From the NCBI RefSeq assembly GCF_037023735.1, contig NZ_CP146069.1, positions 599,501-663,500 of the forward strand: DNA of 64,000 nucleotides, written 5' to 3'. The notes under the pieces are model-generated. The model searched no databases. It saw nothing but the letters and a program-made list of their open reading frames with translations, and was not told the DNA's origin. The position numbers were made by a program, and so were the translations under genes. This DNA comes from Roseovarius sp. S88 (GTDB lineage: Bacteria; Pseudomonadota; Alphaproteobacteria; Rhodobacterales; Rhodobacteraceae). Positions 1 through 64,000 of this stretch are shown here, piece after piece (within the stretch, counting starts at the first letter, position 1; every line of letters begins with the position of its first letter).

Positions 1-752
1 TCCTGGATTTTCCGGCGCATGCCATGATCCGGTTCATGAAAAACCATGCGTTGCTGAACTATTCAGGCCAACACCAGTGGTACACGGTGGCAGGCGGCTC
101 GCGCTCTTATGTGGAGCGGATGGAGAGCGCGTTGCGCATGCGAGGTGTCCGCATGCGGCTGGGCGCACCGATTGCGGGTGTGCGCCGCAAGGCGACATGT
201 GTTGAACTGCGTGCCGAGGGTGCGGAGTGGGAGATTTATGATCACGTGGTCTTTGCCACCCATGGTGACGACTCTTTGAAAATGCTGAGTGACGCCTCGC
301 CGCAGGAACAGGCGGCCTTGGGCGCTGTGACGTACCAAGCCAATGACGTCGTCTTGCATTGTGATACCGCCGTTATGCCCAAGCGGCGCGCCGTCTGGTC
401 ATCCTGGAACTACGCCGAAGCGCCTGCGCGGCGCGAAGGTCAGATCGACATCACGTATTGGATGAACAGCCTTCAGCCCATTCCAATGGATGATCTGCAT
501 TTTGTGACGCTCAACTCCGAGCGTCCGATCCGAGAAGAGCTGACTTACGATCAGACAGTTTTGCGCCACCCGGTTTATGACCTGGAGATGCTGCAGGCAC
601 AGGACAAGGTCCGCGCCTTCAATGGCACCCAAAACACGTGGTTTTGCGGGGCTTGGCTGCGCAATGGCTTCCATGAAGACGGGCTCGCCACGGGGCTTGA
701 GGTTGCCGACGCCATCCTGGCGCAGAACAAGATGGTCGTCGCAGCCGAATGA
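1..752 (+). CDS. FAD-dependent amine oxidase-type protein, C-terminal part
   Basis: The frame is open from the window edge (first whole codon at base 3), so the FAD-binding N terminus lies outside and only about 249 C-terminal residues are visible. The end of the protein carries a GAWLRNGFHEDG segment, which matches the C-terminal FAD-contact region of flavin amine oxidases and of the NAD(P)/FAD protein often found next to cyclopropane fatty acid synthase-like genes. The stop overlaps the next ATG (ATGA at 749-752), so it is translationally coupled to the DUF1365 gene. With the next four genes it forms a cluster that in Rhodobacter sphaeroides lies beside rpoE-chrR and is linked to singlet-oxygen-induced fatty acid modification (recalled, not checked). 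Substrate not deducible. Confidence 0.85.
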   Translation, partial: LDFPAHAMIRFMKNHALLNYSGQHQWYTVAGGSRSYVERMESALRMRGVRMRLGAPIAGVRRKATCVELRAEGAEWEIYDHVVFATHGDDSLKMLSDASPQEQAALGAVTYQANDVVLHCDTAVMPKRRAVWSSWNYAEAPARREGQIDITYWMNSLQPIPMDDLHFVTLNSERPIREELTYDQTVLRHPVYDLEMLQAQDKVRAFNGTQNTWFCGAWLRNGFHEDGLATGLEVADAILAQNKMVVAAE

Positions 753-1504
753 GCAGGGTCGACCATATCGCGGGCCATACCTGGCATGGGCGCAAAGGCG
801 GGATTGAGAACGCCTTTCGCTACAGCATCGACTATGTGCTGCTGGATGCGGAGGCACCTGTGCGCTCGACGTGGGTCTTTGGGCGCAACCGATCGGGGCT
901 ATTCTCTTTGCGGGATTGCGACCACGGCGGTACGCCGAAAGAGGGCCGCGGTGCGGCATGGGTGCGCGACGTACTCGCAGCACATGATTTGGACAGCCCG
1001 GCACGTATTGAGATACTCGCCCAACCCCGTGTGATGGGGCATATCTTTAACCCTGTCTCGTTCTGGCTTTGTTATGATGCTCAGGACGCGCTGCGCGTGG
1101 TGATCGCGGAAGTCAGCAACACCTATGGCGACCGGCATTCATATCTCTGCCTGCGCGACGATCATGGCGCCATCGGGCCTGAGGACCGGCTGATCGCGGC
1201 CAAGATTTTTCACGTCTCACCGTTTCAGGAAATCTCGGGCGGCTATCAGTTCCGCTTTGACATTCGCTCTGACCGGCTGGGCATATTCATTGACCATACC
1301 GCTGGCAATGGCGGGGTGACGGCCACGCTGGTGGGCAACCGCAAACCTCTTGGCACGCCAGGTGTCTTGCGCGCGCTCCTGCGCCGTCCGTTTGGGTCAC
1401 GGCGGGTGCTGGCGCTCATCCACTGGCAGGCACTGAAACTGTGGTGGAAAGGTGCGCGGTTCCACAACCGCCCTGAACCGCCGACGCAAGAGGTCAGCAG
1501 ATGA
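749..1504 (+). CDS. DUF1365 domain-containing protein
   Basis: A 251-residue protein of the DUF1365 family, which is typically encoded between a flavin amine oxidase and lipid-modifying genes. The opening segment HTWHGRKGGIENAFRYSIDY and the central PRVMGHIFNPVSFWLCYD block are characteristic of the family. The start overlaps the upstream stop by four bases, and its own stop overlaps the next start (ATGA at 1501-1504), so it sits inside a tightly coupled operon. Biochemical role is not established for the family as a whole; involvement in unsaturated or furan fatty acid formation is inferred from the neighbourhood. Confidence 0.88.
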   Translation: MSRVDHIAGHTWHGRKGGIENAFRYSIDYVLLDAEAPVRSTWVFGRNRSGLFSLRDCDHGGTPKEGRGAAWVRDVLAAHDLDSPARIEILAQPRVMGHIFNPVSFWLCYDAQDALRVVIAEVSNTYGDRHSYLCLRDDHGAIGPEDRLIAAKIFHVSPFQEISGGYQFRFDIRSDRLGIFIDHTAGNGGVTATLVGNRKPLGTPGVLRALLRRPFGSRRVLALIHWQALKLWWKGARFHNRPEPPTQEVSR

Positions 1505-2754
1505 CACTTGCACCCTCACCTCGCCTTCCGGCCTTTGCTCTGTTCGGAGCAATGCTGGCAGCTGCAGGGCTGCCGCTTTACATGCATGCGCCGAAGTTTT
1601 TCGTGGACCAGTATGGCGTGTCCCTTGCCGCCTTGGGTGCGGTGCTGTTCGGGCTGAGGCTCTTTGACGTGGTGCAGGACCCGCTCTTGGGCAAGCTGGC
1701 TGCGAAACTGCGCGCGCAACGCGGCACTTCAGTTGCCTTGGCTGTTGGGACTATGGCGATTGGCATGGTTGGTCTCTTTGCCGTCACAGCGCCTATTGCG
1801 CCACTTTGGTGGTTCGCGATCATGCTCACACTGGTGTTCACCGCGTTCAGTTACCTGACCATTTGCTTTTATGCACAGGGTGTGGCGGTGGCCTCTGGCA
1901 TCGGAGAGCAAGGCCACCTGAAGCTCGCGCGCTGGCGTGAAACCGGTGCGCTTCTCGGGATTTGCGCGGCGGCCGCAGCGCCAGTTTTACTGGGCGGCTA
2001 CACCGGATTTGCCCTCGCTTTCGTCATTCTTGCGATCACGGCTGTCTTGGCTATGGGGCGCGAATGGCAAGGTCGGGATGTGCCTCAATCAGGGCTTGGC
2101 GTTGTATTCGGCGATCCAGTGGCGCGACGGCTGCTTTTGGTGGCACTCGCCAATTCCGCGCCAGTCGCGGTCAGTTCCACGCTATTTCTCTTTTTCGTAG
2201 AAGACAGACTGGGTCTTCCGGGCTGGGAAGGGCCATTCCTGTTGCTCTTCTTCCTCTTCGCGGCCTTTGCAGCTCCGTTCTGGAGCCGAGCGGCAGAGCG
2301 GTTTGGAACACGGCCCGTTCTGATCTTTGGCATGATCCTGTCGATTGCAGCCTTCGCCTATGCACTGATGCTGGGAACAGGTGACTTGGTGCCATTTGCT
2401 GTGATCTGCGCGGCGTCAGGCATCGCGTTGGGTGCGGACATGACGCTGCTTCCCGCGCTCTTCGCAAAACGCATGGAAGAGATTTCTCCAGGGGCCGCGG
2501 AAGGGTTCAGCCTTTGGTCCTTTGTCAGCAAAATGACTTTGGCCATCGCGGCTGTCGCGCTTTTGCCGCTTCTGGAAACATCCGGCTACGTGCCAGGGCA
2601 AGTCAACGATCAGGCCGCGCTCTGGACGTTGTCACTTCTCTACGGGGCGGTGCCCTGTGTTTTGAAACTTGTCGCGATTGCGCTGTTGGTGAGCACGCCT
2701 TCTGCAGCAATTCAAACCCCTTCAACCCCCTTGAACAAAAGGAGGCTTACGTGA
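1501..2754 (+). CDS. MFS transporter
   Basis: A 417-residue, strongly hydrophobic protein with about twelve membrane-spanning stretches, consistent with a major facilitator of the GPH/MFS_2 type (the N-terminal LFDVVQDPLLGKL segment resembles the conserved cytoplasmic motif of that subgroup). It is coupled on both sides: its ATG lies in the DUF1365 stop (ATGA), and its TGA overlaps the ATG of the DUF3833 gene at 2754. Position in the cluster suggests transport of a lipid-related or small organic molecule across the inner membrane, but the substrate cannot be read from the sequence. Confidence 0.85.
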   Translation: MTLAPSPRLPAFALFGAMLAAAGLPLYMHAPKFFVDQYGVSLAALGAVLFGLRLFDVVQDPLLGKLAAKLRAQRGTSVALAVGTMAIGMVGLFAVTAPIAPLWWFAIMLTLVFTAFSYLTICFYAQGVAVASGIGEQGHLKLARWRETGALLGICAAAAAPVLLGGYTGFALAFVILAITAVLAMGREWQGRDVPQSGLGVVFGDPVARRLLLVALANSAPVAVSSTLFLFFVEDRLGLPGWEGPFLLLFFLFAAFAAPFWSRAAERFGTRPVLIFGMILSIAAFAYALMLGTGDLVPFAVICAASGIALGADMTLLPALFAKRMEEISPGAAEGFSLWSFVSKMTLAIAAVALLPLLETSGYVPGQVNDQAALWTLSLLYGAVPCVLKLVAIALLVSTPSAAIQTPSTPLNKRRLT

Positions 2755-3314
2755 TGTCTGCACTGTATATCGGGATCGGTGCCAGTCTGATCCTAATCCT
2801 AATGTATTTTAAGAAACGATTTGCCAGTTTCTCTGCGCAATCACTCAGTGACTATGAAGGGTCCGGTCCTGAGATGGACCTGCGCACACATTTGAATGGT
2901 CCAATTCGCTGCGAGGGTATCATCTATGGTCCCTTGGGTCGTGTAACGTCCCGCTTTTCTGCGGATTTCCATGCAAATTGGAATGGCAACAAAGGCGTCA
3001 TGAAAGAGCATTTCCGCTATGACAGCGGCAACACGCAAGACCGTGAATGGCGGCTTGAGCTTGGCAATGACGGCGCGATCAAGGCGGATGCAGATGACCT
3101 GGTGGGTGAGGGCACAGGTCAGCAGTCCGGCTCAAGCGTAAAGCTCAACTACAACATTCGCCTGCCGAAAGAGGCGGGTGGTCACGTGCTGAATGTGGTA
3201 GACTGGATGTATCTGACGCCAGGCGGCACAATTGTGAATCGCAGTCAGTTCCGTAAATTCGGCATCAAGGTCGCAGAACTGGTGGCGACAATGCAAAGGT
3301 TGGACACAGCGTGA
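2754..3314 (+). CDS. DUF3833 family protein
   Basis: A 186-residue protein with one N-terminal membrane anchor followed by a predicted beta-rich DUF3833 domain. The start at 2754 is chosen because a strong ribosome binding site (AAAAGGAGG, 2737-2745) precedes it by about 8 bases; a longer open frame begins inside the MFS gene and is not credible. The family regularly accompanies the DUF1365/MFS/SDR cluster and is thought to act at the envelope; function unknown. Its stop overlaps the start of the SDR gene. Confidence 0.85.
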   Translation: MSALYIGIGASLILILMYFKKRFASFSAQSLSDYEGSGPEMDLRTHLNGPIRCEGIIYGPLGRVTSRFSADFHANWNGNKGVMKEHFRYDSGNTQDREWRLELGNDGAIKADADDLVGEGTGQQSGSSVKLNYNIRLPKEAGGHVLNVVDWMYLTPGGTIVNRSQFRKFGIKVAELVATMQRLDTA

Positions 3315-4045
3315 CAGACCTAAGCGGCAAACGGTATTGGCTGGTCGGGGCAAGTGAGGGTCTTGGCGCTGCGTTGGCTGCGAAACTAAATGCAGTTGGG
3401 GCCGACGTTGTTCTGTCGGCCCGAAATGCCGAGCGTCTGGCTGAAGTGGCCAGCGGCTTGCCGCGCCCGGTAGATGTGGTGCCGGTGGATATTGCTGATG
3501 ACGCAAGTGTCGCCAAGGCTGCAAAAGCTGTGGGTGACATTGACGGTGTGGTTCTTTTGGCGGGGGTATACTGGCCCATGCCAGCGACGGAATGGAAAGC
3601 CGAAAACGCAGTCAAAATGGCAGATGTCAATTTCACCGGTTTTCTGCGTGTGTTGGGTCACGTGGTGCCGCAGATGGTTCAAAAAGACGCCGGTCACATC
3701 GTGCTCACAGGGTCGCTCTCGGGCTTTCGTGGTTTGCCAAGTGCTATCGGCTATGGTGCATCAAAAGCCGGAGTGATGTCCTTGGCGGAAAGCATGCGCG
3801 CGGATTTGCGTAAAACCGGTGTGCGCGTACAGCTGGCCAATCCCGGTTTCATCAAGACGCGCCTGACAGACAAGAACGAGTTCAAAATGCCGTTTCTCAT
3901 GACACCAGAAGAAGCGGCGCAGGAAATGCTCGAACTGATGTTTGATGAAGACGCTTTTGACCGGCATTTCCCACGCGTCTTTTCTTGGGTTTTCCGGCTT
4001 TCACGGTTCATGCCCAACTGGCTCTATTACCGCCTATTTGCGTGA
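3311..4045 (+). CDS. SDR family oxidoreductase
   Basis: A 244-residue short-chain dehydrogenase. The NAD(P)-binding glycine motif GASEGLG is at residues 13-19, the structural N107 is present, and the catalytic set S135/Y148/K152 appears in the YxxxK context (YGASK). Length is normal for a classical SDR. It is the last gene of the five-gene coupled cluster that starts upstream of the window and probably reduces or oxidises a lipid or small carbonyl intermediate made by its neighbours. Substrate not predictable. Confidence 0.9.
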   Translation: MTDLSGKRYWLVGASEGLGAALAAKLNAVGADVVLSARNAERLAEVASGLPRPVDVVPVDIADDASVAKAAKAVGDIDGVVLLAGVYWPMPATEWKAENAVKMADVNFTGFLRVLGHVVPQMVQKDAGHIVLTGSLSGFRGLPSAIGYGASKAGVMSLAESMRADLRKTGVRVQLANPGFIKTRLTDKNEFKMPFLMTPEEAAQEMLELMFDEDAFDRHFPRVFSWVFRLSRFMPNWLYYRLFA

Positions 4046-4112
4046 GATCAAAGACGCGCCCACCCTTTCAAGCGAATCTGTTATAAAGAGTCGCGGAACG
4101 GGAGGGCCGTCC

Positions 4113-4439
4113 ATGCTTGATATCAGTACCCATAAAATAGCGCAGATCATTCTTATGTCGCGCGAGTTGGACCGCGCCGAAGGCGAGCTTCGCGCCTTTA
4201 TCGAGGGTCTGACCGAAGAAGAACAGGTCAGCCTTGTCGCGGTCATGTGGATCGGCAGAGGCAGTTTTGGTGCCGATGAGTTGGGAGAGGCGCTTGAAAC
4301 AGCTGCCTCGGAGGCCTCCACGCCCACAGCGGATTATATGCTGGGCACGCCCCATATGTCGGATCATCTCGAAAATGGTCTGGATGAGCTGGGCATTTCT
4401 GTTGTCGATGACGAAGATGACCTGGTACGCGGTGGCTGA
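4113..4439 (+). CDS. DUF3775 domain-containing protein
   Basis: A small acidic protein of 108 residues. The ATG at 4113 is preceded by a purine-rich GGAGGG at 4101-4106; a longer in-frame start at 3942 would run inside the SDR gene and is rejected. The N-terminal stretch LDISTHKIAQIILMSRELD and the following EEEQVSLVAVMWIGRG block match the DUF3775 family common in alphaproteobacteria. It probably folds as helices and has no recognisable catalytic residues. Role unknown; it sits alone between the lipid cluster and the isomerase-like gene. Confidence 0.8.
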   Translation: MLDISTHKIAQIILMSRELDRAEGELRAFIEGLTEEEQVSLVAVMWIGRGSFGADELGEALETAASEASTPTADYMLGTPHMSDHLENGLDELGISVVDDEDDLVRGG

Positions 4440-4500
4440 GGCCTTGGCGCGCTAGCCTGCATTTTGTAAAGAGCGGCGGTGACATCGAAAGAATCGATCC

Positions 4501-5259
4501 TTGCCGCGTTTCTCTGCAAATCTTGGATTTCTCTGGACTGAGCTGGCGCTGCCCGATGCTATTCGGTCCGCTGCTAGCGTCGGCTTCGACGCGGTGGAAT
4601 GTCATTGGCCATATGACACTGATGCGGGAGATGTTTGCGCGGCTTTGCGCGAAACCGGATTGCCATTGCTGGGCTTGAACACGCGGCGCGGGGATGTGGA
4701 TGCCGGTGACAACGGATTGGCGGCCTTGCCGGGCCGCGAGGCAGAGGCGCGTGCGGCGATTGATGAGGCGTTTGATTATGCCGATGCCGTGAATGCCGGA
4801 GCGGTGCATGTCATGGCCGGTATCGCGGACGGCGCAGACGCGCGGCAGGCTTTTGTGAGCAATCTGCGCTATAGTGTGTCACGTGCCGGAGCGCGCATGG
4901 TGCTGGTCGAGCCGCTCAACGCGTTTGATGCGCCGGGGTACTTCCTCAACACGACGCAGCAGGCCTGTGAGATTATAAAAGAGATCAATGCACCTAACCT
5001 AAAACTTATGTTTGATTGCTATCATGTTGGCCGAACCGAAGGAGACGTGGTCGGGCAGCTCCATGCATGTCTTGATCATATCGGGCATATTCAGTTTGCC
5101 TCTGTCCCGGAACGGGGCGATCCCTCAGGTGGAACGCTCGATTACCGTAGCGTTTTTGCAGCCATTGATGCGCTTGGTTGGAAGCGGCCTTTGGGGGCGG
5201 AGTATCGTCCGAATGGCCCAACCGAAGCCTCGCTGGGCTGGATGAGCCCGGACAAGTAA
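4501..5259 (+). CDS. Hydroxypyruvate isomerase-like sugar phosphate isomerase/epimerase
   Basis: A 252-residue TIM-barrel protein of the xylose-isomerase-like family, closest in appearance to hydroxypyruvate isomerase (Hyi): the opening PRFSANLGFLWTEL and the metal-site residues E137 (VEPLN), D172 and H175 (FDCYH) and E234 (GAEYRP) are in the expected order. It begins with TTG at 4501 and only a weak ribosome binding site is visible; no better start is seen in frame. Likely reaction is interconversion of hydroxypyruvate and tartronate semialdehyde or a related ketose/aldose isomerisation. Precise substrate uncertain. Confidence 0.8.
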   Translation: MPRFSANLGFLWTELALPDAIRSAASVGFDAVECHWPYDTDAGDVCAALRETGLPLLGLNTRRGDVDAGDNGLAALPGREAEARAAIDEAFDYADAVNAGAVHVMAGIADGADARQAFVSNLRYSVSRAGARMVLVEPLNAFDAPGYFLNTTQQACEIIKEINAPNLKLMFDCYHVGRTEGDVVGQLHACLDHIGHIQFASVPERGDPSGGTLDYRSVFAAIDALGWKRPLGAEYRPNGPTEASLGWMSPDK

Positions 5260-5352
5260 CCAAATTTTGTTCGATTGCCTCGCAGACCGGCCCTGACAAA
5301 ACGTCCCGAACTGCCTATCTTTTGGGAAATCCAGTCGCTGGGAGAAAGCGCA

Positions 5353-5826
5353 ATGACCGATCAGTCCCGTTCTTCGTTGATGACGCGCCGTGCCGTGCTT
5401 GGCCTCGGGGCTTTGGGCGCGGTTGGCGTGGCTGCAGGCGGATGGGTGATGCTGTCTCGTCCCAGCTTTGCAGGACAAGCCTTGAGCGTAAGCGAGGCGC
5501 ACAAGTCGGCGACGGGCGGTCAGATTTTTCTGATCGACATCCGGCGACCGGATGAATGGCAAAAAACGGGTGTCGGCGAAGGCGCGCATCCCATTGATAT
5601 GCGGCGCAAGGATTTCGTTTCGGCACTGGATCAAGTGACGGGCGGCGACAAAGCCGCTCCTGTGGCCCTCATTTGCGCGCGCGGGGTACGCTCGGCGCGG
5701 ATGAGCAACATGCTGACAGAGGCCGGGTACACCAACATCATCGATGTGCCCGAAGGGATGCTTGGATCTTCCGCTGGTCCGGGCTGGCTTCAAACCGGAT
5801 TACCGGTTCGTGACGTCGAAGGCTGA
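5353..5826 (+). CDS. Rhodanese-like domain protein with Tat-like signal
   Basis: A 157-residue exported protein. The N terminus has a twin-arginine-like motif (MTRRAVLGLG, residues 10-19) followed by a hydrophobic segment, then one rhodanese domain with the CARGVR active-site loop and catalytic C108. The start at 5353 is preferred over an in-frame upstream one at 5275 because it places the signal sequence at the terminus and has GGAGAAAG just upstream. It would carry out sulfur transfer or persulfide chemistry in the periplasm or at the membrane. Donor and acceptor unknown. Confidence 0.85.
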   Translation: MTDQSRSSLMTRRAVLGLGALGAVGVAAGGWVMLSRPSFAGQALSVSEAHKSATGGQIFLIDIRRPDEWQKTGVGEGAHPIDMRRKDFVSALDQVTGGDKAAPVALICARGVRSARMSNMLTEAGYTNIIDVPEGMLGSSAGPGWLQTGLPVRDVEG

Positions 5827-5830
5827 CAGA

Positions 5831-6655
5831 ATGCGCGCGACATGTGCAGGCGCCGCGCTGGCGTTGACAGTGATGGCAGGCATGGCGCAGGCCTCCTGTG
5901 GTCCTGAATCCGGGGCTTGCGAAATTCAAAGTGGCACCTATCACATCAAACTGCCCGAAACGCCCGGAGATGATATGCCGGTTGTGGTGTTCCTGCATGG
6001 CTTCGGTGGAAGCGGGCAGGCCGCGATATCGCGGGATATCATGGTCGAACCGCTACGCGCGCGCGGCTATGCGGTGATTGCCCCCAATGGGGTTCCGCGC
6101 GCCGAAGGTCGTCCGGCGAGCTGGACATTCTATCCCGGCTGGCCAGGGCGGGATGAAACGGCCTTTCTCAAAGATGTGGTGGCCGATGCCGCAGACCGGT
6201 TTGGCACGAGTGCGGACACCGTTTTGCTCTCTGGCTTTTCCGCTGGTGGTTTCATGGTGAACTACCTGGCCTGCGATGCTCCGGATACCTTTAGTGCCTA
6301 TGCGCCTGTCTCAGGTGGGTTCTGGCGGCCGCATCCCGTGGAATGTAATGGGCCGGTCAGGCTTTTGCATACCCATGGCTGGGCGGATGGCACGGTGCCG
6401 TTGGAAGGCCGCAAGCTGGCTGGTGGGCGGTTCCAGCAGGGCGATATTTTTGCCGGGCTTGAGATTTGGCGCGCGGCGAATGAATGCAGCGATGAAAAGC
6501 CCACAGGTTTTGGCAAAACCGGCAATTTCATGCGCCGTGTTTGGGGTAACTGTGCCGATGGAGGAGCGCTGGAAATGGCGCTTTTCCCCGGAGGGCACAC
6601 GGTGCCCGAAGGTTGGGCTGATCTGGCGCTCGATTGGTTCGAAGGGTTGAACTAA
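5831..6655 (+). CDS. Secreted polyhydroxybutyrate depolymerase/LpqC-like esterase
   Basis: A 274-residue alpha/beta hydrolase with an N-terminal Sec signal peptide (residues 1-21, MAQA cleavage region). HGFGGSG at 56-62 forms the oxyanion region, GFSAG at 135-139 gives nucleophile S137, and a late GGHTVPEGW segment supplies the likely catalytic histidine. It follows the rhodanese gene by 4 bases and is probably co-transcribed with it. A second member of the same family occurs at 31200-32006 with a GYSWG nucleophile motif. Expected to hydrolyse esters in the periplasm; substrate unknown. Start at 5831 is chosen because it begins the signal peptide. Confidence 0.85.
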   Translation: MRATCAGAALALTVMAGMAQASCGPESGACEIQSGTYHIKLPETPGDDMPVVVFLHGFGGSGQAAISRDIMVEPLRARGYAVIAPNGVPRAEGRPASWTFYPGWPGRDETAFLKDVVADAADRFGTSADTVLLSGFSAGGFMVNYLACDAPDTFSAYAPVSGGFWRPHPVECNGPVRLLHTHGWADGTVPLEGRKLAGGRFQQGDIFAGLEIWRAANECSDEKPTGFGKTGNFMRRVWGNCADGGALEMALFPGGHTVPEGWADLALDWFEGLN

Positions 6656-6658
6656 GCC

Positions 6659-8530
6659 TTATTCAGCCGCGGTAGGTTGGGCGTCACCATCTAGTGTGGA
6701 TTTCAGTTCTTTGCGGTAGTGCCGGGCGGCACGTGTGACCTGTGGTTCGCGCCACATTTCGCGCGTGCCCATCAGCTTGGCGACAAGGCCACGGAGTGAC
6801 ACGCCGCTCAGCGCAGACAGCGGAACGGCCAAGGCCAGGCTCACGGCGATGGGCAGAAGCCACAAGGACACCAGGCCAGCCGCCATGCCAGCGATCAAGG
6901 CAATGCCACTGATGGTTTCAAGCGCGTGGCAGATGATAAGTGTCCGCAGACCGTAGCGACCGCCATCGCGGAGTTGCGGTGTCCAGCCTTTCTGAATGCC
7001 AAACATGGTGCGAAAGACGGCGATCATCTGCTGCACCATAAGGATCGGGGCATAAGCCACGGACAGGATCAATTCTGAGAAAAACGACAGCACGAAGCGG
7101 CCCGGCCCGCCATAATCGGCAAACCGCGTACGGGTGAGCGGAATGGCGACGATACCCATGAGCTTGGGTGCAAGCAGCAGCGAGTACATAAGCGCGATGA
7201 TCAGCACATGCCGCCCTTCGGTCATCTCTGGCCAGGTGGGCATCAGCGGATTGTCTGGCGAGAAATAGGTGAGCACGGAGGCATCCCGGCCCTGACCCAT
7301 CAGCGCCCACATCACCAGCAGGGCAAACCATATGGGCGAGGCCAGATAGCTCATGGCACCGTGGAACATGTGAAAGCGCGAGGCCGGGCGCAAACCGCGC
7401 GTGGCCAGCAAACGCAGGTGTTGCAAGTTGCCCTGGCACCAGCGGCGGTCGCGCAGGATGTGGTCGATGAGTGTTGGCGGGGTTTCTTCGTAAGAGCCGC
7501 GAATACGCGGCAGCACACGCACGCTCCACCCGGCGCGGCGTAGAAGGCCTGCTTCGACGAAGTCGTGGCTCATAATGAGCTTGTCTTCGCGCCCAGTGAG
7601 GGAGCGCATGAGCGGAAGGCCCGCCGAAGAGGCGAAAGCACGCGTGCGGATGATGGCGTTGTGGCCCCAGTAGTTGCCCTCTTGCCCGGTCCAACGTGCC
7701 AGACCTTCCGACAGGGCAGTGCCGTAGACGCCATTGGCAAACTGCTGCATCCGGGAGAACACGGTCTGCGCGCCAATCAGCTGTGGGCAGCTTTGGATGA
7801 GACCCGCGCCGGGATCACTTGCCATGGCATCAGAAAGCCGCGCGATTGCCCGCCCGGTCATCAAGCTATCGGCATCCAGCACCAGCATGGCAGGCCAGTC
7901 GCCACCCCAGCGCGTGATCCAATCGGCGATATTTCCAACCTTGCGCCCGGTGTTGGTTTCACGGCGGCGGTAGTAGATTTTGAGACCCGGCGAGAGCGTT
8001 TCTCGCAATGCGCGAATGCTCTCTTGCTCGGCGCTGGCAATGTCGGGGTCTTGCGTGTCGCTGAGGATGAACATCGTATAATCATGCCGTCCCCCATGGG
8101 ACCGAAGCTCTTCGAGCATGGAGCGCGCATTGCCCAGAACATACCACGGCACCTCGTTATAGACGGGCATCAAAAGCGCCACTTTCATGCGCTGGCTTGT
8201 CTGCATGCGCGGTGGGGTGCGTGTGAGGGATCCAAGGCCCAGGGCCACGGTACTGACCGTGAGGCAGAGCCAGAAAAAATTAAACGCCATGAGCGACAGA
8301 AGAATGCCTTCCACGGCGTTGAGCCCGTCCATGCCGAACCAGCTCCACATGAACCAGCCAAAGCCGAAGGTCGCAAGGATGGCGGGGATGAACACGATGG
8401 CGCGCCATAGCGCCGTCTTGTTGTCTGACCGCAATTCCGGGGCCTTTGGGTCTGCGTAGGACACGTCAAAATTCTGCGCAGGCATCTCAAGAGGTGCCTC
8501 AGGGGGCATGATATGCAGGCCTTGCGTCAT
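6659..8530 (-). CDS. opgH: Glucan biosynthesis glucosyltransferase H
   Basis: A 623-residue inner-membrane GT2 glycosyltransferase that makes the beta-linked glucose backbone of osmoregulated periplasmic glucans from UDP-glucose. Membrane segments flank a cytosolic catalytic domain containing LMPVYNE, a DADS metal motif (LVLDADSLMTG), the GREDKLIMSHD block and the RDRRWCQGN motif (QxxRW-type), followed by a multi-span C-terminal region. The start at 8530 gives an ATGA overlap with the opgG stop; a longer start at 8551 exists but overlaps opgG further. It is the last gene of opgC-opgG-opgH. Confidence 0.93.
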   Translation of the reverse strand: MTQGLHIMPPEAPLEMPAQNFDVSYADPKAPELRSDNKTALWRAIVFIPAILATFGFGWFMWSWFGMDGLNAVEGILLSLMAFNFFWLCLTVSTVALGLGSLTRTPPRMQTSQRMKVALLMPVYNEVPWYVLGNARSMLEELRSHGGRHDYTMFILSDTQDPDIASAEQESIRALRETLSPGLKIYYRRRETNTGRKVGNIADWITRWGGDWPAMLVLDADSLMTGRAIARLSDAMASDPGAGLIQSCPQLIGAQTVFSRMQQFANGVYGTALSEGLARWTGQEGNYWGHNAIIRTRAFASSAGLPLMRSLTGREDKLIMSHDFVEAGLLRRAGWSVRVLPRIRGSYEETPPTLIDHILRDRRWCQGNLQHLRLLATRGLRPASRFHMFHGAMSYLASPIWFALLVMWALMGQGRDASVLTYFSPDNPLMPTWPEMTEGRHVLIIALMYSLLLAPKLMGIVAIPLTRTRFADYGGPGRFVLSFFSELILSVAYAPILMVQQMIAVFRTMFGIQKGWTPQLRDGGRYGLRTLIICHALETISGIALIAGMAAGLVSLWLLPIAVSLALAVPLSALSGVSLRGLVAKLMGTREMWREPQVTRAARHYRKELKSTLDGDAQPTAAE

Positions 8531-10068
8531 ACCGTCCACCGATAGAGCCACACCTCAGAGGCCATTTCGCCATCTTTGCGCAGTTGCGCGCGCAATTCGA
8601 TGTGACGCCGCTCACCGGGGTCAAAGGAGAACGCAAGTCGCAGACCACCCGTGGCCGGGTTGCGCTGCAGCACGCCTTCGCTGGTTTCCACATGGGGCGA
8701 GTAGGTGTGAATGTCGAGAGCCTCGGGTCCGTCGTCAAATAGCGGGCTGTCCTCAAAATCGATGACGACCACACGGCCCTCACCAAAGAGCCTCCGACCC
8801 ATAGCGGTGTTCAGTACCTTGGGCAGCTTTTTCTCAATCGGCGCGTCCACACCCCAGGTCAGACGATAAGAGAGATCAACCTGCGCACCGGCCTGCATAG
8901 GCTCGGATGGACGCCAGTAGGCGACGATATTGTCGTAAATTTCTTCTGCAGTGGGGATCTCGACCAGAGTCACCGCGCCTTTGCCCCAATCGCCTTTGGG
9001 TTCAACCCAAAGCCCGGGGCGGTTGTGATAAAGCGCCTCAAGGTCGGCATAGTCTTCCAACTCGCGTGCCCGCTGCATCAGGCCGAAACCACGCGGGTTG
9101 GTGTCCACAAAGCTCGAAATCTGAAGCTGTACCGGATTGGCCAGCGGGCGCCAGATCACCTCGCCATTGCCGTTCCACATCATGAGCCCGTCATTGTCAT
9201 GCACAGCAGGGCGGAAATCATCAAAGCGATTGCGGTTGGTCTCATCAAAGAGGAACATCGAGGTGAGCGGCCCGATGCCCACGTTATCCAACTCGACGCG
9301 CGGGAAGAGCGTTGCGTCAACCTCCATCACGCAGTCAGGACCAGGCGTGATGTCGAACCGGTAGGCACCTGTCACACTTGGGCTGTCCATCAAGGCATGC
9401 AAAACCATGTTCTTTTGGTCCGATCCCGGGGCCTCCAACCAGAACTTGACGAAATCAGGGAATTCTTCGCCTTCGGGCGCGCCGGTGCGCAAAGCCAATC
9501 CACGGCCCGAAAGGCCGTAGGTTTGACCGATACCGATGGCGCGGAAATAGCTGGCACCCTGGAACACGCAAAATTCCGTCTTGTACTCCGGATGCCCAAG
9601 GTCGGTACGCAAGCGCAGGCCGGAATAGCCCAGCGTGCCGGCAGTTTTGACGAGATCGGGGACAAGTTTGCCCTTGTTGAAATTGTCGAGCGTGAAGGGC
9701 ACTGGTTCGGCCATGTCATTCTCGACCGAATAGACCTTGGTCGCGCGCGGGAAATAGAGACCTGGCGCAAAAAAATCGACCTCGTAGGACCGGTCGGTGC
9801 CTGCCCAAAGGGCGTTTTCACGCGGGAAGCGAATGTCGCGGTACTGGTCGTAGGTCAGGTTCTGCCAGTCCTCGGGCACCATGTTGCGCGGTTTGTAGTC
9901 GCGCGTGGCCAGGTCACGGGCCAACTCGATCACCATATCGCGCGAAAACGCCGCGGCCCCACTCGCCAAGGATGGCAAGGGCAGCATTCCGGGGATCAGG
10001 GCCGAAGCCGCGGCACCACCCAAAAGCGCGCGGCGTGTCATGGATGCGGAGGTGTTTGAACGGCTCAT
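8527..10068 (-). CDS. opgG: Periplasmic glucan biosynthesis protein G
   Basis: A 513-residue periplasmic protein needed for synthesis and branching of osmoregulated periplasmic glucans. The N terminus has a signal with a twin-arginine-like TRRALLGG motif (residues 11-18) ending near LPSLASGAAAF, followed by the MdoG domain (conserved SRDMVIELARDLATRDY, YFRAIG and GRGLALRTG stretches). A long open frame continues upstream to 10332, but the ATG at 10068 overlaps the opgC stop as ATGA and starts the signal, so it is used here. The alternative paralogue OpgD is also Tat-exported, so a D-type assignment is not fully excluded. Confidence 0.9.
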   Translation of the reverse strand: MSRSNTSASMTRRALLGGAAASALIPGMLPLPSLASGAAAFSRDMVIELARDLATRDYKPRNMVPEDWQNLTYDQYRDIRFPRENALWAGTDRSYEVDFFAPGLYFPRATKVYSVENDMAEPVPFTLDNFNKGKLVPDLVKTAGTLGYSGLRLRTDLGHPEYKTEFCVFQGASYFRAIGIGQTYGLSGRGLALRTGAPEGEEFPDFVKFWLEAPGSDQKNMVLHALMDSPSVTGAYRFDITPGPDCVMEVDATLFPRVELDNVGIGPLTSMFLFDETNRNRFDDFRPAVHDNDGLMMWNGNGEVIWRPLANPVQLQISSFVDTNPRGFGLMQRARELEDYADLEALYHNRPGLWVEPKGDWGKGAVTLVEIPTAEEIYDNIVAYWRPSEPMQAGAQVDLSYRLTWGVDAPIEKKLPKVLNTAMGRRLFGEGRVVVIDFEDSPLFDDGPEALDIHTYSPHVETSEGVLQRNPATGGLRLAFSFDPGERRHIELRAQLRKDGEMASEVWLYRWTV

Positions 10069-11378
10069 GCCTGACCTCCGGCGGTGTGCTTTGGTTTCCA
10101 AGGTGAGGATTTGAACCAGCCTGCAACATAGGCGCAAACAACGAGCAAAGCGAAGCCCACAAAATTCACCAATGCATTGGTCCATGGGTCGCGCACGAAC
10201 CGGTCGCCCACAAGCGTTGATGTCTCGTCCAGCCACACGCCGAGGAACCGGGCCAGAAGCATGGAGAAAACAAAGACCGCGAGTGATTGCTGCCCTACTT
10301 TCATGATGATGTTGTTTACCACCCAGGACCATGCGCGCCCGATTTTGAGGTATTTGCCACCTTCGCCCACAGCCGCCCAGGCCAGATAGCCAAGCGCCAG
10401 CATGTGCAGATATCGAAAGAGGCCGAAATCTGTTTTGCTGCGCAGAGGTGCCATGTCACGGAAGGTCTGGCGCTGCCAACTGCGGATGGTGTCGTTCCAC
10501 CATTCTGACTGCCAGTCATAGCTGCGCATACCGACAGAGGAGAAAACGAACGAAAAGATCACAAAGGCCAGAGCAAGACCGATAAGCCATTTGTTCACCG
10601 GCGGGCGCGGAATCCACCCGATCATAAGGGCAAAGCCGGTAAAGAAACACAGTTGCCAGCCAAAGGGGTTAAAGAACCAGGGGCGGGTGTCTTTGCCTTC
10701 GGGGAACCAATATTGCGCAGGCAATTGCAGCGGCGTGATGTCGGCGTCGGTGAAAAGCTCGCCCAATTCCATATTGGCAAAGCCCCAGAGCACGAAACAG
10801 GCTCCGAGTGCTACAAACGGATGGATCCTCGAAAGGGCCATCACCAGCGGGATCATAGCGAGGATCACCATATACATCGGTAGGATGTCGAAATAGTTGG
10901 GCACATAGGTCAACGTCATCAGGCCGATGAGATTGCCCTCGATATTGTTCAGAAACGGCCCAAGATTGAGCTGGTCCGTGTAGCTGCGCAGGGTAAAGCC
11001 CATATGCGCAAGCCCCAACATGCACATCGTGGTGATCAGGAAGAGACCGATATGCGCCCAATAGACCTGCCAGGTGCGGAAGGCGATGCGCGCTGACCCC
11101 ATGCCCAGGCCCTGAGTTTGGAAGAGTTTGCCAAAGGCGATGGCCGACGCCATGCCCGAGCAGAAGACGAACATTTCAGTCGCATCGGAAAAGCCCCACC
11201 GGGCTGGGATCCAGCGTGTCCAGAGATTGCCGGGCGTATGCGCCAGCAGGATAATGAACATCGCGATGCCACGGAAGAAATCCAGCCGCGGATCGCGCAC
11301 CGTCGCCTTGGGCAACGCCGGGGCTTCCTTACGTTCCGTGGTCGGTCCATAATCTGATGATGGCGATATTGTCGCCAT
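10065..11378 (-). CDS. opgC: OpgC protein, glucan succinyltransferase
   Basis: A 437-residue integral membrane protein of the OpgC/acyltransferase family with about ten hydrophobic spans. The segment RDPRLDFFRGIAMFIILLAH (residues 28-47) is the characteristic family opening. In R. sphaeroides OpgC succinylates periplasmic glucans, giving them negative charge. Here it is the first of three coupled genes (4-base overlaps), an order that differs from the opgGIHC arrangement I recall for R. sphaeroides. It lies 40 bases downstream of the TPR gene and may share its transcript. Confidence 0.9.
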   Translation of the reverse strand: MATISPSSDYGPTTERKEAPALPKATVRDPRLDFFRGIAMFIILLAHTPGNLWTRWIPARWGFSDATEMFVFCSGMASAIAFGKLFQTQGLGMGSARIAFRTWQVYWAHIGLFLITTMCMLGLAHMGFTLRSYTDQLNLGPFLNNIEGNLIGLMTLTYVPNYFDILPMYMVILAMIPLVMALSRIHPFVALGACFVLWGFANMELGELFTDADITPLQLPAQYWFPEGKDTRPWFFNPFGWQLCFFTGFALMIGWIPRPPVNKWLIGLALAFVIFSFVFSSVGMRSYDWQSEWWNDTIRSWQRQTFRDMAPLRSKTDFGLFRYLHMLALGYLAWAAVGEGGKYLKIGRAWSWVVNNIIMKVGQQSLAVFVFSMLLARFLGVWLDETSTLVGDRFVRDPWTNALVNFVGFALLVVCAYVAGWFKSSPWKPKHTAGGQA

Positions 11379-11418
11379 GGGCTTAGTCTTTCTTTTCAGT
11401 AGGCAGGCGTTTTAGGCG

Positions 11419-12798
11419 TTACTCGGCGGGAACAGAAGCGGCGCTGTAGTCTCCACGACCCGTGGCGATCAGAGTACGGCGGGCGGCGGTGTATCCATCC
11501 TCACGACTGGCGCGTTTGGTCTGGCGTTCATCCAGGATGGCTTCGGCCTGATCCAAGAGGCCAGCGCGAATTCCGGCGTCGATTGTCATGCGTTCGAACA
11601 CATCGCGCTGGGCGTGGCTGCCGCCGGCGAGCTGCATCCCGCCTCGGGCTTGCGCCAGTTTGTGAAAAGCCTCGGTGTAGCGCGCTTCGCCAAAGGCTTC
11701 GAGCCCTTCGGCGGCGGCCACACCCGGATCGCTCATCCGGCTACCCATTTCGCAGTTCGATTTGGCGTCACGTGCAATACGCTGAAGCATTTTGGCTGTG
11801 GCATCCGGTTTGCGGTCACCCGTCAGCGCCAGCATGTAGTGCAGGTCGGCAAAGATCAAACAGCCGTCTTCGGTGCGCGCAGCACTCAATTCAGCCAGCT
11901 CATCCCAGCGACGTCCGACATCCACGCCGTCGAGTTCTAGCCGCATCAAGAGCGACGTGGCGTTGGAAATGTCGCGGTAGTCGTCGGTCTGATCCTTGCG
12001 AATTTCGGTGTCGTACAGGTCAAGGACTTGGTCCATTTGGCCCAGGTCGAGATGCATGAGCGCTTTGTGCCACCACACGTGATAGCGGAAATTGTTGCAA
12101 TGCGCCCAGGCACTTTCGCGGCCCGACAACCATTCCAGACCCTTGCGGGCATTGGCCGTCATGTCATGCACATGCGCAACGGCATGCAGGCCCCAGGCAT
12201 CATCGGGCGCCATCCAAAGCGCCTGACGCCCAGCGATTTCTGCCTTTTCGTACTCCCCGGTTTCCTCAAGAGCGAAAGAATGGCATCCAAGCAGATAACC
12301 GCGTCCTTTGTGGTCTGGACCGTAGGCTGGCATGATGCGCTCAATAGACTCCCGCATCCCTGTGGCATCGCCCAAAACAAAGCGGATCGCATGGCTCAGC
12401 TTCATGGCAAGCGCGTCTTCGGGGTGGTCGCGCAAGATGTCTTCAAGTTTAGCAATTGCACCGCTGGGCTGGCCATCCAGCCAGACGCCAAGCGCCTCGA
12501 CATAACGTTGCTCGCGTGGGGTGATGTGACCCTCGGCGGCGGAGGATTTTGCCTCTGCATATGCGTCATGAGCAGTCTGCAGCACTTCGCGGCGACCCAG
12601 CAGAATGTAGAACATACCCTTGACGGCGTGACCCAAAGCAAACCCTGGTTCGACCTCAAGCACATCGCCAAGATGTTTAGGCGTCACAGCGGCATGCGCC
12701 AGAAAGGCCAACAACGTGTCGTTCCAGGCGTCCAGTGCGCGCGGGCTTGTCAAAGTGGTCGGTTGACCGAAAACATCAAACTGCATCTTTACTTCCAT
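11419..12798 (-). CDS. Tetratricopeptide repeat protein (TTC38-like)
   Basis: A protein of about 459 residues made of helical repeats, without signal peptide or membrane span, resembling the tetratricopeptide repeat 38 (TTC38) family. The central SHAIRFVLGD and MWMAPDDAWGLHAVAHVHDM-like stretches are typical. Two starts are close together: 12798 (MEVKMQFD) and 12786 (MQFDVFG), the latter with GGAAG five bases upstream; I keep the longer but am not certain. It precedes opgC by 40 bases on the same strand. A scaffolding role is likely, with no known partner. Confidence 0.82.
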   Translation of the reverse strand: MEVKMQFDVFGQPTTLTSPRALDAWNDTLLAFLAHAAVTPKHLGDVLEVEPGFALGHAVKGMFYILLGRREVLQTAHDAYAEAKSSAAEGHITPREQRYVEALGVWLDGQPSGAIAKLEDILRDHPEDALAMKLSHAIRFVLGDATGMRESIERIMPAYGPDHKGRGYLLGCHSFALEETGEYEKAEIAGRQALWMAPDDAWGLHAVAHVHDMTANARKGLEWLSGRESAWAHCNNFRYHVWWHKALMHLDLGQMDQVLDLYDTEIRKDQTDDYRDISNATSLLMRLELDGVDVGRRWDELAELSAARTEDGCLIFADLHYMLALTGDRKPDATAKMLQRIARDAKSNCEMGSRMSDPGVAAAEGLEAFGEARYTEAFHKLAQARGGMQLAGGSHAQRDVFERMTIDAGIRAGLLDQAEAILDERQTKRASREDGYTAARRTLIATGRGDYSAASVPAE

Positions 12799-13117
12799 TT
12801 CTGTCGCGGTCAGGTCCGCTGTCTGTGATTAACAAAGACATAGGGTGAGCGCATAACGGTATCGGCGCGTCTAACGAATTGGTGAAGTCATGTGTGAGGT
12901 TTCGTTATGATAGTTGCGGAAAACTGCCGACAAACGCACGCGCATAAGTAGAAACCATGAGAAAGTTCAACAGTTTGCTTGATTTTGCGAGGTGCGGGTA
13001 ATGGCAATAATGCTGCACTGCAACAATTGATTCGCAGCAACTGCGCTGAATCTGCTGTGGTAAGGGTGCTCAAAATCTCGCATTGCGCCTAAGATTCAGG
13101 CATATCGAGGATGAAGA
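12799..13117. other. Intergenic region without a recognisable gene
   Basis: This 319-base gap separates the TPR gene from the TPP-enzyme gene, both on the minus strand. It is less GC-rich than the genes around it and presumably holds the promoter for the TPR gene. I see no tRNA, no convincing -35/-10 pair, no repeat of the families found elsewhere in the window and no credible coding frame; the longest open frame is a compositionally odd 61 codons. Confidence 0.6.
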
Positions 13118-14740
13118 TCAGAGTCGACCGTCGTACCCACCTGGTTCGATTTCGGCGGCGATCACAGTGAATCGATCTGCTGTCATTGCGCTTTGCAAGG
13201 CAGCGCGCAGCTCTGGGCGCGATGTTACCGTGTGACCATACCCTCCAAAAGCCCGGCCCATGGCTGCAAAATCATGCCGCGCAAAATCCACGCCCTTATT
13301 GGCAAGCTGCCTTTGGCGTTGTTTCAATTCGATCAGCGCAAGGCTGGCATCCACAAACACCAAAAAGATCGGGTTCACGCCCATTTCCGCCGCGGTGGCA
13401 AGTTCACCAGCCACCATTAGGAACCCCGCATCACCCGAAAAGCTGATGACCGGGCGACCCGGTTCTGCGAGTTTGAGTCCCATGGCCATCGGGACTGCAC
13501 AGCCCATGGTGCAGAGCGCTGAGGATTGGATGAGGCCACGTGGTTCGTCGCAGCGCCACATCTGGCTTAGAAGGATGCGATGCGCACCACTATCGGCCGT
13601 GGCCAGCGTCGTCATTGGCAGAACGGCGCGGGTCTCGGCGATGATGCCGGCGGGACCCCAGTCTTCGTCTTTTCGAAAGGCTTCGGAAAGAGCGTTTTGA
13701 ACGGCCTGCGGTTCGCCGCCTGGCCAGGTCGCGCGGGTCGGTGTTGTGTTTGCCAGCATTTCCAGCGTTTCGCAGGTATCGGCGACAAAGTTCAGCGTTG
13801 CCTGATGCATGTAGTGGGTGTTGGGTGCCGCCGCGATGTCGATCACCATCTGCCGGGAAGGATCAAACGCGTCACGCCATCCTACACGCATTTCGATCGG
13901 GTCGTACCCGATACACAACACCAGATCGGCCTGTGCCACGAGCGGAAGAAGATGCTTGTCAGCCAATGGCGAAAGCCCCGCACCACCCAAACAAAGCGGA
14001 TGATCCTCTGGAAGAATGCCTTTGGCCTTGTAGGTGGTGATGAATGGGATGTTGAACTGTTCCAAAAAGGCACGCAGCACGGTTTGCGCGTCTTCGTAGA
14101 GCACATCCAGGCCCACAATGGCGATGGGCCGGTTAGTTTTGGCCAATGCCTCACGTGCTTTGGCAGCACCGCCGCCGCTCGGCGCAACTCTGCTGGCCGT
14201 AGGACGGTAAGGACGTGCGATATCGTTTGGCGCGGGCGCATCTGCCACGCTGATCGGAACATCGATATGCACCGGACCACAGCGCGGTTCGGTCGCAATC
14301 GCCACAGCTTTGTCAGCGATAATGCCAGCCCCTGCGGCGGTAAGGCGAAAGCTCTCCTTGGTGATCGGGCGCAGCACCTGTTGGTGGTCCAGCACCTGAT
14401 GCGTATAGGTCAACGCTTCATCTGCATCGACACAGCCCGTCAACACGATCATCGGCACGCGGTCCTGCTCGGCATTCGCGATAACGTTGACGCCGTTCAT
14501 TGCTCCGGGGCCGACCGTGGCCACCAGGATGGCCGGGGCTCCGTCGCGGTGATGGACGCCCTCGGCCATAAAGCCACCGGCGTTTTCGTGTTTGATCAGG
14601 TGGAAGGCGATGCCTGCCTTTTCCAGCGCATCCACCAACGTCAGCACTTCACCGCCCGGCATCCCGAACGCGTGGCGACAGCCCGCATCGTAGAGCCGCT
14701 CGGCCAAGACATCGGCGGCGCGTTTGGTCTTCGTGGTCAT
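13118..14740 (-). CDS. Thiamine pyrophosphate-dependent enzyme (acetolactate synthase-like)
   Basis: A 540-residue member of the acetolactate synthase/benzoylformate decarboxylase superfamily with the three usual domains: N-terminal PYR domain with FGMPGG and catalytic E52 (KHENAGGF), a central Rossmann-like domain, and a C-terminal PP domain with GDAGFLMV. Full length for the family. The PP motif is unusual: the normal double Asn about 25-30 residues after GDG is replaced by FVDAS. It has no small-subunit gene beside it, which argues against biosynthetic IlvB. Likely a decarboxylase or carboligase of a 2-oxo acid; substrate unknown. Confidence 0.85.
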   Translation of the reverse strand: MTTKTKRAADVLAERLYDAGCRHAFGMPGGEVLTLVDALEKAGIAFHLIKHENAGGFMAEGVHHRDGAPAILVATVGPGAMNGVNVIANAEQDRVPMIVLTGCVDADEALTYTHQVLDHQQVLRPITKESFRLTAAGAGIIADKAVAIATEPRCGPVHIDVPISVADAPAPNDIARPYRPTASRVAPSGGGAAKAREALAKTNRPIAIVGLDVLYEDAQTVLRAFLEQFNIPFITTYKAKGILPEDHPLCLGGAGLSPLADKHLLPLVAQADLVLCIGYDPIEMRVGWRDAFDPSRQMVIDIAAAPNTHYMHQATLNFVADTCETLEMLANTTPTRATWPGGEPQAVQNALSEAFRKDEDWGPAGIIAETRAVLPMTTLATADSGAHRILLSQMWRCDEPRGLIQSSALCTMGCAVPMAMGLKLAEPGRPVISFSGDAGFLMVAGELATAAEMGVNPIFLVFVDASLALIELKQRQRQLANKGVDFARHDFAAMGRAFGGYGHTVTSRPELRAALQSAMTADRFTVIAAEIEPGGYDGRL

Positions 14741-14831
14741 GCAAAGTCCTCGGACAGTCTGTTTGTCCCGACATTGCTGGGAATGTGGTTAGAGGCAAGT
14801 CTCTTCACGCCACTGTTATCCGCAAGTAGCC

Positions 14832-15308
14832 CTATTGTGTAGCCTCAGCCGCAATACTGGCAAAGATTGCGTCCAGCTCAGTCGCAAGACGTGTCAGAGT
14901 GTCGCCACCGTCTTCGAGATAGGGGGCAAAAACAAAGCCGGGCCGCTTGTAAGAGAGGGTCGCGGTGCCATCTTCGTTCTCCGTGACATAGAGCCGGATT
15001 GGTGCTTCGATCATCGCAGCGGTCGATGTTGCGAGAACCTTGACCGCAAAGTCGTTGTTAAACGCCCCGATGACCAGATTGCCCGGGATCTTGATGCCAC
15101 GGCTTGCAGCAGCCTTGGTTGGCCCGGCCTGCGTGACGACGATAAGCCCGTTTGACTTCACCGCCGCGCGTGTGTCGCTCACCAGATCGCCATAAGCCTT
15201 GGACGTCGGAAATACCTCGAACCCGGTTTGCGCTGACATATCTGCGGCAAGGGCACGCCCGGCAAAAAGCATGACAAGCAGACATGACATCATCAATTTG
15301 GAAAGCAT
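14832..15308 (-). CDS. DUF302 domain-containing exported protein
   Basis: A 158-residue protein with a clear Sec signal peptide (MLSKLMMSCLLVMLFAGRAL, cleaved near ALAA) followed by a DUF302 domain; the segments FEVFPTSKAYGDL, IGAFNNDFAVKVL and EAPIRLYVTENEDG are typical. The start at 15308 is chosen over 15326 because a GGGGGA ribosome binding site precedes it at a suitable distance and it begins the signal. DUF302 proteins are small periplasmic proteins of unknown function, in some cases associated with redox or metal stress. It stands alone between the TPP-enzyme gene and a terminator. Confidence 0.85.
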   Translation of the reverse strand: MLSKLMMSCLLVMLFAGRALAADMSAQTGFEVFPTSKAYGDLVSDTRAAVKSNGLIVVTQAGPTKAAASRGIKIPGNLVIGAFNNDFAVKVLATSTAAMIEAPIRLYVTENEDGTATLSYKRPGFVFAPYLEDGGDTLTRLATELDAIFASIAAEATQ

Positions 15309-15370
15309 AGTCGTCCCCCGAAACACGTGTTTGAGGTCTAATACGTGATTTAGCCACCTGTTGAGGTCAC

Positions 15371-15406
15371 GTTTCGTTGTATGGCGCTAAATCGCCCATA
15401 CGAAAC
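15371..15406. repeat. Interrupted palindrome with GTTTCGT arms
   Basis: The left arm GTTTCGTTGTATGGCG and right arm CGCCCATACGAAAC are near-complementary with a six-base spacer and small mismatches. It lies upstream of the DUF302 gene and just beyond the terminator of the malyl-CoA lyase gene. It could be an operator or an RNA hairpin in the DUF302 leader. The outer GTTTCG/CGAAAC arms resemble the palindromes at 60127 and 60355. Confidence 0.5.
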
Positions 15407-15407
15407 G

Positions 15408-15436
15408 AAAAAAGGCCCCAAATTGGGGCCTTTTTT
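15408..15436 (-). terminator. Rho-independent terminator after malyl-CoA lyase gene
   Basis: GGCCCC and GGGGCC arms (extendable through AA/TT) are flanked by six A on one side and six T on the other, giving a strong stem usable in both directions. It lies 18 bases beyond the stop of the malyl-CoA lyase gene on the minus strand and also separates it from the DUF302 gene. Confidence 0.85.
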
Positions 15437-15454
15437 ATGGTTTGCCGGGATCGA

Positions 15455-16414
15455 TTAGCCCTTCGCGATCATCTCCGCCGATTTCACGATGACTTCAGCT
15501 TGCTTGATCGAGGCAATATCAATCAGGCGGCCTTTGTACGTGGTGGCTCCAAGACCCTTGGCTTTGGCGTCTTCCATGGCGGCGAGGATTTCACGCGCCT
15601 CATTGACCGACTCCTCGGACGGCGTGAAAATCGCATTACACGCGTCTACCTGATTTGGGTGAATGGCCCATTTGCCCACCATACCCAGCGTCAGCGAACG
15701 CAGCGCCTGCGCCTTGAAGCCCTCAGGATCAGAGAAATCACCGAAAGGCCCGTCCACCGGTAAAAGACCGTGCGTCCTACAGGCCGCGACGATATTGGCG
15801 GTGGCCCAGTGCCATGGGTCGCCCCAGTAGTTCTCACCATTGCGGTGCATGTAATAGTTTTCCTGCGTGCCGCCGATGCCGGTGGTCTGCATGCCCATAT
15901 AGGCCGCGAAATCCGCCGCACCGAGGCTCATCGCCTGCATGCGCGGGCTACCCTTGGCGATGTCTTCGACATGCGCGATGCCCATGGCGGTTTCGATGAT
16001 GCACTCGAACGCAAGGCGTTTCTTGTGGCCCATCGCGATCTCAATTGAGCTGACCAGAGCGTCAACGGCATAGATGTCATCACCCGATCCAGCTTTGGGG
16101 ATCATGATCATGTCGAGGCGACCATTGGTCTGTTCCAGCAGATCGACAACGTCTTTGTACCAGTATTGGGTATCCAGCCCGTTGATCCGCACGCTGAGGG
16201 TTTTGTTGCCCCAGTCGATGTCATTGATCGCTTCAATGGCATTTTTGCGGGCGATATCCTTGTCCGAAGGCGCAACCGCATCTTCGAGGTCCAGGTTGAT
16301 CACGTCTGCCTTGGACGCTGCCATTTTCTCAAACAGGGCGGGGTTGGATGCCGGACCAAACAGCTGACAGCGATTGGGACGGGGCGGTGCAGGCGGTTGT
16401 GGACGAAAACTCAT
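15455..16414 (-). CDS. mcl1: L-malyl-CoA/beta-methylmalyl-CoA lyase
   Basis: A 319-residue CitE-family lyase that cleaves or forms L-malyl-CoA (acetyl-CoA plus glyoxylate) and beta-methylmalyl-CoA (propionyl-CoA plus glyoxylate) in the ethylmalonyl-CoA and related pathways. It has the expected size of the R. sphaeroides Mcl1 protein and the family segments FGPASNPALFEKMAASKADV, NLDLEDAV (metal-binding acid) and FECIIETAMG. The start at 16414 has AGAGGT upstream and removes an implausible extension to 16501. The gene ends at a strong terminator and is divergent from dgcN. Confidence 0.93.
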   Translation of the reverse strand: MSFRPQPPAPPRPNRCQLFGPASNPALFEKMAASKADVINLDLEDAVAPSDKDIARKNAIEAINDIDWGNKTLSVRINGLDTQYWYKDVVDLLEQTNGRLDMIMIPKAGSGDDIYAVDALVSSIEIAMGHKKRLAFECIIETAMGIAHVEDIAKGSPRMQAMSLGAADFAAYMGMQTTGIGGTQENYYMHRNGENYWGDPWHWATANIVAACRTHGLLPVDGPFGDFSDPEGFKAQALRSLTLGMVGKWAIHPNQVDACNAIFTPSEESVNEAREILAAMEDAKAKGLGATTYKGRLIDIASIKQAEVIVKSAEMIAKG

Positions 16415-16529
16415 TTTGAGACCTCTTTGTTTAAATCTTGCCGAAAGGCGCTGCGCGACAGCTATAAAATTGCGTGCAGGCGCGCAAGACGCTGTGGACA
16501 TTTGGCGCTTTCCATCAGTTTGGGATTAA

Positions 16530-16635
16530 TCCTTCGAATTTTATCCGCATATTTGATGAAAAATTCGAATAAATTTTCGAAATAAACAGCATACCGCCGT
16601 ATATTCACGATGAAATCGCATGGCTTTCGAAGCAA
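16530..16635. promoter_or_regulatory. AT-rich divergent control region with repeated TTCGAA motifs
   Basis: Between divergent mcl1 and dgcN, TTCGAATTTT (16533-16542) and AAAATTCGAA (16560-16569) form a 10-base inverted repeat, and further TTCGAA cores lie at 16576-16581 (inside TTTCGAAA) and 16626-16631. The stretch is clearly AT-richer than the flanking genes. The arrangement suggests an operator for one or both genes; no regulator gene is adjacent, so the identity of the binding protein is unknown. Confidence 0.5.
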
Positions 16636-16672
16636 ACTGCCGCAAAACTGATTCCTGGGTGGGAGACGCGCC

Positions 16673-17674
16673 ATGATTGAAACACCGTATCTTTTGTTCC
16701 TTGGGGACGCCCCTGACATGCTGGCAGCCAAAGTGGCCATTGGCATTCGCGATTGGCGTCCGGATCACGCTTTGGGTCAGATTCGTCTACCCGGATGCGG
16801 TGCCGATCTTGGATTGAAGGACCTCACCTTGGCCGAGGCCCAGGCTGCAGGTGCGAAAACGTTGGTTATCGGTGTGGCCAACCGCGGTGGCGTGATCAGC
16901 CAGGCCTGGAAAGAGGTGCTCATCGAGGCGCTTGAGATGGGTTATGACTTGGCCTCGGGCCTGCATAACCTGTTGCGGGACGAGGGCGATCTGGTGGCGG
17001 CTGCACAAACCTATGGCGGCACGCTGCATGATGTTCGCGTACCCACTGTGGGTTATCCCATTGCCAATGGGGTGAAACGCAGCGGCAAACGCTGTCTCGC
17101 CGTGGGCACCGATTGCTCTGTCGGCAAAATGTACACCGCCATGGCGATGGAACGCGACATGGTCGCGCGCGGCATGAAGGCCACGTTCCGGGCGACCGGT
17201 CAGACGGGCATCCTGATCACCGGGCACGGCGTGCCGCTCGATGCCGTTGTCGCCGATTTCATGGCGGGGTCTATCGAATACCTGACTCCAGACAATGAAG
17301 ACGACCATTGGGATCTGATCGAAGGGCAGGGCAGCCTTTTCCACGTCTCCTATTCCGGCGTGACCATGGCCTTGATCCATGGAGGTCAGCCTGATGCGTT
17401 GATCCTCTGTCATGAGCCAACCCGCGCTCATATGCGGGGCCTGCCGGATTACACCCTGCCGAGCCTGGAACGCCTGCGTGATACCGCGTTGCCACTGGCG
17501 CAGGTGGCCAACCCGGCCTGTCGGGTGGTGGGCGTTTCGGTCAACACTCAGCATATGAGCGAAGCGGATGCCAATTCCTATCTGGCCGAGGTGGAGGGCG
17601 ATCTTGGGTTGCCCGCGACCGATCCCTATCGCTTTGGGTCTGACAAGCTGGTGGATGCGCTGGCCGCGCTGTAA
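16673..17674 (+). CDS. dgcN: D-glutamate N-acetyltransferase (DUF1611 family)
   Basis: A 333-residue DUF1611 protein. Members of this family named DgcN acetylate D-glutamate to N-acetyl-D-glutamate in a pathway described for marine proteobacteria. The P-loop-like GTDCSVGK motif lies near residues 144-151, followed by an ATGQTGIL segment, and the LPGCGADLGL region lies near residue 40. It begins at ATG 16673 after GGGAGA. The next gene is dgcA, then a D-amino acid transaminase, which strongly supports this reading over a generic DUF1611 label. Confidence 0.85.
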   Translation: MIETPYLLFLGDAPDMLAAKVAIGIRDWRPDHALGQIRLPGCGADLGLKDLTLAEAQAAGAKTLVIGVANRGGVISQAWKEVLIEALEMGYDLASGLHNLLRDEGDLVAAAQTYGGTLHDVRVPTVGYPIANGVKRSGKRCLAVGTDCSVGKMYTAMAMERDMVARGMKATFRATGQTGILITGHGVPLDAVVADFMAGSIEYLTPDNEDDHWDLIEGQGSLFHVSYSGVTMALIHGGQPDALILCHEPTRAHMRGLPDYTLPSLERLRDTALPLAQVANPACRVVGVSVNTQHMSEADANSYLAEVEGDLGLPATDPYRFGSDKLVDALAAL

Positions 17675-17703
17675 CTTGCCGCGTGCATATGATCCCTGTC
17701 GGA

Positions 17704-17738
17704 TGCCTCCGGCGGGGATATTTTGAGCAAAGAGAAAG
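17704..17738. repeat. Rhodobacterales-type short intergenic element before dgcA
   Basis: TGCCTCCGGCGGGGATATTT followed by TGAGCAAAGAGAAAG is a recurrent intergenic sequence that I associate with Roseobacter genomes. It fills most of the gap between dgcN and dgcA and its purine-rich end lies just before the dgcA GTG start, so it may contribute the ribosome binding site. A related sequence (ccCCCGGAATTTTTTCGGCA then AAAAGAAATGA) lies at 33074-33103. Confidence 0.55.
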
Positions 17739-17747
17739 GGCAGAGCC

Positions 17748-18713
17748 GTGCAGGTTTCCGTGACACGCGACGTCTTCAAATTGGCGCAGGTGTTTACCAT
17801 CTCGCGCGGCTCACGCACTGAGGCCAAGGTGCTTACCGTGCGGATCGAAAAAGACGGCGTTGCGGGATGGGGCGAATGTGTGCCCTATGCGCGGTATGAT
17901 GAAACGCCTGAGAGCGTGACGGCAGAGATCGAAGGCCTGCCCGCGGAGTTTGACCGTGCCGGTCTCTATGATTTGCTGCCAGCCGGAGCTGCGCGCAATG
18001 CGGTGGATTGTGCGCTGTGGGATCTGGAGGCGAAGGCGTCAGGTCGTCGTGTCTGGGAACTGGCTGGTCTGCCAAAGCCTGGACCAGAAATCACCGCCTA
18101 CACGCTCTCGCTCGACACACCCGAAAAGATGCAGGCGCAGGCCGCAGAGCACGCGCATCGCCCTTTGCTGAAGATTAAGCTGGGCACACCTGATGACATG
18201 CCCCGGCTGGAGGCCGTGCGCGCCGGTGCCCCCAAGGCGCGCATCATCGTGGATGCCAATGAAGGTTGGAGTGCTGCGGTTTATGCCGATCTTGCGCCGC
18301 ATCTGGTGCGTCTGGGCGTTGATCTCGTGGAGCAACCTTTGCCTGCCGGAGAGGACGACGCGCTCATTGCTATAAAACGTCCCGTGCCGGTTTGCGCGGA
18401 CGAGAGCTGCCATGACCGCGCCAGCCTGCCCAAGCTGAAGGGCAAGTATGACGTGGTGAACATCAAGCTCGACAAGACCGGTGGCCTGACCGAGGCACTG
18501 GCGTTGAGAGATGCAGCACGCGCCGAAGGCTATGAGGTCATGGTCGGCTGCATGGTTGGCTCAAGCCTTGCCATGGCCCCTGCCACCCTGGTGGCACAAG
18601 GGGCGATGGTCACTGACCTTGACGGCCCGCTGCTTCTGGCCGAAGACCGGAATACGCCTTTGATTTTTGACACCGCCGGGGTGCATCCACCATCGGCAAA
18701 GCTATGGGGTTAA
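17748..18713 (+). CDS. dgcA: N-acetyl-D-glutamate racemase, enolase superfamily
   Basis: A 321-residue enolase-superfamily enzyme of the dipeptide epimerase/muconate-lactonising subgroup. The catalytic pattern is complete: KIKLG (general base Lys pair), VDAN, VEQPL and ADES for the metal ligands, and NIKLDKTGG for the second lysine. Family members called DgcA racemise N-acetyl-D-glutamate made by DgcN, giving N-acetyl-L-glutamate, which can be deacetylated by ArgJ-type enzymes. The start is GTG at 17748. An L-Ala-D/L-Glu epimerase is the main alternative; the dgcN neighbour favours DgcA. Confidence 0.85.
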   Translation: MQVSVTRDVFKLAQVFTISRGSRTEAKVLTVRIEKDGVAGWGECVPYARYDETPESVTAEIEGLPAEFDRAGLYDLLPAGAARNAVDCALWDLEAKASGRRVWELAGLPKPGPEITAYTLSLDTPEKMQAQAAEHAHRPLLKIKLGTPDDMPRLEAVRAGAPKARIIVDANEGWSAAVYADLAPHLVRLGVDLVEQPLPAGEDDALIAIKRPVPVCADESCHDRASLPKLKGKYDVVNIKLDKTGGLTEALALRDAARAEGYEVMVGCMVGSSLAMAPATLVAQGAMVTDLDGPLLLAEDRNTPLIFDTAGVHPPSAKLWG

Positions 18714-18717
18714 GCGC

Positions 18718-19575
18718 ATGAGAACCGTTTACGTGAATGGAGACTACCTGCCCGAGGATGAGGCGAAGGTGTCGATCTTTGATCGTGCCTTTCTTATGGG
18801 CGATGGGGTCTATGAGGTGACGTCCGTCTTGGGCGGCAAGTTGATTGACTTTGACGGTCACCGCGCGCGGCTGGAGCGGTCCCTGGATGAACTGGATATG
18901 CCGCATCCCTCAGTGATGGATGATCTTCTGGACATCCACCGTGAACTGGTGCGCGCAAATGAGATCACCGACGGTCTGGTTTACCTACAAATCACCCGCG
19001 GCGCGCCGGGCGACCGGGACTTTGCCTTCCCGGATCGCGACACGCCGCCAACGGTGGTTCTGTTCACCCAAAACAAGCCCGGCCTCGCCGACAGCCCGGT
19101 TGCCAAGCAGGGCCTCAAGATCGCCAGCATCGAAGACCTCCGCTGGGGCCGTCGCGACATCAAGACAACGCAGCTTCTCTATCCCTCGATGGGCAAGATG
19201 ATGGCCAAGAAAGCCGGGTGCGATGATGCCTGGATGGTGCAGGACGGCCATGTGACCGAGGGCACATCGAACAACGCTTACATCGTCAAGGGCAACAAGA
19301 TCATCACGCGTGCTTTGTCCAATGACATTCTGCATGGCATCACCCGGGCCGCCGTGTTGCGCTTTGCCGAAGAGGCACAGATGCAGGTGGAAGAGCGCAA
19401 CTTTACCATTGAAGAAGCCAAGGACGCCGATGAGGCCTTTGTCACCTCGGCCAGCGCATTTGTGATGCCCGTGGTCGAGATTGACGGTGCCTCCATTGGC
19501 AGCGGCGCGCCGGGCACTCTGGTGACACGGTTGCGCGAGATTTACCTGGAAGAAAGCCTGAAAGTCGCGATCTGA
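18718..19575 (+). CDS. dat: D-amino acid transaminase
   Basis: A 285-residue fold-type IV PLP enzyme. The DIKTTQLL segment contains the PLP lysine, and VTEGTSNNAYIV carries the conserved Glu and phosphate-binding residues, as in D-alanine transaminases. It converts D-alanine and 2-oxoglutarate to pyruvate and D-glutamate. The start at 18718 follows the dgcA stop by 4 bases. With dgcN and dgcA it makes a coherent route: amino groups from D-amino acids are collected on D-glutamate, which is then inverted through its N-acetyl form. A branched-chain aminotransferase is a less likely alternative. Confidence 0.88.
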   Translation: MRTVYVNGDYLPEDEAKVSIFDRAFLMGDGVYEVTSVLGGKLIDFDGHRARLERSLDELDMPHPSVMDDLLDIHRELVRANEITDGLVYLQITRGAPGDRDFAFPDRDTPPTVVLFTQNKPGLADSPVAKQGLKIASIEDLRWGRRDIKTTQLLYPSMGKMMAKKAGCDDAWMVQDGHVTEGTSNNAYIVKGNKIITRALSNDILHGITRAAVLRFAEEAQMQVEERNFTIEEAKDADEAFVTSASAFVMPVVEIDGASIGSGAPGTLVTRLREIYLEESLKVAI

Positions 19576-19632
19576 AAACTGTTGCCAGAATTCTCTCCTG
19601 TGGCAGAGTGAACGCTGCGAGGGAGAGGTGCG

Positions 19633-20661
19633 ATGAAATTCAGTATTCAGTTATCGGCGGATTACCCGAATAAAACCTACGGCGGTGACCGGGTCTATGC
19701 CGACATGCTCGATCAGGCACAGCTGGCCGACAGGCTGGGCTTTGATGCGGTCTCGCTGACTGAACATCACCTGATGAATTGCCTGATGATGCCCGCCCCC
19801 TTGCAGTTTGCGGTACACATCGCCGGGCAAACTCAGCGGATCCGGATCATGACTTCGGTCGTCGTCCTGCCCCTGCATGACATGCGGTCCTATGCGGGCG
19901 AAGTGGTGGTCGCCGATATCTTCACCGAAGGGCGACTGATGCTGGGTGTTGGCCGGGGCGCGTTCCGCTATGAGATGGAGCGTTTGGGCGTGCCGATGGA
20001 CGAAACCCGCGCCCGGTTCGATGAATCGCTCGACGTGCTGCAGGCGCTTTTGACCGAGGAAGAGGTGAGTTGGAACGGCGAATACTATCAGTTTGATCCA
20101 CTCACCATCATGCCGCGCCCGGTGCGCCCCATTCAGATGATGATGGCCGTGATGAACCCCGAAGGCATCTATCACTGCACCAAGCGCGGTTTTCATATCC
20201 AGACGACGCCACTTTCCGGCAATCATCAGCTTTTGATCGATCAGGTGAGCGCCTTCACCCGAGCCAAGGAGGAGATGGGGGCGCAGGGCACCGGGCTGAC
20301 GCTCAGCCTCTCCCGCGTGGCGCATCTGGCGCCGAATGAGATAGAGAAGCAGCGCAAGATTGAAGCGGCACACCACTATTACGGCCGTTTTGACAATGTC
20401 TTCACCGGGCCGGGCACAGTGCAGAACGGCATGATCGAGGAACTGCCCTGCGCCACGCCGATGGACGAGCTGGGCGAGAGCCTGCTGATTTGCACCCCGC
20501 AAGAGATGATCGACAAGCTCGCTCCCTATGCCGAACTGGGTGTGGACCGGGTTATCCTCAACGTGAATTTCGGGCTGGCAGCCCAGGACACATTGGACAC
20601 GATCCAGATGTTTGCCGAAGAGGTCATGCCCGCCTTTGAAGCACAGGTGGCCGCAGAATGA
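19633..20661 (+). CDS. LLM-class flavin-dependent oxidoreductase
   Basis: A 342-residue bacterial-luciferase-like TIM-barrel flavoprotein. The N-terminal SLTEHHLMN, the PLHDMR segment and the GVGRGAFRYEMERLG block are typical of the family's flavin- and substrate-binding regions. It starts after GGGAGAGG and overlaps the following hydrolase gene by four bases (ATGA), so the pair is coupled. Members use reduced FMN or F420; here FMN is more likely for an alphaproteobacterium. Together with the hydrolase it may attack an ester, lactone or aldehyde substrate, not identifiable here. Confidence 0.85.
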   Translation: MKFSIQLSADYPNKTYGGDRVYADMLDQAQLADRLGFDAVSLTEHHLMNCLMMPAPLQFAVHIAGQTQRIRIMTSVVVLPLHDMRSYAGEVVVADIFTEGRLMLGVGRGAFRYEMERLGVPMDETRARFDESLDVLQALLTEEEVSWNGEYYQFDPLTIMPRPVRPIQMMMAVMNPEGIYHCTKRGFHIQTTPLSGNHQLLIDQVSAFTRAKEEMGAQGTGLTLSLSRVAHLAPNEIEKQRKIEAAHHYYGRFDNVFTGPGTVQNGMIEELPCATPMDELGESLLICTPQEMIDKLAPYAELGVDRVILNVNFGLAAQDTLDTIQMFAEEVMPAFEAQVAAE

Positions 20662-21437
20662 CGGACGTGATCGACTGCGAATTCAGCGTTGAGGGCGCAG
20701 GCCCGCCGCTCTTTCTCATCCACGGCATTGGCGCGGCACGGGACACTTGGCGCAAGGCGCTGCCGGTTCTGACGCCGCATTTCACCGTTGTGACCTATGA
20801 TCTGCGCGGACACGGGGCCTCGCCTTTGCCAAAGGGCGAATTTGGCCTCGACGAACTGGTGAATGACCTCGAACGCGTCCGCGAACGCACCGGGTTTGAG
20901 ACAGCGCATTTCGCCGGCCACTCGCTGGGCGGCATGATTGGCCCGGCCTATGCGCGGCGGTTTCCTGAGCGCGTCTTGTCTTTGGGACTATTCTCCACCG
21001 CAGCTTTCCGCACCCAGGATGACTGCACCAAGGTCTGGGCTGTGGTCAAGGCCATGGAGGAAAAGGGCATCCCGCAGGTTCTGGGCACCCTGACGGACCG
21101 CTGGTTCACTGACGGGTTTATCGCGGAGCACGGCGATGTGGTAGAACGCCGTCTGGCGCAAGTGATCGGCACAAATGCAGAGGTTTTCCTCAATGTCTTC
21201 CGCATCTATGCGGGTACCGAAATGTCCCCCTGGCTGCACGAGGTGATGGCGCCCTCTCTGGTGCTGACGGGAGAAAACGACGGCGGCTGCAACCCGCGCC
21301 TGAACCGGTTAATCGACGCGGCCCTGCCGCATTCAATGCTGGTGATTTTGGAGGGATACAAGCATTCGTTGCTGCTCGAAGCAGGCGATGTTGTCGCGCG
21401 GCACATCGTGGAGTTTGTGCAGAGGTTGGAGGCGTAG
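20658..21437 (+). CDS. Alpha/beta-fold hydrolase
   Basis: A 259-residue alpha/beta hydrolase with HGIGAARDTW near the N terminus (oxyanion region), nucleophile serine in GHSLGG (about residues 86-91), acid in the GENDGGC segment and histidine in GYKHSLLLEA. Similar in layout to 3-oxoadipate enol-lactonase and related esterases. It is translationally coupled to the flavin oxidoreductase upstream. Its stop codon at 21435-21437 is part of an inverted-repeat element. Substrate unknown. Confidence 0.85.
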   Translation: MTDVIDCEFSVEGAGPPLFLIHGIGAARDTWRKALPVLTPHFTVVTYDLRGHGASPLPKGEFGLDELVNDLERVRERTGFETAHFAGHSLGGMIGPAYARRFPERVLSLGLFSTAAFRTQDDCTKVWAVVKAMEEKGIPQVLGTLTDRWFTDGFIAEHGDVVERRLAQVIGTNAEVFLNVFRIYAGTEMSPWLHEVMAPSLVLTGENDGGCNPRLNRLIDAALPHSMLVILEGYKHSLLLEAGDVVARHIVEFVQRLEA

Positions 21438-21497
21438 GCCGGGATTTCATCCCGGCATTTTCGAGCGGCGGATTGGCGGGGTGAAACCCCGCCCTAC
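21434..21497. repeat. Two GTAGGG-type palindromic elements
   Basis: The first (GTAGGCCGGGATTTCATCCC and on to 21457) forms an 8-bp stem, GCCGGGAT/ATCCCGGC. The second, at 21474-21497, is TGGCGGGGTGAAACCCCGCC followed by CTAC and is identical to 60265-60288. They lie between the convergent hydrolase and CYTH genes and could act as a bidirectional terminator, although no T-run follows. They belong to the same family as elements at 30653, 60079, 60223, 60265 and 60383. Confidence 0.75.
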
Positions 21498-21502
21498 TGC
21501 GA

Positions 21503-21961
21503 CTAAATTCTTTTGGCTATGTTGTTGTTAAAGTATTGGGGGTCATGGCTGACTTCTTCTGTGAACCACTCGGGTTTTTCAAACTCAGTTTCTTCTGAAG
21601 GAAGTTCTACTTCCGCTATGCAAAGATCAATTTGAGGAAAAACATCGACCTCGGCTACAAGTCCATCTCTAAGAGGATACAGGTATCGGTTTTTCTCAAT
21701 AACTTTTGAGCACATGTCAGCAAGCAACTGCTCAGCATCTGGTATCGGAATTTCGTATTCATACTCGTTTCGGGATATCCCTGTAGTAACCCCTTTTATT
21801 GCAAGCGATGCGAAACCGTCCTCGACCCTCACCCTTACAACACCCGTTGGGGAAGACATGATATTTCCCTGTCTGATTTTGGAGTAATTGGTTTCCATAA
21901 GTTTCGAGAAGGTTGGATGTCTCGAGTTAACGAGAACTTTTCTTTCAATTTCTTTCGCCAT
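21503..21961 (-). CDS. CYTH domain-containing protein
   Basis: A 152-residue CYTH-family protein (class IV adenylate cyclase/thiamine triphosphatase/inorganic triphosphatase fold). The signature EIERK is at residues 4-8 and later alternating charged strands fit the triphosphate tunnel. ATG at 21961 has a strong AAGGAG seven bases upstream; a longer frame to 22132 is rejected because it overlaps the next gene. Unlike its neighbours the gene is AT-rich with many A/T-ending codons, and it abuts palindromic repeats, so recent acquisition is plausible. Likely hydrolyses inorganic or nucleoside triphosphates. Confidence 0.85.
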   Translation of the reverse strand: MAKEIERKVLVNSRHPTFSKLMETNYSKIRQGNIMSSPTGVVRVRVEDGFASLAIKGVTTGISRNEYEYEIPIPDAEQLLADMCSKVIEKNRYLYPLRDGLVAEVDVFPQIDLCIAEVELPSEETEFEKPEWFTEEVSHDPQYFNNNIAKRI

Positions 21962-22025
21962 ATTTCTCCTTACACATGCGCTAGGGTGATACTTGAGTCT
22001 CAAGTTTTTACGAGGCTGCCGTTCT

Positions 22026-23198
22026 TTAAACCTCCGCCACAGCCTCCACAAACCGCGCAATCTCATCCTCGGTGTTATAGTAATGCACCGAAGCGCGGGC
22101 GAGGTAGTCAATCCCACGCGGACCCAGATCAAGCTGTGCGCTGGTGCGGTTTGAGACCGAGATATTCATGCCCTGCGCGTGCAGCTTGGCGGTGATCTTC
22201 TGCGGCGTCATGCCGTCCTTGGTAAACGTCACGATCCCGCATTTGCGGGTGCCAAGGTCCTGCACGGTGACACCCGGGACTTCTGCCAATTGGTCGCGCA
22301 AGAGCGCACCCAGCTCCGTCACGCGGGTCTCGATCGCAGGCAGGCCCACAGACCGGGCATACTTTACCGCCGCGCCCAACCCAATCTGCCCCGCCACAAA
22401 CCGTTCCCAGTTTTCAAAGCGCAGCGCATCTGGGGCCAGCTCATAGGTATCCGCACTCGTCCAGGTAGCCGAGAAGAGATCAATGAACGGCGGCTCAAGC
22501 TCCGCAATCAGCCCTTCACGCACATAAAGAAACCCTGTGCCGCGCGGCCCGCGCAGGTATTTGCGCCCCGTGCCCGAAAGCATGTCACAGCCCAGCTTTT
22601 CCACATCCAGATCAATCTGCCCCGCCGACTGACACGCATCGAGCAGGTAGTAGAGCCCATGCGCCTTTGCAATCTTGCCCACCTCTTCGGCCGGGTTCAC
22701 CAACCCGCCCTGCGTCGGCACATGCGTCAGCGCAATAAGCCGCGTCTTGGGCCCAATAAGCCCCGCAATCGCATCCACATCCACCTGACCACTGGCATCC
22801 GACGGGATAAGGTCAATCTCAAGCCCCCGCCGCTTGGCCTGCAGCATAAGGCCCAGATAGTTCGATACATATTCCGATGCGTGCGTCAGAATGCGATCGC
22901 CGGGTTCCAGCGGCAGGCTGAAAAACGCCATGTCCCAGGCGCGCGTGGCATTCTCAATGAAGGCAATCTCGCCTGGCTTGGCATTCAGCAGACCGGCCAT
23001 CTGCGCATAAAACGCAGCACACGCCTCTTTCGCGGCATCATGCGCCTCATACCCGCCAATCCGCGCCTCAAGCTCCAGATGCCCAATCAGCGCATCCTGT
23101 ACCGGCAGAGGCATCAGCCCCGCACCGGCATTGTTGAAATGCAGCACGTCCTCACAGGCCGGCGTGTCGGCGCGCAGGCGGGCGATATCGAGGGTCAT
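22026..23198 (-). CDS. Class V aminotransferase-fold PLP-dependent enzyme
   Basis: A 390-residue fold-type I PLP enzyme of the class V group (cysteine desulfurase, isopenicillin N epimerase and kynureninase-like relatives). N-terminal [11 protein letters not shown], the central [17 protein letters not shown], and the PLP lysine in [15 protein letters not shown] are diagnostic. No obvious cysteine desulfurase active-site cysteine loop is present, so an epimerase- or lyase-like reaction is more likely than Fe-S assembly. It is followed on the transcript side by the CYTH gene and preceded closely by the DUF1244 gene (3-base gap). Confidence 0.83.
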
Positions 23199-23201
23199 GC
23201 G

Positions 23202-23516
23202 CTAGTCCTTCTTGCCAACGTTCTCGGCAAACGCCTTGTCAAAGGCCTGTTTCTGATCCCCGGTGGCCTCGGTCTGGTAATTGGTTTTCCACTCCTCCAT
23301 GGTCATTCCGTAAAAGGTCTCGCGCGCCTCGTCTTTTGACATCTCAATGCCACGCTCGTTTGCCGCTTCCTGATACCAGCGGCTCAGACAATTCCTGCAG
23401 AACCCGGCGAGGTTCATCATGTCGATATTCTGCACATCCGTGCGCTTTTCCATGAGGTGCGCGCGCAGGGTGCGAAAGGCAGCGGCCTCAAGTTCGATGC
23501 GGGTCTGGTCGTCCAT
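23202..23516 (-). CDS. DUF1244 domain-containing protein
   Basis: A 104-residue protein of the DUF1244 (COG3492) family, with the conserved AAAFRTLRAHL, NLAGFCRNCLSRWY and YGMTMEEWKTNYQ stretches. The start at 23516 is preferred because GGAG lies about nine bases upstream; earlier in-frame GTG and ATG codons at 23534 and 23525 lie on or before that Shine-Dalgarno sequence. It is sandwiched between the PLP enzyme and the isomerase gene in a tight minus-strand operon. The family is small and probably helical, with no proven function. Confidence 0.87.
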   Translation of the reverse strand: MDDQTRIELEAAAFRTLRAHLMEKRTDVQNIDMMNLAGFCRNCLSRWYQEAANERGIEMSKDEARETFYGMTMEEWKTNYQTEATGDQKQAFDKAFAENVGKKD

Positions 23517-23534
23517 GTCGGTCATCTCCTTCAC

Positions 23535-23876
23535 TTAAAGCATACGCTTGATATAGGGCTGCTGAATGTCATCCAAACGCACCGTTAGGCTTCCGACATC
23601 CGCCAGATGCGCCTCCAACGTGCTCAGAATAAGCTGCGCCAGCTCCATGCGCACCTCATCGCTGCGCCCGGGCAAGAGTAAAAGCGTGGCATGGGCAAAG
23701 CTCTGCGGCTCTACCCCGATGCGGCTGGCATTGGCGGCAATCGTGCGTGTGCGCACGGTGTCAGGGGCGGTAATCGCAGGATGCGCCGCAAACTTGTCCC
23801 ACAAGTCATCGCAAAGCGCCTGGAGATCGTGGCTGTCTTCCAGCCCTTTGGAATGTTCAATAATGATATGTGGCAT
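23535..23876 (-). CDS. 5-carboxymethyl-2-hydroxymuconate isomerase-like protein
   Basis: A 113-residue member of the CHMI family (tautomerase superfamily), with the amino-terminal Pro1 after Met (MPHIIIEHS) that serves as catalytic base in tautomerases. The start at 23876 is chosen for that proline and the GAGGAG upstream. The genuine enzyme acts in homoprotocatechuate degradation, but no other genes of that pathway are nearby, so it may act on another keto-enol substrate. It is the first of three tightly packed minus-strand genes with DUF1244 and the PLP enzyme. Confidence 0.85.
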   Translation of the reverse strand: MPHIIIEHSKGLEDSHDLQALCDDLWDKFAAHPAITAPDTVRTRTIAANASRIGVEPQSFAHATLLLLPGRSDEVRMELAQLILSTLEAHLADVGSLTVRLDDIQQPYIKRML

Positions 23877-23948
23877 GGCTGTTTCTCCTCGCGCGATTAG
23901 GGGCAAACCCACCTCTGTACGCAACCGAAATCTGCTTGTGCTGCCTGA

Positions 23949-24689
23949 CTAAAGACCGGCACGTTCCGCCGCCGCTTCCAGCATCGGTGCAAGCCGGTTG
24001 GCCCAGGCGCCCTGATCCTCGGGCCTTTCAATGAGATCATTGCGCAACTCCAGAAGCGCGTTGGGCCGCTGAAATGCAATCGCGTGCCGGGCAATCGCAT
24101 CGCCGGGCAGGTGACCCGAATAGGGCTCGTTGGCCCCTACACAGATATCTGGCTCGGCCTCCAGCTGGGCGATCAGAGGATCAGTGAGGCGTGTGTCAGC
24201 AGCAAATAGAACACCCACATGCCAGGGTCGGGGGTGTTGGCCGCGAAGCTGACGGGTGAAGCTATGAACAGCGACGATGATCGTGTCGTCCTGACGTGCT
24301 GCCAGCTCGGCCAGAGCTGTATGATAGGGGCGGTAACACCGATTGAGCCGCAGGTTCAGCTCGGTCTCGTCGATATGCCGGTTTGCGGGGATGATCGTGC
24401 CATCATAAAGCTTCATCACCAAGGTTGGATCGTCTTCGCCCCGGTTGGGATCAATGACCAGACGCGAGAAATTCGACGTGATGCAAGGCGCGCCAAGCGC
24501 CTCGGCTAGCGCAAGCGACACGCCAGCGGCACCGGGATCAAAGGCAATATGGCGACTCATATCCACGGCCGAGAGACCCAGTGTGCCATCGCCAACAAAG
24601 CTGGGTACGGTGTTGGTGGCATGATCGCAGGTCACGAGCCAGCGCGATGCGCGCTCTTCTCCGGTGATGTAATATGGGTGATACGTCAT
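23949..24689 (-). CDS. N-formylglutamate amidohydrolase family protein
   Basis: A 246-residue FGase-family protein. The order of conserved blocks fits: LVTCDHATNTVP near residue 20, the HIAFDPGAAG stretch, SRLVIDPNR near 75, and VAVHSFTRQL near 145. True HutG releases formate from N-formylglutamate in histidine degradation, but no hut genes are in the window, so a related N-acyl or N-formyl amino acid hydrolase is possible. It is transcribed divergently from pyk. Confidence 0.85.
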   Translation of the reverse strand: MTYHPYYITGEERASRWLVTCDHATNTVPSFVGDGTLGLSAVDMSRHIAFDPGAAGVSLALAEALGAPCITSNFSRLVIDPNRGEDDPTLVMKLYDGTIIPANRHIDETELNLRLNRCYRPYHTALAELAARQDDTIIVAVHSFTRQLRGQHPRPWHVGVLFAADTRLTDPLIAQLEAEPDICVGANEPYSGHLPGDAIARHAIAFQRPNALLELRNDLIERPEDQGAWANRLAPMLEAAAERAGL

Positions 24690-24813
24690 CGTGGTGTTGT
24701 GCCTCTGACCGACGCTCTAGACCAGAAGCGAAGGAAAGGGAATTGCACAAAAATGACGTGACATTGTTAGCGATAACGACATATAGAGACCCGCGCACTG
24801 GGACAGGAAACAC

Positions 24814-26259
24814 ATGAGACGCCACCGTAACGTGAAAATCGTGGCCACGCTGGGGCCAGCCTCGGAAACCTATGAGACCATCAAGGCACTGCATGAAGCC
24901 GGCGCAGATGTGTTTCGGCTTAATATGAGCCATGGCACACATGACTCGATCCGCGAAAAGCACGAGATCATCCGCAAGCTTGAGGCCGATCTGGACAGTC
25001 CGATTGCCATTCTTGCGGATCTTCAAGGGCCAAAACTGCGCGTGGGCGAGTTTGCCAATGGCGAAGAAGAGTTGGTCGAAGGCGCGTCGTTCCGCATGGA
25101 TCTGGATGACAAACTCGGCACGGTTGACCGCGTAAACCTGCCGCATCCCGAGATTTTTCAGGCGCTGGAATCTGGTGCTGCGTTGCTGGTGAACGACGGC
25201 AAAATCCGGTTAAAGGTCAAATCCTGTGGACCCGACTTTGCAGATACCGAGGTGATCACGGGAGGCACGATTTCCGACCGCAAGGGCGTCAATGTGCCTG
25301 ATGTGGTCCTGCCTCTGGCCGCTTTGACAGACAAGGATCGCGAAGACCTGGAATTTGCCTGTTCTTTGGGTGTCGATTGGCTCGCGCTCAGCTTTGTACA
25401 GCGGCCACGGGACGTGATCGAGGCCAGCGCACTGGTGCGTGACCGGGCGGCCATCATGGTGAAGATTGAAAAGCCAGCGGCGGTCACAGATTTTGACGCC
25501 ATTCTCGAAGAAGTCGACGGCATCATGGTCGCGCGCGGCGACCTGGGTGTTGAACTGCCTGTTCAGAACGTCCCGCCTTTGCAAAAGCGCATGGTGCGCA
25601 AGTGTCGTGCGGCGGCCAAGCCCGTGATCGTTGCGACGCAAATGCTGGAATCCATGATCGAAAGCCCAATGCCGACGCGTGCCGAGGTCTCGGATGTGGC
25701 AACGGCGATCTACGAAGGCGCCGATGCGATCATGCTTTCGGCGGAATCAGCCGCCGGTGACTATCCGGTTGAGGCCGTCACAACGATGGACAACGTGGCA
25801 CGTGAGGTTGAAAGCGATCCGACCTATCGCGAAGTGATCGAAGCCTCGCGCCGGGCCGAACGCATGTCTGTCGCGGATGGCATTGTCGCCGCAGCTCGTG
25901 AGATTGCGGAGACAACCGATATCAAGGTAATCTGCTGTTTCACCCAATCCGGGACAACTGCACTTCTGACTGCCCGAGAACGCCCGCGCGTGCCGATCAT
26001 CGGCATGACCAATATGCGTGACACGGCGCGTCGTCTCGCACTGACCTGGGGCGTGAATTGCGTCATGACCCCACAACTCACGCGGTTCAAAATGGCGGTG
26101 GTTAATGCGGCCAAAGCCGCGCGCAATCTGGGCTATGCGGAAGAAAACGATCAGATCGTCGTGACGGCCGGTGTACCTTTCAACGTACCGGGTACAACAA
26201 ACATCTTGCGCGTAGCCCCTTGTGAAGAAAGCTTAATTTATTCATCTGACCCTGAGTAA
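24814..26259 (+). CDS. pyk: Pyruvate kinase
   Basis: A 481-residue pyruvate kinase, catalysing phosphoenolpyruvate plus ADP to pyruvate plus ATP. Seen in order: N-terminal KIVATLGPAS, NMSHG, the ADLQGPKLRVG segment, the catalytic IMVKIEKPAAV region, VARGDLGVELP, the ATQMLESMI signature and a C-terminal domain ending near LRVAPC. Full length for the family. It has a standard AGGA before the ATG and is followed by a small membrane protein gene. Confidence 0.97.
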   Translation: MRRHRNVKIVATLGPASETYETIKALHEAGADVFRLNMSHGTHDSIREKHEIIRKLEADLDSPIAILADLQGPKLRVGEFANGEEELVEGASFRMDLDDKLGTVDRVNLPHPEIFQALESGAALLVNDGKIRLKVKSCGPDFADTEVITGGTISDRKGVNVPDVVLPLAALTDKDREDLEFACSLGVDWLALSFVQRPRDVIEASALVRDRAAIMVKIEKPAAVTDFDAILEEVDGIMVARGDLGVELPVQNVPPLQKRMVRKCRAAAKPVIVATQMLESMIESPMPTRAEVSDVATAIYEGADAIMLSAESAAGDYPVEAVTTMDNVAREVESDPTYREVIEASRRAERMSVADGIVAAAREIAETTDIKVICCFTQSGTTALLTARERPRVPIIGMTNMRDTARRLALTWGVNCVMTPQLTRFKMAVVNAAKAARNLGYAEENDQIVVTAGVPFNVPGTTNILRVAPCEESLIYSSDPE

Positions 26260-26273
26260 ACTGCGCTATACTA

Positions 26274-26292
26274 CCTTATCGAGTAGATAAGG
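26274..26292 (+). promoter_or_regulatory. Hairpin overlapping a ribosome binding site
   Basis: CCTTATC (26274-26280) and GATAAGG (26286-26292) are perfect complements around a five-base loop. The right arm merges with the AAGGAGG Shine-Dalgarno sequence (26289-26295) of the small membrane protein gene, so folding of the transcript would partly hide it. It could equally serve as a weak pyk 3' structure. Confidence 0.45.
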
Positions 26293-26304
26293 AGGTTCAG
26301 CAAA

Positions 26305-26529
26305 GTGGATCCCGACCTGATTTTTACCCTCGGCGTTGTGTTGGGGGTCTTTTCCCTGCCGGCGATGTTTTCGGCTTTTTCAGAAAGACGCGCGCCGCGC
26401 GTGGCGGCCTTCACGGTTATTTTGGCAGGCATTATGATCTTGTGGGCGGTCCGCGAGAATCCGGGACGCTACTCATTCTGGGGTATTCCAGATACATTTG
26501 TGGAAGTGGTTGCGAAATACCTGACGTGA
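26305..26529 (+). CDS. Small membrane protein, hypothetical
   Basis: A 74-residue protein with two hydrophobic spans (about residues 5-23 and 34-50) joined by a short basic loop (SERRAPRVAA). It begins with GTG at 26305, supported by an excellent AAGGAGG nine bases upstream, which is the main evidence that it is real. It lies between pyk and rpmI on the same strand. Not recognised as a named family; likely a small inner-membrane protein common in Rhodobacterales. Confidence 0.7.
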   Translation: MDPDLIFTLGVVLGVFSLPAMFSAFSERRAPRVAAFTVILAGIMILWAVRENPGRYSFWGIPDTFVEVVAKYLT

Positions 26530-26691
26530 TGGTGCCTTTTGTGCGGGTCTAAGGCCGTCGCGACCGTATTCAATTTGAATCCCTCTTGCCATGTGTGCCA
26601 ACGCGGCCTATACGGCACGCTCAGTCGCGCGTCCGGCCAATGTGGCATGCCGAGTCGCGTAAATGATGACCGACCTTTGAAGGAGCCGGAA

Positions 26692-26892
26692 ATGCCCAAG
26701 ATGAAGACCAAGTCGAGCTGCAAAAAGCGGTTCAAGGTGACGGCCAATGGCAAGATCAAGACCGCGCAAGCGGGCAAGCGCCACGGCATGATCAAACGCA
26801 CAAACAAGTTTATCCGCAACGCACGTGGCACCACAGTGATGAGCGAGGCAGACGCCAAGATCATCAGGCCCATGATGCCCTATTCGCGCTGA
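26692..26892 (+). CDS. rpmI: 50S ribosomal protein L35
   Basis: A 66-residue, highly basic protein beginning [17 protein letters not shown], matching ribosomal protein L35 in length and sequence. ATG at 26692 is preceded by AAGGAG. It is followed after 12 bases by rplT, the usual partner. The infC gene that often precedes this pair is not present here, so the operon starts with rpmI and a leader of about 160 bases. Confidence 0.97.
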
Positions 26893-26904
26893 GGAGTTTG
26901 AGAC

Positions 26905-27270
26905 ATGTCGAGAGTTAAAGGTGGAACCGTCACCCACGCCCGTCACAAGAAAGTCGTCAAGGCCGCCAAAGGCTATTACGGCCGTCGTAAGAACACCTTC
27001 AAGGTGGCACGTCAGGCCGTCGACAAAGCCAATCAATATGCGACACGCGACCGCAAGAACCGCAAACGGAATTTCCGCGCATTGTGGATCCAGCGGATCA
27101 ACGCCGCCGTGCGCGCCCATGACGAAGCACTGACATACAGCCGCTTTATCAACGGCCTTACGCTGGCCGGTGTCGAAGTGGACCGCAAGGTTCTGGCTGA
27201 TTTGGCCGTGCATGAACCAGCGGCCTTTGCGGCCATTGTAGATCAGGCAAAAGGTGCTCTGGCCCAATAA
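26905..27270 (+). CDS. rplT: 50S ribosomal protein L20
   Basis: A 121-residue basic protein, the normal length for L20, with typical [20 protein letters not shown] and [19 protein letters not shown] segments. It binds 23S rRNA during early 50S assembly. A GAGGAG ribosome binding site lies just upstream of ATG 26905. A strong terminator follows at 27299, ending the rpmI-rplT unit before pheS, which is 2.3 kb further on. Confidence 0.98.
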
Positions 27271-27298
27271 ACGCCAGTCGCACGAGGGACAATGAAGA

Positions 27299-27327
27299 CG
27301 CCGTTGGTTAACGCCAACGGCGTTTTT
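27299..27327 (+). terminator. Rho-independent terminator after rplT
   Basis: A nine-base stem (CGCCGTTGG/CCAACGGCG) with the loop TTAACG is followed directly by TTTTT, 28 bases beyond the rplT stop. Confidence 0.9.
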
Positions 27328-27454
27328 GCTTTGATCGGGTTTTAACCCAGTTCACAGAATCCAAAATGCTGCCCCATTTTCATCGCATTTGCGTGCCAAT
27401 GGTTAATTTGCGCTCGGAAAACAGAGCGTCGAGCAAGCAAATGGGTGCGAAAAA

Positions 27455-27586
27455 ATGGTTAGAACTATCGTTCAAACTGACCGCGAAGAGGGCAAGCTGA
27501 GTGAAAAGGCCCTGCGCCTTTTGGCAGCACATGACCGTGAGGTCGAAAATCGCCAGGCAAAAGAGGCGGCTCCGGCCAACGCTTGA
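27455..27586 (+). CDS. Possible 43-residue charged small protein
   Basis: An open frame ATG 27455 to TGA 27586 encodes a 43-residue, charge-rich peptide (begins MVRTIVQTDREEGKLSEKAL) that would form one amphipathic helix. The upstream purine tract is A-rich (GCGAAAAA) without a clear GGAG. It is the only coding candidate in the 310-base gap between the rplT terminator and the desaturase gene. Not recognised as a family; the call rests on the open frame and codon pattern only. Confidence 0.35.
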   Translation: MVRTIVQTDREEGKLSEKALRLLAAHDREVENRQAKEAAPANA

Positions 27587-27640
27587 CCTGCTAACTCCTC
27601 TCTGGCGTCACGGACTGTGCTGTCCTAACATTTTGCCAGG

Positions 27641-28528
27641 ATGGATCACAAAGAATTTGTAAATCACATGTCGGGCGACGTCCTGGCACAGCTCAACCAG
27701 CTGGATGATGATGCAGGGCTGCGTCATCTTTCTTTGCATTTTGGGCTGATCATTTTCCTTGCCCTTTGGATCGCGATTGATTTGCCGCTTTGGGGACTGA
27801 TGATCGCCCCGCTTGGGATCGCGATCTGTTTTCTCTTCACGCTTCAGCACGAGTGCACGCACAAGACCCCTTTCGCGACGCCCTGGCTGAACGAATGGGT
27901 CGGGCGCATATCAGGCCTATTGATTTTGCAGCCCTTTGAGTGGTTCCGGTACTTCCACCTGGCGCATCACAAATACACCAATGATCCCGAAAAAGACCCC
28001 GAGCTGTTGTCCGGGGCCAAGCCGGAAACGTGGCAGGCATATCTTTGGCACATAAGTGGCTTGCCGTTTTGGTGGGCCATGGCGACACAGATCGCAAAGA
28101 ATGCCGTGGGTCAGGATTTCGGCCCTTACATTCCGGAACGCGCCAAGCCGCGCATTGTGCGCGAAGCGCGCTGGATGCTGGTCATCTATGCTGTGGCCGG
28201 TGTCAGCCTGTTTTTCACACCGCTTTTATTGTGGATCTGGGTCCTGCCCTGTCTTTTGGGGCAGCCGTTCCTGAGGCTTTACCTTCTGGCCGAGCATGGC
28301 CGCTGTGCCTTTGTCGCGGATATGTTTCAAAACACACGCACGACCTACACGAACCGCATCATCCGCTTTCTGGCGTGGAACATGCCTTACCATACTGAGC
28401 ACCACAGTCTGCCACAGGTGCCGTTTCACAAGCTGCCTGAGTTACATGATCATATGGAAGGGCATCATCGGGTGACGTCTGATGGATACTCGGCATTTAC
28501 GCGCGAGTACACGCAAGCCTTGCGCTAG
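27641..28528 (+). CDS. Membrane fatty acid desaturase
   Basis: A 295-residue integral membrane di-iron desaturase/hydroxylase family protein. The three histidine boxes are complete: HECTH at 70-74, HLAHH at 106-110 and HTEHH at 251-255, with hydrophobic pairs of spans between them. The protein would introduce a double bond or hydroxyl into an acyl chain or other lipid, with electrons from a ferredoxin or rubredoxin-type donor. The start at ATG 27641 has a poor ribosome binding site. It interrupts the usual rplT-pheS neighbourhood together with the next gene. Confidence 0.88.
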   Translation: MDHKEFVNHMSGDVLAQLNQLDDDAGLRHLSLHFGLIIFLALWIAIDLPLWGLMIAPLGIAICFLFTLQHECTHKTPFATPWLNEWVGRISGLLILQPFEWFRYFHLAHHKYTNDPEKDPELLSGAKPETWQAYLWHISGLPFWWAMATQIAKNAVGQDFGPYIPERAKPRIVREARWMLVIYAVAGVSLFFTPLLLWIWVLPCLLGQPFLRLYLLAEHGRCAFVADMFQNTRTTYTNRIIRFLAWNMPYHTEHHSLPQVPFHKLPELHDHMEGHHRVTSDGYSAFTREYTQALR

Positions 28529-28539
28529 AGGCTCGCATC

Positions 28540-29481
28540 ATGACGTCCCGCAAATTCTCAGATGAACTGATCGCACGCATGCCAGATGGGATGACCATGC
28601 CGCCGTTTTTGGTTCAGGTGATGGACTGGCTAGAGGCGCAGGGCGGTCGGCAAACCGAATGGGACGGTCAGGCGCTGGACTTCGACCGGCAATCTCTGGC
28701 GCTCTATCCTATTGCAGAGTGGGGCAAACCGGGCACAAGCCTTGCGGCCTTTGGCGATTACGGACGTTTTTCTCTCAAAGGGGCACCACCCCCTGTCGCA
28801 GACGAAGACAAACGCGTGTTCCTGTTCTTGCGCACAGGCGGAGACGGCTCTTATGCTGGGTTCTGGCTGGATGAGAGTGGCCAACAATGGATTGTGCATT
28901 ACGGATCAGGGTCCGGCTCGGATTGGTGGGGTGTGATCTCTGATGATCCTGTGGACCTCTTAAAGCTTATCGCGATTGGCTATGACGAGCCTGCGTTTCG
29001 GGAAATGCACGGTAAAACCGTCCAGGAAGCCGCTTTGGACAGCACCGGTGTCGATAGCCTTTATGAGCTGGCGCACATCATGGCCGAAGCACAGAGCGCA
29101 GGCATTGAAGACCCCGAAGACTTCCACCGCTCCAAGGAAACGCTGGCCAAAGAGTTCGCAGCCAAGCTGGAACGTGGGGATCCAATTGCCGGGGACTTGG
29201 GACAACCTCATCCGCCTTTGGCGTTTCAAAACTTCCTGAAATCTGAGTTTGGGATCGAGACGCCTAAACGCGCATCAGATGTCCTAACGCTCTTGCCAGA
29301 AGAGGAAGACCCGTTTGCCCAGTGGCTGCAAGAAACACAGCCGCCGCCAAGCCCAGAAGAGCTTGCGCGGATTGAAGAGATGGCGCGGGAGGCCAAGAAA
29401 CTCGGGGCAGAGTTCAACAGGGACATCACTGGAGAACAACGGTCCCTAACGGATCGTCTCAAAGGCTGGTTCCGACGATAA
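28540..29481 (+). CDS. Hypothetical protein, 313 residues
   Basis: A soluble, acidic 313-residue protein that I do not recognise. The first 150 residues contain a compact region with many aromatic residues (GSYAGFWLDESGQQWIVHYG, then SDWWGVISDDPVDLLKLI) that is reminiscent of SMI1/KNR4-type immunity or binding folds, but this is only an impression. The last 100 residues are helical and charged, with a proline-rich ETQPPPSPEEL linker and a C-terminal basic end (LTDRLKGWFRR). It follows the desaturase by 11 bases and may be co-transcribed with it. Confidence 0.75.
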   Translation: MTSRKFSDELIARMPDGMTMPPFLVQVMDWLEAQGGRQTEWDGQALDFDRQSLALYPIAEWGKPGTSLAAFGDYGRFSLKGAPPPVADEDKRVFLFLRTGGDGSYAGFWLDESGQQWIVHYGSGSGSDWWGVISDDPVDLLKLIAIGYDEPAFREMHGKTVQEAALDSTGVDSLYELAHIMAEAQSAGIEDPEDFHRSKETLAKEFAAKLERGDPIAGDLGQPHPPLAFQNFLKSEFGIETPKRASDVLTLLPEEEDPFAQWLQETQPPPSPEELARIEEMAREAKKLGAEFNRDITGEQRSLTDRLKGWFRR

Positions 29482-29549
29482 CCCAACGCTGGCTTGCGCT
29501 GAGCCGTTAAGCGGGGTAACTCCACCTCACCAAAATTCAGGTGCATGAC

Positions 29550-30623
29550 ATGGACGATCTGAGAGACAAATACCTTTCTGCCATTGCTGCCGCAGGCGAC
29601 GAAGCCGCGTTGGAAGACCTGCGCGTGCAGGCCGTGGGCAAGAAGGGTGAAGTTGCGCTTCAGATGCGCGAGCTGGGCAAGATGACGCCCGAAGAGCGGC
29701 AGGTCATGGGGCCGAAGCTCAATGCGCTCAAGGATGAGATCAACTCGGCTCTGGCGGCCAAGAAAGCGGCGCTCGAAGATGCCGCGCTCGATGCGCGCCT
29801 GCGAGAAGAGTGGCTCGATGTCACATTACCGTCACGCCCGCAACGTCAAGGGACCATTCACCCCATCAGCCAGGTGACCGAGGAAGTCACCGCGATTTTC
29901 TCCGACATGGGCTTTTCCGTCGCCGAAGGCCCGCAGATCGAAAGCGACTGGTTCAATTTCGACGCGCTCAATATCCCCTCGCACCATCCGGCCCGCGCAG
30001 AGATGGATACGTTCTATACCCACCGCGCCGAGGGTGATGATCGCCCGCCACATGTGCTGCGCACCCACACCTCACCGGTGCAAATCCGCGCGATGCAGGC
30101 GCAGGGCGCGCCCATTCGGGTGATCGCGCCGGGTCGCGTCTACCGCGCGGATTATGACCAGACCCACACGCCCATGTTCCATCAGGTCGAGGGACTGGCC
30201 ATCGACAAAGACATTTCCATGGCCAACCTGAAATGGGTGCTGGAAGAGTTCGTGAAATCCTTCTTCGAAGTGGACGCCGTCGAGCTGCGCTTCCGCGCCT
30301 CGCACTTCCCCTTCACCGAACCCTCCGCTGAGGTCGATATCCGCTGTTCCTGGGAAGGCGGCACGCTCAAGATTGGCGAAGGGGATGACTGGCTGGAAAT
30401 ACTGGGATCCGGCATGGTCCACCCCAAAGTGTTGGAAGCGGGCAACATTGACCCAACGCAATGGCAGGGCTTTGCCTTCGGCGTCGGCATCGACCGCATC
30501 GCCATGCTGAAATACGGCATCCCCGACCTGCGCGCGTTTTTCGACAGCGACCTGCGCTGGCTGCGGCATTATGGATTTGCCGCGCTGGATGTGCCGACCC
30601 TGCACGGTGGGTTGTCGCGGTAA
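29550..30623 (+). CDS. pheS: Phenylalanyl-tRNA synthetase alpha subunit
   Basis: A 357-residue class II aminoacyl-tRNA synthetase alpha chain. An N-terminal coiled coil (about 1-90) precedes the catalytic domain, with motif 1 near [11 protein letters not shown], motif 2 around [20 protein letters not shown], and motif 3 [21 protein letters not shown] 29550 gives MDDLRDKY; a GTG nine bases earlier is possible. pheT is not directly downstream: the next gene on the strand is a BLUF protein, so the beta subunit must be encoded beyond it or elsewhere outside this window. Confidence 0.96.
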
Positions 30624-30652
30624 GGCGGCAACTGGAACGCTCTGGCAAGAAA

Positions 30653-30677
30653 GAGGTGGGTTAAAAACCCACCCTAC
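30653..30677. repeat. GTAGGG-type palindromic element after pheS
   Basis: GAGGTGGGTTAAAAACCCAC followed by CCTAC is a palindrome of the same family as those at 21474 and 60079 (core GGTGGGTT/AACCCACC). It lies between pheS and the BLUF gene, 30 bases beyond the pheS stop. Confidence 0.7.
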
Positions 30678-30704
30678 GCTAAGCTGTCTGGGTAAGGAGA
30701 CCCC

Positions 30705-31121
30705 ATGCCCCTCATCCAACTCGTCTACGCCTCGCAGCCCTTTGGCTTTGACGAGGCAATGCTGGCGGGCATCCTGCTCGATGCGCGGCGCTGCAATGAG
30801 CGGGACGACATCACCGGTGCGCTGATTGTCAGGCGGGATCTGTATCTTCAGCTGCTTGAGGGCCCGCAAAAGGATGTGACGGCTTGTTACGCTCGCATTT
30901 GCCGGGATGATCGGCATATTGAGCCGAAAAAGCTTGTGCAACGCAGCATCAAGACCCGGCTCTTTCCGGGGTGGGCCATGCTGGATGACCCCGCACAATC
31001 CTGGGTCTGGAGCATGGACGACGTGCGCGCAGGCGCCATTGATGAGACCACGGATGACGAGGTTCTGGGCTTTTTTAACCGTTTGGCCGCAGAGCGCGTG
31101 ACCTCCTTTCCCAAGAAGTAA
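30705..31121 (+). CDS. BLUF-domain blue-light photosensor
   Basis: A 138-residue protein consisting of a single BLUF domain with a short C-terminal helical tail. The flavin photocycle residues are all present: Y8 (LVYAS), N31, Q49 (YLQLLEG) and W90 (FPGW). BLUF domains bind FAD and respond to blue light by hydrogen-bond rearrangement around the Tyr-Gln pair. With no output domain it must signal through a partner protein, which is not evident here. ATG 30705 has AAGGAG upstream. Confidence 0.9.
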   Translation: MPLIQLVYASQPFGFDEAMLAGILLDARRCNERDDITGALIVRRDLYLQLLEGPQKDVTACYARICRDDRHIEPKKLVQRSIKTRLFPGWAMLDDPAQSWVWSMDDVRAGAIDETTDDEVLGFFNRLAAERVTSFPKK

Positions 31122-31199
31122 CAGAGAGTTACGCATTCGTGACATGACATCGCGACAGGCGTGGTTATCTTCCGGCTCAAACTGTTACGGAGCTTGCCC

Positions 31200-32006
31200 A
31201 TGCGTCGCCTTCTGGCATCCTTACTGCTGTGTCTTGGCCTGCCGGCTTTTGCCGCAACTCATTCAGAGACATGTCACGCGCAAGTGCCCTGTGAACTGGG
31301 CGACCGATCCTATCACGTGCTGGAACCGGACGGATGGGACGGCAAAACGCCTCTTCCGGTTCTTTTGCATTTCCATGGCTGGCAACGGCAAGGCACGCTG
31401 ATCGTCAAGCACGGACGTATCGCAGCGGCGACGCGCAAACGTGGCGTGCTCTTGGTCGCCCCCAATGGCGCGCGCAAGACCTGGGATTTCTGGCACCCTG
31501 GCACACCCGACGTGGATTTTGGCCGGTCTGTACTGAAAGACATCAAAGCGCGCTATCCGATCGATGAAACCCGCGTCTATGTCTCCGGCTACAGCTGGGG
31601 CAGCAACATGGCCTGGCGTTTTGTCTGCGAGGATGGCGCGGACGTGACGGCGTTGCTGGCCATTTCCGGTACTCTGGATCAGTCCGAAGACTGCGGCACG
31701 GCTCCCGGAGAAGTGCGGCAGGTTTATGGCCTCAAGGACACTGTTTTGGAATTTCCCTACGGTCCAGGCGGCGACACCACCTATCCAGTGCAGCTATGGC
31801 GGGAGCGGTTGGGATGCGGACCTGAAGGCCAAGAAGCCGGGGACTGGCGGATCACCGAGCACGATCTCTTCACGCGCACGACTTGGGAAGATTGTACGGA
31901 AGGGCGCGTGAGCCTTGATATTCATCCGCGCGGGCATTTCATACCCAGAGGCTGGATCGCACGGCAGCTCGACCAGATTTTGGACCTTCCCTATTCCTAC
32001 CCCTAG
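31200..32006 (+). CDS. Secreted LpqC-like esterase/PHB depolymerase family protein
   Basis: A 268-residue alpha/beta hydrolase with a clean Sec signal peptide (MRRLLASLLLCLGLPAFAA). HFHGWQRQG at 58-66 forms the oxyanion region, GYSWGS has nucleophile S132, and a late HPRGHFIPRGW block supplies the histidine. The start at 31200 is chosen because it begins the signal peptide and follows CGGAG; a longer frame from 31161 is unlikely. It is a paralogue of the gene at 5831-6655. Probable periplasmic ester hydrolase; substrate unknown. Confidence 0.85.
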   Translation: MRRLLASLLLCLGLPAFAATHSETCHAQVPCELGDRSYHVLEPDGWDGKTPLPVLLHFHGWQRQGTLIVKHGRIAAATRKRGVLLVAPNGARKTWDFWHPGTPDVDFGRSVLKDIKARYPIDETRVYVSGYSWGSNMAWRFVCEDGADVTALLAISGTLDQSEDCGTAPGEVRQVYGLKDTVLEFPYGPGGDTTYPVQLWRERLGCGPEGQEAGDWRITEHDLFTRTTWEDCTEGRVSLDIHPRGHFIPRGWIARQLDQILDLPYSYP

Positions 32007-32075
32007 ACCCGTCGCGCTTTGGCTTGACTCGCCCTCAGCATCGGATCAGCTTCCTTGCAACAAGGAGGCGTAACC

Positions 32076-33008
32076 ATGAAAGATCAGGCGGCAGAGAATT
32101 TCACCCTTCGCGCCCGGCGAGAGGGTGGCGGTTCGGCACGGTTGAACAACTGGGGGGCCAATTCGGATTACGGGACGCTGCGCTCGGTGCTGCTGGGTCC
32201 GATAGAAAACTACAAGTGGCTGCAAACCTCTTCGGTCTCAAAGAAGACCTTGCGCCGGGGCGTGCCGTTCGATCCTGCAGTGGCCAAGCGCCAGCATGCC
32301 GAGATGGTTAGCGCCTACCAAAGCGCGGGTGTCGAAGTGCACACACACGCGCCTGATCCCCATCTGCATTATCAGGTTTATGCGCGTGACAGCTCGGTCA
32401 TGACGCCCTTTGGGGCAATCATCACCCACATGGCGCAATGGTGGCGGCGCGGGGAAAACTTCCGGGCGATTGAGACCTACCAAAGCCTCGGCATTCCGAT
32501 TTATGATTTTGTCACCGCAGGCACGTTTGAGGGCGGGGATTTCAACGTCATTGAACCGGGCTGCGTTCTGATCGGCTGGGAAGGTGATGAAGGGCGCACG
32601 CAAGAACAGGGCGCGAAACAGGTTGCAAGCTGGATGGAGGCTGAAGGTTGGGAAGTGAAACTGGCCGATATTGATCCATTCTACGTGCATATCGATCTCA
32701 TGGTGGTGATGCTGGCGCCGAAACTGGCGGCGGTCTGCACGGATTGTACCGATCCCGAAGTGGTCGATTGGCTGCGCGCCAAAAAGATCGAGATTGTCGA
32801 GGTGCCGTTTCAGGAAACCATCGCACTAGGCTGCAACGTCGTGGCGCTTGGCGACGACCGGGTGCTCTTGCCCGAAGGCTCCAAAACGCTGAAAGACAAG
32901 CTCAAAGCGCTTGGGTTTGAGATTTTTGACCCTGACCTCAGCATGATCACGCAAGGCGGCGGAGGCGTGCATTGCATGTGCCAGAGCCTGATCCGCGATC
33001 CCGTGTGA
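32076..33008 (+). CDS. Arginine deiminase/amidinotransferase-family hydrolase
   Basis: A 310-residue guanidino-group-modifying enzyme. The fold's signature elements are in order: TLRSVLLGP, ARDSSV (D104), FEGGD at 151-155, HIDLM (H205, D207) and a C-terminal GGGGVHCMCQ with nucleophile C300. This pattern fits arginine deiminase or dimethylarginine dimethylaminohydrolase-like enzymes that hydrolyse guanidines to ureido products. It starts at ATG 32076 with AAGGAGG eight bases upstream. No arc-type partners (ornithine carbamoyltransferase, carbamate kinase) are nearby, so the substrate is not fixed. Confidence 0.83.
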   Translation: MKDQAAENFTLRARREGGGSARLNNWGANSDYGTLRSVLLGPIENYKWLQTSSVSKKTLRRGVPFDPAVAKRQHAEMVSAYQSAGVEVHTHAPDPHLHYQVYARDSSVMTPFGAIITHMAQWWRRGENFRAIETYQSLGIPIYDFVTAGTFEGGDFNVIEPGCVLIGWEGDEGRTQEQGAKQVASWMEAEGWEVKLADIDPFYVHIDLMVVMLAPKLAAVCTDCTDPEVVDWLRAKKIEIVEVPFQETIALGCNVVALGDDRVLLPEGSKTLKDKLKALGFEIFDPDLSMITQGGGGVHCMCQSLIRDPV

Positions 33009-33055
33009 ACGATCCGACTCAAAGGAGTGGCTGCGCCACACAGGTTTGCGTGAAT

Positions 33056-33103
33056 GGGGGCCAGCCCCCAAACCCCCGGAATTTTTTCGGCAAAAAGAAA
33101 TGA
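33056..33103. repeat. GC-rich intergenic element before membrane protein gene
   Basis: GGGGCCAGCCCC forms a short palindrome followed by AAACCCCCGGAATTTTTTCG and GCAAAAAGAAATGA. The second half resembles the element at 17704-17738 (CTCCGG, T-run, GCAAAgAgAAa). Its end overlaps the start codon of the next gene, so the A-rich tail acts as leader. Confidence 0.5.
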
Positions 33104-34485
33104 GAGCGCTTGGTCTTTTGACATTGCTGTTGGTGCCATTGGCCACCCTGGCCTCTGCGCATGCATCAGAGCAGGGGTTTGTGCTTCTGTTGCCCACGGA
33201 TATTTACATCATGGCTGGTGTTGCCACCGTGGCTTTGACTGTTGTGGTTCTTGCACTTCTACCGGCCAAGGCAGGACACGGAGTGTTTCGCAGTTTGCCT
33301 ATGACACCTGTCCCGTCCCTCGGGGCGCGGCATGTCACCAGCCTGCTTTCAACGCTGCTTTTGGCTTTCCTGATCTGGCGCGGGTTCACCGGATCGGGCG
33401 ATCCTCTGTCGAACCCGATGCCGTTATTCATGTGGACGGTCTGGTGGGTGGGGCTTGTGTCTTTGCAAGGCCTCGTCGGCAACCATTGGCGATGGACCAA
33501 CCCTTGGACCGGCATTGCGGCGTTGCTGGCCAAGGCAACAGGGTTGCGGGCACCGTTTCGCTATCCGCGCAAGCTTGGGCATTGGCCGGGGGTTGTCATT
33601 TTTCTCGGGTTTGCCGCGTTCCTGTTGACCGATCCAGCACCGGCCGATCCTGCACGGCTGGCCGCATACGCAGGGTTCTATTGGTATACAGCCCTTTTGG
33701 GCGTGGTGCTCTTTGGGCCTGCCTGGTTGGTGCGTGGCGAGGCGCTGACCCTATTGATGCGCGCCTATGGGCGTATGGGGCTGTGGGGGCGCGCAAGGGG
33801 TCGATTGGCTTTTGGCCTTTGGGGTTGGCAGGTTCTGGCAAGACCCGCACCGGCGCTTGGATTGGCTGTGCTGATGGTGGTTCTGTTGGGCACTGGCAGC
33901 TTTGACGGGCTGAATGAGACTTTTTTCTGGCTGGGCTTACTGGGCATCAATCCATTGGAATTTCCGGGTCGTTCGGTTGTGATGACGCAAAACCTGGTCG
34001 GGTTGGTGGTGTCCAATCTGGCACTTCTGCTTGCTTTTGCAATTTGCCTTTGGCTGGGGGAGCGGTTGGCGGGTATGCGGCGCCCATTGCGAGAGGTGTT
34101 TTGCCTTTATGCGCCGTCGATCCTGCCGATCGCGCTGGGCTATCACATCGCGCACTATCTGACGTCCTTCATGGTAGATGGGCAGTACGTCATCAAAATC
34201 GCCAATGATCCGCTCGGCAACGGCATGGCATTGCTGGGCCTGGAGGATTTCTATGTCACGACCGGATTCTTCAACACGCCCGGCACGGTCAAGGCCATCT
34301 GGCTGAGCCAGGCCGGAGCCGTTGTCATCGGCCATGTTGTCGCGATCCTTCTGGCCCATGCGCTGGCCATGCGCAGCGGGGTGGATACGCGTCGTGCTTT
34401 GTTGGGACAGGCCCCTCTTGCGGCGTTCATGGTGGCCTATACATTCTTCGGCCTTTGGCTTCTGGCCTCGCCACGCGGGTTGTAA
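33100..34485 (+). CDS. Polytopic membrane protein with signal sequence, unknown function
   Basis: A 461-residue protein with an N-terminal signal-like segment (MRALGLLTLLLVPLATLASA) and about ten further hydrophobic spans. Notable conserved-looking parts are the Trp-rich TVWWVGL, GNHWRWTNPWTG loop (about residues 137-148) and a late HIAHYLTSFMVDGQYV stretch with paired histidines. The start at 33100 is chosen to place the signal at the terminus. It precedes the ABC importer by 86 bases on the same strand. I do not recognise the family with confidence; a transporter or membrane-bound enzyme is possible. Confidence 0.75.
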   Translation: MRALGLLTLLLVPLATLASAHASEQGFVLLLPTDIYIMAGVATVALTVVVLALLPAKAGHGVFRSLPMTPVPSLGARHVTSLLSTLLLAFLIWRGFTGSGDPLSNPMPLFMWTVWWVGLVSLQGLVGNHWRWTNPWTGIAALLAKATGLRAPFRYPRKLGHWPGVVIFLGFAAFLLTDPAPADPARLAAYAGFYWYTALLGVVLFGPAWLVRGEALTLLMRAYGRMGLWGRARGRLAFGLWGWQVLARPAPALGLAVLMVVLLGTGSFDGLNETFFWLGLLGINPLEFPGRSVVMTQNLVGLVVSNLALLLAFAICLWLGERLAGMRRPLREVFCLYAPSILPIALGYHIAHYLTSFMVDGQYVIKIANDPLGNGMALLGLEDFYVTTGFFNTPGTVKAIWLSQAGAVVIGHVVAILLAHALAMRSGVDTRRALLGQAPLAAFMVAYTFFGLWLLASPRGL

Positions 34486-34571
34486 AACGCTGGACAAACG
34501 TGGCTTTGCTTCGCAGGATCAAGCCAAGAGGGCGTTGAACGGCCCCGAATTAGCACCAGGGAGACTTTGCA

Positions 34572-35858
34572 ATGACCAAGTTGATCAACGGAACCACACG
34601 CCGCGGGGCGCTCAAGACCTTGGCCGGGGCTGCGGCAGGCGCGACGGCTCTGCCGCTTTGGGCGCGGTATGCGCAGGCCTCAAGCTCGGAGCCGATCAAG
34701 ATCGGATTCCAGCAGCACAGCACCGGCATCGGCGCGGCCTATGGGCGCTGGTACGGGCGCACCACAGAGGCTGCGGTCAAACTGATCAATGAAGGCGGCG
34801 GCATAAATGGTCGTTTGGTCGAGCTGATAGCCGAAGATGATGGCACCGATCCCAAACGCGGCGCCGAAGTGGTCGAGAAGTTCGCGACGCAGCACAATTG
34901 CGATGTCGGCTTCGGCACGCTCTTCAGCCATGTCGTCATTGGATCTTCGCCACGTGCAGGAGAGCTGAAACTGCCCTATTTTGTGGTCTCTGAGGGCCAC
35001 CATGTCGCCTCAGGCATGCTCAACCGCTACACGCTACAGCCGGGCATCACGGATGTGAAAAGCCAGGTGCAGGCGATGGCCCCCTATGTGTCGGAAAACC
35101 TGGGCAAGAAGGTTACGATGATCTTTCCGGACTTTGCCTTTGGTCATGATCACCGTGACTTCTTCTCGGCGGCGATTGAGGCGCAGGGCGGTGAGGTTCT
35201 GGAAAAGATCGCCATCCCGCCAACTGAGACCTCCTTCACCAAATACTTCCCGCAGATACCGCGCGAAACCGAGGTGCTCTACCACGTGATGGTCGGCCCG
35301 GCTGTTCTGACCTTTGTGAAGGAACTGGGTGAATTCTTCGGCCCCTCAAGTCCGGCAATCTTCGGATTTATCGACAGCCTGGAGGCCGTGGATATCGCCA
35401 GCCCGGGTCTGGAGTTCCTGGAAGGCACGTATTTCTGGGAAGGAAATCCGCGCTATGCGCAGGCCGATCAGACAGAGCATGATAAATTCTTCCGCGCGGC
35501 TGTGGGTGTCGATGACAACGGAGCTTCAGTGAGCGATCCGACGGATGTGTCAACCTATGCTCATATGTTTGGCTGTTGGGAGACTTTGCACGTGATCAAA
35601 CATGGCATGGAGAATTCCGGATATCAGGGACCGGGCGACCGCGCCAAACTGATCGAGGCGGTGGAGGCTTTGTCCGACATGCCAGAAGGACGCGCGCACC
35701 CCCAAGGAGCCAAGGTATTCAACGGCAAGACGCATCAGGTCTTTGGGCATCAATATATCAGCCGCGTGGAAGAAGGGAAACTCGTGCGGGTTCATACGAC
35801 GTCTATCGAAGACACGCTCTATCCCGATGAAGTGGATTACACCGCGCAACCTCTTTGA
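34572..35858 (+). CDS. LIV-type ABC transporter substrate-binding protein
   Basis: A 428-residue periplasmic binding protein of the branched-chain amino acid/urea/amide class (type I fold). A Tat-like signal (TTRRGALKTLAG, residues 8-19) is followed by IKIGFQQHSTGIGAAYG and NEGGGINGRLVELIAEDDGTD-type family segments. It begins after AGGGAGA and heads a five-gene importer set with two permeases and two ATPases. Similarity in layout to UrtA/AmiC suggests an amide-, urea- or amino-acid-like ligand. The downstream redox genes suggest that the imported compound is then degraded. Confidence 0.88.
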   Translation: MTKLINGTTRRGALKTLAGAAAGATALPLWARYAQASSSEPIKIGFQQHSTGIGAAYGRWYGRTTEAAVKLINEGGGINGRLVELIAEDDGTDPKRGAEVVEKFATQHNCDVGFGTLFSHVVIGSSPRAGELKLPYFVVSEGHHVASGMLNRYTLQPGITDVKSQVQAMAPYVSENLGKKVTMIFPDFAFGHDHRDFFSAAIEAQGGEVLEKIAIPPTETSFTKYFPQIPRETEVLYHVMVGPAVLTFVKELGEFFGPSSPAIFGFIDSLEAVDIASPGLEFLEGTYFWEGNPRYAQADQTEHDKFFRAAVGVDDNGASVSDPTDVSTYAHMFGCWETLHVIKHGMENSGYQGPGDRAKLIEAVEALSDMPEGRAHPQGAKVFNGKTHQVFGHQYISRVEEGKLVRVHTTSIEDTLYPDEVDYTAQPL

Positions 35859-35935
35859 CCCCCTAAAGCGCTTGTCGAACCGGTGCATCGGCATCGGTTC
35901 CGACGCGCGGAGTGACGCCTGGTGCTGATCTAGCG

Positions 35936-36862
35936 ATGGAATTTGGACCTCACCTTTTGCTGGCCACGCTCGAAGGCGCGGTTACGGCCGCCGTTCTGGC
36001 ACTGACGGCGGTGGGCCTCAGCCTTGTGTTCGGTGTTATGCGCGTGGTCAACATCGCCCATGGTGAGTTCTACATGCTGGGGGCGGTGATCGCCTGGTAT
36101 GTGGCGCATATGATGGGCGGGCACCCGGCCTTGGGGTTCTTTGCGGCGCTGGTTCTGGCCCCGCTGCTGGTCGGGGCAATAGCGGTTTTGGCAGACATCA
36201 CCATCCTCAAGCGCCTCGATTATGATCCCGAGCGCACAATCGTGGCCACGATTGGTCTGCTCTATATCATCCAGCAACTCACCCTGATGACCTACGGCCC
36301 CGAGGCGCGCCCGGTCGAGGCCCCGTTCAACACTCGTATCGCGCTTCCGTGGTTTGAATGGGGCGAAGACGGGTTTCAGTTTTACTACCCCTGGGGCCTG
36401 TCGACGACATCTTATAAACTTGCGGTAATCGGTGCCGCGGCCGCAGTGCTATTGGGCGTCTGGGCGATGATGGCACGCACAAAGATCGGCCTCCTGATGC
36501 GCGCCACGCAAGCCGATCGCGATATGGCGCTGGCCTTTGGGATTCCGGTAGAGCGGGTCTACGCGGTGGTCTTTGGCATCGGTGCTGGGCTGGCGGCGTT
36601 GGGCGCGGTTCTGATCGTACCCATCCAGCAGGCGCATTACCTGATGGGGGCGGACCCGCTCTTGCTGGCCTTTATTGTGGTGATCATCGGTGGATTGGGA
36701 AGTCTGCCCGGCACGGTCCTGGCGGCATTGTTCATTGGCCTGTCGGACGGCATTATCTCGGTCTTCTTCTCACCGACACTGGCCAAAATCCTGGCGACGT
36801 TGCTTGTCGGACTGGTGCTTGTCTGGCGGCCTCAGGGCCTCTTTGGGACACGCACCGCATGA
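35936..36862 (+). CDS. LIV-type ABC transporter permease (LivH/UrtB-like)
   Basis: A permease of about 308 residues with around eight membrane spans, containing the typical LALTAVGLSLVFGVMRVVNIAHGEFYMLGA segment (split over residues 15-45) and a C-terminal IGGLGSLPGTVLAALFIG. ATG 35936 is used; a GTG at 35912 in the same frame is an alternative and neither has a strong ribosome binding site. Its stop overlaps the start of the second permease (ATGA at 36859-36862). Forms the membrane channel with the next gene product. Confidence 0.87.
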   Translation: MEFGPHLLLATLEGAVTAAVLALTAVGLSLVFGVMRVVNIAHGEFYMLGAVIAWYVAHMMGGHPALGFFAALVLAPLLVGAIAVLADITILKRLDYDPERTIVATIGLLYIIQQLTLMTYGPEARPVEAPFNTRIALPWFEWGEDGFQFYYPWGLSTTSYKLAVIGAAAAVLLGVWAMMARTKIGLLMRATQADRDMALAFGIPVERVYAVVFGIGAGLAALGAVLIVPIQQAHYLMGADPLLLAFIVVIIGGLGSLPGTVLAALFIGLSDGIISVFFSPTLAKILATLLVGLVLVWRPQGLFGTRTA

Positions 36863-37803
36863 GCGCGTCAGGCCGAGTCATTGCCCTGCATCTGGGCTTG
36901 CTGGTTCTGCTTTTTGCGCTGCAATTCATTTTGCCCGCCTATCACCATGGCAACCTGGCGCGGATTATGGTGCTGGCCACCTATGCGGTGGGATACAACA
37001 TCCTCTTTGGCTACACAGGGCTTCTCAGTCTCGGACATGCGCTTTTCTTTGCGGCGGGCATGTATGGCATGGGCCTGACAATCCAGCATATGGGCTTCAC
37101 ACCTGCGCCAGCTTTGATCGTCGGTATTGTGGCGGGTGCTATCGTGTCCGGCGCACTGGCCCTTCTGGCCCTGCGCACGGTGGGCGTGTCCTTCATGATC
37201 GTCACACTCATGTTCGCGCAGGCGGGTTATCTCACAGTGCTCTACTTCGGCGAATACACCCGCGGTGACGAGGGCTTTGTGATCCAACAGGCACAGCGCA
37301 TTCTCTGGGGCATTGACCTGAGCGATGCCACCAACCGCTATTTCGCCGCCTGGGTGCTGTTCTCGGTGTCCTTTGTCATCTCGCTCTGGCTGGTTCGAAG
37401 CCCCTTTGGTCGCACGCTTGTCGCCATCCGCGAAAACGAAGAGCGCGTGCGCATGCTGGGCTATGACACCTTTAAACATAAACTCGCAGCTATGGTCATT
37501 TCCGGCACAATATCGGCGGCGGCAGGGGCGTTTTACGGGCTGCTCTTTGGCTATGCGGGGGCCAGCTTTGCCTCGGTGCAATATTCGATCTTCCCGCTCC
37601 TGTGGGTGCTCCTGGGAGGGGCTGGCACAGTGCTGGGTCCGTTTGTCGGCACGCTCTTCATGTTCTACCTCATCGACCTCAGCTCTGGCGTGACCTCGGC
37701 CTATCTGCTGATCGCCGGTCTGGCGCTGGTACTCTTGACGCTTTTCGCGCCGCAAGGCCTCACCGGAGAACTGCGTCGACGTATCTGGAAGAACCTGCCA
37801 TGA
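36859..37803 (+). CDS. LIV-type ABC transporter permease (LivM/UrtC-like)
   Basis: A 314-residue second permease subunit with eight to ten spans; YAVGYNILFGYTGLLSLGHA near residue 42 is the family hallmark, as is the later RTLVAIRENEERVRMLGY coupling loop. Coupled by ATGA overlaps to the first permease and to the ATPase gene (37800-37803). Confidence 0.9.
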   Translation: MSASGRVIALHLGLLVLLFALQFILPAYHHGNLARIMVLATYAVGYNILFGYTGLLSLGHALFFAAGMYGMGLTIQHMGFTPAPALIVGIVAGAIVSGALALLALRTVGVSFMIVTLMFAQAGYLTVLYFGEYTRGDEGFVIQQAQRILWGIDLSDATNRYFAAWVLFSVSFVISLWLVRSPFGRTLVAIRENEERVRMLGYDTFKHKLAAMVISGTISAAAGAFYGLLFGYAGASFASVQYSIFPLLWVLLGGAGTVLGPFVGTLFMFYLIDLSSGVTSAYLLIAGLALVLLTLFAPQGLTGELRRRIWKNLP

Positions 37804-38507
37804 CTATTTTGTCGACGCGAGGACTGAGCAAATCCTTTGACGGGCTGCAGGCGGTCACGAATGTTGATTTTGACCTGCCACAAGGCGAAGTACGCGCGTT
37901 GATTGGGCCCAATGGCGCAGGCAAAACTACGCTGGTTGGCATGATCTGTGGACGCATTGAACCCACGTCTGGTCGCGTTCAGTTTGATGGTCAGGATATC
38001 ACCAGCCTTCCAGCCCATGCCCGGATCATGCGTGGCATGGCCTACACGTTTCAGATCACATCAGTCTTTGCCCGGCTGCCCGTCACCGAAAACGTGGCGC
38101 TCGCTGCGCGGCGGAGGTTGACCGGAGGCGCAGTGGACAGCGCTGTGGAGAATGCACTTGCGCGCGTGGGGCTGACTGATGAGGCACATGAAGAGGCGGG
38201 CAACCTCAGCTACGGCCACCAGCGGCTCTTGGAAATTGCCATGGGCCTCGCGCAATCACCCCGCCTGTTGATCCTGGATGAGCCAACACAGGGGCTTTCC
38301 GAAGGGGAAATTGACGATTTCAAAGCGCTGATCCGGGAATTGGCAGGCGATACCACAATCCTGCTGATTGAACACAACATGAATGTCGTCATGGAAACCG
38401 CTGACCAGGTCAGTGTGCTGAACTTCGGCGAAATTCTGGCCGAAGGTACACCGCAGGAAATTCACGAAAACGCCGCCGTGCAGGCCGCTTATCTGGGGAC
38501 CGGGTGA
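37800..38507 (+). CDS. LIV-type ABC transporter ATP-binding protein (LivG-like)
   Basis: A 235-residue ATPase with Walker A GPNGAGKT near residue 38, the Q-loop in YTFQITSVF, a LSYGHQRLLEIA signature (LSxGxxR variant typical of LivG/UrtD), Walker B LLILDEPTQGLS, and H-loop IEHNMNVV. The start at 37800 is the ATG in the permease stop; an upstream frame from 37602 is not used. TGATG overlap links it to the next ATPase. Confidence 0.92.
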   Translation: MTILSTRGLSKSFDGLQAVTNVDFDLPQGEVRALIGPNGAGKTTLVGMICGRIEPTSGRVQFDGQDITSLPAHARIMRGMAYTFQITSVFARLPVTENVALAARRRLTGGAVDSAVENALARVGLTDEAHEEAGNLSYGHQRLLEIAMGLAQSPRLLILDEPTQGLSEGEIDDFKALIRELAGDTTILLIEHNMNVVMETADQVSVLNFGEILAEGTPQEIHENAAVQAAYLGTG

Positions 38508-39202
38508 TGCTTGAGCTTCGTAAGATCAACTCCGGCTATGGCGCGGCTCAGGTCTTGCGGGATGTGTCTTTGAGTGTCGCACCTGGCGAAATCCTCTGTC
38601 TCATGGGGCGCAACGGGGCGGGCAAAACCACCACGATGCAGACCATCATGGGGCTGCTTCCGCTCATGTCCGGTGAGGTTTTGCTGGACGGCAAGGATGT
38701 GGGCAAATTGCCCCCTCATGAGGTGCCGCGCGCCGGGATTGGCTATATCCCGCAAGGACGGCGGCTCTTTACCGGCCTCACCGTGGCGCAGAACCTCGAA
38801 GTCGGGCTACAGGTGCGCAACTCGGACAGGGCTGTGCTGGACGGGGTACTGGAGCTTTTCCCGCGTCTACGTGAGCGCATGGATCAACCGGCGCAAACCC
38901 TCTCGGGCGGCGAACAGCAAATGCTGGCCACGGCCCGCGCCTTGTGCATTGAACCGAAGGTTTTGCTGCTGGATGAACCAACCGAAGGGCTTCAGCCCTC
39001 TATGATCGAAGCCATCCGTCAGGTGGTTGTCAAAATGCGCGAGGCCGGGGTGGCCATCCTTTTGGTGGAACAACGGATTGAGGCGGTTCTGTCGGTGGCT
39101 GACCGCGTTGCGTTTATTGAAAACGGACGCAATGGCGAAACCATGACGGTCGAAGCCCTGCGGGCCGAGCCTTCTATCATTGACCGATATGTGGGTGTCT
39201 GA
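38507..39202 (+). CDS. LIV-type ABC transporter ATP-binding protein (LivF-like)
   Basis: A 231-residue ATPase, second of the pair. Walker A GRNGAGKT, signature LSGGEQQML, Walker B LLLLDEPTEGLQ and H-loop VEQRIEAVL are present in order. ATG 38507 overlaps the previous stop. It completes the importer set. A 108-base gap separates it from the molybdenum hydroxylase genes on the same strand; a TTGACA at 39249-39254 lies in it, but no matching -10 box at normal spacing was found. Confidence 0.92.
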   Translation: MLELRKINSGYGAAQVLRDVSLSVAPGEILCLMGRNGAGKTTTMQTIMGLLPLMSGEVLLDGKDVGKLPPHEVPRAGIGYIPQGRRLFTGLTVAQNLEVGLQVRNSDRAVLDGVLELFPRLRERMDQPAQTLSGGEQQMLATARALCIEPKVLLLDEPTEGLQPSMIEAIRQVVVKMREAGVAILLVEQRIEAVLSVADRVAFIENGRNGETMTVEALRAEPSIIDRYVGV

Positions 39203-39310
39203 GGGTTGGATTTGAGTATTTGGAGAACAGTGAAGGCCATGTGCTTTGTTGACAGGTCAAAGGCCGCTGCCGCACGATTGTTTATGTGAGGAAGTGAAAA
39301 GGGATACCGT

Positions 39311-40162
39311 TTGAGCCTCTATCACCGACCCGAGACGTTGAACGACGCGCTGGCGCTTTTGCAAAGCGGCGAGATGCGCATTGCGGCAGGGTGCACGGAT
39401 CTTTTTCCGGCGACCGAGGCAAGAGCATTGTCAGGTCCGATCATGGACATCACCAACATCTCGGACCTCACAGGCATCTCGGAAACAAAAGATGGCTACA
39501 GGATCGGTGCGGCGACCACGTGGAGTGATGTGATCAAGGCCGATCTGCCACCGGCTTTTGGTATGCTCAAGGAGGCGGCACGCGAAGTGGGTTCGGTGCA
39601 AATCCAAAATGCAGGTACTGTGGCTGGCAATCTTTGCAATGCATCTCCCGCCGCCGATGGCATGCCCTGCTTGCTGGCATTGGATGCAACGGTTGAGCTG
39701 GCCTCTACGTCAGGGCGCCGGATGCTTGCACTGAGCGATTTTATCACCGGGCCGCGTCAAACAGCCCTTGCGCCAGATGAGATGGTCGTCGCGCTGCATG
39801 TGCCTCAAAGCGCATGCTCTGGTGTGTCGCGCTTTCGCAAGCTGGGCGCGCGCAAGTATTTGGTGATTTCCGTTGCCATGGTCGCCGCGCGTTTGGGTGT
39901 CGTGAATGGCCAGATCGAAACGGCAGCAATTGCGGTCGGCTCCTGCAGTGCGGTGGCACAGCGGCTCTCAAGTTTGGAAAAGGGGCTTGTCGGGCACGAG
40001 GCCACGCCGAATGTGCTGGAACAAGTGAATGTTGCACGTGTCTCGGAGGCGTTATCGCCCATCGACGACATCCGCGCCGATGCCGCCTATCGCTCAGAGG
40101 CCGCAACAGAACTGGTGAAACGCACACTTGAGGACCTGTTACACACCGAGGCGCTGGTATGA
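39311..40162 (+). CDS. Molybdenum hydroxylase FAD-binding (medium) subunit
   Basis: A 283-residue CoxM/XdhB-type FAD subunit of the xanthine dehydrogenase family. The IAAGCTDLFPA region near residue 24 and VGSVQIQNAGTVAGNLCNASPAAD (about 96-119) form the two FAD pyrophosphate-binding segments typical of the family. It begins with TTG at 39311, supported by AAAAGGGA upstream, and its stop overlaps the next ATG (40159-40162). It relays electrons between the Fe-S clusters of the next protein and an acceptor. Confidence 0.88.
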   Translation: MSLYHRPETLNDALALLQSGEMRIAAGCTDLFPATEARALSGPIMDITNISDLTGISETKDGYRIGAATTWSDVIKADLPPAFGMLKEAAREVGSVQIQNAGTVAGNLCNASPAADGMPCLLALDATVELASTSGRRMLALSDFITGPRQTALAPDEMVVALHVPQSACSGVSRFRKLGARKYLVISVAMVAARLGVVNGQIETAAIAVGSCSAVAQRLSSLEKGLVGHEATPNVLEQVNVARVSEALSPIDDIRADAAYRSEAATELVKRTLEDLLHTEALV

Positions 40163-42849
40163 ACCGCCCTCTGGACACCATGACCTTGACGGTCAACGGT
40201 CAGGCATACAGCCTTCCAGCGGACCCGGCCCGCAGATTGAGCGAGGTTTTACGCGACGGGTTAGGCCTACGCGGCACCAAGGTGGGCTGTGACGCAGGCG
40301 ATTGCGGGGCGTGCACGGTTCTGGTCGATGGCGCACCGATTTGCGCCTGTCTCACGCCACTGGCGCAGGTCGAGGGCTGTCATGTTGAAACGGTGGAGGG
40401 TCTTCAAGACACAGCACTGCAAGAGGCTTTCCTGCGCCATGGCGCGGCGCAATGCGGCATTTGCACACCCGGCATGGTGATGGCCGCGACGGCCTTTCTG
40501 CGTGAGACCAAGGCACCAACACGGGCGGGGGTGGAAGAGGCCCTCGGCGGCGTGCTGTGCCGATGCACCGGATATACTCGGATCATTGATGCGGTGCTGG
40601 ATATCGGGCAATCCGGTTTGCACAACATGCCTGATGCAGGCCATGCGGTAGGCGCAGATGTACCACGTCTCGACGGTGCGCCAAAGGTGGCAGGCTCCGA
40701 AGTCTTTGGCGCGGACCACCAGATGACCGATGCACTTTTGGTTCGCGCCGTGCGCGCGCCCAAAGCGCCTATGGAGTTCACCTTTGGTGACATTGGCGCA
40801 TGGGCGGCGTCACAGAACGTCCATGTCTTCACCGCCGCCGATATTCCCGGACAGAACCGGTTTGGCGTCATCCCCGCCTTTGCCGATCAGCCTGCCCTGG
40901 CAGAGGCCCGCGTACGCCTGCAGGGCGAGGCGGTGGCGCTGGTGGCCGGACCGCCCGAGCAGATTGAACAGCTTGACCTCAAGAGCTTTCCAATCACCTG
41001 GACCGCCACGCCGGACACAGAGCCCGTACATGCCGCGCACCCTGATAACATCCTGATTACCGGCAAAGTGCGCCGCGGGGAGGCCAAAAAAGCCCTGTCG
41101 CGCGCCGCGCATGTAGCCAAAGGGGCGATGCAAACGCCCTATGTCGAGCACGCCTATATCGAGCCTGAGGCCGGCATCGCCTGGATGGACGGGGACACGC
41201 TTGTCATTCAGGCCTGCACGCAGGCCCCTGTGATGGACCGCGACGAAACCGCGCTGATCCTTGGCCTGCCGGAGGACAAGGTCCGCATCATTCCCGCCGC
41301 AACCGGCGGCGGCTTTGGCTCCAAGCTTGACATCTCGCTGCAACCTCTCATCGGCCTTGTCGCGCTCAAGACCGGAAAACCTGCACGCATGATCTATTCC
41401 CGCTCTGAAAGCATGGCCACGACCACCAAACGCCACCCATCGCAAATGACAGGCCAGATCGGCTGTGACAAAACAGGCCGCATCACCGGCATGGTGTTTG
41501 ACGGGGATTTCAACACCGGGGCCTATGCAAGCTGGGGGCCGACCGTCTCGGGGCGCGTGCCGGTGCATGCCTCGGGGCCGTACTACATCCCGAACTACCA
41601 TGCCGAGGCGCGGGCCAACTATTCGTATCAGCCAATTTCCGGCGCATTCCGGGGGTTCGGTGTGCCCCAGGCCGCGATCCTGCAGGAATCGATCTTTGAC
41701 GACCTTGCCGCAAAACTCGGCATGGACCGGCTCGCCTTTCGTCAGCTCAACGCCTTGCAAGACGGGCAAGACACCGTCTGCGGACAGACGCTTCACGGGG
41801 TCGGGATCGCCGCCTGTCTGGAGGCCCTAAAGAACCCGTGGACCGCCGCTTTGGCCCGCGCCGAGGCTGCAAACGCAAAGGGCGGCATCCTGCGCCACGG
41901 CGTTGGAGTGGCCTCCTGCTGGTACGGCTGCGGCAACACCGCCATTGCCAACCCGTCCACCATCCGCGTGGGCCTGACGGCGGAGGGCGCGCTGTGCTTG
42001 CATCAAGGGGCCGTGGATATCGGGCAAGGCTCCAACACCGTGATCCCACAGATCTGCGCAGACGCGTTGGGCCTGCCCCTGGCGCAGTTTCAAATCATCG
42101 GCGCAGACACCGCCCTGACGCCGGATTGCGGCAAAACCTCTGGTTCACGCCAGACCTATGTCACCGGAAGTGCGGCCCTGCGTGCCGGACAGGCGTTGCG
42201 CGCACGTATACTGTCGATGACCAATATGGGCGCAGAGGCAAGCCTGTTGCTGCAAGGCACCACATTGATCGTCAGCGATGGCACCGCGGAACGTAAGATC
42301 GCCTTGCAGGATCTCGAGGCAGATGCGCATGGATATGTCCTCTCTGCCGAAGAAACCTATGATCCACCCACGCAGCCACTTGATGAAAATGGTCAGGGCG
42401 CGCCTTATGCGGTTTACGGCTATGGCGCGCAGATTGCCGAACTCTCGGTGGACATGCGCCTTGGCACAGTCAAGGTGAGCAAGATCACCGCCGCCCATGA
42501 TCTGGGGCGCGTGATCAATCCCGGCCTTGCCGAAGGGCAGGTGCATGGCGGCATCGCGCAGGGTCTTGGTATGGCGCTGATGGAAGTGTTTATTCCCGGC
42601 CGTACCGAGAACTTGCATGACTACCTGATCCCAACCACAGGCGACATGCCGCAGATCGAAACCATCTTTGTCGAGGTCCCTGACCCCGAAGGCCCCATGG
42701 GGGCCAAAGGCCTTGGCGAACACGTTCTCATCCCCACGGCTCCGGCCATCCTGAATGCCATCCGTCATGCCACCGGCGCGTTGGTCACGCAGTTGCCAGC
42801 CCTGCCGCATCGCGTGTTGGCGGCGATCAAAGAGGCGCAGGACAAATGA
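40159..42849 (+). CDS. Molybdenum hydroxylase with fused 2Fe-2S and Mo-binding domains
   Basis: An 896-residue protein fusing the small and large subunits of the xanthine dehydrogenase family. The N-terminal 2Fe-2S domain has C44, C49, C52 and C64 (plant-ferredoxin type), then C99, C102, C134 and C136 for the second cluster. From about residue 155 the molybdopterin part shows TGGGFGSK, the SGAFRGFGVPQA block, VDIGQGSNT and the C-terminal catalytic GAKGLGE glutamate. This composition predicts hydroxylation of a heteroaromatic carbon or aldehyde with water as oxygen source. Substrate unknown; downstream genes suggest a nicotinate-like or other N-heterocycle. Coupled to both neighbours. Confidence 0.9.
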   Translation: MNRPLDTMTLTVNGQAYSLPADPARRLSEVLRDGLGLRGTKVGCDAGDCGACTVLVDGAPICACLTPLAQVEGCHVETVEGLQDTALQEAFLRHGAAQCGICTPGMVMAATAFLRETKAPTRAGVEEALGGVLCRCTGYTRIIDAVLDIGQSGLHNMPDAGHAVGADVPRLDGAPKVAGSEVFGADHQMTDALLVRAVRAPKAPMEFTFGDIGAWAASQNVHVFTAADIPGQNRFGVIPAFADQPALAEARVRLQGEAVALVAGPPEQIEQLDLKSFPITWTATPDTEPVHAAHPDNILITGKVRRGEAKKALSRAAHVAKGAMQTPYVEHAYIEPEAGIAWMDGDTLVIQACTQAPVMDRDETALILGLPEDKVRIIPAATGGGFGSKLDISLQPLIGLVALKTGKPARMIYSRSESMATTTKRHPSQMTGQIGCDKTGRITGMVFDGDFNTGAYASWGPTVSGRVPVHASGPYYIPNYHAEARANYSYQPISGAFRGFGVPQAAILQESIFDDLAAKLGMDRLAFRQLNALQDGQDTVCGQTLHGVGIAACLEALKNPWTAALARAEAANAKGGILRHGVGVASCWYGCGNTAIANPSTIRVGLTAEGALCLHQGAVDIGQGSNTVIPQICADALGLPLAQFQIIGADTALTPDCGKTSGSRQTYVTGSAALRAGQALRARILSMTNMGAEASLLLQGTTLIVSDGTAERKIALQDLEADAHGYVLSAEETYDPPTQPLDENGQGAPYAVYGYGAQIAELSVDMRLGTVKVSKITAAHDLGRVINPGLAEGQVHGGIAQGLGMALMEVFIPGRTENLHDYLIPTTGDMPQIETIFVEVPDPEGPMGAKGLGEHVLIPTAPAILNAIRHATGALVTQLPALPHRVLAAIKEAQDK

Positions 42850-44299
42850 CCGAACGCCCGGCCAAAGAGGATAAGATCCGCTGCGATGCCTGCCCGGTCA
42901 TGTGCTACATCGCGCCCGGCAAAATCGGGGCCTGTGACCGCTACGCCAATGAGAATGGCAAGATCATCCGCTGTGATCCTCTGACCGTGCTCGACCGCCG
43001 CATTGAAACGGGCGGCGAAATCCGGCCCTTCCTCACATCCGACTGGGACGGAGAGGTAATTGGCACCGAGGATGTCTTTGTCTCCGGTGTCGGGTCCGGC
43101 ACCACCTATCCCGACTATAAACCTGCCCCCTTCATCGTCAGCCGCGAGGTTGATGGCGCGGATTTCGTCACCGTCGTGACCGAAGCGATCTTTTCCTATT
43201 GCGGCGTGAAAGTGAAAATCGACACCGACCGGCATCTGGGCCATGAAACCGCTGTGGTTCGCGCAAAGGGCGAGGCAATCGGCCATGTCACCACGTCGGA
43301 ATACGGCTCTCAAATGCTCTCGCTTGGGGGCGTGGATCACCTCACAGGCGGCTCCAAATCCGAAGGGCGCGCCACCTGCGACGCGCTTTTGCGCCTGTGC
43401 AACCGCGAGGCGGTCGAGCTGACCATCGACGACGGGGCCACCGTGATCGTGCAGGCGGGCCACCCCCCATTGTCAACGGCGAAACCGAAGCACGCATGCG
43501 CGTCGGCTGCGGGTCTGCCACAATCGGCATGTTCGCCTCGCAATGGCAGGGTCTGGTGGATGAAGTTGTTGTCGTGGATGACCACATCACCGGCGTCGTC
43601 AGCGAACATCAGGCGGGCAAAGTGTTGGGCTGGCCGGACACCGGCATCCGCATCAAGGGCCATCGCTCAACCCCGGGGCGCTACTTCAAGGTGGCGCAAC
43701 CTGGTCAGGGCTGGGGTGGCACGGATATCGACGATCCGCTCAACATCCTCAACCCGTGGCTTGAAAAGAAGGGCGCGCGCGCGGGGCTTACATTGCTCAT
43801 GGTCTCCACCACAGGCGAACACGCGGCCTATTACGTTCTGGATGACAATCTCGAACCACAGGCCAAGCCGATGCCCGATGCCCTTCAACCCTCTGTCGAT
43901 CTGATCGCCGAAAACTGCGAACCCGCCCTCTGCACGGTGATGTTCCAAGCCGGGGCCGGGGGCTCGCTGCGCTCTGGTGTCACGCAAAACCCGGTCAAGC
44001 TCACCCGCTCGGTTCAGGCCATGACCACACGTGTGACCTGCGGCGGAGAGCCTGCTTATGTCTGGCCTGGAGGTGGGATCACCCTGATGGTTGATGTGCT
44101 CAATATGCCCGATGGCTCTTTTGGCTATGTGCCAACACCAGCCCTGGTTGCCCCTCTGGAATTCACGCTCAGCCGGGAAGATTATCGCACACTCGGTGGC
44201 CATGACGCCGCGATCCGAAGCTTGAGCGATATCCTCGAGACAGGCGGCGAATATGGCAGTGCCGTGCGCGTCGTCTCCCCCAAGACAGGGGACGCGTGA
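42846..44299 (+). pseudogene. 6-hydroxynicotinate reductase-like protein, split by one-base frameshift
   Basis: Two overlapping frames together make one protein of about 485 residues that resembles 6-hydroxynicotinate reductase, which reduces the hydroxylated pyridine ring in nicotinate fermentation. The first part (42846 to about 43463) opens with Fe-S type cysteines C13, C16, C20 and C30 (RCDACPVMCYIAPGKIGACD). The second part, in another frame, continues with PPIVNGETEARMRVGCGSAT and runs to 44299. The break falls in a run of six C at 43463-43468; one more C restores HPPIVNG. It may be a sequencing error, a real mutation or slippage. Overlaps both neighbours by four bases. Confidence 0.8.
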
Positions 44300-45141
44300 T
44301 GCAAGGTCCGCAAATCGGATTTCTGCCCGATGGGCGTCGGATGCACCTGCATCACGGTCCCATCGACATGATTGTCGATGTCAAAGGTCCAGGTCGCGCC
44401 ATGGCACTGAGACGCGCCGCCTCGCGGTTCGAAACCCTGCTGGATGAGCTGGTCCGCGACCTACCCCGCCTGCGCCAGCCAAGCGGGGACACGCCCGCAA
44501 CAGCTCCTGCGCTCCATATGGTGGCTGCCACAGCGCCCTTTGTCCCGACATTCATCACCCCGATGGCCGCTGTCGCAGGGGCAGGGGCCGACACAATTCT
44601 AGAAGCGATTTGCAATGGCGAAGGCGTCACCAAAGCCTATGTGAACAATGGCGGCGACATCGCCTTTCACCTCACGGGCAAGCAAACTGTCACTGCCGCC
44701 GTGGCCACCCATCCCGCCGCCACAGTCACCGTCGCGGCAGATGACGCGACACGCGGCATCGCCACCTCCGGCTGGCGCGGGCGCAGTCACTCGCTTGGTA
44801 TCGCCGATAGCGTCACCGTTCTGGCCTGCAATGCGGCCGTGGCCGACGCAGCGGCAACGCTCATCGCCAACAATGTGGACCTGCCAGACCACGTCGCCAT
44901 CACGCGCATACCCGCCACCGATCATCACCCCGACAGTGATCTTGGCACGCGCCTAGTCACAACCGCCGTCAGGCCACTTGACCCAAGCGACATCGCCACG
45001 GCCCTCGCTGCCGGAGCGGCCTATGCACACACCCTTTGCAATCGCGGCCTTATTCACGCGGCCTACATCTCCCTGCAAGGCGCAACACGCGTTGTGGGTC
45101 ATCTCTCTTTGAGCCAACAGAAAGTTCCCGAACATGCCTGA
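44299..45141 (+). CDS. UPF0280 family protein
   Basis: A 280-residue protein of UPF0280 (COG2122), which is related in fold to ApbE-like flavin transferases. Supporting segments are MVAATAPFVPTFITPMAAVAG, then GAGADTILEAI, then AYVNNGGDIAFHLTG (an NNGGD-type motif as in ApbE-like proteins). The first codons are ATG ATG at 44296 and 44299; both are possible, and the earlier one overlaps the preceding TGA (44297-44299). Role not established; regular presence near 6-hydroxynicotinate reductase-like and AA_synth genes suggests a shared pathway (recalled, not checked). Confidence 0.83.
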   Translation: MQGPQIGFLPDGRRMHLHHGPIDMIVDVKGPGRAMALRRAASRFETLLDELVRDLPRLRQPSGDTPATAPALHMVAATAPFVPTFITPMAAVAGAGADTILEAICNGEGVTKAYVNNGGDIAFHLTGKQTVTAAVATHPAATVTVAADDATRGIATSGWRGRSHSLGIADSVTVLACNAAVADAAATLIANNVDLPDHVAITRIPATDHHPDSDLGTRLVTTAVRPLDPSDIATALAAGAAYAHTLCNRGLIHAAYISLQGATRVVGHLSLSQQKVPEHA

Positions 45142-45715
45142 CTTCACCCTGCGCAAAACGGCGCTTTTCGTCGAAGACATCCACCACGATGGCGGACCAG
45201 TGGCCGACAAACCCCGCCGTCGCGCCGCGCTTGCCGCCTTGGTGAAAAACCCGTTTGCAGGCACCTATGTGGACGACCTGCAATCCGCTATGGATGATCT
45301 CAAACCCCTCGGCCTGATGATGACCGACCAGCTCATCGACGCCATGGGTGGGCTGGAGGACATCGATGGCTATGGCAAAGCCGCTATGGCCGGTGAGGCC
45401 GGAGAACTGGAGCACACAGCCCTCTGGCACGTACCCGGCGGCTATGCGATGCGCGCCCGTCTGGGAGAGGCCAAAGCCATTGTGCCCTCGTCCATGAAAC
45501 AAGGTGGTCCAGGCACGCGCATCGACGTGCCCTTGGGCCATATCAACGCGGCCTATGTGCGCAGTCACTTTGACGGTATGGAAGTGGGCCTGCCCGATGG
45601 CCCCCGTTCCGATGAACTGCTCTTTATCCTCGCCATGAGCCGCGGCGGGCGCATCCATGACCGGATGGGTGGCCTGACCGTGGAGGAAGTCCAAGGCGAG
45701 GACGGTTTGCGGTAG
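45134..45715 (+). CDS. AA_synth (DUF1185) family protein
   Basis: A 193-residue protein of the amino acid synthesis family (PF06684, formerly DUF1185). RKTALFVEDIHHDGG at the start, GKAAMAGEAGELEHTALWHVPGG in the middle and SMKQGGPGTRIDVPLGH are the conserved blocks. The family has structures but no clearly proven reaction. It overlaps the UPF0280 gene by eight bases and is the last gene of the molybdenum hydroxylase cluster. It is probably a hydrolase- or lyase-like enzyme of the same route, but this is inference from position. Confidence 0.85.
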   Translation: MPDFTLRKTALFVEDIHHDGGPVADKPRRRAALAALVKNPFAGTYVDDLQSAMDDLKPLGLMMTDQLIDAMGGLEDIDGYGKAAMAGEAGELEHTALWHVPGGYAMRARLGEAKAIVPSSMKQGGPGTRIDVPLGHINAAYVRSHFDGMEVGLPDGPRSDELLFILAMSRGGRIHDRMGGLTVEEVQGEDGLR

Positions 45716-45799
45716 CGAAGTGTCACGTCATGGGCTGACCTTTGTCGCAGAACCCTCTATAGGCTCCTTGAACATGGCCAAGAACCGGAACACGCCTTT

Positions 45800-47584
45800 A
45801 TGAGCGAGCCCAAACCCACCAAGCGCCAGCCGCTCTATTCAGACGCGGACAAGGACAACTTGCGCTGGTTCTGGCGAAATTACCTGCGCAAACACTCAGG
45901 CAAACTCCTGATTGTTCTGGGGCTTATCCTCGTTCAGGGGCTTGTCTATCAACAATTCCTCGCCATGACCGAAAGCGGCCTTCGCGTGATCTTTGAGGCT
46001 GGTGCCATGCGCGACCTGATCATGGTCTGCATCGTTGTGTTCCTGCTCTTCACCGTGCGCGGCATCGTTTCGTTCCTGGCCCCGATGATCACCGTAAAAA
46101 TCTCGAACCAGGCGATTTTTGAGATGCGCCGCGATCTGATCGGACACTTGATGTCCCTAGATCTTGCCTATTTTGAGCGCACCAAGTCCGGCGAAATCAT
46201 CCAGAAACTCGTCACCCAAACCCAGCAGATCGGCGTCTTTGTCGGCCTCGGTGTCGCCAACGCCATTCGCGATGCCGTCACGGTGATCGTCGTTTCGGGC
46301 TATCTGATCTGGAAAAACCCCATCCTCTTTGCCTCGGCAGTCGTTGTTCTGCCCTTCATCATCGTGGTGATGAATTTCGTCTCTGACCGCGTCAAGAAAG
46401 GCCAGGCCGAAGCGGAACAGGCCCTTGGCAATTACATGAATGGGATTGAGGAGACGGTGAACGGGATGCGCACCGTCAAAATTTCCAGCCAGGAAGAAGT
46501 TGAGAAAGAGCGCCTGTTCACGGGCACGAAGTCCCTGCGCCACCTGATGAACCGCGTGCAGATCACCCAGGCACTTGTCCTGCCCTCCATCGACCTCAGC
46601 TCTGCCTTTGTCTATGTGCTGGTGATCGGCGGAGGCGGCTACATGGTGCTGAGCCCCAATTTCGATGTCGATGGGGCCGCCATCATCACCTTCCTCTTGG
46701 GCATGGTCATGGTCTTTGATCCCGCCCGCCTTCTGGCGCAGTTCTTTGGCGCGCTGCAATCAAACCTCGTGCTGCTGGACCGTGTGCGCGCCCTCTATGC
46801 GGAAACGCCCAGCATCAATGACTCGCCCGAAGCCAAAGCCGAATTTGACACCAAAGGCGACATCACCCTGAGGAACATCACCTTTTCCTACGACCCCGAA
46901 CAGCCGCTTTTCGACGGGCTGAACATGTCCTTCAAGGGCGGGCATGTCTCTGCCATCGTGGGGGCGACCGGGTCGGGCAAAACCACCATCCTGTCGCTGC
47001 TGTCCCGCCTTTATGACGTGCAATCCGGCGAAATCACCTTTGGCGACACACCGGTGCGCGATCTGCAGGTCGCCCGCCTACGTGGCGCGTTTTCGGTGGT
47101 CGCGCAAGACATCGTGATCTTCAACGCCTCGATCTGGGACAACATTCGCTATGTGAATCCCGACGCCACGGATGAGGATATCTGGCAGGCCGCCGAGAAT
47201 GCCGAGATTGCCGATCTTGTCCGTCGCCGCGGCGATACGCCTGTCGGCCCCAAGGGCGCTCAACTGTCAGGCGGTCAAAAGCAACGTATCGCCATCGCCC
47301 GCGCCTTCCTGCGTGATGCGCCGATCCTGCTCTTGGATGAGGCCACGTCCGCCCTGGATCAGGCAACTGAGGAACGCATCAAGAAAGCGCTCGACCGCCT
47401 GACCAAGGACAAAACCACCATCGTCGTGGCCCATAGGCTAAGTTCCATCGCTCATGCGGACAGCATTTTTGTGCTCGAAAGCGGCCAGCTTGTGGAACAA
47501 GGCAAGCACGAGGACTTGCTCGCACAAAAGGGCCTCTACGCACAACTCTATCAAGCCCAGAAAAAGGGCTATGACGAAAAGTAG
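45800..47584 (+). CDS. ABC exporter, fused permease-ATPase (MsbA-like)
   Basis: A 594-residue half-transporter: an N-terminal six-span ABC_membrane domain (about 1-320) and a C-terminal ATPase with Walker A GATGSGKTT, signature LSGGQKQR, Walker B ILLLDEATSALD and H-loop VAHRLSS. The order permease-ATPase and the length match MsbA/lipid or multidrug exporters. It functions as a homodimer or heterodimer in the inner membrane. An 84-base gap separates it from the AA_synth gene, so it may be on its own transcript. Substrate not deducible. Confidence 0.92.
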   Translation: MSEPKPTKRQPLYSDADKDNLRWFWRNYLRKHSGKLLIVLGLILVQGLVYQQFLAMTESGLRVIFEAGAMRDLIMVCIVVFLLFTVRGIVSFLAPMITVKISNQAIFEMRRDLIGHLMSLDLAYFERTKSGEIIQKLVTQTQQIGVFVGLGVANAIRDAVTVIVVSGYLIWKNPILFASAVVVLPFIIVVMNFVSDRVKKGQAEAEQALGNYMNGIEETVNGMRTVKISSQEEVEKERLFTGTKSLRHLMNRVQITQALVLPSIDLSSAFVYVLVIGGGGYMVLSPNFDVDGAAIITFLLGMVMVFDPARLLAQFFGALQSNLVLLDRVRALYAETPSINDSPEAKAEFDTKGDITLRNITFSYDPEQPLFDGLNMSFKGGHVSAIVGATGSGKTTILSLLSRLYDVQSGEITFGDTPVRDLQVARLRGAFSVVAQDIVIFNASIWDNIRYVNPDATDEDIWQAAENAEIADLVRRRGDTPVGPKGAQLSGGQKQRIAIARAFLRDAPILLLDEATSALDQATEERIKKALDRLTKDKTTIVVAHRLSSIAHADSIFVLESGQLVEQGKHEDLLAQKGLYAQLYQAQKKGYDEK

Positions 47585-47589
47585 CCGGT

Positions 47590-49695
47590 TCAGTCGAAAC
47601 TGCCGAACGGAATGTAGCGTACGGATGTTCCCTGCGTGATCTTCGCCGCGCCATCTGGCAATTCGACCAAACCATCGGCCCAGCTTAACCCACTGATGCG
47701 CCCCGACCCTTCGGATTTGAACACCTCGACCTGACCGTCCCGGACCCGCGCGCGCAGATACTCGCGCCGCCCCGGCTTCTTGGTTTTCTCAAACGCCGCT
47801 GGCAGGTCAAACCCCTGCGGATCTTCCCACGTTTGCCCCGCCAGAACCCGCATCGCCGGGCGCGCAAAGATCAACGTGCAGACAAGTGCTGCCACCGGAT
47901 TGCCCGGCAGGCCAAAGACCGGCGTGCCGTCCCACATCCCCAGGGCCAGGGGCCGCCCGGGTTTCAGCGCAATCCGCCACTGCGCCATCGCCCCAGCCTC
48001 ATTAAGCAGGGCCGACACGTGGTCTTCATCCCCCGCTGACGCTCCGCCGGAGGTCAGGATCACATCTGCCTCACGCGCCGCTTGGTCCAACGCGGTGCTC
48101 AAGGCATCGCGATCATCCGCAACGCGTCCAAGATCAATTGTCTGATACCCAAACTGCTTTGCCAGCCCCAAAAGCATGGGCCTGTTGGCATCATAAATCT
48201 GACCATCTCTGGCCGCCTCGCCGGGGTCCACAAGCTCATCCCCGGTGGAAATCACCGCCACCTTGAGCGGTTCATAGACCGACAGGTCTGCAATCCCCGT
48301 CGCCGAGGCCAGCGCCAAATCCGCTGGCGTCAGGCAGCGACCTTGCGACAGGATGACCGCACCAGCACGCACATCTTCCCCGGCGTTGCGCGTATTTGCG
48401 CCGCGCTTGATACCTTCTCTAAACGCAATTTCCCCGGTGCCCAGCGTGACGTCTTCTTCCAAAATCACTGTGTCCACACCATCGGGCAGTTCAGCCCCGG
48501 TCAGCACGCGAATGGCAAAACCCTCTGGCACGGACCCATCGAAAGGCACCCCTGCCGCCGAGCGTCCCTCGACAAGGGGCAGAACCTGATCCCCTTGGCC
48601 AAGGCAATCAAACGCAAACCCATACCCATCTACTGCGGTGTTAGCCTCAGGCGGGTTGGAGCGCCGGGCCACCACATCTTCGGCCAGCACCCGACCCAGC
48701 CCGTCCTGCAAGGGAACATGCCGCGTCCCGACAACCGGATGCAGGCGCTGACTCAACATCTCAAGAGCCTCGTCCACAGGAGTCCAGTCCACGCCCGCAG
48801 GCAGCGCAAAGCAATCATCTTTGAGCGGAGGCGGTTGCAAAACGCCTCGCGCCGCCGCAATCAACTTGTCCTCGTGACCCAGACCCATGATCCATCCTTC
48901 CTCAGGGGCATCCACATCCAGCATGGCGTCGAGATCGTCCGCTGACAAGCGTGACACCGCACGCGCCAGCAGGCGCACCTGCGCTGCATCACGAATGCCG
49001 CCTTTGGCTTCGGCCTCCTTGACCACCGAATTGATCAGACCGGGCCAAATCTCGATAAAGCTGATGGGACGATTGAGCGGCTCAAGGGGCCAGACGGCAA
49101 CCTGTCCGTCAAAGCGTCGCCGCAACCGATTGAGCACCGGCAGCCCGGTCAGCACCTGACCACCCACAGCCCCCGCACCGCCCACCTGCCAACAAGTAAA
49201 GGCCCCCTTGGCTAGAGCCTCGGCCCGCCGCCACTCCGTCATGCCGTGACCGTCGCGCGTGTCCTTGCGCGGCAAATGCACGATGTCGCGGTTGCGCAGC
49301 CCGTTGAACCAAAATGGCCCGACACCTGGAAACATCCTGTTAATCTGCCCCGCCACATCGAACCGATTATTGGCCTTGGGCGTGTCTTCAACATGCGCCT
49401 CCAGCCAATCCCAAACGGCAAAGACATCCACCTCGCCGGTCAGGGCTTCGGCGAACCCATTGGGATAGCCAAAGGGAAAATCAAATCCGATGCAAAGCCG
49501 GTCACCAGCTTTCAAAGCGTTCTCAATAAGCTCAGCAATCGCCTCTTCTGCTTCGGTCCGATTGCGCAAGTATCTCGGTGGCTCGCACACCCCATCGCGG
49601 GCACACCCCATCCAGATCGCGTCTTTCTTGGGCCGAGGTCCGGTGTCATTCCCACCAGACCAATCAACAATCGCAACGCGATCAAACCGTGTCAC
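47590..49695 (-). CDS. moeA: Molybdopterin molybdotransferase MoeA with N-terminal extension
   Basis: A 701-residue protein, far longer than ordinary MoeA (about 400). Residues about 305-701 are MoeA: PVVGTRHVPLQDGLGRVLAEDV, NTAVDGYGF (variant of the usual DNSAMDGYA), STGDEL, TSGGASAGDEDHV and VFGLPGNPVAA. This part inserts molybdate into molybdopterin. Residues 1-290 form a separate domain with VDWSGG (10-15) and GFDFPFG (70-76), suggestive of an RNase H-like/DUF429-type fold; its function is unknown. The gene is first to stop in the minus-strand set with mobB, mobA and fdhD, overlapping mobB by four bases. Confidence 0.87.
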   Translation of the reverse strand: MTRFDRVAIVDWSGGNDTGPRPKKDAIWMGCARDGVCEPPRYLRNRTEAEEAIAELIENALKAGDRLCIGFDFPFGYPNGFAEALTGEVDVFAVWDWLEAHVEDTPKANNRFDVAGQINRMFPGVGPFWFNGLRNRDIVHLPRKDTRDGHGMTEWRRAEALAKGAFTCWQVGGAGAVGGQVLTGLPVLNRLRRRFDGQVAVWPLEPLNRPISFIEIWPGLINSVVKEAEAKGGIRDAAQVRLLARAVSRLSADDLDAMLDVDAPEEGWIMGLGHEDKLIAAARGVLQPPPLKDDCFALPAGVDWTPVDEALEMLSQRLHPVVGTRHVPLQDGLGRVLAEDVVARRSNPPEANTAVDGYGFAFDCLGQGDQVLPLVEGRSAAGVPFDGSVPEGFAIRVLTGAELPDGVDTVILEEDVTLGTGEIAFREGIKRGANTRNAGEDVRAGAVILSQGRCLTPADLALASATGIADLSVYEPLKVAVISTGDELVDPGEAARDGQIYDANRPMLLGLAKQFGYQTIDLGRVADDRDALSTALDQAAREADVILTSGGASAGDEDHVSALLNEAGAMAQWRIALKPGRPLALGMWDGTPVFGLPGNPVAALVCTLIFARPAMRVLAGQTWEDPQGFDLPAAFEKTKKPGRREYLRARVRDGQVEVFKSEGSGRISGLSWADGLVELPDGAAKITQGTSVRYIPFGSFD

Positions 49696-50198
49696 GGCCC
49701 GCTCGCATCCAGACCCACATCGCGCAGAATGAAATCCGCAATGGCGCGTGTGTCATCCAGATCGAAAACCGGGCGATCCAGATCAAGGTCAACATCACTG
49801 GCCACCGCCCGAATGGTTGGGTCATCGGGCGCAATAAGCGGATTGCCCGGCTCTTGACGATGCGCTTCGACCTTGGGGTGAACGTCGCGCTTATACCCTT
49901 CGATCAGGATCAAATCGACCGGCGCGATCTTTGTTAGTAGAAACTCAAGCGTCGGCTCGTCCTCGTCCCGCAGTTCATGCATAAGCGCGAAGCGATTGCG
50001 CGAGGCCAGCAGCACCTCGGTCGCACCCGCCACGCGGTGGCGATGGCTGTCTTTGCCCTCATGGTCCACGTCAAAGGAATGATGCGCGTGCTTGACTGTC
50101 GACACCGAATAGCCCCGCCCGGTGATCTCGGCCACAAGCCGCTCCATCAATCCAGTTTTGCCCGCGTTCTTCCACCCCACAACGCCGTAAACCTTCAT
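49692..50198 (-). CDS. mobB: Molybdopterin-guanine dinucleotide biosynthesis protein B
   Basis: A 168-residue P-loop protein: Walker A GWKNAGKTG at 8-16, HAHHSFDVDHEGKDS (GTP/metal region) and LILIEGYK Walker B-like motif. MobB assists MobA in attaching GMP to molybdopterin. It overlaps mobA (50195-50198) and moeA, consistent with a single operon. Confidence 0.92.
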   Translation of the reverse strand: MKVYGVVGWKNAGKTGLMERLVAEITGRGYSVSTVKHAHHSFDVDHEGKDSHRHRVAGATEVLLASRNRFALMHELRDEDEPTLEFLLTKIAPVDLILIEGYKRDVHPKVEAHRQEPGNPLIAPDDPTIRAVASDVDLDLDRPVFDLDDTRAIADFILRDVGLDASGP

Positions 50199-50836
50199 AC
50201 CTGCTCCCCCAGCATTGCCTGCGCCCGCCTCAGATCCTCAGGCGTGTTCACATTGAAAAACGGATCGCCGCCGCCGGAAAACACCGCCTCACGGCCACCA
50301 TGCTTTTCGGTCCAGAGCACCACCTTGCGCAACCCGCCTTCAAGCGCGGCACGCAGGTCATCGCGTAACGCCACAGGCCACAGTCCAAAGGTCGGATGGC
50401 GAATGAGACCCGAGCGGCTCATGGATTTGGTCTCTGTCTCGCCGCGCGGCGTTGCCGCAAGCACCAAAGGGTGTTCCATGCCCTCGGACTCTGCCAGAAG
50501 TGTCTCAACCAGGTTTGTGGGAAAAAACGGCGTGTCTGCCGCGACGCTGACAACCGCATCTGCCCCCTGATCCGCCGCCCAGTCCAGCCCGGCCAGCACC
50601 CCCGCCAACGGCCCGGGGTATTCAGGAATGGAGTCCGGCACAACCGGGAGGTCAAAGCCATCAAACCGCGCAGGATCCCCATTGGCACTAAGCGCCAAGG
50701 CCCCGACCTGTGGCCGCAGCCGGTCCTTCACCTGATCCAGAAGCGTGCCCTCGCCCAGCGGCAAAAGACATTTGTCTCCGCCACCCATCCGCGTGGCCAG
50801 CCCGCCTGCCAAAATCACTCCAACCAGCTTTGGCAT
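50195..50836 (-). CDS. mobA: Molybdenum cofactor guanylyltransferase
   Basis: A 213-residue nucleotidyltransferase. GVILAGGLATRMGGGDKCLLPL at the N terminus is the nucleotide-binding loop of the MobA family; the later VSVAADTPFFP block is the metal-binding region. It links GMP to Mo-molybdopterin to make Mo-MGD, used by DMSO reductase/formate dehydrogenase-type enzymes. The ATG at 50836 overlaps the fdhD stop (TGATG). Confidence 0.92.
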   Translation of the reverse strand: MPKLVGVILAGGLATRMGGGDKCLLPLGEGTLLDQVKDRLRPQVGALALSANGDPARFDGFDLPVVPDSIPEYPGPLAGVLAGLDWAADQGADAVVSVAADTPFFPTNLVETLLAESEGMEHPLVLAATPRGETETKSMSRSGLIRHPTFGLWPVALRDDLRAALEGGLRKVVLWTEKHGGREAVFSGGGDPFFNVNTPEDLRRAQAMLGEQV

Positions 50837-51741
50837 CACGCGCCTGACGCCGCAGATTTCCGGCGATGCTTCTTATCCTCATCAGGCACGTCTGCAGGAT
50901 TCACATCCCGGTCCAGCCGTTCCTCTCCAGAAAGGCAAACAAACCGCTTACCCCGCATCCGCCCGATCAGCGTCAGCCCCACCTCGCGGGCAATCTCAAC
51001 ACCCCAGGCCGTGAACCCCGAGCGCGAGGCCAGCACGGGGATTCCCATCAGCGCTGTCTTGATCACCATCTCCGAGGTGAGCCGCCCGGTGGTGTAGAGT
51101 AGCTTGTCCTCTGCCCTCACACCCTCCGACAGCATCCAGCCGGCAATCTTGTCCACCGCATTATGCCGCCCCACATCCTCCATATAGACCAGCGGTCGCG
51201 CACCCTGACAGAGCACCGTGCCGTGAATCGCGCCCGCCTCAAGATAAAGCGACGGCGTGCGGTTGATCTTGGAGGCAAGCTGATAGAGGTCCGACGTTCG
51301 CACCGAAACCTCGGGCAGAACCATCCCCTCAAGCCCCTCCATCATATCGCCAAAGACCGTCCCCACCGCACAGCCACTGGTGCGCGTCTTTTTCTTCAGC
51401 TTTTCTTCATAGGTCGTCTGCCCATCCGTGCGCACCACGACGGTCTCAAGATCTTCGTCATAATCCACCCCTGTCACGGTCTCGCCATCCCTCAGCATGC
51501 CCTGATTGCGTAGAAACCCAAGCGCAAGGTAATCGGGGTAATCCCCAATCGTCATGGCGGTGACGATTTCCTGGCCATTGAGAAAAATGGTCAAAGGGCG
51601 TTCTTCCACCACGGAAATCTCAACCGACTGCCCCTCGTGATCATGCCCCATCACCGCACGCGTCAGCCGCACGGCCTTTGGATCCGGCGCAATGATATAG
51701 TCCGGCAACGCGTCTTCGACCGCCAAAAGGGTTCCTCCCAT
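50836..51741 (-). CDS. fdhD: Formate dehydrogenase accessory sulfurtransferase FdhD
   Basis: A 301-residue FdhD protein that transfers sulfur to the Mo cofactor for formate dehydrogenase. Conserved segments include EERPLTIFLNGQEIVTAMT, EDVGRHNAVDKI and YTTGRLTSEMV. The sulfur-relay loop reads TSGCAVG, with a single cysteine where E. coli has CxxC. The start at 51741 is chosen since the 20 extra residues to 51801 look non-native. It is the first gene of the fdhD-mobA-mobB-moeA operon. Confidence 0.9.
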   Translation of the reverse strand: MGGTLLAVEDALPDYIIAPDPKAVRLTRAVMGHDHEGQSVEISVVEERPLTIFLNGQEIVTAMTIGDYPDYLALGFLRNQGMLRDGETVTGVDYDEDLETVVVRTDGQTTYEEKLKKKTRTSGCAVGTVFGDMMEGLEGMVLPEVSVRTSDLYQLASKINRTPSLYLEAGAIHGTVLCQGARPLVYMEDVGRHNAVDKIAGWMLSEGVRAEDKLLYTTGRLTSEMVIKTALMGIPVLASRSGFTAWGVEIAREVGLTLIGRMRGKRFVCLSGEERLDRDVNPADVPDEDKKHRRKSAASGA

Positions 51742-51820
51742 ATTCCGAGCCGAAGCTCGCACAAAACGAAGGTAGTCTAAGGCTTTGGTCCGGCGACGCA
51801 ATGCACCAAATTTTGTGAGG

Positions 51821-52444
51821 TCAGTTCAGCGTCGCAGCCCGTGCGACAGCATGCGGGTTCCATTCGCGCAGCACCTTGGAATTGTCGTCGCTGTCATATT
51901 CGTGCAAGCGCTGCTCAGTGACACCAGGCACCTTGGCAAACTGATCGGCGAGCTTCACCGGGTAAAACGTCTGGCTGACCTGCCCGGGAAAGGCCTCAGC
52001 CAGAATTTCCGACGTGGCTCGCGCACAAAACGCACCGGGCACAGCCCCGTAACCTTGCGCCAGACGCATAACCTGCTCGGCTTTTTCAGGGCTGACATCA
52101 ATTTGCTGAATGCGCACATGCCACGTCTTGCGCGCATGAAACCGCGTATAAACATCCGCAACCTGCGGCGTGATCCCGAAAATCACGTCGTTCCGCTCTG
52201 GGATGGTCTCGTGCTTGAACGACCCGGCAGGGTCAAAGATGACCCGCTGAGAGCCGTTGATCATCAAAGATGTGTGCCCGCCATTGCCGTTGCGGTTGTT
52301 AATCATAGTAAACAGCGTCAGCCGTGTCGGACCGTCATGACGATATGCGGCTTTGGCAACGGCGTCATCTGGTGCCCAGACCGATGGCGCGGCGCATCCA
52401 ACCAGAAACAAAGCGGACGCGATCACAAGCGCCAGAGTGCGCAT
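51821..52444 (-). CDS. Lipoprotein, hypothetical
   Basis: A 207-residue protein with a lipobox (LFLVGC, Cys about residue 17), so it should be anchored to a membrane as a lipoprotein. After the anchor come GNGGHTSLMINGSQRVIFDPAG and a later YGAVPGAFCARATSEIL; the GGHTSLMI plus Cys pattern resembles a permuted papain-like/DUF4105-type fold, but this is tentative. ATG 52444 is used rather than GTG 52447. It stands alone on the minus strand between fdhD and the cytochrome oxidase subunit gene. Confidence 0.75.
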   Translation of the reverse strand: MRTLALVIASALFLVGCAAPSVWAPDDAVAKAAYRHDGPTRLTLFTMINNRNGNGGHTSLMINGSQRVIFDPAGSFKHETIPERNDVIFGITPQVADVYTRFHARKTWHVRIQQIDVSPEKAEQVMRLAQGYGAVPGAFCARATSEILAEAFPGQVSQTFYPVKLADQFAKVPGVTEQRLHEYDSDDNSKVLREWNPHAVARAATLN

Positions 52445-52475
52445 CACAATACACCTTATCGTTTTAGGAAAACGG

Positions 52476-52610
52476 TCAGCCGTTAATCATGGCAATGAAC
52501 AGCAACAGCGCAATGGAAATTCCCGCAACCCAGGCCGAGGCTTTGATAAACCCGTTAAAGGTCTTTTCCTGAACTTTGATGTCCATATCGCCGTGTTTGT
52601 GATCCGACAT
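52476..52610 (-). CDS. aa3-type cytochrome c oxidase subunit IV
   Basis: A 44-residue protein with an acidic, polar N terminus (MSDHKHGDMDIKVQEKTF) and one membrane span (ASAWVAGISIALLLFIAMI). This matches the tiny bacterial aa3 subunit IV family (COX4_pro_2), which sits beside the catalytic core of the oxidase without being essential. The start at 52610 is supported by GAGGGA at the right distance; the longer frame to 52679 is rejected. Core oxidase genes are not in the window. Confidence 0.88.
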   Translation of the reverse strand: MSDHKHGDMDIKVQEKTFNGFIKASAWVAGISIALLLFIAMING

Positions 52611-52698
52611 GATCCCGTCCCTCATGTGCAAAATAAAACTGTCGATCGCGTGGATACTGGATTTCCACACCACTGTCACGCCCCTGAACGCCGCAGCA

Positions 52699-53148
52699 TC
52701 AGCCTTTTTCGAGGTCCTCCGCCAGACGAAATCCGATGCGGTTGGCTTCTTTCTGTTCTTCCTGCTTGGGAAGGGCGCGCAGGAGCACGCTCAACTGGCT
52801 GACATGTTGAATCAATTGGGTTTTTGTTCCTGCCGGGTCGCTGCCATAGAAGGTCACGATATCCGGGTCAAAATACCCCATGCCCTCAATCCGCAGCACA
52901 CCGGCCTGACCGCCGGTGAAACCCATCGCAATCTCATGCTCATTGTCGAGCGTTTTCTCGAAATTCTGGATGTAGAGGATCAGCCGCTCATAGGCCCATT
53001 GCGCCGGGCTTTTTTGCTCCACGGGGCTCTTGGCAACGGCGTCGGGCACATCCGTGTGCGGCTTGCTTGGGTCCGTATGAACCTCATGACACCGCGGCAA
53101 AGCCGCAGCCTCGGCTGCTTCTGCGGATGTTTCGATTTTATCGTCCAT
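52699..53148 (-). CDS. DUF6173 family protein
   Basis: A 149-residue protein with a low-complexity Ala/Glu-rich N terminus and a conserved C-terminal domain (SPAQWAYERLILYIQNFEK, then MGFTGGQAGVLRIEGMGYFD and GTKTQLIQHVSQL), matching DUF6173. ATG 53148 is chosen because GAGGGG lies about eight bases upstream; a GTG at 53157 overlaps the stop of the MBL gene and is less likely. Cytoplasmic, function unknown; it follows the MBL-fold gene directly on the minus strand. Confidence 0.82.
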   Translation of the reverse strand: MDDKIETSAEAAEAAALPRCHEVHTDPSKPHTDVPDAVAKSPVEQKSPAQWAYERLILYIQNFEKTLDNEHEIAMGFTGGQAGVLRIEGMGYFDPDIVTFYGSDPAGTKTQLIQHVSQLSVLLRALPKQEEQKEANRIGFRLAEDLEKG

Positions 53149-53153
53149 AATGC

Positions 53154-54197
53154 TCACCCCTCACTTTGCCAAAGCCACGCGCCATCCTCTCGCAGGTGGC
53201 GGCTTATGTCTCCAGCCTGATGCAGATGATTGAGATGCGCAACCGCTTCGACAAGGGCCAATCCATAAGTGCCGGGATCAATTTTTCGTTTGAACAAGGG
53301 CGCAAAGCATTCAGCGGCGGTCTTTGGCGTGTCCAGATGTGTTCTCAGACGATCAAGCGCGCCGTGATGGTTGTCGATCAATTGCCGCATGCGAACAGGT
53401 AGGCCAGTGAATGGGAGCTTGTGTCCCGACAAAACCATATGATCCTCTCGCGCAAGCGCCGCCAGCCGCCCGCAAGCCTCAAGCCAATCCGCCACCGGAT
53501 CTGCGTCCGGCTCGGTCGGATAGACGCCGATATTCGGGCTGATCGAGGAAATGATCTGATCCCCGGCCACCACCAGATCGTCATTGCGGCTCCAGAGCGT
53601 CAGGTGTTCGGGCGCATGCCCATTGCCAATATGCACATCCCAGTCGCGTCCGCCCATATGCAGGACATCGCCCTGTTTGACGCGCGTGTACCCCACAGGA
53701 ATTGGCGCACAGATATCGCCAAAGTTATACGGCCTGTCATTCTTGCGCGCTTCATAGGTTTCCGGATCCATCCCGGAGCGTCGCCAGAATTGCAGGGCCT
53801 GAGGGGTGGGCCGCTCTTCGACATCCAAAATCAGCATCCGTGCCATCAGATACGCCGTGCGCGTCATGACAAGTTCGGCTCCGAACCGCTCCATCAGCAT
53901 GCCGGCCATACCGATATGATCCGGATGGTGATGTGTCAGAACCACCCTCGACACAGGCTTACCGTTGAGCGGCTCTGACAGAATGCCCTCCCACAAAGCC
54001 TGCGACCGCTTGGAGCGAATGCCGGTATCCACGATGGTCCAGCTCTCACCCTCGTCAAAGGCGTAGATATTCACATGATCAAGCGCCATCGGCAGTGGCA
54101 GGCGAATCCAGAGCACCCCGGGCGCGACTTCAATCGCCTCACCATGCTCCGGTGGGCTGTCCCATGGGGTTCGGATCTTGCCGCTGGTGTCTGCCAT
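53154..54197 (-). CDS. MBL-fold metallo-hydrolase
   Basis: A 347-residue metallo-beta-lactamase-fold protein with the metal motif THHHPDHIG (about residues 88-96), a later GNGHAPEH histidine and AGDQII aspartate segments, followed by a winged-helix-like C-terminal domain. It is likely a thioesterase, glyoxalase II-like or lactonase-type hydrolase. The gene begins one base inside the stop of the acyl-CoA dehydrogenase gene (TGATG), so the two are co-translated and may act on the same CoA- or thioester-linked compound. Confidence 0.88.
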   Translation of the reverse strand: MADTSGKIRTPWDSPPEHGEAIEVAPGVLWIRLPLPMALDHVNIYAFDEGESWTIVDTGIRSKRSQALWEGILSEPLNGKPVSRVVLTHHHPDHIGMAGMLMERFGAELVMTRTAYLMARMLILDVEERPTPQALQFWRRSGMDPETYEARKNDRPYNFGDICAPIPVGYTRVKQGDVLHMGGRDWDVHIGNGHAPEHLTLWSRNDDLVVAGDQIISSISPNIGVYPTEPDADPVADWLEACGRLAALAREDHMVLSGHKLPFTGLPVRMRQLIDNHHGALDRLRTHLDTPKTAAECFAPLFKRKIDPGTYGLALVEAVAHLNHLHQAGDISRHLREDGAWLWQSEG

Positions 54198-55915
54198 CAG
54201 GCGGCAAAGTCTTCTTGGCTGAGGGCATAAAGCGTGTCCGCACCTGCTGTCGCCTGTGCCAGAAGGCCATGTGTCTCAGGCAAAAGTTGAGCGATGTAAA
54301 ACTGCGCCAGGCTTGCCCGTGGCCCTTTGCCCTCTGTCGCCATCGCCGCAGTCAGATGAAAGTGCCCTCCAAGCACACGACCAAACGCGCGCAAGAAGGG
54401 CAGAGCCCCTGCAAAGCGCGCATTCATATCCGTCTGTGCGACCATCCATTCCGTAGCTTCACGCAGGCTCTCGGTGGCTTGCCACACCGGTTCGGCCAAC
54501 TCCGGCAGGCTGTGCCGCGCCGCCTCGGCCCGTTCCTCGATCTCATCGAGGATCGCGTAGGCGGCTTCGCCGCCATCGGCCAGCTTACGACCAGTCAGAT
54601 CCATCGCCTGTATCCCATTGGTGCCTTCGTAAATCGCCGTGACCCGCACATCGCGCAAATACTGCGCTGCACCGGTTTCCTCGACATAGCCCATCCCGCC
54701 ATGCACTTGCACGCCGATATTGCACATGGCGATGCCTGTCTCAGTGCCAAACGCCTTGGCAATGGGTGTCAGGAATGCGGCCCGCGCCCGCCATTCATCG
54801 GCACCTGTTGCTGTTTCCATGTCAATCGCCGCAGCCAGAGACAGGGAAATCGCGCGTGCCGCGAAAATCTCGGCTTTCATCGTCGTTAGCATCCGGCGCA
54901 CATCGGCATGATCGAAAATCGTGCCGGTCGGATTGGGCGCGAGGCTTCGGCCTTGGGCCCTGTCCGTGGCATAGCCTATCGCGTGCTGCATCGCGCCCTC
55001 TGCCGCCGCAATGCCCTGTAAGCTCACGCCTAGGCGCGCGTTGTTCATCATTGTGAACATGGCGCGCATGCCGTCATGTTCCTCACCCACAAGCCATCCG
55101 GTGGCTCCGTCATACTGCATCACAGCGGTGGGGCTGCCGTGCAGGCCCAGCTTGTGCTCAAGGCTGACCACTTTCAGATCGTTTGCCTTGCCCGGAGCGC
55201 CCTGCGCATCGGGAATGAATTTCGGCACCAGAAAGAGACTGATCCCCTTGGTCCCCGGCCCTGCATCCGGCAAGCGCGCCAGAACCAGGTGACAGACATT
55301 CTCGGTGAAATCATTGTCGCCCCAGCTGATGAAAATCTTTTGACCCTTGATCGCATACGTCCCGTCACCGTTGGGTTCAGCCTTACTACGCAGGGATCCC
55401 ACATCACTCCCCGCATGCGCCTCGGTCAGGTTCATCGTCCCCGACCACGCGCCGCTCACCAGTTTGGGCAGGTAAATCGCCTTGATCTCATCGCTGGCGT
55501 GATGTTCCAGCGCCTCGATCTGACCTTGGGTCATCAACGGGCTGACCTGAAGGCTGAGGCACGCACTGCCCATCATCTCGTTCACTGCCGAGGTCACAGT
55601 CATGGGCAAGCCCATACCCCCATGCTCGGGACTGGCCGCGATGGACACCCATCCGCCCTCGGCCACTGCTTGATACCCTTCGGCAAACCCGGGGCTTGTG
55701 CGCACCACGCCATTCTCAAGCCGCGCAGGATGCAAATCACCCGCCCGCTGTAATGGGGCCAGTACTTCTTCGCTTAGCTTCGCCGCCTCGGCCAAAATGG
55801 CTTGAACCACATCTTCCGTTGCATCGGCAAACCGTTCCGTGCTGGCAATCTGTTTCAAACCAACCACGTGATCGAACAAGAACTGAAAATCTGTGACAGG
55901 GGCGCGATACGGCAT
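54197..55915 (-). CDS. Acyl-CoA dehydrogenase (DmdC-like)
   Basis: A 572-residue FAD-dependent acyl-CoA dehydrogenase with the longer N- and C-terminal extensions seen in 3-methylmercaptopropionyl-CoA dehydrogenase (DmdC) and similar enzymes. Visible: GGMGLPMTV near residue 98, the MNLTEAHAGSDVGSLRS and GTYAIKGQKIFISWGDND blocks of the flavin domain, and VHGGMGYVEETGAAQYLRDVR near the end of the core. The start at 55915 has CAGGAGA upstream. DmdC would oxidise MMPA-CoA from DMSP; other dmd genes are absent from this window, so the substrate is uncertain. Confidence 0.87.
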   Translation of the reverse strand: MPYRAPVTDFQFLFDHVVGLKQIASTERFADATEDVVQAILAEAAKLSEEVLAPLQRAGDLHPARLENGVVRTSPGFAEGYQAVAEGGWVSIAASPEHGGMGLPMTVTSAVNEMMGSACLSLQVSPLMTQGQIEALEHHASDEIKAIYLPKLVSGAWSGTMNLTEAHAGSDVGSLRSKAEPNGDGTYAIKGQKIFISWGDNDFTENVCHLVLARLPDAGPGTKGISLFLVPKFIPDAQGAPGKANDLKVVSLEHKLGLHGSPTAVMQYDGATGWLVGEEHDGMRAMFTMMNNARLGVSLQGIAAAEGAMQHAIGYATDRAQGRSLAPNPTGTIFDHADVRRMLTTMKAEIFAARAISLSLAAAIDMETATGADEWRARAAFLTPIAKAFGTETGIAMCNIGVQVHGGMGYVEETGAAQYLRDVRVTAIYEGTNGIQAMDLTGRKLADGGEAAYAILDEIEERAEAARHSLPELAEPVWQATESLREATEWMVAQTDMNARFAGALPFLRAFGRVLGGHFHLTAAMATEGKGPRASLAQFYIAQLLPETHGLLAQATAGADTLYALSQEDFAA

Positions 55916-56049
55916 GTCTGTCTCCTGAATGTGCCAGAGCTGAGGCGCTTGGAAAAATGAGCCCGCTTCTGTATCTGTGTGAGTCTCAATGATTGTCACA
56001 GTATTGCAAGCATCTGGACCGGCAACAAAAACGCGGCGTCAAACTTCTT

Positions 56050-57000
56050 ATGTCTTCGTCTCTGGAAATTCTGCCCGCCGATGATCAGGGCCTTTCCCGC
56101 GCGGCGGAAATCCTGCGCGCAGGCAGGCTTGTCGCCTTTCCCACCGAGACGGTCTATGGCCTTGGCGCTGATGCGCGAAACGATCATGCTGTGGCGCGGA
56201 TTTTTGACGCCAAAGGCAGGCCGCGGTTCAATCCGCTGATCGTGCACGTGCAGGGTACCGAGGCCGCGAAGAGATTTGTTGAATGGTCTGACACAGCAGA
56301 TCGCTTGGCATCTGCGTTCTGGCCTGGCCCGATGACCTTGGTCTTGCCGTTGCGCGCAGGGACCGGCCTGTCGCCTCTGGTCACGGCCGAGCTGCCCACA
56401 CTGGCCATTCGTGTGCCCGCGCACCCGGTGGGGCAATCGTTGCTGCGCGCCTTCAAAGGTCCGGTTGCGGCGCCATCGGCCAACCCGTCCGGGCGGATCA
56501 GCCCAACAAGCGCAGATCATGTGATCGCCGGGTTGGAGCACAAGATCGACGCAGTGGTAGATGGCGGCACCTGTGATGTCGGGCTGGAATCTACTATTCT
56601 CGGTTTGAGCGGTAACCCCAGACTTCTGCGTCCGGGCGGGCTTCCATCAGAAGCCATCGAGGCTGCGATTGGTCGGCCCCTTGTGCAACATTCCGAGACG
56701 GATAGCATCAGTGCGCCGGGCCAGCTTGCCTCGCATTATGCACCGGGCGCCAAGGTGCGTTTGAACGCAGAGGCGGCTCAGGAAGGCGAAGTTTTGTTAG
56801 GGTTTGGCAAAGTCACCTGTGACCTCAACCTGTCCGAGGCGGGAGACTTGATCGAAGCGGCGGCAAATCTCTTTGGTCATCTACACCGGCTCGATGCTTT
56901 GGAGGCCAAAACCATAGCCGTCTCGCCCATTCCTGAACATGGGATCGGTCTTGCCATCAACGACAGGCTCCGCCGCGCAGCAGCCCCGCGCGACGTGTGA
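56050..57000 (+). CDS. L-threonylcarbamoyladenylate synthase (Sua5/YrdC/YwlC)
   Basis: A 316-residue Sua5-type enzyme making threonylcarbamoyl-AMP for the t6A37 tRNA modification. YrdC domain features: AFPTETVYGLGADARND (residues 29-45), KGRPRFNPLIVHV, SANPSGRISPTSA, and a second, C-terminal Sua5 domain. The C-terminal SAPGQLASHYAPGAKVRL is the Sua5 linker motif. ATG 56050 is used; an upstream frame to 55993 overlaps the divergent dehydrogenase promoter. Gene is divergent from the acyl-CoA dehydrogenase. Confidence 0.93.
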   Translation: MSSSLEILPADDQGLSRAAEILRAGRLVAFPTETVYGLGADARNDHAVARIFDAKGRPRFNPLIVHVQGTEAAKRFVEWSDTADRLASAFWPGPMTLVLPLRAGTGLSPLVTAELPTLAIRVPAHPVGQSLLRAFKGPVAAPSANPSGRISPTSADHVIAGLEHKIDAVVDGGTCDVGLESTILGLSGNPRLLRPGGLPSEAIEAAIGRPLVQHSETDSISAPGQLASHYAPGAKVRLNAEAAQEGEVLLGFGKVTCDLNLSEAGDLIEAAANLFGHLHRLDALEAKTIAVSPIPEHGIGLAINDRLRRAAAPRDV

Positions 57001-57015
57001 TTTTCCGAAGTCTGG

Positions 57016-57543
57016 CTACTGACAGCGCTTCTCGGCTTCGTCCAAAGCAGCGGTAAAGCCCAACAGCGAGAACGTGTCCTTGGTGATGGTCCCACGCCCC
57101 GAGCGTGCCGTCAGAACCGCGTTGGTCCCGCGCTGCATCGCCGCAATGATCTTGGCATCATCCGACGTACTCGCAGGCCACGCCCATTCCCCTTCGGTGA
57201 ACATCTCAAATTCCTGTCCGCCAATATTGACGTTCACGGTCGAGCCACCCGCAAAAGGATACCCCCCGGTGAATGTCACCTGACCCTTCACACCCGCGCC
57301 GGGGCGGAAAAAGGTCATGAACAGAATATCACCGCGCCGCACAGCCACCACGCGGCCATCCTTGGTGTTCACGGTTTCGGTCGGCGACGACACCGCCCAG
57401 CATTCTTTCGGATCCGCATCCTCAAAAACGCTCCACGCGGTCTTGGCCGCCACCTGATTTGTGCTTTCTTCTTGTGCTGAAACACCCGTCGCCGTGAGCG
57501 CAGCACATGCCACAGCCATACCGATTGCTTTCAGTGATCCCAT
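57016..57543 (-). CDS. Invasion-associated locus B (IalB)-like periplasmic protein
   Basis: A 175-residue exported protein with signal peptide (MGSLKAIGMAVACAALTATG, then VSAQE) and an IalB-like domain: KTAWSVFEDADPKECWAVSSP and the later DDAKIIAAMQRGTNAVLTARS. IalB-family proteins are periplasmic and of unclear role; the name comes from Bartonella. The start at 57543 has GGAGG upstream and is preferred over 57558. It is convergent with the Sua5 gene, separated by 15 bases. Confidence 0.83.
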   Translation of the reverse strand: MGSLKAIGMAVACAALTATGVSAQEESTNQVAAKTAWSVFEDADPKECWAVSSPTETVNTKDGRVVAVRRGDILFMTFFRPGAGVKGQVTFTGGYPFAGGSTVNVNIGGQEFEMFTEGEWAWPASTSDDAKIIAAMQRGTNAVLTARSGRGTITKDTFSLLGFTAALDEAEKRCQ

Positions 57544-57722
57544 TTGAGCAGCCTCCAAGCTGTTCCTAGCCTCAATTTTCCCAAGCCAACTGCATTCCTT
57601 GTCGGAAATCTTATAAAATTGGCCAATTCAGTCTCGACATTGCAATAATAGCCTGAAACACGCGAGACATAAAAGGACCAATTGGCAAAATTTCGCGTGA
57701 GCAACAGAGCCTGAGACAGACG

Positions 57723-58721
57723 ATGAGTACCCCAGTTCCCCTGACAGAAATCTGGCGCGGACAGATTATTGAAAGCCTGCATTACGGACATGCTCTGATT
57801 TGTGACGAAAAAGGTGAGATCGTCGAGTGCTGGGGTGACCCCGATGCGGTGGTCTATCCGCGCAGCTCGGCCAAGATGATCCAGGCCTTGCCGCTGATTG
57901 AAAGCGGCGCGGCGGATGCTTTTGGACTCACCACTGAACACCTTGCGCTGGCCTGCGCCTCGCATCAGGGCGCGGCGGTTCACACGGACCGTGTTCGTGA
58001 CTGGATCACGGGGTTGGGCTACATTGACAATGACTTCCGCTGCGGCCCCCAGATGCCGCAGGATCGTGCTGCGTTTAACGAGTTGATCAAAACCGATGGA
58101 TCTCCCTGTCAGGTTCATAACAACTGCTCTGGCAAGCATGCAGGGTTCATGACCGTGTCCAAGCATCTGGGGGGCGGGGCAGACTACATCGACCCGGACC
58201 ACCCAGCGCAGAAAGCCTGTTTCGCGGCATTCGAGGAGGTCACAGGCGAACCAAGCCCAGGATTTGCACCCGATGGCTGTTCTGCCCCCAATTCGATCAC
58301 CACGATGCGCGGCATGGGCCGGGCCATGGGGTGGTTTGCAAGCGCGGTTGAGGGCAAAGACTCGCGCCACACAGCGGCGGTGCGGCTTGTACAGGCGATG
58401 ATTGAACACCCGCTTCTGGTGGCGGGCGAAAAACGCGCCTGCACCGAATTGATGCGCGCCTGTTCAGAGCCTGTGGCGCTCAAGACCGGGGCAGAGGGGT
58501 ATTTTGTAGCCATTGCCCCGACCCGCAAGCGTGGGATTGCATTGAAAATCACAGATGGGTCTACCCGCGCAGCTAACTGCACGATTGCTGCGCTTTTGGT
58601 GCGGATTGGGGTGCTCGACCCCGAGCATCCATCTTCCAGGCGTTTTATGAACGCGCCCATCCGCAATCGTCGAAAAATCGAGATAGGCCAGATCAAACCG
58701 GTCGATGCCTTGCTGTCCTGA
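57723..58721 (+). CDS. Asparaginase (R. etli AII/ReAV-type)
   Basis: A 332-residue PF06089 asparaginase, the class represented by Rhizobium etli inducible asparaginase, unrelated to E. coli AnsA/B. Active-site residues of that class are at the same positions here: S48, K51, S80, C135 and K138, with a zinc-type C186 (DGCSAPN). Hydrolyses L-asparagine to aspartate and ammonia. The ATG at 57723 follows GAGACAGACG. The gene is divergent from IalB across a 179-base gap containing AATTGGCCAATT and CCAATTGG palindromes. Confidence 0.9.
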   Translation: MSTPVPLTEIWRGQIIESLHYGHALICDEKGEIVECWGDPDAVVYPRSSAKMIQALPLIESGAADAFGLTTEHLALACASHQGAAVHTDRVRDWITGLGYIDNDFRCGPQMPQDRAAFNELIKTDGSPCQVHNNCSGKHAGFMTVSKHLGGGADYIDPDHPAQKACFAAFEEVTGEPSPGFAPDGCSAPNSITTMRGMGRAMGWFASAVEGKDSRHTAAVRLVQAMIEHPLLVAGEKRACTELMRACSEPVALKTGAEGYFVAIAPTRKRGIALKITDGSTRAANCTIAALLVRIGVLDPEHPSSRRFMNAPIRNRRKIEIGQIKPVDALLS

Positions 58722-58997
58722 GCCTTTTCGGCAGAGCTTCGCTGACACCAAGCTCACCATCGTTTCTACAGCTTTTCGCCGATCCCCCTGAGTACCCTGC
58801 GCTGCTTTCCGCGCGTGGGCATAGACCTGCCTTCACCCGGCAATCCCCTGCTGATTCTGATCCGCGCCCTGAGCCTTTTTTCGCGAAAATCATGGCCATT
58901 CCCGCGACCCTCTAACCAACCGCAAAGCGCATCTCCATGTTGAGGGTCCGACGGCAAGACGCCCCGGACACCTGAACCCAACAAAGGGAAAGTCGAA

Positions 58998-59225
58998 ATG
59001 ACTAAGGAACTGAAAGTCACACTGTTTGCACTTGTCATGAGCGTGCCTGCCATTGCGCTGGCCATGGATGCCGATGGAGATGGTATGGTTTCACCTGACG
59101 AATTCCAGGCAGTTATGCCGGATGCGCCTGAGGGCACGTTTGAAACGCTTGACGCAGATGGCGATGGCCTTCTGAGCGAAGCAGAAGTTCAAGCGGGCAA
59201 AGAGGCAGGCATCCTGCCAGCATAA
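58998..59225 (+). CDS. Small secreted EF-hand protein
   Basis: A 75-residue protein with a signal peptide (residues 1-22) followed by two EF-hand loops: DADGDGMVSPDE (24-35) and DADGDGLLSEAE (52-63), both with the acidic residues needed for calcium. Probably a periplasmic Ca2+-binding protein. Start ATG 58998 is preceded by AAGGGAAA. The 276-base region between it and the asparaginase gene shows no other gene. Confidence 0.85.
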   Translation: MTKELKVTLFALVMSVPAIALAMDADGDGMVSPDEFQAVMPDAPEGTFETLDADGDGLLSEAEVQAGKEAGILPA

Positions 59226-59236
59226 CCCACCACTCC

Positions 59237-59278
59237 AAGGCGCGCATTTATCCAATCCCAAATCCTGATGCGCGCCTT
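59237..59278 (+). terminator. Hairpin after EF-hand gene
   Basis: AAGGCGCGCAT and ATGCGCGCCTT form a perfect 11-base stem with a 20-base loop, 12 bases beyond the EF-hand stop. No long T-run follows (only GTT), so it is a likely but not certain terminator or RNA 3' end. Confidence 0.55.
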
Positions 59279-59404
59279 GTTACGATCGTCGCGGTATGGC
59301 GGCTGAGGCCTGTTGCAAAACCAACCTCTTCCCCAGAATGGTTTCGCAGACCTAAGACCTCCCCGGCTTGCCCATACCGCGACTTTCCTGCATTCTCCCA
59401 CATG

Positions 59405-59550
59405 TTCTCAGGGCGGGGTGAAATTCCCCACCGGCGGTAACGGGCAATGTCCCGAAGCCCGCGAGCGCAACGGGTTTCTTCCCGAAACCCTTGGTCAGCA
59501 GATCTGGTGCAACTCCAGAGCCGACGGTCACAGTCCGGATGGAAGAGAAC
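59405..59550 (+). promoter_or_regulatory. FMN riboswitch (RFN element)
   Basis: The core RFN sequence is clear: TTCTCAGGGCGGGGTGAAAT near the 5' end, ACCGGCGGTAACGGGC, AGCCCGCGAGC, then GGTCAGCAGATCTGGTGCAA, CTCCAGAGCCGACGG and CAGTCCGGATGGAAGAGAAC at the 3' end. It lies directly upstream of ribH with an 82-base interval containing CTGTCG...CGACAG arms (59580-59617) near the AAGGAG, which could form the expression platform. FMN binding is expected to repress ribH. Confidence 0.93.
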
Positions 59551-59620
59551 GCCAGGTCTGGTCGCATCCTGCGCCCTTTCCTGTCGTGCTGCGCCTTGGG
59601 TGAACGTGTCGCGACAGTGA

Positions 59621-60070
<450 letters not shown>

Positions 60071-60409
60071 GAAAAGCCGTAGGGTGGGCAATTTTGCCCA
60101 CCTTACCCCGTTTTAGGCCCCAAAACGTTTCGCGCGCGAAACATTTTTCCCGAAATTTGCGAGATATTAGTAAATATTAACAATATCTTAAGCTGATTTT
60201 GCGCGAAACGTTTGAGGTTGCTGTAGGGCGGGGTTTCACCCCGCCAACCTATTCGGTGCACATGTGGCGGGGTGAAACCCCGCCCTACCGCAAACATCTC
60301 ACCTATGGCGCGGTCATTGGGTCATAAAAACCACTTTTTAACAATGCATTAACTTGTTTCGCACGCGAAACATTTGGTGGATGTAGGGTGGGTATTCTAC
60401 CCACCTTTC
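60071..60409. repeat. Repeat-rich gap with GTAGGG and GTTTCGC palindromes
   Basis: No gene is seen in this 339-base stretch. It holds: GTAGGGTGGGC...GCCCACCTTAC (60079-60106); a perfect 23-base inverted pair GTAGGGCGGGGTTTCACCCC (from 60223) and its complement ending in CCCTAC (60266-60288); a fourth element at 60383-60408; and three GTTTCGC-type motifs at 60127-60142 (perfect 16-base palindrome GTTTCGCGCGCGAAAC), 60201-60213 (partial, reversed) and 60355-60371 (GTTTCGCACGCGAAAC region). The remainder is AT-rich. Confidence 0.8.
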
Positions 60410-61102
60410 TCATCCCAAGTAATCCCGCAAAGCCCGCGGCGGGTTGTCCAAAAGAGCCATCGTCTCCCTTGGCGGCTGTGCCTCACCTTCTGCCACCAGA
60501 ATGCACTCCCCCGCAATCCGTCGCGCATCTTCTGGCGCGTGGCTGATCATCAAAAGCGTCGCACCGGTCTCTTCGCATAACTCCTGCACCAGATCGAGCA
60601 TCTCGGCACGCAAGGCCGGACCAAGCGCGGCGAACGGCTCATCCAGCAGCAGAAGGTCACGCCGTTGCACCAGCACCCGTGCCAAAGCTGCGCGGCTGCG
60701 TTGACCGCCAGAGAGTTCCGAGGGTTTGCGCGTGTCCATGCCGCTGAGACCAACCCTGTCCAGTGCCTGTTTGATCGCCTCTTGATCGGCAGAAGACAGA
60801 CGTAGCTTGGGACTTATCCCCAATCCTACATTCTGTGCCACACTGAGATGCGGAAAGAGATTATCCTCCTGAAAGAGCATTGTCAGGGGCCGTGATCCCG
60901 GGGGCGCATGAGAGATGTCTGTGCCTTTCCACGTGATCTTCCCGGTTGCAACGGGAAGGAACCCGGCGATTGCCTCAATCAAGGTCGATTTGCCTGCGCC
61001 GGAAGGACCGATGATGGCCACACGTGTACTCTCTTTGACCGACAGGTCTGCACTCAGCTCGAACGCGCCGTTGCGGATGATGCAGTCCTCAAGCTTCAAC
61101 AT
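60410..61102 (-). CDS. thiQ: Thiamine ABC transporter ATP-binding protein
   Basis: A 230-residue ATPase of the thiamine importer. Walker A GPSGAGKST near residue 33, Q-loop MLFQEDNLFPH, signature LSGGQRSRAALAR, Walker B LLLLDEPFAALGP and an H-loop ISHAPEDA are in order. The start at 61102 yields MLKLEDC; a longer frame from 61171 is not used. It overlaps thiP by 14 bases and ends the thiBPQ operon. Confidence 0.92.
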   Translation of the reverse strand: MLKLEDCIIRNGAFELSADLSVKESTRVAIIGPSGAGKSTLIEAIAGFLPVATGKITWKGTDISHAPPGSRPLTMLFQEDNLFPHLSVAQNVGLGISPKLRLSSADQEAIKQALDRVGLSGMDTRKPSELSGGQRSRAALARVLVQRRDLLLLDEPFAALGPALRAEMLDLVQELCEETGATLLMISHAPEDARRIAGECILVAEGEAQPPRETMALLDNPPRALRDYLG

Positions 61103-62645
61103 GTGCACGCCCGCCCCTGTCCAAAATCCAGAACGCCCCAAAGGATAGCAGCAGCAGCAAAAGCGCAGCACCTGCGGCCGTGTCCATCCGGTAAGCGCCC
61201 ATCAGGCGATACACCTGCAAGGGCAGGGTGGCCACATCCGGATCGGCAAAAAGCGTGATGACGCCGAGGTCTCCCATAGACAATGCGGCGGCCAGCCCGG
61301 CGGCAAAGCCGATTTGGGGCTTGAGCCGTGGCAAAAGCACATGGCGCAGGAAAGGCCAGCCCTGCATATCAAGTGACAGGGCAAGACGCCCCTGTCGCGC
61401 CACCACGTCTCGCGCGCGGGGCACCAGCACGCGCAGGGCAAAGGGCAGCACGGTGATGGCATTGACCAAGGCCGTGACCGGTAAAGCCCAGGTCAGCGGA
61501 TTGCCCCAGGGTCGGATGAGGATGAAGAGCCCGGTGCCGATGACAAGCGGTGAAGCGGCAAGACCCAGAATGCCAGCCAGTTCCAGCACCCCACCGCGCC
61601 CTTGCGCAATTGCGGCAGTCATTGGCAGGGCCATTGTGAGCAGGAGCAGCGTGCTTACGGACGCTACGAGGATGGATGTTAGCGCGGCGCTAAACACCTG
61701 TGGCGGCAAATCAAGCAATGTGGGCAAGCCGTTCAGTGCCATGGCCAGCATGGGCAACAACAGAAATCCCGCCGCCAGAGTGATCACAGTGCCATCGCCA
61801 TAGCGCGCCAGAGCCGCTTGCCCATCCCATCGCCGGACATGGCGGTCCAGCCCTGTGCCAAACCCGTCGCCCTTGGCCAGCCAGAGGGCCAGTGCCCCTG
61901 CCGCAATAGTTAACGCAAGCTGAACAACAGAGAGCAGCGCGGCGCGTCCGAGGTCGAAATCGAACCGGAAGGCCTGATAGATGGCCAGTTCAATTGTCGT
62001 GGCCTTTGGCCCGCCGCCCAATGTCAGGGCCACCGCAAAGCTGGTGAGGCAAATGGCAAAGATCACCGCCAGAATGCTGGGCACCACACGCATCAGCATG
62101 GGCAGTTCAATCAGCCGCACCATGGCCCAGCCATCCACGCCAAGCTGTGCCGCCAGACGAAACCGCTCGCCGGGAATTTCCTGCCAGCCTTGCAGGATGA
62201 GCCTCGTGGCCAGAGGCAGGTTGAAGAAGACATGGGCCAGAACCACACCGTGAAGCCCATAGATCTGAACTGGCGGCAGGCCGAAGAGTGCCAGAAATTC
62301 GCTCACCCAGCCCGCACGGCCAAATACGGCGATCAGGCCAAGGACCGCCACGATGACAGGCAGGATGAACGGCGCACCCAAGAGCGCGATGAGCAAGCGC
62401 CGTCCCTTGAATCGCCGTCGCGCCAAAGCGCGCGCCACCGGAATGGCAAGGGCAACGCTGAAGAAAGCAGACAACGTGGCCTGCAGGACGGTAAAGCGCA
62501 ACGCCGCCCAATCGGGTGCGCCCAAACCGCGCCCCGTCTCGGCGCGCAGGGCCACAGCCACCAGCGCACCAAAGATGATCGTCGCGACCACAGTCGCGAC
62601 GATCTTGCCGGGTGTGGCGCTTACTGGCTGAGCGCGGTCAGCCAT
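61089..62645 (-). CDS. thiP: Thiamine ABC transporter permease
   Basis: A 518-residue permease with two fused ABC permease halves and about twelve spans, the standard ThiP architecture. The two EAA-type coupling loops are visible near GWQEIPGERFRLAAQLGVDGW and DVVARQGRLALSLDMQGWP. Its start overlaps the thiB gene by 25 bases. Imports thiamine or its phosphates with ThiB and ThiQ. Confidence 0.92.
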   Translation of the reverse strand: MADRAQPVSATPGKIVATVVATIIFGALVAVALRAETGRGLGAPDWAALRFTVLQATLSAFFSVALAIPVARALARRRFKGRRLLIALLGAPFILPVIVAVLGLIAVFGRAGWVSEFLALFGLPPVQIYGLHGVVLAHVFFNLPLATRLILQGWQEIPGERFRLAAQLGVDGWAMVRLIELPMLMRVVPSILAVIFAICLTSFAVALTLGGGPKATTIELAIYQAFRFDFDLGRAALLSVVQLALTIAAGALALWLAKGDGFGTGLDRHVRRWDGQAALARYGDGTVITLAAGFLLLPMLAMALNGLPTLLDLPPQVFSAALTSILVASVSTLLLLTMALPMTAAIAQGRGGVLELAGILGLAASPLVIGTGLFILIRPWGNPLTWALPVTALVNAITVLPFALRVLVPRARDVVARQGRLALSLDMQGWPFLRHVLLPRLKPQIGFAAGLAAALSMGDLGVITLFADPDVATLPLQVYRLMGAYRMDTAAGAALLLLLLSFGAFWILDRGGRAHVEA

Positions 62646-63601
62646 TCATCCAGCGCCGCGTCACGCGCCGCTGCGGCCTCTTCGGGGCTCAGCAGAAGCG
62701 ATTTTTCCGGTGTGACCAATGTCTCAAATCCCTCTGGCAATCCCCCCTCGGGTGTGACTGCGGGGTACATCCAGTTGGTGGTCGGGATGATGCCCTGGAA
62801 CGTGTCCGACAGCATGAAAGCGAGGAACTGATCCGCAAGCTCCGGCTGATCCGAGCCGGCCAGCTTGGCGGCAACTTCAACCTGCATATAGTGACCTTCA
62901 TCAAAGGCGGCGGCGGCCTTGCTCGGGTCCTCCTCGGCAATGAGGTGATAGGCGGGTGATGTGGTATAGCTCAGCACCATGTCGGCCTCGCCTTCGAGAA
63001 AGAGACCGTAGGCTTCGGACCAGCCTTTGGTCACGGTGACCACGTTATCGGCCAACCCTTCCCAGATTGCAGGCGCCTCATCACCATAGGCGGTTTTGAC
63101 CCACATCAGCAGGCCCAGACCAGGGGTGGAGGAGCGTGGGTCCTGAATGACGATCTTCTTGTCGCTCTCGGCCAGGGCCTTGAAGTTGGTCGGTGCTTCG
63201 GCATCCGCATTGTGCACGAACGCGAAATATCCCCAGTCATAGGGTAGGAAGACGCTGTCGCTCCATCCAATCGGCAGATCAAGCTCGGGGGTCTGCCCAT
63301 GCTCGGCAAAAAGCCCGGTTTCCTTGGCGGCGACGATCAGGTTGGTGTCGAGTCCCAGCACCACGTCGGCATCGCTGCCGGCGCCTTCGAGTTTCATGCG
63401 CGCCAAAAGCGCCGCGCCATCTTCGATCCCCACAAGTTTGAGATCGCAGTTGCACTGAGCCTCAAACGCCTCTTCGACCTGCGGGCCGGGGCCCCAGTCA
63501 GAGACAAAACTGTCATATGTGTACACGGTCAATTCAGGCGTCTCGGCCACGGCAATCGTGGCAGCGCTCAGAAATCCCGCAGCAAAAACAAGATGTTTCA
63601 T
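62621..63601 (-). CDS. thiB: Thiamine ABC transporter substrate-binding protein
   Basis: A 326-residue periplasmic protein with a signal peptide (MKHLVFAAGFLSAATIAVAE) and the thiamine-binding fold (LTVYTYDSFVSDWGPGPQVE near the start, ARMKLEGAGSDADVVLGLDTN, and WGYFAFVHN). AAAGGAGG precedes the ATG at 63601. It is the first gene after the TPP riboswitch. Confidence 0.93.
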   Translation of the reverse strand: MKHLVFAAGFLSAATIAVAETPELTVYTYDSFVSDWGPGPQVEEAFEAQCNCDLKLVGIEDGAALLARMKLEGAGSDADVVLGLDTNLIVAAKETGLFAEHGQTPELDLPIGWSDSVFLPYDWGYFAFVHNADAEAPTNFKALAESDKKIVIQDPRSSTPGLGLLMWVKTAYGDEAPAIWEGLADNVVTVTKGWSEAYGLFLEGEADMVLSYTTSPAYHLIAEEDPSKAAAAFDEGHYMQVEVAAKLAGSDQPELADQFLAFMLSDTFQGIIPTTNWMYPAVTPEGGLPEGFETLVTPEKSLLLSPEEAAAARDAALDEWLTALSQ

Positions 63602-63644
63602 GGCATCCTCCTTTGCGGCGAGAGGGTCAGGATGGATGCATGTC

Positions 63645-63740
63645 CATTACCTTCCCTCCGCCGGTTCTAGCCGGTTCAGGTTCAACGGGTTCGCGATGTG
63701 CATCTCAGTCCAGGATAAAATCCGGGACACCCCGAGGTAG
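63645..63740 (-). promoter_or_regulatory. TPP riboswitch (THI element) of thiBPQ
   Basis: Read on the minus strand, the THI-box elements are in order: CTCGGGGTGTCCC at the 5' end, CTGAGATGCACATCGC, GAACCCGTTGAACCTGAACC, then GGCTAGAACCGGCGGAGGGA. It ends about 44 bases before the thiB start. Thiamine pyrophosphate binding is expected to shut off the importer operon. Confidence 0.93.
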
Positions 63741-63854
63741 GCGGCAACCTAGGTGGATGTGCGCAGGAAGACAAGCGCAATCGGGCAGCGAAACACCTTT
63801 GCACCGCGCCTGTCTGGGCGGGTTCGAAACATCGGTTAGTAGCGCCAGATCCCC

Positions 63855-64000
63855 TTAGCCGGGGTTGCGCTCGGCACAGGTTGCACCCTGTGGAATTTCC
63901 GTCCAGGGCAGCTTTTCTTCGGTCCAGATATGCACCTCTGGCGCGACCCAGCTTGGATCATCCAGAGTCCCGGCCTTGATAAACAAAAGTGGCCCGTAAA
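63855..64000 (-). CDS. GFA/CENP-V family protein, C-terminal part
   Basis: On the minus strand an open frame runs from the window edge to a TAA at 63855-63857. The 48 visible residues read FIKAGTLDDPSWVAPEVHIW then TEEKLPWTEIPQG, which matches the C-terminal end of GFA (glutathione-dependent formaldehyde-activating, CENP-V) zinc proteins. The N-terminal cysteine motifs lie outside the window. Function in bacteria is often unknown despite the name. Confidence 0.75.
   Translation of the reverse strand, partial: YGPLLFIKAGTLDDPSWVAPEVHIWTEEKLPWTEIPQGATCAERNPG

Follow-up and report, generated by a model that had tools for sequence, protein, structure and literature searches.

The first enzymes of the reductive route of nicotinate degradation were reportedly defined in Eubacterium barkeri by Alhapel in 2006. 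A gene cluster for this route is known from Azorhizobium caulinodans, Bradyrhizobium, Rhodopseudomonas and strain SG-6C (PMC3511419). A cluster of this kind, in which ring opening apparently falls to a different enzyme, is found in a 64,000-nucleotide stretch of the Roseovarius sp. S88 genome (contig NZ_CP146069.1, positions 599,501 to 663,500; hereafter the window). Its molybdenum hydroxylase gene adjoins the gene for a 6-hydroxynicotinate reductase-like protein (HNR), as in the enamidase type of the published cluster. It differs in its two-gene hydroxylase resembling xanthine dehydrogenase (XDH), in its LIV-type importer, which is unlike that of many enamidase clusters, and in that no enamidase gene was found in the genome while the HyuA/HyuB homologue is unlinked. 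Our preferred reading, given a probability of about 0.68, is that the cluster serves to take up and break down nicotinate, or a closely related pyridine carboxylate, through an enamidase-free variant of the reductive route via 6-hydroxynicotinate and tetrahydro-oxonicotinate (THON). An earlier note on this DNA had proposed a candidate undescribed system that takes up an N-heterocycle or similar ring compound, hydroxylates it and opens the ring reductively. This series of steps fits the evidence and the overall reading is partly supported, but the system is largely that of known nicotinate degradation, because a distant HyuA of the HNR-linked kind is present in the same genome; one step appears to be replaced.

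All genes of the cluster lie on the forward strand. The importer comprises a livK-like substrate-binding protein (34572..35858; Peripla_BP_6, PF13458, 151 bits), two BPD_transp_2 permeases (PF02653) resembling LivH (35912..36862) and LivM (36859..37803), and two ATPases resembling LivG (37800..38507; PF00005 and PF12399) and LivF (38504..39202; PF00005). The hydroxylase follows, with an FAD subunit (39311..40162; PF00941, 150 bits; PF03450, 54 bits) whose start codon is uncertain (TTG listed) and a fused [2Fe-2S]/Mo subunit (40159..42849; PF00111, PF01799, PF02738, PF20256). HNR (42846..44299), a UPF0280 protein (44296..45141; NF003322, 323 bits, cut-off 290) and an AA_synth protein (45134..45715; PF06684, 226.6 bits, cut-off 27; PDB 3byq and 2qtp) complete the order. 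Overlaps of 4-8 bases link the genes within two blocks, from livH to livF and from the FAD subunit to AA_synth, while gaps set off livK (53 bases) and the FAD subunit (108 bases) from their neighbours. Every family of this one-strand arrangement that the earlier note had named was confirmed. The note's gene list was right on families and strand; it missed that HNR does not form a single open frame, and overlooked a multi-span membrane protein encoded upstream (33046..34485, forward strand). The latter has no match in Pfam or NCBIfam profile searches, and its relatives adjoin a livK homologue in other HNR loci. They occur (as membW or memb) at 30 of 80 named HNR loci, many of which stop short of that place, and also at loci L037, L044, L056, L058 and L061; a livK homologue is present at 48 of the 80. 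Since these relatives adjoin the same importer elsewhere, the transport module reaches further upstream and likely includes the membrane protein.

Roseovarius, other Rhodobacterales, SAR116 and Mesorhizobium show the same gene order, so that the neighbourhood comparison across Rhodobacterales proposed earlier reveals an arrangement far from chance. HNR is found in 32 of 398 genomes of the phylum. UPF0280, scored over its cut-off, occurs in the identical 32 and is adjacent to HNR in every one; AA_synth occurs in 59 genomes and adjoins HNR in 31 of the 32. In related loci a MarR gene often separates the importer from the hydroxylase or follows AA_synth.

Of the 398 genomes, 17 carry the enamidase (PDB 2vun, matched by the reference protein P0128 at E 1e-106) at no less than 61% identity to P0128; at most four candidates were scored per genome, a procedure that a divergent enamidase could escape. 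All 17 also have HNR. The window genome is outside the 19 of 398 genomes with an enamidase match at 1e-60, its best being a 64-residue match (E 1.9e-6). HyuA (at least 61% to P0127, the next best being 45%) is likewise found in 17 of the 32 HNR genomes, and the two hydrolases complement each other: two HNR genomes have both and none has neither. No HyuA above 40% was detected in 80 control genomes, hand-picked with close kin first from the 366 that lack HNR. The best NCBIfam model for P0127 is caprolactamase alpha (CapA, NF050156), at 481.5 bits against an equivalog cut-off of 1000; the lactam substrate of this HyuA/HyuB subfamily would be THON. Both genes of the HNR-linked kind are present in the window genome. 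HyuA (65% to P0127) is encoded on the minus strand at G000:C1:434282-436309, about 163 kb before the window start, and the adjoining hyuB homologue lies in two frames, its two pieces matching at 79% and 72%. The earlier statement that the other pathway genes are absent thus holds for the window, and genome-wide for enamidase, but not for HyuA; an unrelated ATP-dependent lactamase would take the place of the enamidase.

In the proposed pathway the substrate would be taken up by the LIV-type ABC importer and converted to its 6-hydroxy compound by the molybdenum hydroxylase, whose fused subunit is proposed to be a nicotinate (pyridine carboxylate) 6-hydroxylase. HNR would then reduce the ring, yielding the cyclic lactam THON, with electrons supplied via ferredoxin and ferredoxin-NADP reductase. 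The lactam would be opened by the unlinked ATP-dependent HyuA/HyuB lactamase, and the resulting amino-enoate would hydrolyse to 2-formylglutarate, which may enter central metabolism. AA_synth may act at or beyond the formyl-dicarboxylate stage, and the UPF0280 protein might attach a flavin to HNR.

An ApbE fold is predicted for UPF0280 over 200-213 residues at 12-19% identity. The window protein does not reach the cut-off of PF02424, the ApbE, Ftp and FmnB family (15.6 against 25.6 bits), while 17 of 47 UPF0280 members match this model at E of 1 or below (best 6.3e-5). UPF0280 has the fold and the GGD and SG positions in common with that family, and A183, D184 and T188, invariant in the 47 sequences, align with its AD-x-x-x-T motif, which we take to be the metal site. 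UPF0280 differs in its association with a single partner and in having no invariant histidine in the region of the HxxDP motif, whose histidine, near-invariant in 12 ApbE sequences compared, presumably has a functional role in ApbE. This partly missing active site, together with the replacement of the favoured flavin site T380 by valine in 2 of 39 HNRs, would suit a partner of HNR that binds FAD/FMN or transfers electrons; we regard that role as rather doubtful, as the one-to-one co-occurrence and the ApbE fold fit a dedicated maturation factor and Hnr is said, in the 2006 work of Alhapel, to carry a covalent flavin. The broader proposal of two interchangeable nicotinate routes, by enamidase or by ATP-dependent HyuAB lactamase, with UPF0280 as an ApbE-fold flavin transferase specific to HNR, is tentative, at a little under even odds. 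If true, it would give UPF0280 and one HyuA/HyuB subfamily their functions, connect a flavin transferase that has just one target with a ring reductase, and reveal how vitamin B3-type rings may be recycled by many Alphaproteobacteria of sea and soil.

The XDH-family domains of the hydroxylase and its matches to the NCBIfam XdhA and XdhB models could suggest a xanthine dehydrogenase in a cluster serving purine degradation. This is very improbable: the scores fall well short of the curated cut-offs (437 of 780 and 159 of 310 bits), the fused subunit is under the cut-off of all 20 NCBIfam models listed, and its constant partner across the named loci, with a homologue at 78 of 80, is HNR. More serious, if still unlikely, is that the same reductive logic acts on a different compound (picolinate, isonicotinate, an N-methyl pyridinium such as trigonelline or homarine, or a pyrimidine-like ring), the lactam differing with the hydrolase type. 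Enamidase and HyuAB are unrelated and could mirror different lactams, the importer kind varies among HNR loci, and a Rieske oxygenase gene, as an N-demethylase might be, lies in the L057 and L060 clusters. Other HNRs are 61-78% identical to P0008 among the 398 genomes, which leaves room for specificity shifts, and a different substrate range of HNR is possible. Against this, the enamidase/HyuA label takes three changes on the HNR tree, where the starred branches force three, which puts the hydrolase switches at three or more. All four hydroxylase/hydrolase combinations are seen among 28 loci (XDH-like with Hyu 7, XDH-like with enamidase 3, NicAB with Hyu 3, NicAB with enamidase 7), as expected if the intermediates are shared.

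The MarR regulators of related clusters also bear on the substrate. They match BpsR, a sensor of 6-hydroxynicotinate, and of the contact residues named in PMC6837509 Tyr15 and Arg26 are kept in 7/7 and His32 in 5/7 aligned, while His23 is replaced by Tyr or Phe in all seven. Among the HyuA-type regulators, those of L056, L058 and L062 keep three of the four contacts, in favour of nicotinate, and those of L057 and L059, where His32 is Asn, keep two; for the L056 regulator the top hit in the PDB is 2nnn (ligand not stated), not BpsR. According to the same paper, 6-hydroxynicotinate is also bound by NicR of Pseudomonas putida, which lacks the BpsR residues; this and the variable contacts make the residues a weak guide to ligand. 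The one cluster MarR compared with the window genome had no match there, an empty result that says little.

The HNR sequence is split between two ORFs (42846-43904 and 43397-44299), and the match switches frame near a C6 run at 43463..43468. Over residues 1-205 the nearest homologues are P0007 (97%) and P0008 of Roseovarius rhodophyticola (96%), both of 484 residues. P0008 is named 6-hydroxynicotinate reductase by NCBI, which places the window protein in that family over those residues, and it is 92% and 96% identical to the two pieces. The full-length homologues among the matches listed each occupy one frame of about 475-492 residues, and no solved structure of any HNR relative was found by sequence. 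With HNR and hyuB both broken in this assembly, the pathway could have decayed in strain S88. A decaying relic would agree with a third AA_synth copy likewise broken, where no base run of five or more marks the break, and with HyuAB having drifted from the operon to surroundings of rml sugar genes, a transposase and urocanase. We nevertheless consider it quite unlikely. The HNR and hyuB breaks are both marked by C runs, the remaining cluster genes are open and P0007 is a full-length frame. G/C runs of at least seven are scarce in the sampled parts of the assembly (1 in 123.7 kb, whereas six Roseovarius loci have 9 over 128.6 kb and eight further loci have 8 over 171.4 kb), although GC is also lower in these parts. 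Scarce long runs and breaks at C runs together suggest homopolymer errors, and the HNR break, its relatives being intact, is probably an assembly error.

The AA_synth protein, a putative helper, resembles TgnF (trigonelline) and HcdD (7-hydroxycoumarin), described in PMC7913881 as members of this family in ring-catabolic operons. The PF06684 type is common to all three, whereas the partner genes differ.

The window (G000:C1:599501-663500 of the 3.64 Mb genome) carries a LIV-type ABC importer, a two-gene molybdenum hydroxylase, a 6-hydroxynicotinate-reductase-like protein (HNR, 42846-44299, plus strand), UPF0280 (44296-45141) and AA_synth (PF06684, 45134-45715). Gene and domain calls bear out this list, overlaps included, as drawn up in the earlier note. 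The cluster was there proposed to be an undescribed catabolic system. It is a real, widespread catabolic locus of known kind: HNR clusters were described for nicotinate degradation in four Alphaproteobacteria, the SG-6C HNR sharing 42% identity with the E. barkeri enzyme (PMC3511419). The variant present here was not found described in the literature searched, and sequence comparison suggests two testable new assignments, replacement of enamidase by HyuA/HyuB and a role for UPF0280. Neither assignment, nor the name UPF0280, was found in that literature, most subscription papers lying outside the reach of the search, and the related literature examined does not mention ApbE or N-methylhydantoinase. 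Among the matches listed, the nearest named HNR homologue belongs to Roseovarius rhodophyticola (96% across residues 1-205). A molybdenum cofactor set (MoeA, MobA-like and FdhD) follows on the other strand (47590-51801, minus); its MoeA ORF has ~300 amino-terminal residues without Pfam match.

A protein search with HNR gave at least 7999 homologues, every scored candidate passing, and HNR is found in 32 of the 398 phylum genomes searched. UPF0280 exceeds the cut-off in the same 32 genomes (two more weak matches fall below it), and in every one of the 32 it is encoded on the HNR strand, no more than 0.6 kb from HNR. AA_synth is present in 59 of the 398 genomes, including 31 of the 32 with HNR, and adjoins HNR/UPF0280 in each of the 31 having all three; both positions are from match coordinates. 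A scan of named genomes yielded at least 591 HNR relatives, whose best 80 loci, many of them incomplete stretches, encode UPF0280 in 78, the large hydroxylase subunit in 78, AA_synth in 67, a homologue of the binding protein LivK (34572-35858) in 48, the membrane protein found upstream of the importer (33046-34485, plus) in 30, HyuA in 19, HyuB in 18, ferredoxin-NADP reductase in 14 and enamidase in none. HNR occurs on 26 of 72,556 plasmid records, of which 8 loci were examined. Three SAR116 HNR clusters (L171, L174, L177) carry an additional molybdenum hydroxylase, and their UPF0280 is divergent (32-43% over the aligned parts).

The route via tetrahydro-oxonicotinate, a cyclic lactam, uses a bifunctional enamidase (PMC9304392). 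Apart from the window, 28 neighbourhoods were tabulated, 20 from among the 32 genomes with HNR and 8 from plasmids; in these the linked hydrolase is an enamidase-type amidohydrolase in 10, HyuA or HyuB in 12, both in none and neither in 6. The amidohydrolase of plasmid cluster L060 is an enamidase by sequence (match to 2vun, E 1e-106). Enamidase (at least 61%) is found in 17 of the 398 genomes, all carrying HNR, with relatives of 42-44% in two genomes lacking HNR. Of the 32 genomes with HNR, 17 hold HyuA (at least 61%; next best match 45%). Only G123 and G194 have both and no HNR genome has neither; the hypergeometric chance of such low overlap is 2.4e-7 for genomes and 7e-4 for 16 genera, kinship ignored. 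In these two genomes enamidase stands beside two AA_synth genes (G123:C11:55970-58293; G194:C11:29790-32149), on a different contig from the only HNR match. The best match to HNR-linked HyuA is 40% in 80 genomes that the author chose, near kin first, from the 366 lacking HNR. The best NCBIfam model for the HNR-linked HyuA reference is caprolactamase alpha (481.5 bits versus a cut-off of 1000). Caprolactamase is an ATP-dependent lactam hydrolase. On the HNR tree (39 rows, the two rows holding both hydrolases being left uncounted) 3 changes of hydrolase label are required, the number that the starred branches also force.

The XDH-like hydroxylase accompanies Hyu in 7 neighbourhoods and enamidase in 3, and NicAB, so labelled from plasmid annotation, Hyu in 3 and enamidase in 7 (one of them shows just NicA, at the edge of the locus). 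No hydroxylase is seen in 2 HyuA loci, and no linked hydrolase in the 6 others. Since these parts swap freely they should share intermediates, and we read the window-type cluster as probably serving the same route as enamidase-type clusters. Two plasmid clusters include a Rieske-type oxygenase gene (L057:12556-13626, L060:13076-14143), which could be a candidate N-demethylase for an N-methylated pyridine carboxylate.

The search of the whole window genome found no enamidase. HyuA (65%) is encoded at C1:434282-436309, minus, ~163 kb before the window, the remaining matches being 35-36% at full length or 30% and short. It is followed by hyuB, over two frames, and the neighbours are rml sugar genes, a transposase and urocanase; the lactamase genes are therefore unlinked to the cluster here.

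MarR regulators of a HyuA-type (L056) and an enamidase-type cluster (L060) both match 2nnn best (1.9e-34 for L056) and BpsR next (6pcp, E 2.9e-25 for L056). BpsR contacts 6-hydroxynicotinate through Tyr15, His23, Arg26 and His32, residues that NicR of Pseudomonas putida lacks (PMC6837509). Seven aligned cluster MarRs all keep Tyr15 and Arg26, five keep His32 (Asn in L057 and L059) and all have Tyr or Phe at His23. These matches and partly kept contacts mildly support a 6-hydroxypyridine-carboxylate as inducer, HyuA-type clusters included. The one cluster MarR used as query had no match in the window genome.

The HNR frame break in the window is at a C6 run (43463-43468) and hyuB of the same assembly is broken at a C7 run; relatives carry intact copies. 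This genome has a single G/C run of at least 7 in 123.7 kb (window and three stretches; 58% GC); six Roseovarius loci totalling 128.6 kb (61%) have 9, and eight other loci totalling 171.4 kb (64%) have 8. Because long runs are rarer here, assembly error is our first guess, with the caveat of this genome's lower GC. HNR lies in two frames in another genome as well (L051, G016:C1:2969814-2971228).

Solved AA_synth relatives are 3byq and 2qtp. The first structures of the family revealed a chorismate-mutase-like fold, and LIV-type transporter genes adjoin SPO0826 (PMC2954203). A hydroxycoumarin operon contains the family member HcdD, to which TgnF of the trigonelline pathway is called homologous; TgnF stimulated succinate semialdehyde oxidation, an effect that could not be demonstrated for HcdD (PMC7913881). 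A helper function of AA_synth at the formyl-dicarboxylate stage is a low-confidence guess. A second AA_synth gene of the window genome (G000:C1:2711849-2712373) lies between genes for an alpha/beta hydrolase, a luciferase-type monooxygenase, a Rieske oxygenase and an aldehyde dehydrogenase (L130:9005-14077), with a molybdenum hydroxylase set nearby, surroundings that resemble an oxidative trigonelline/homarine-type cluster. The third copy (L131, G000:C1:3071903-3072414) is spread across two frames, the stretch examined contains no homopolymer of five bases or longer, and the copy is probably a true pseudogene.
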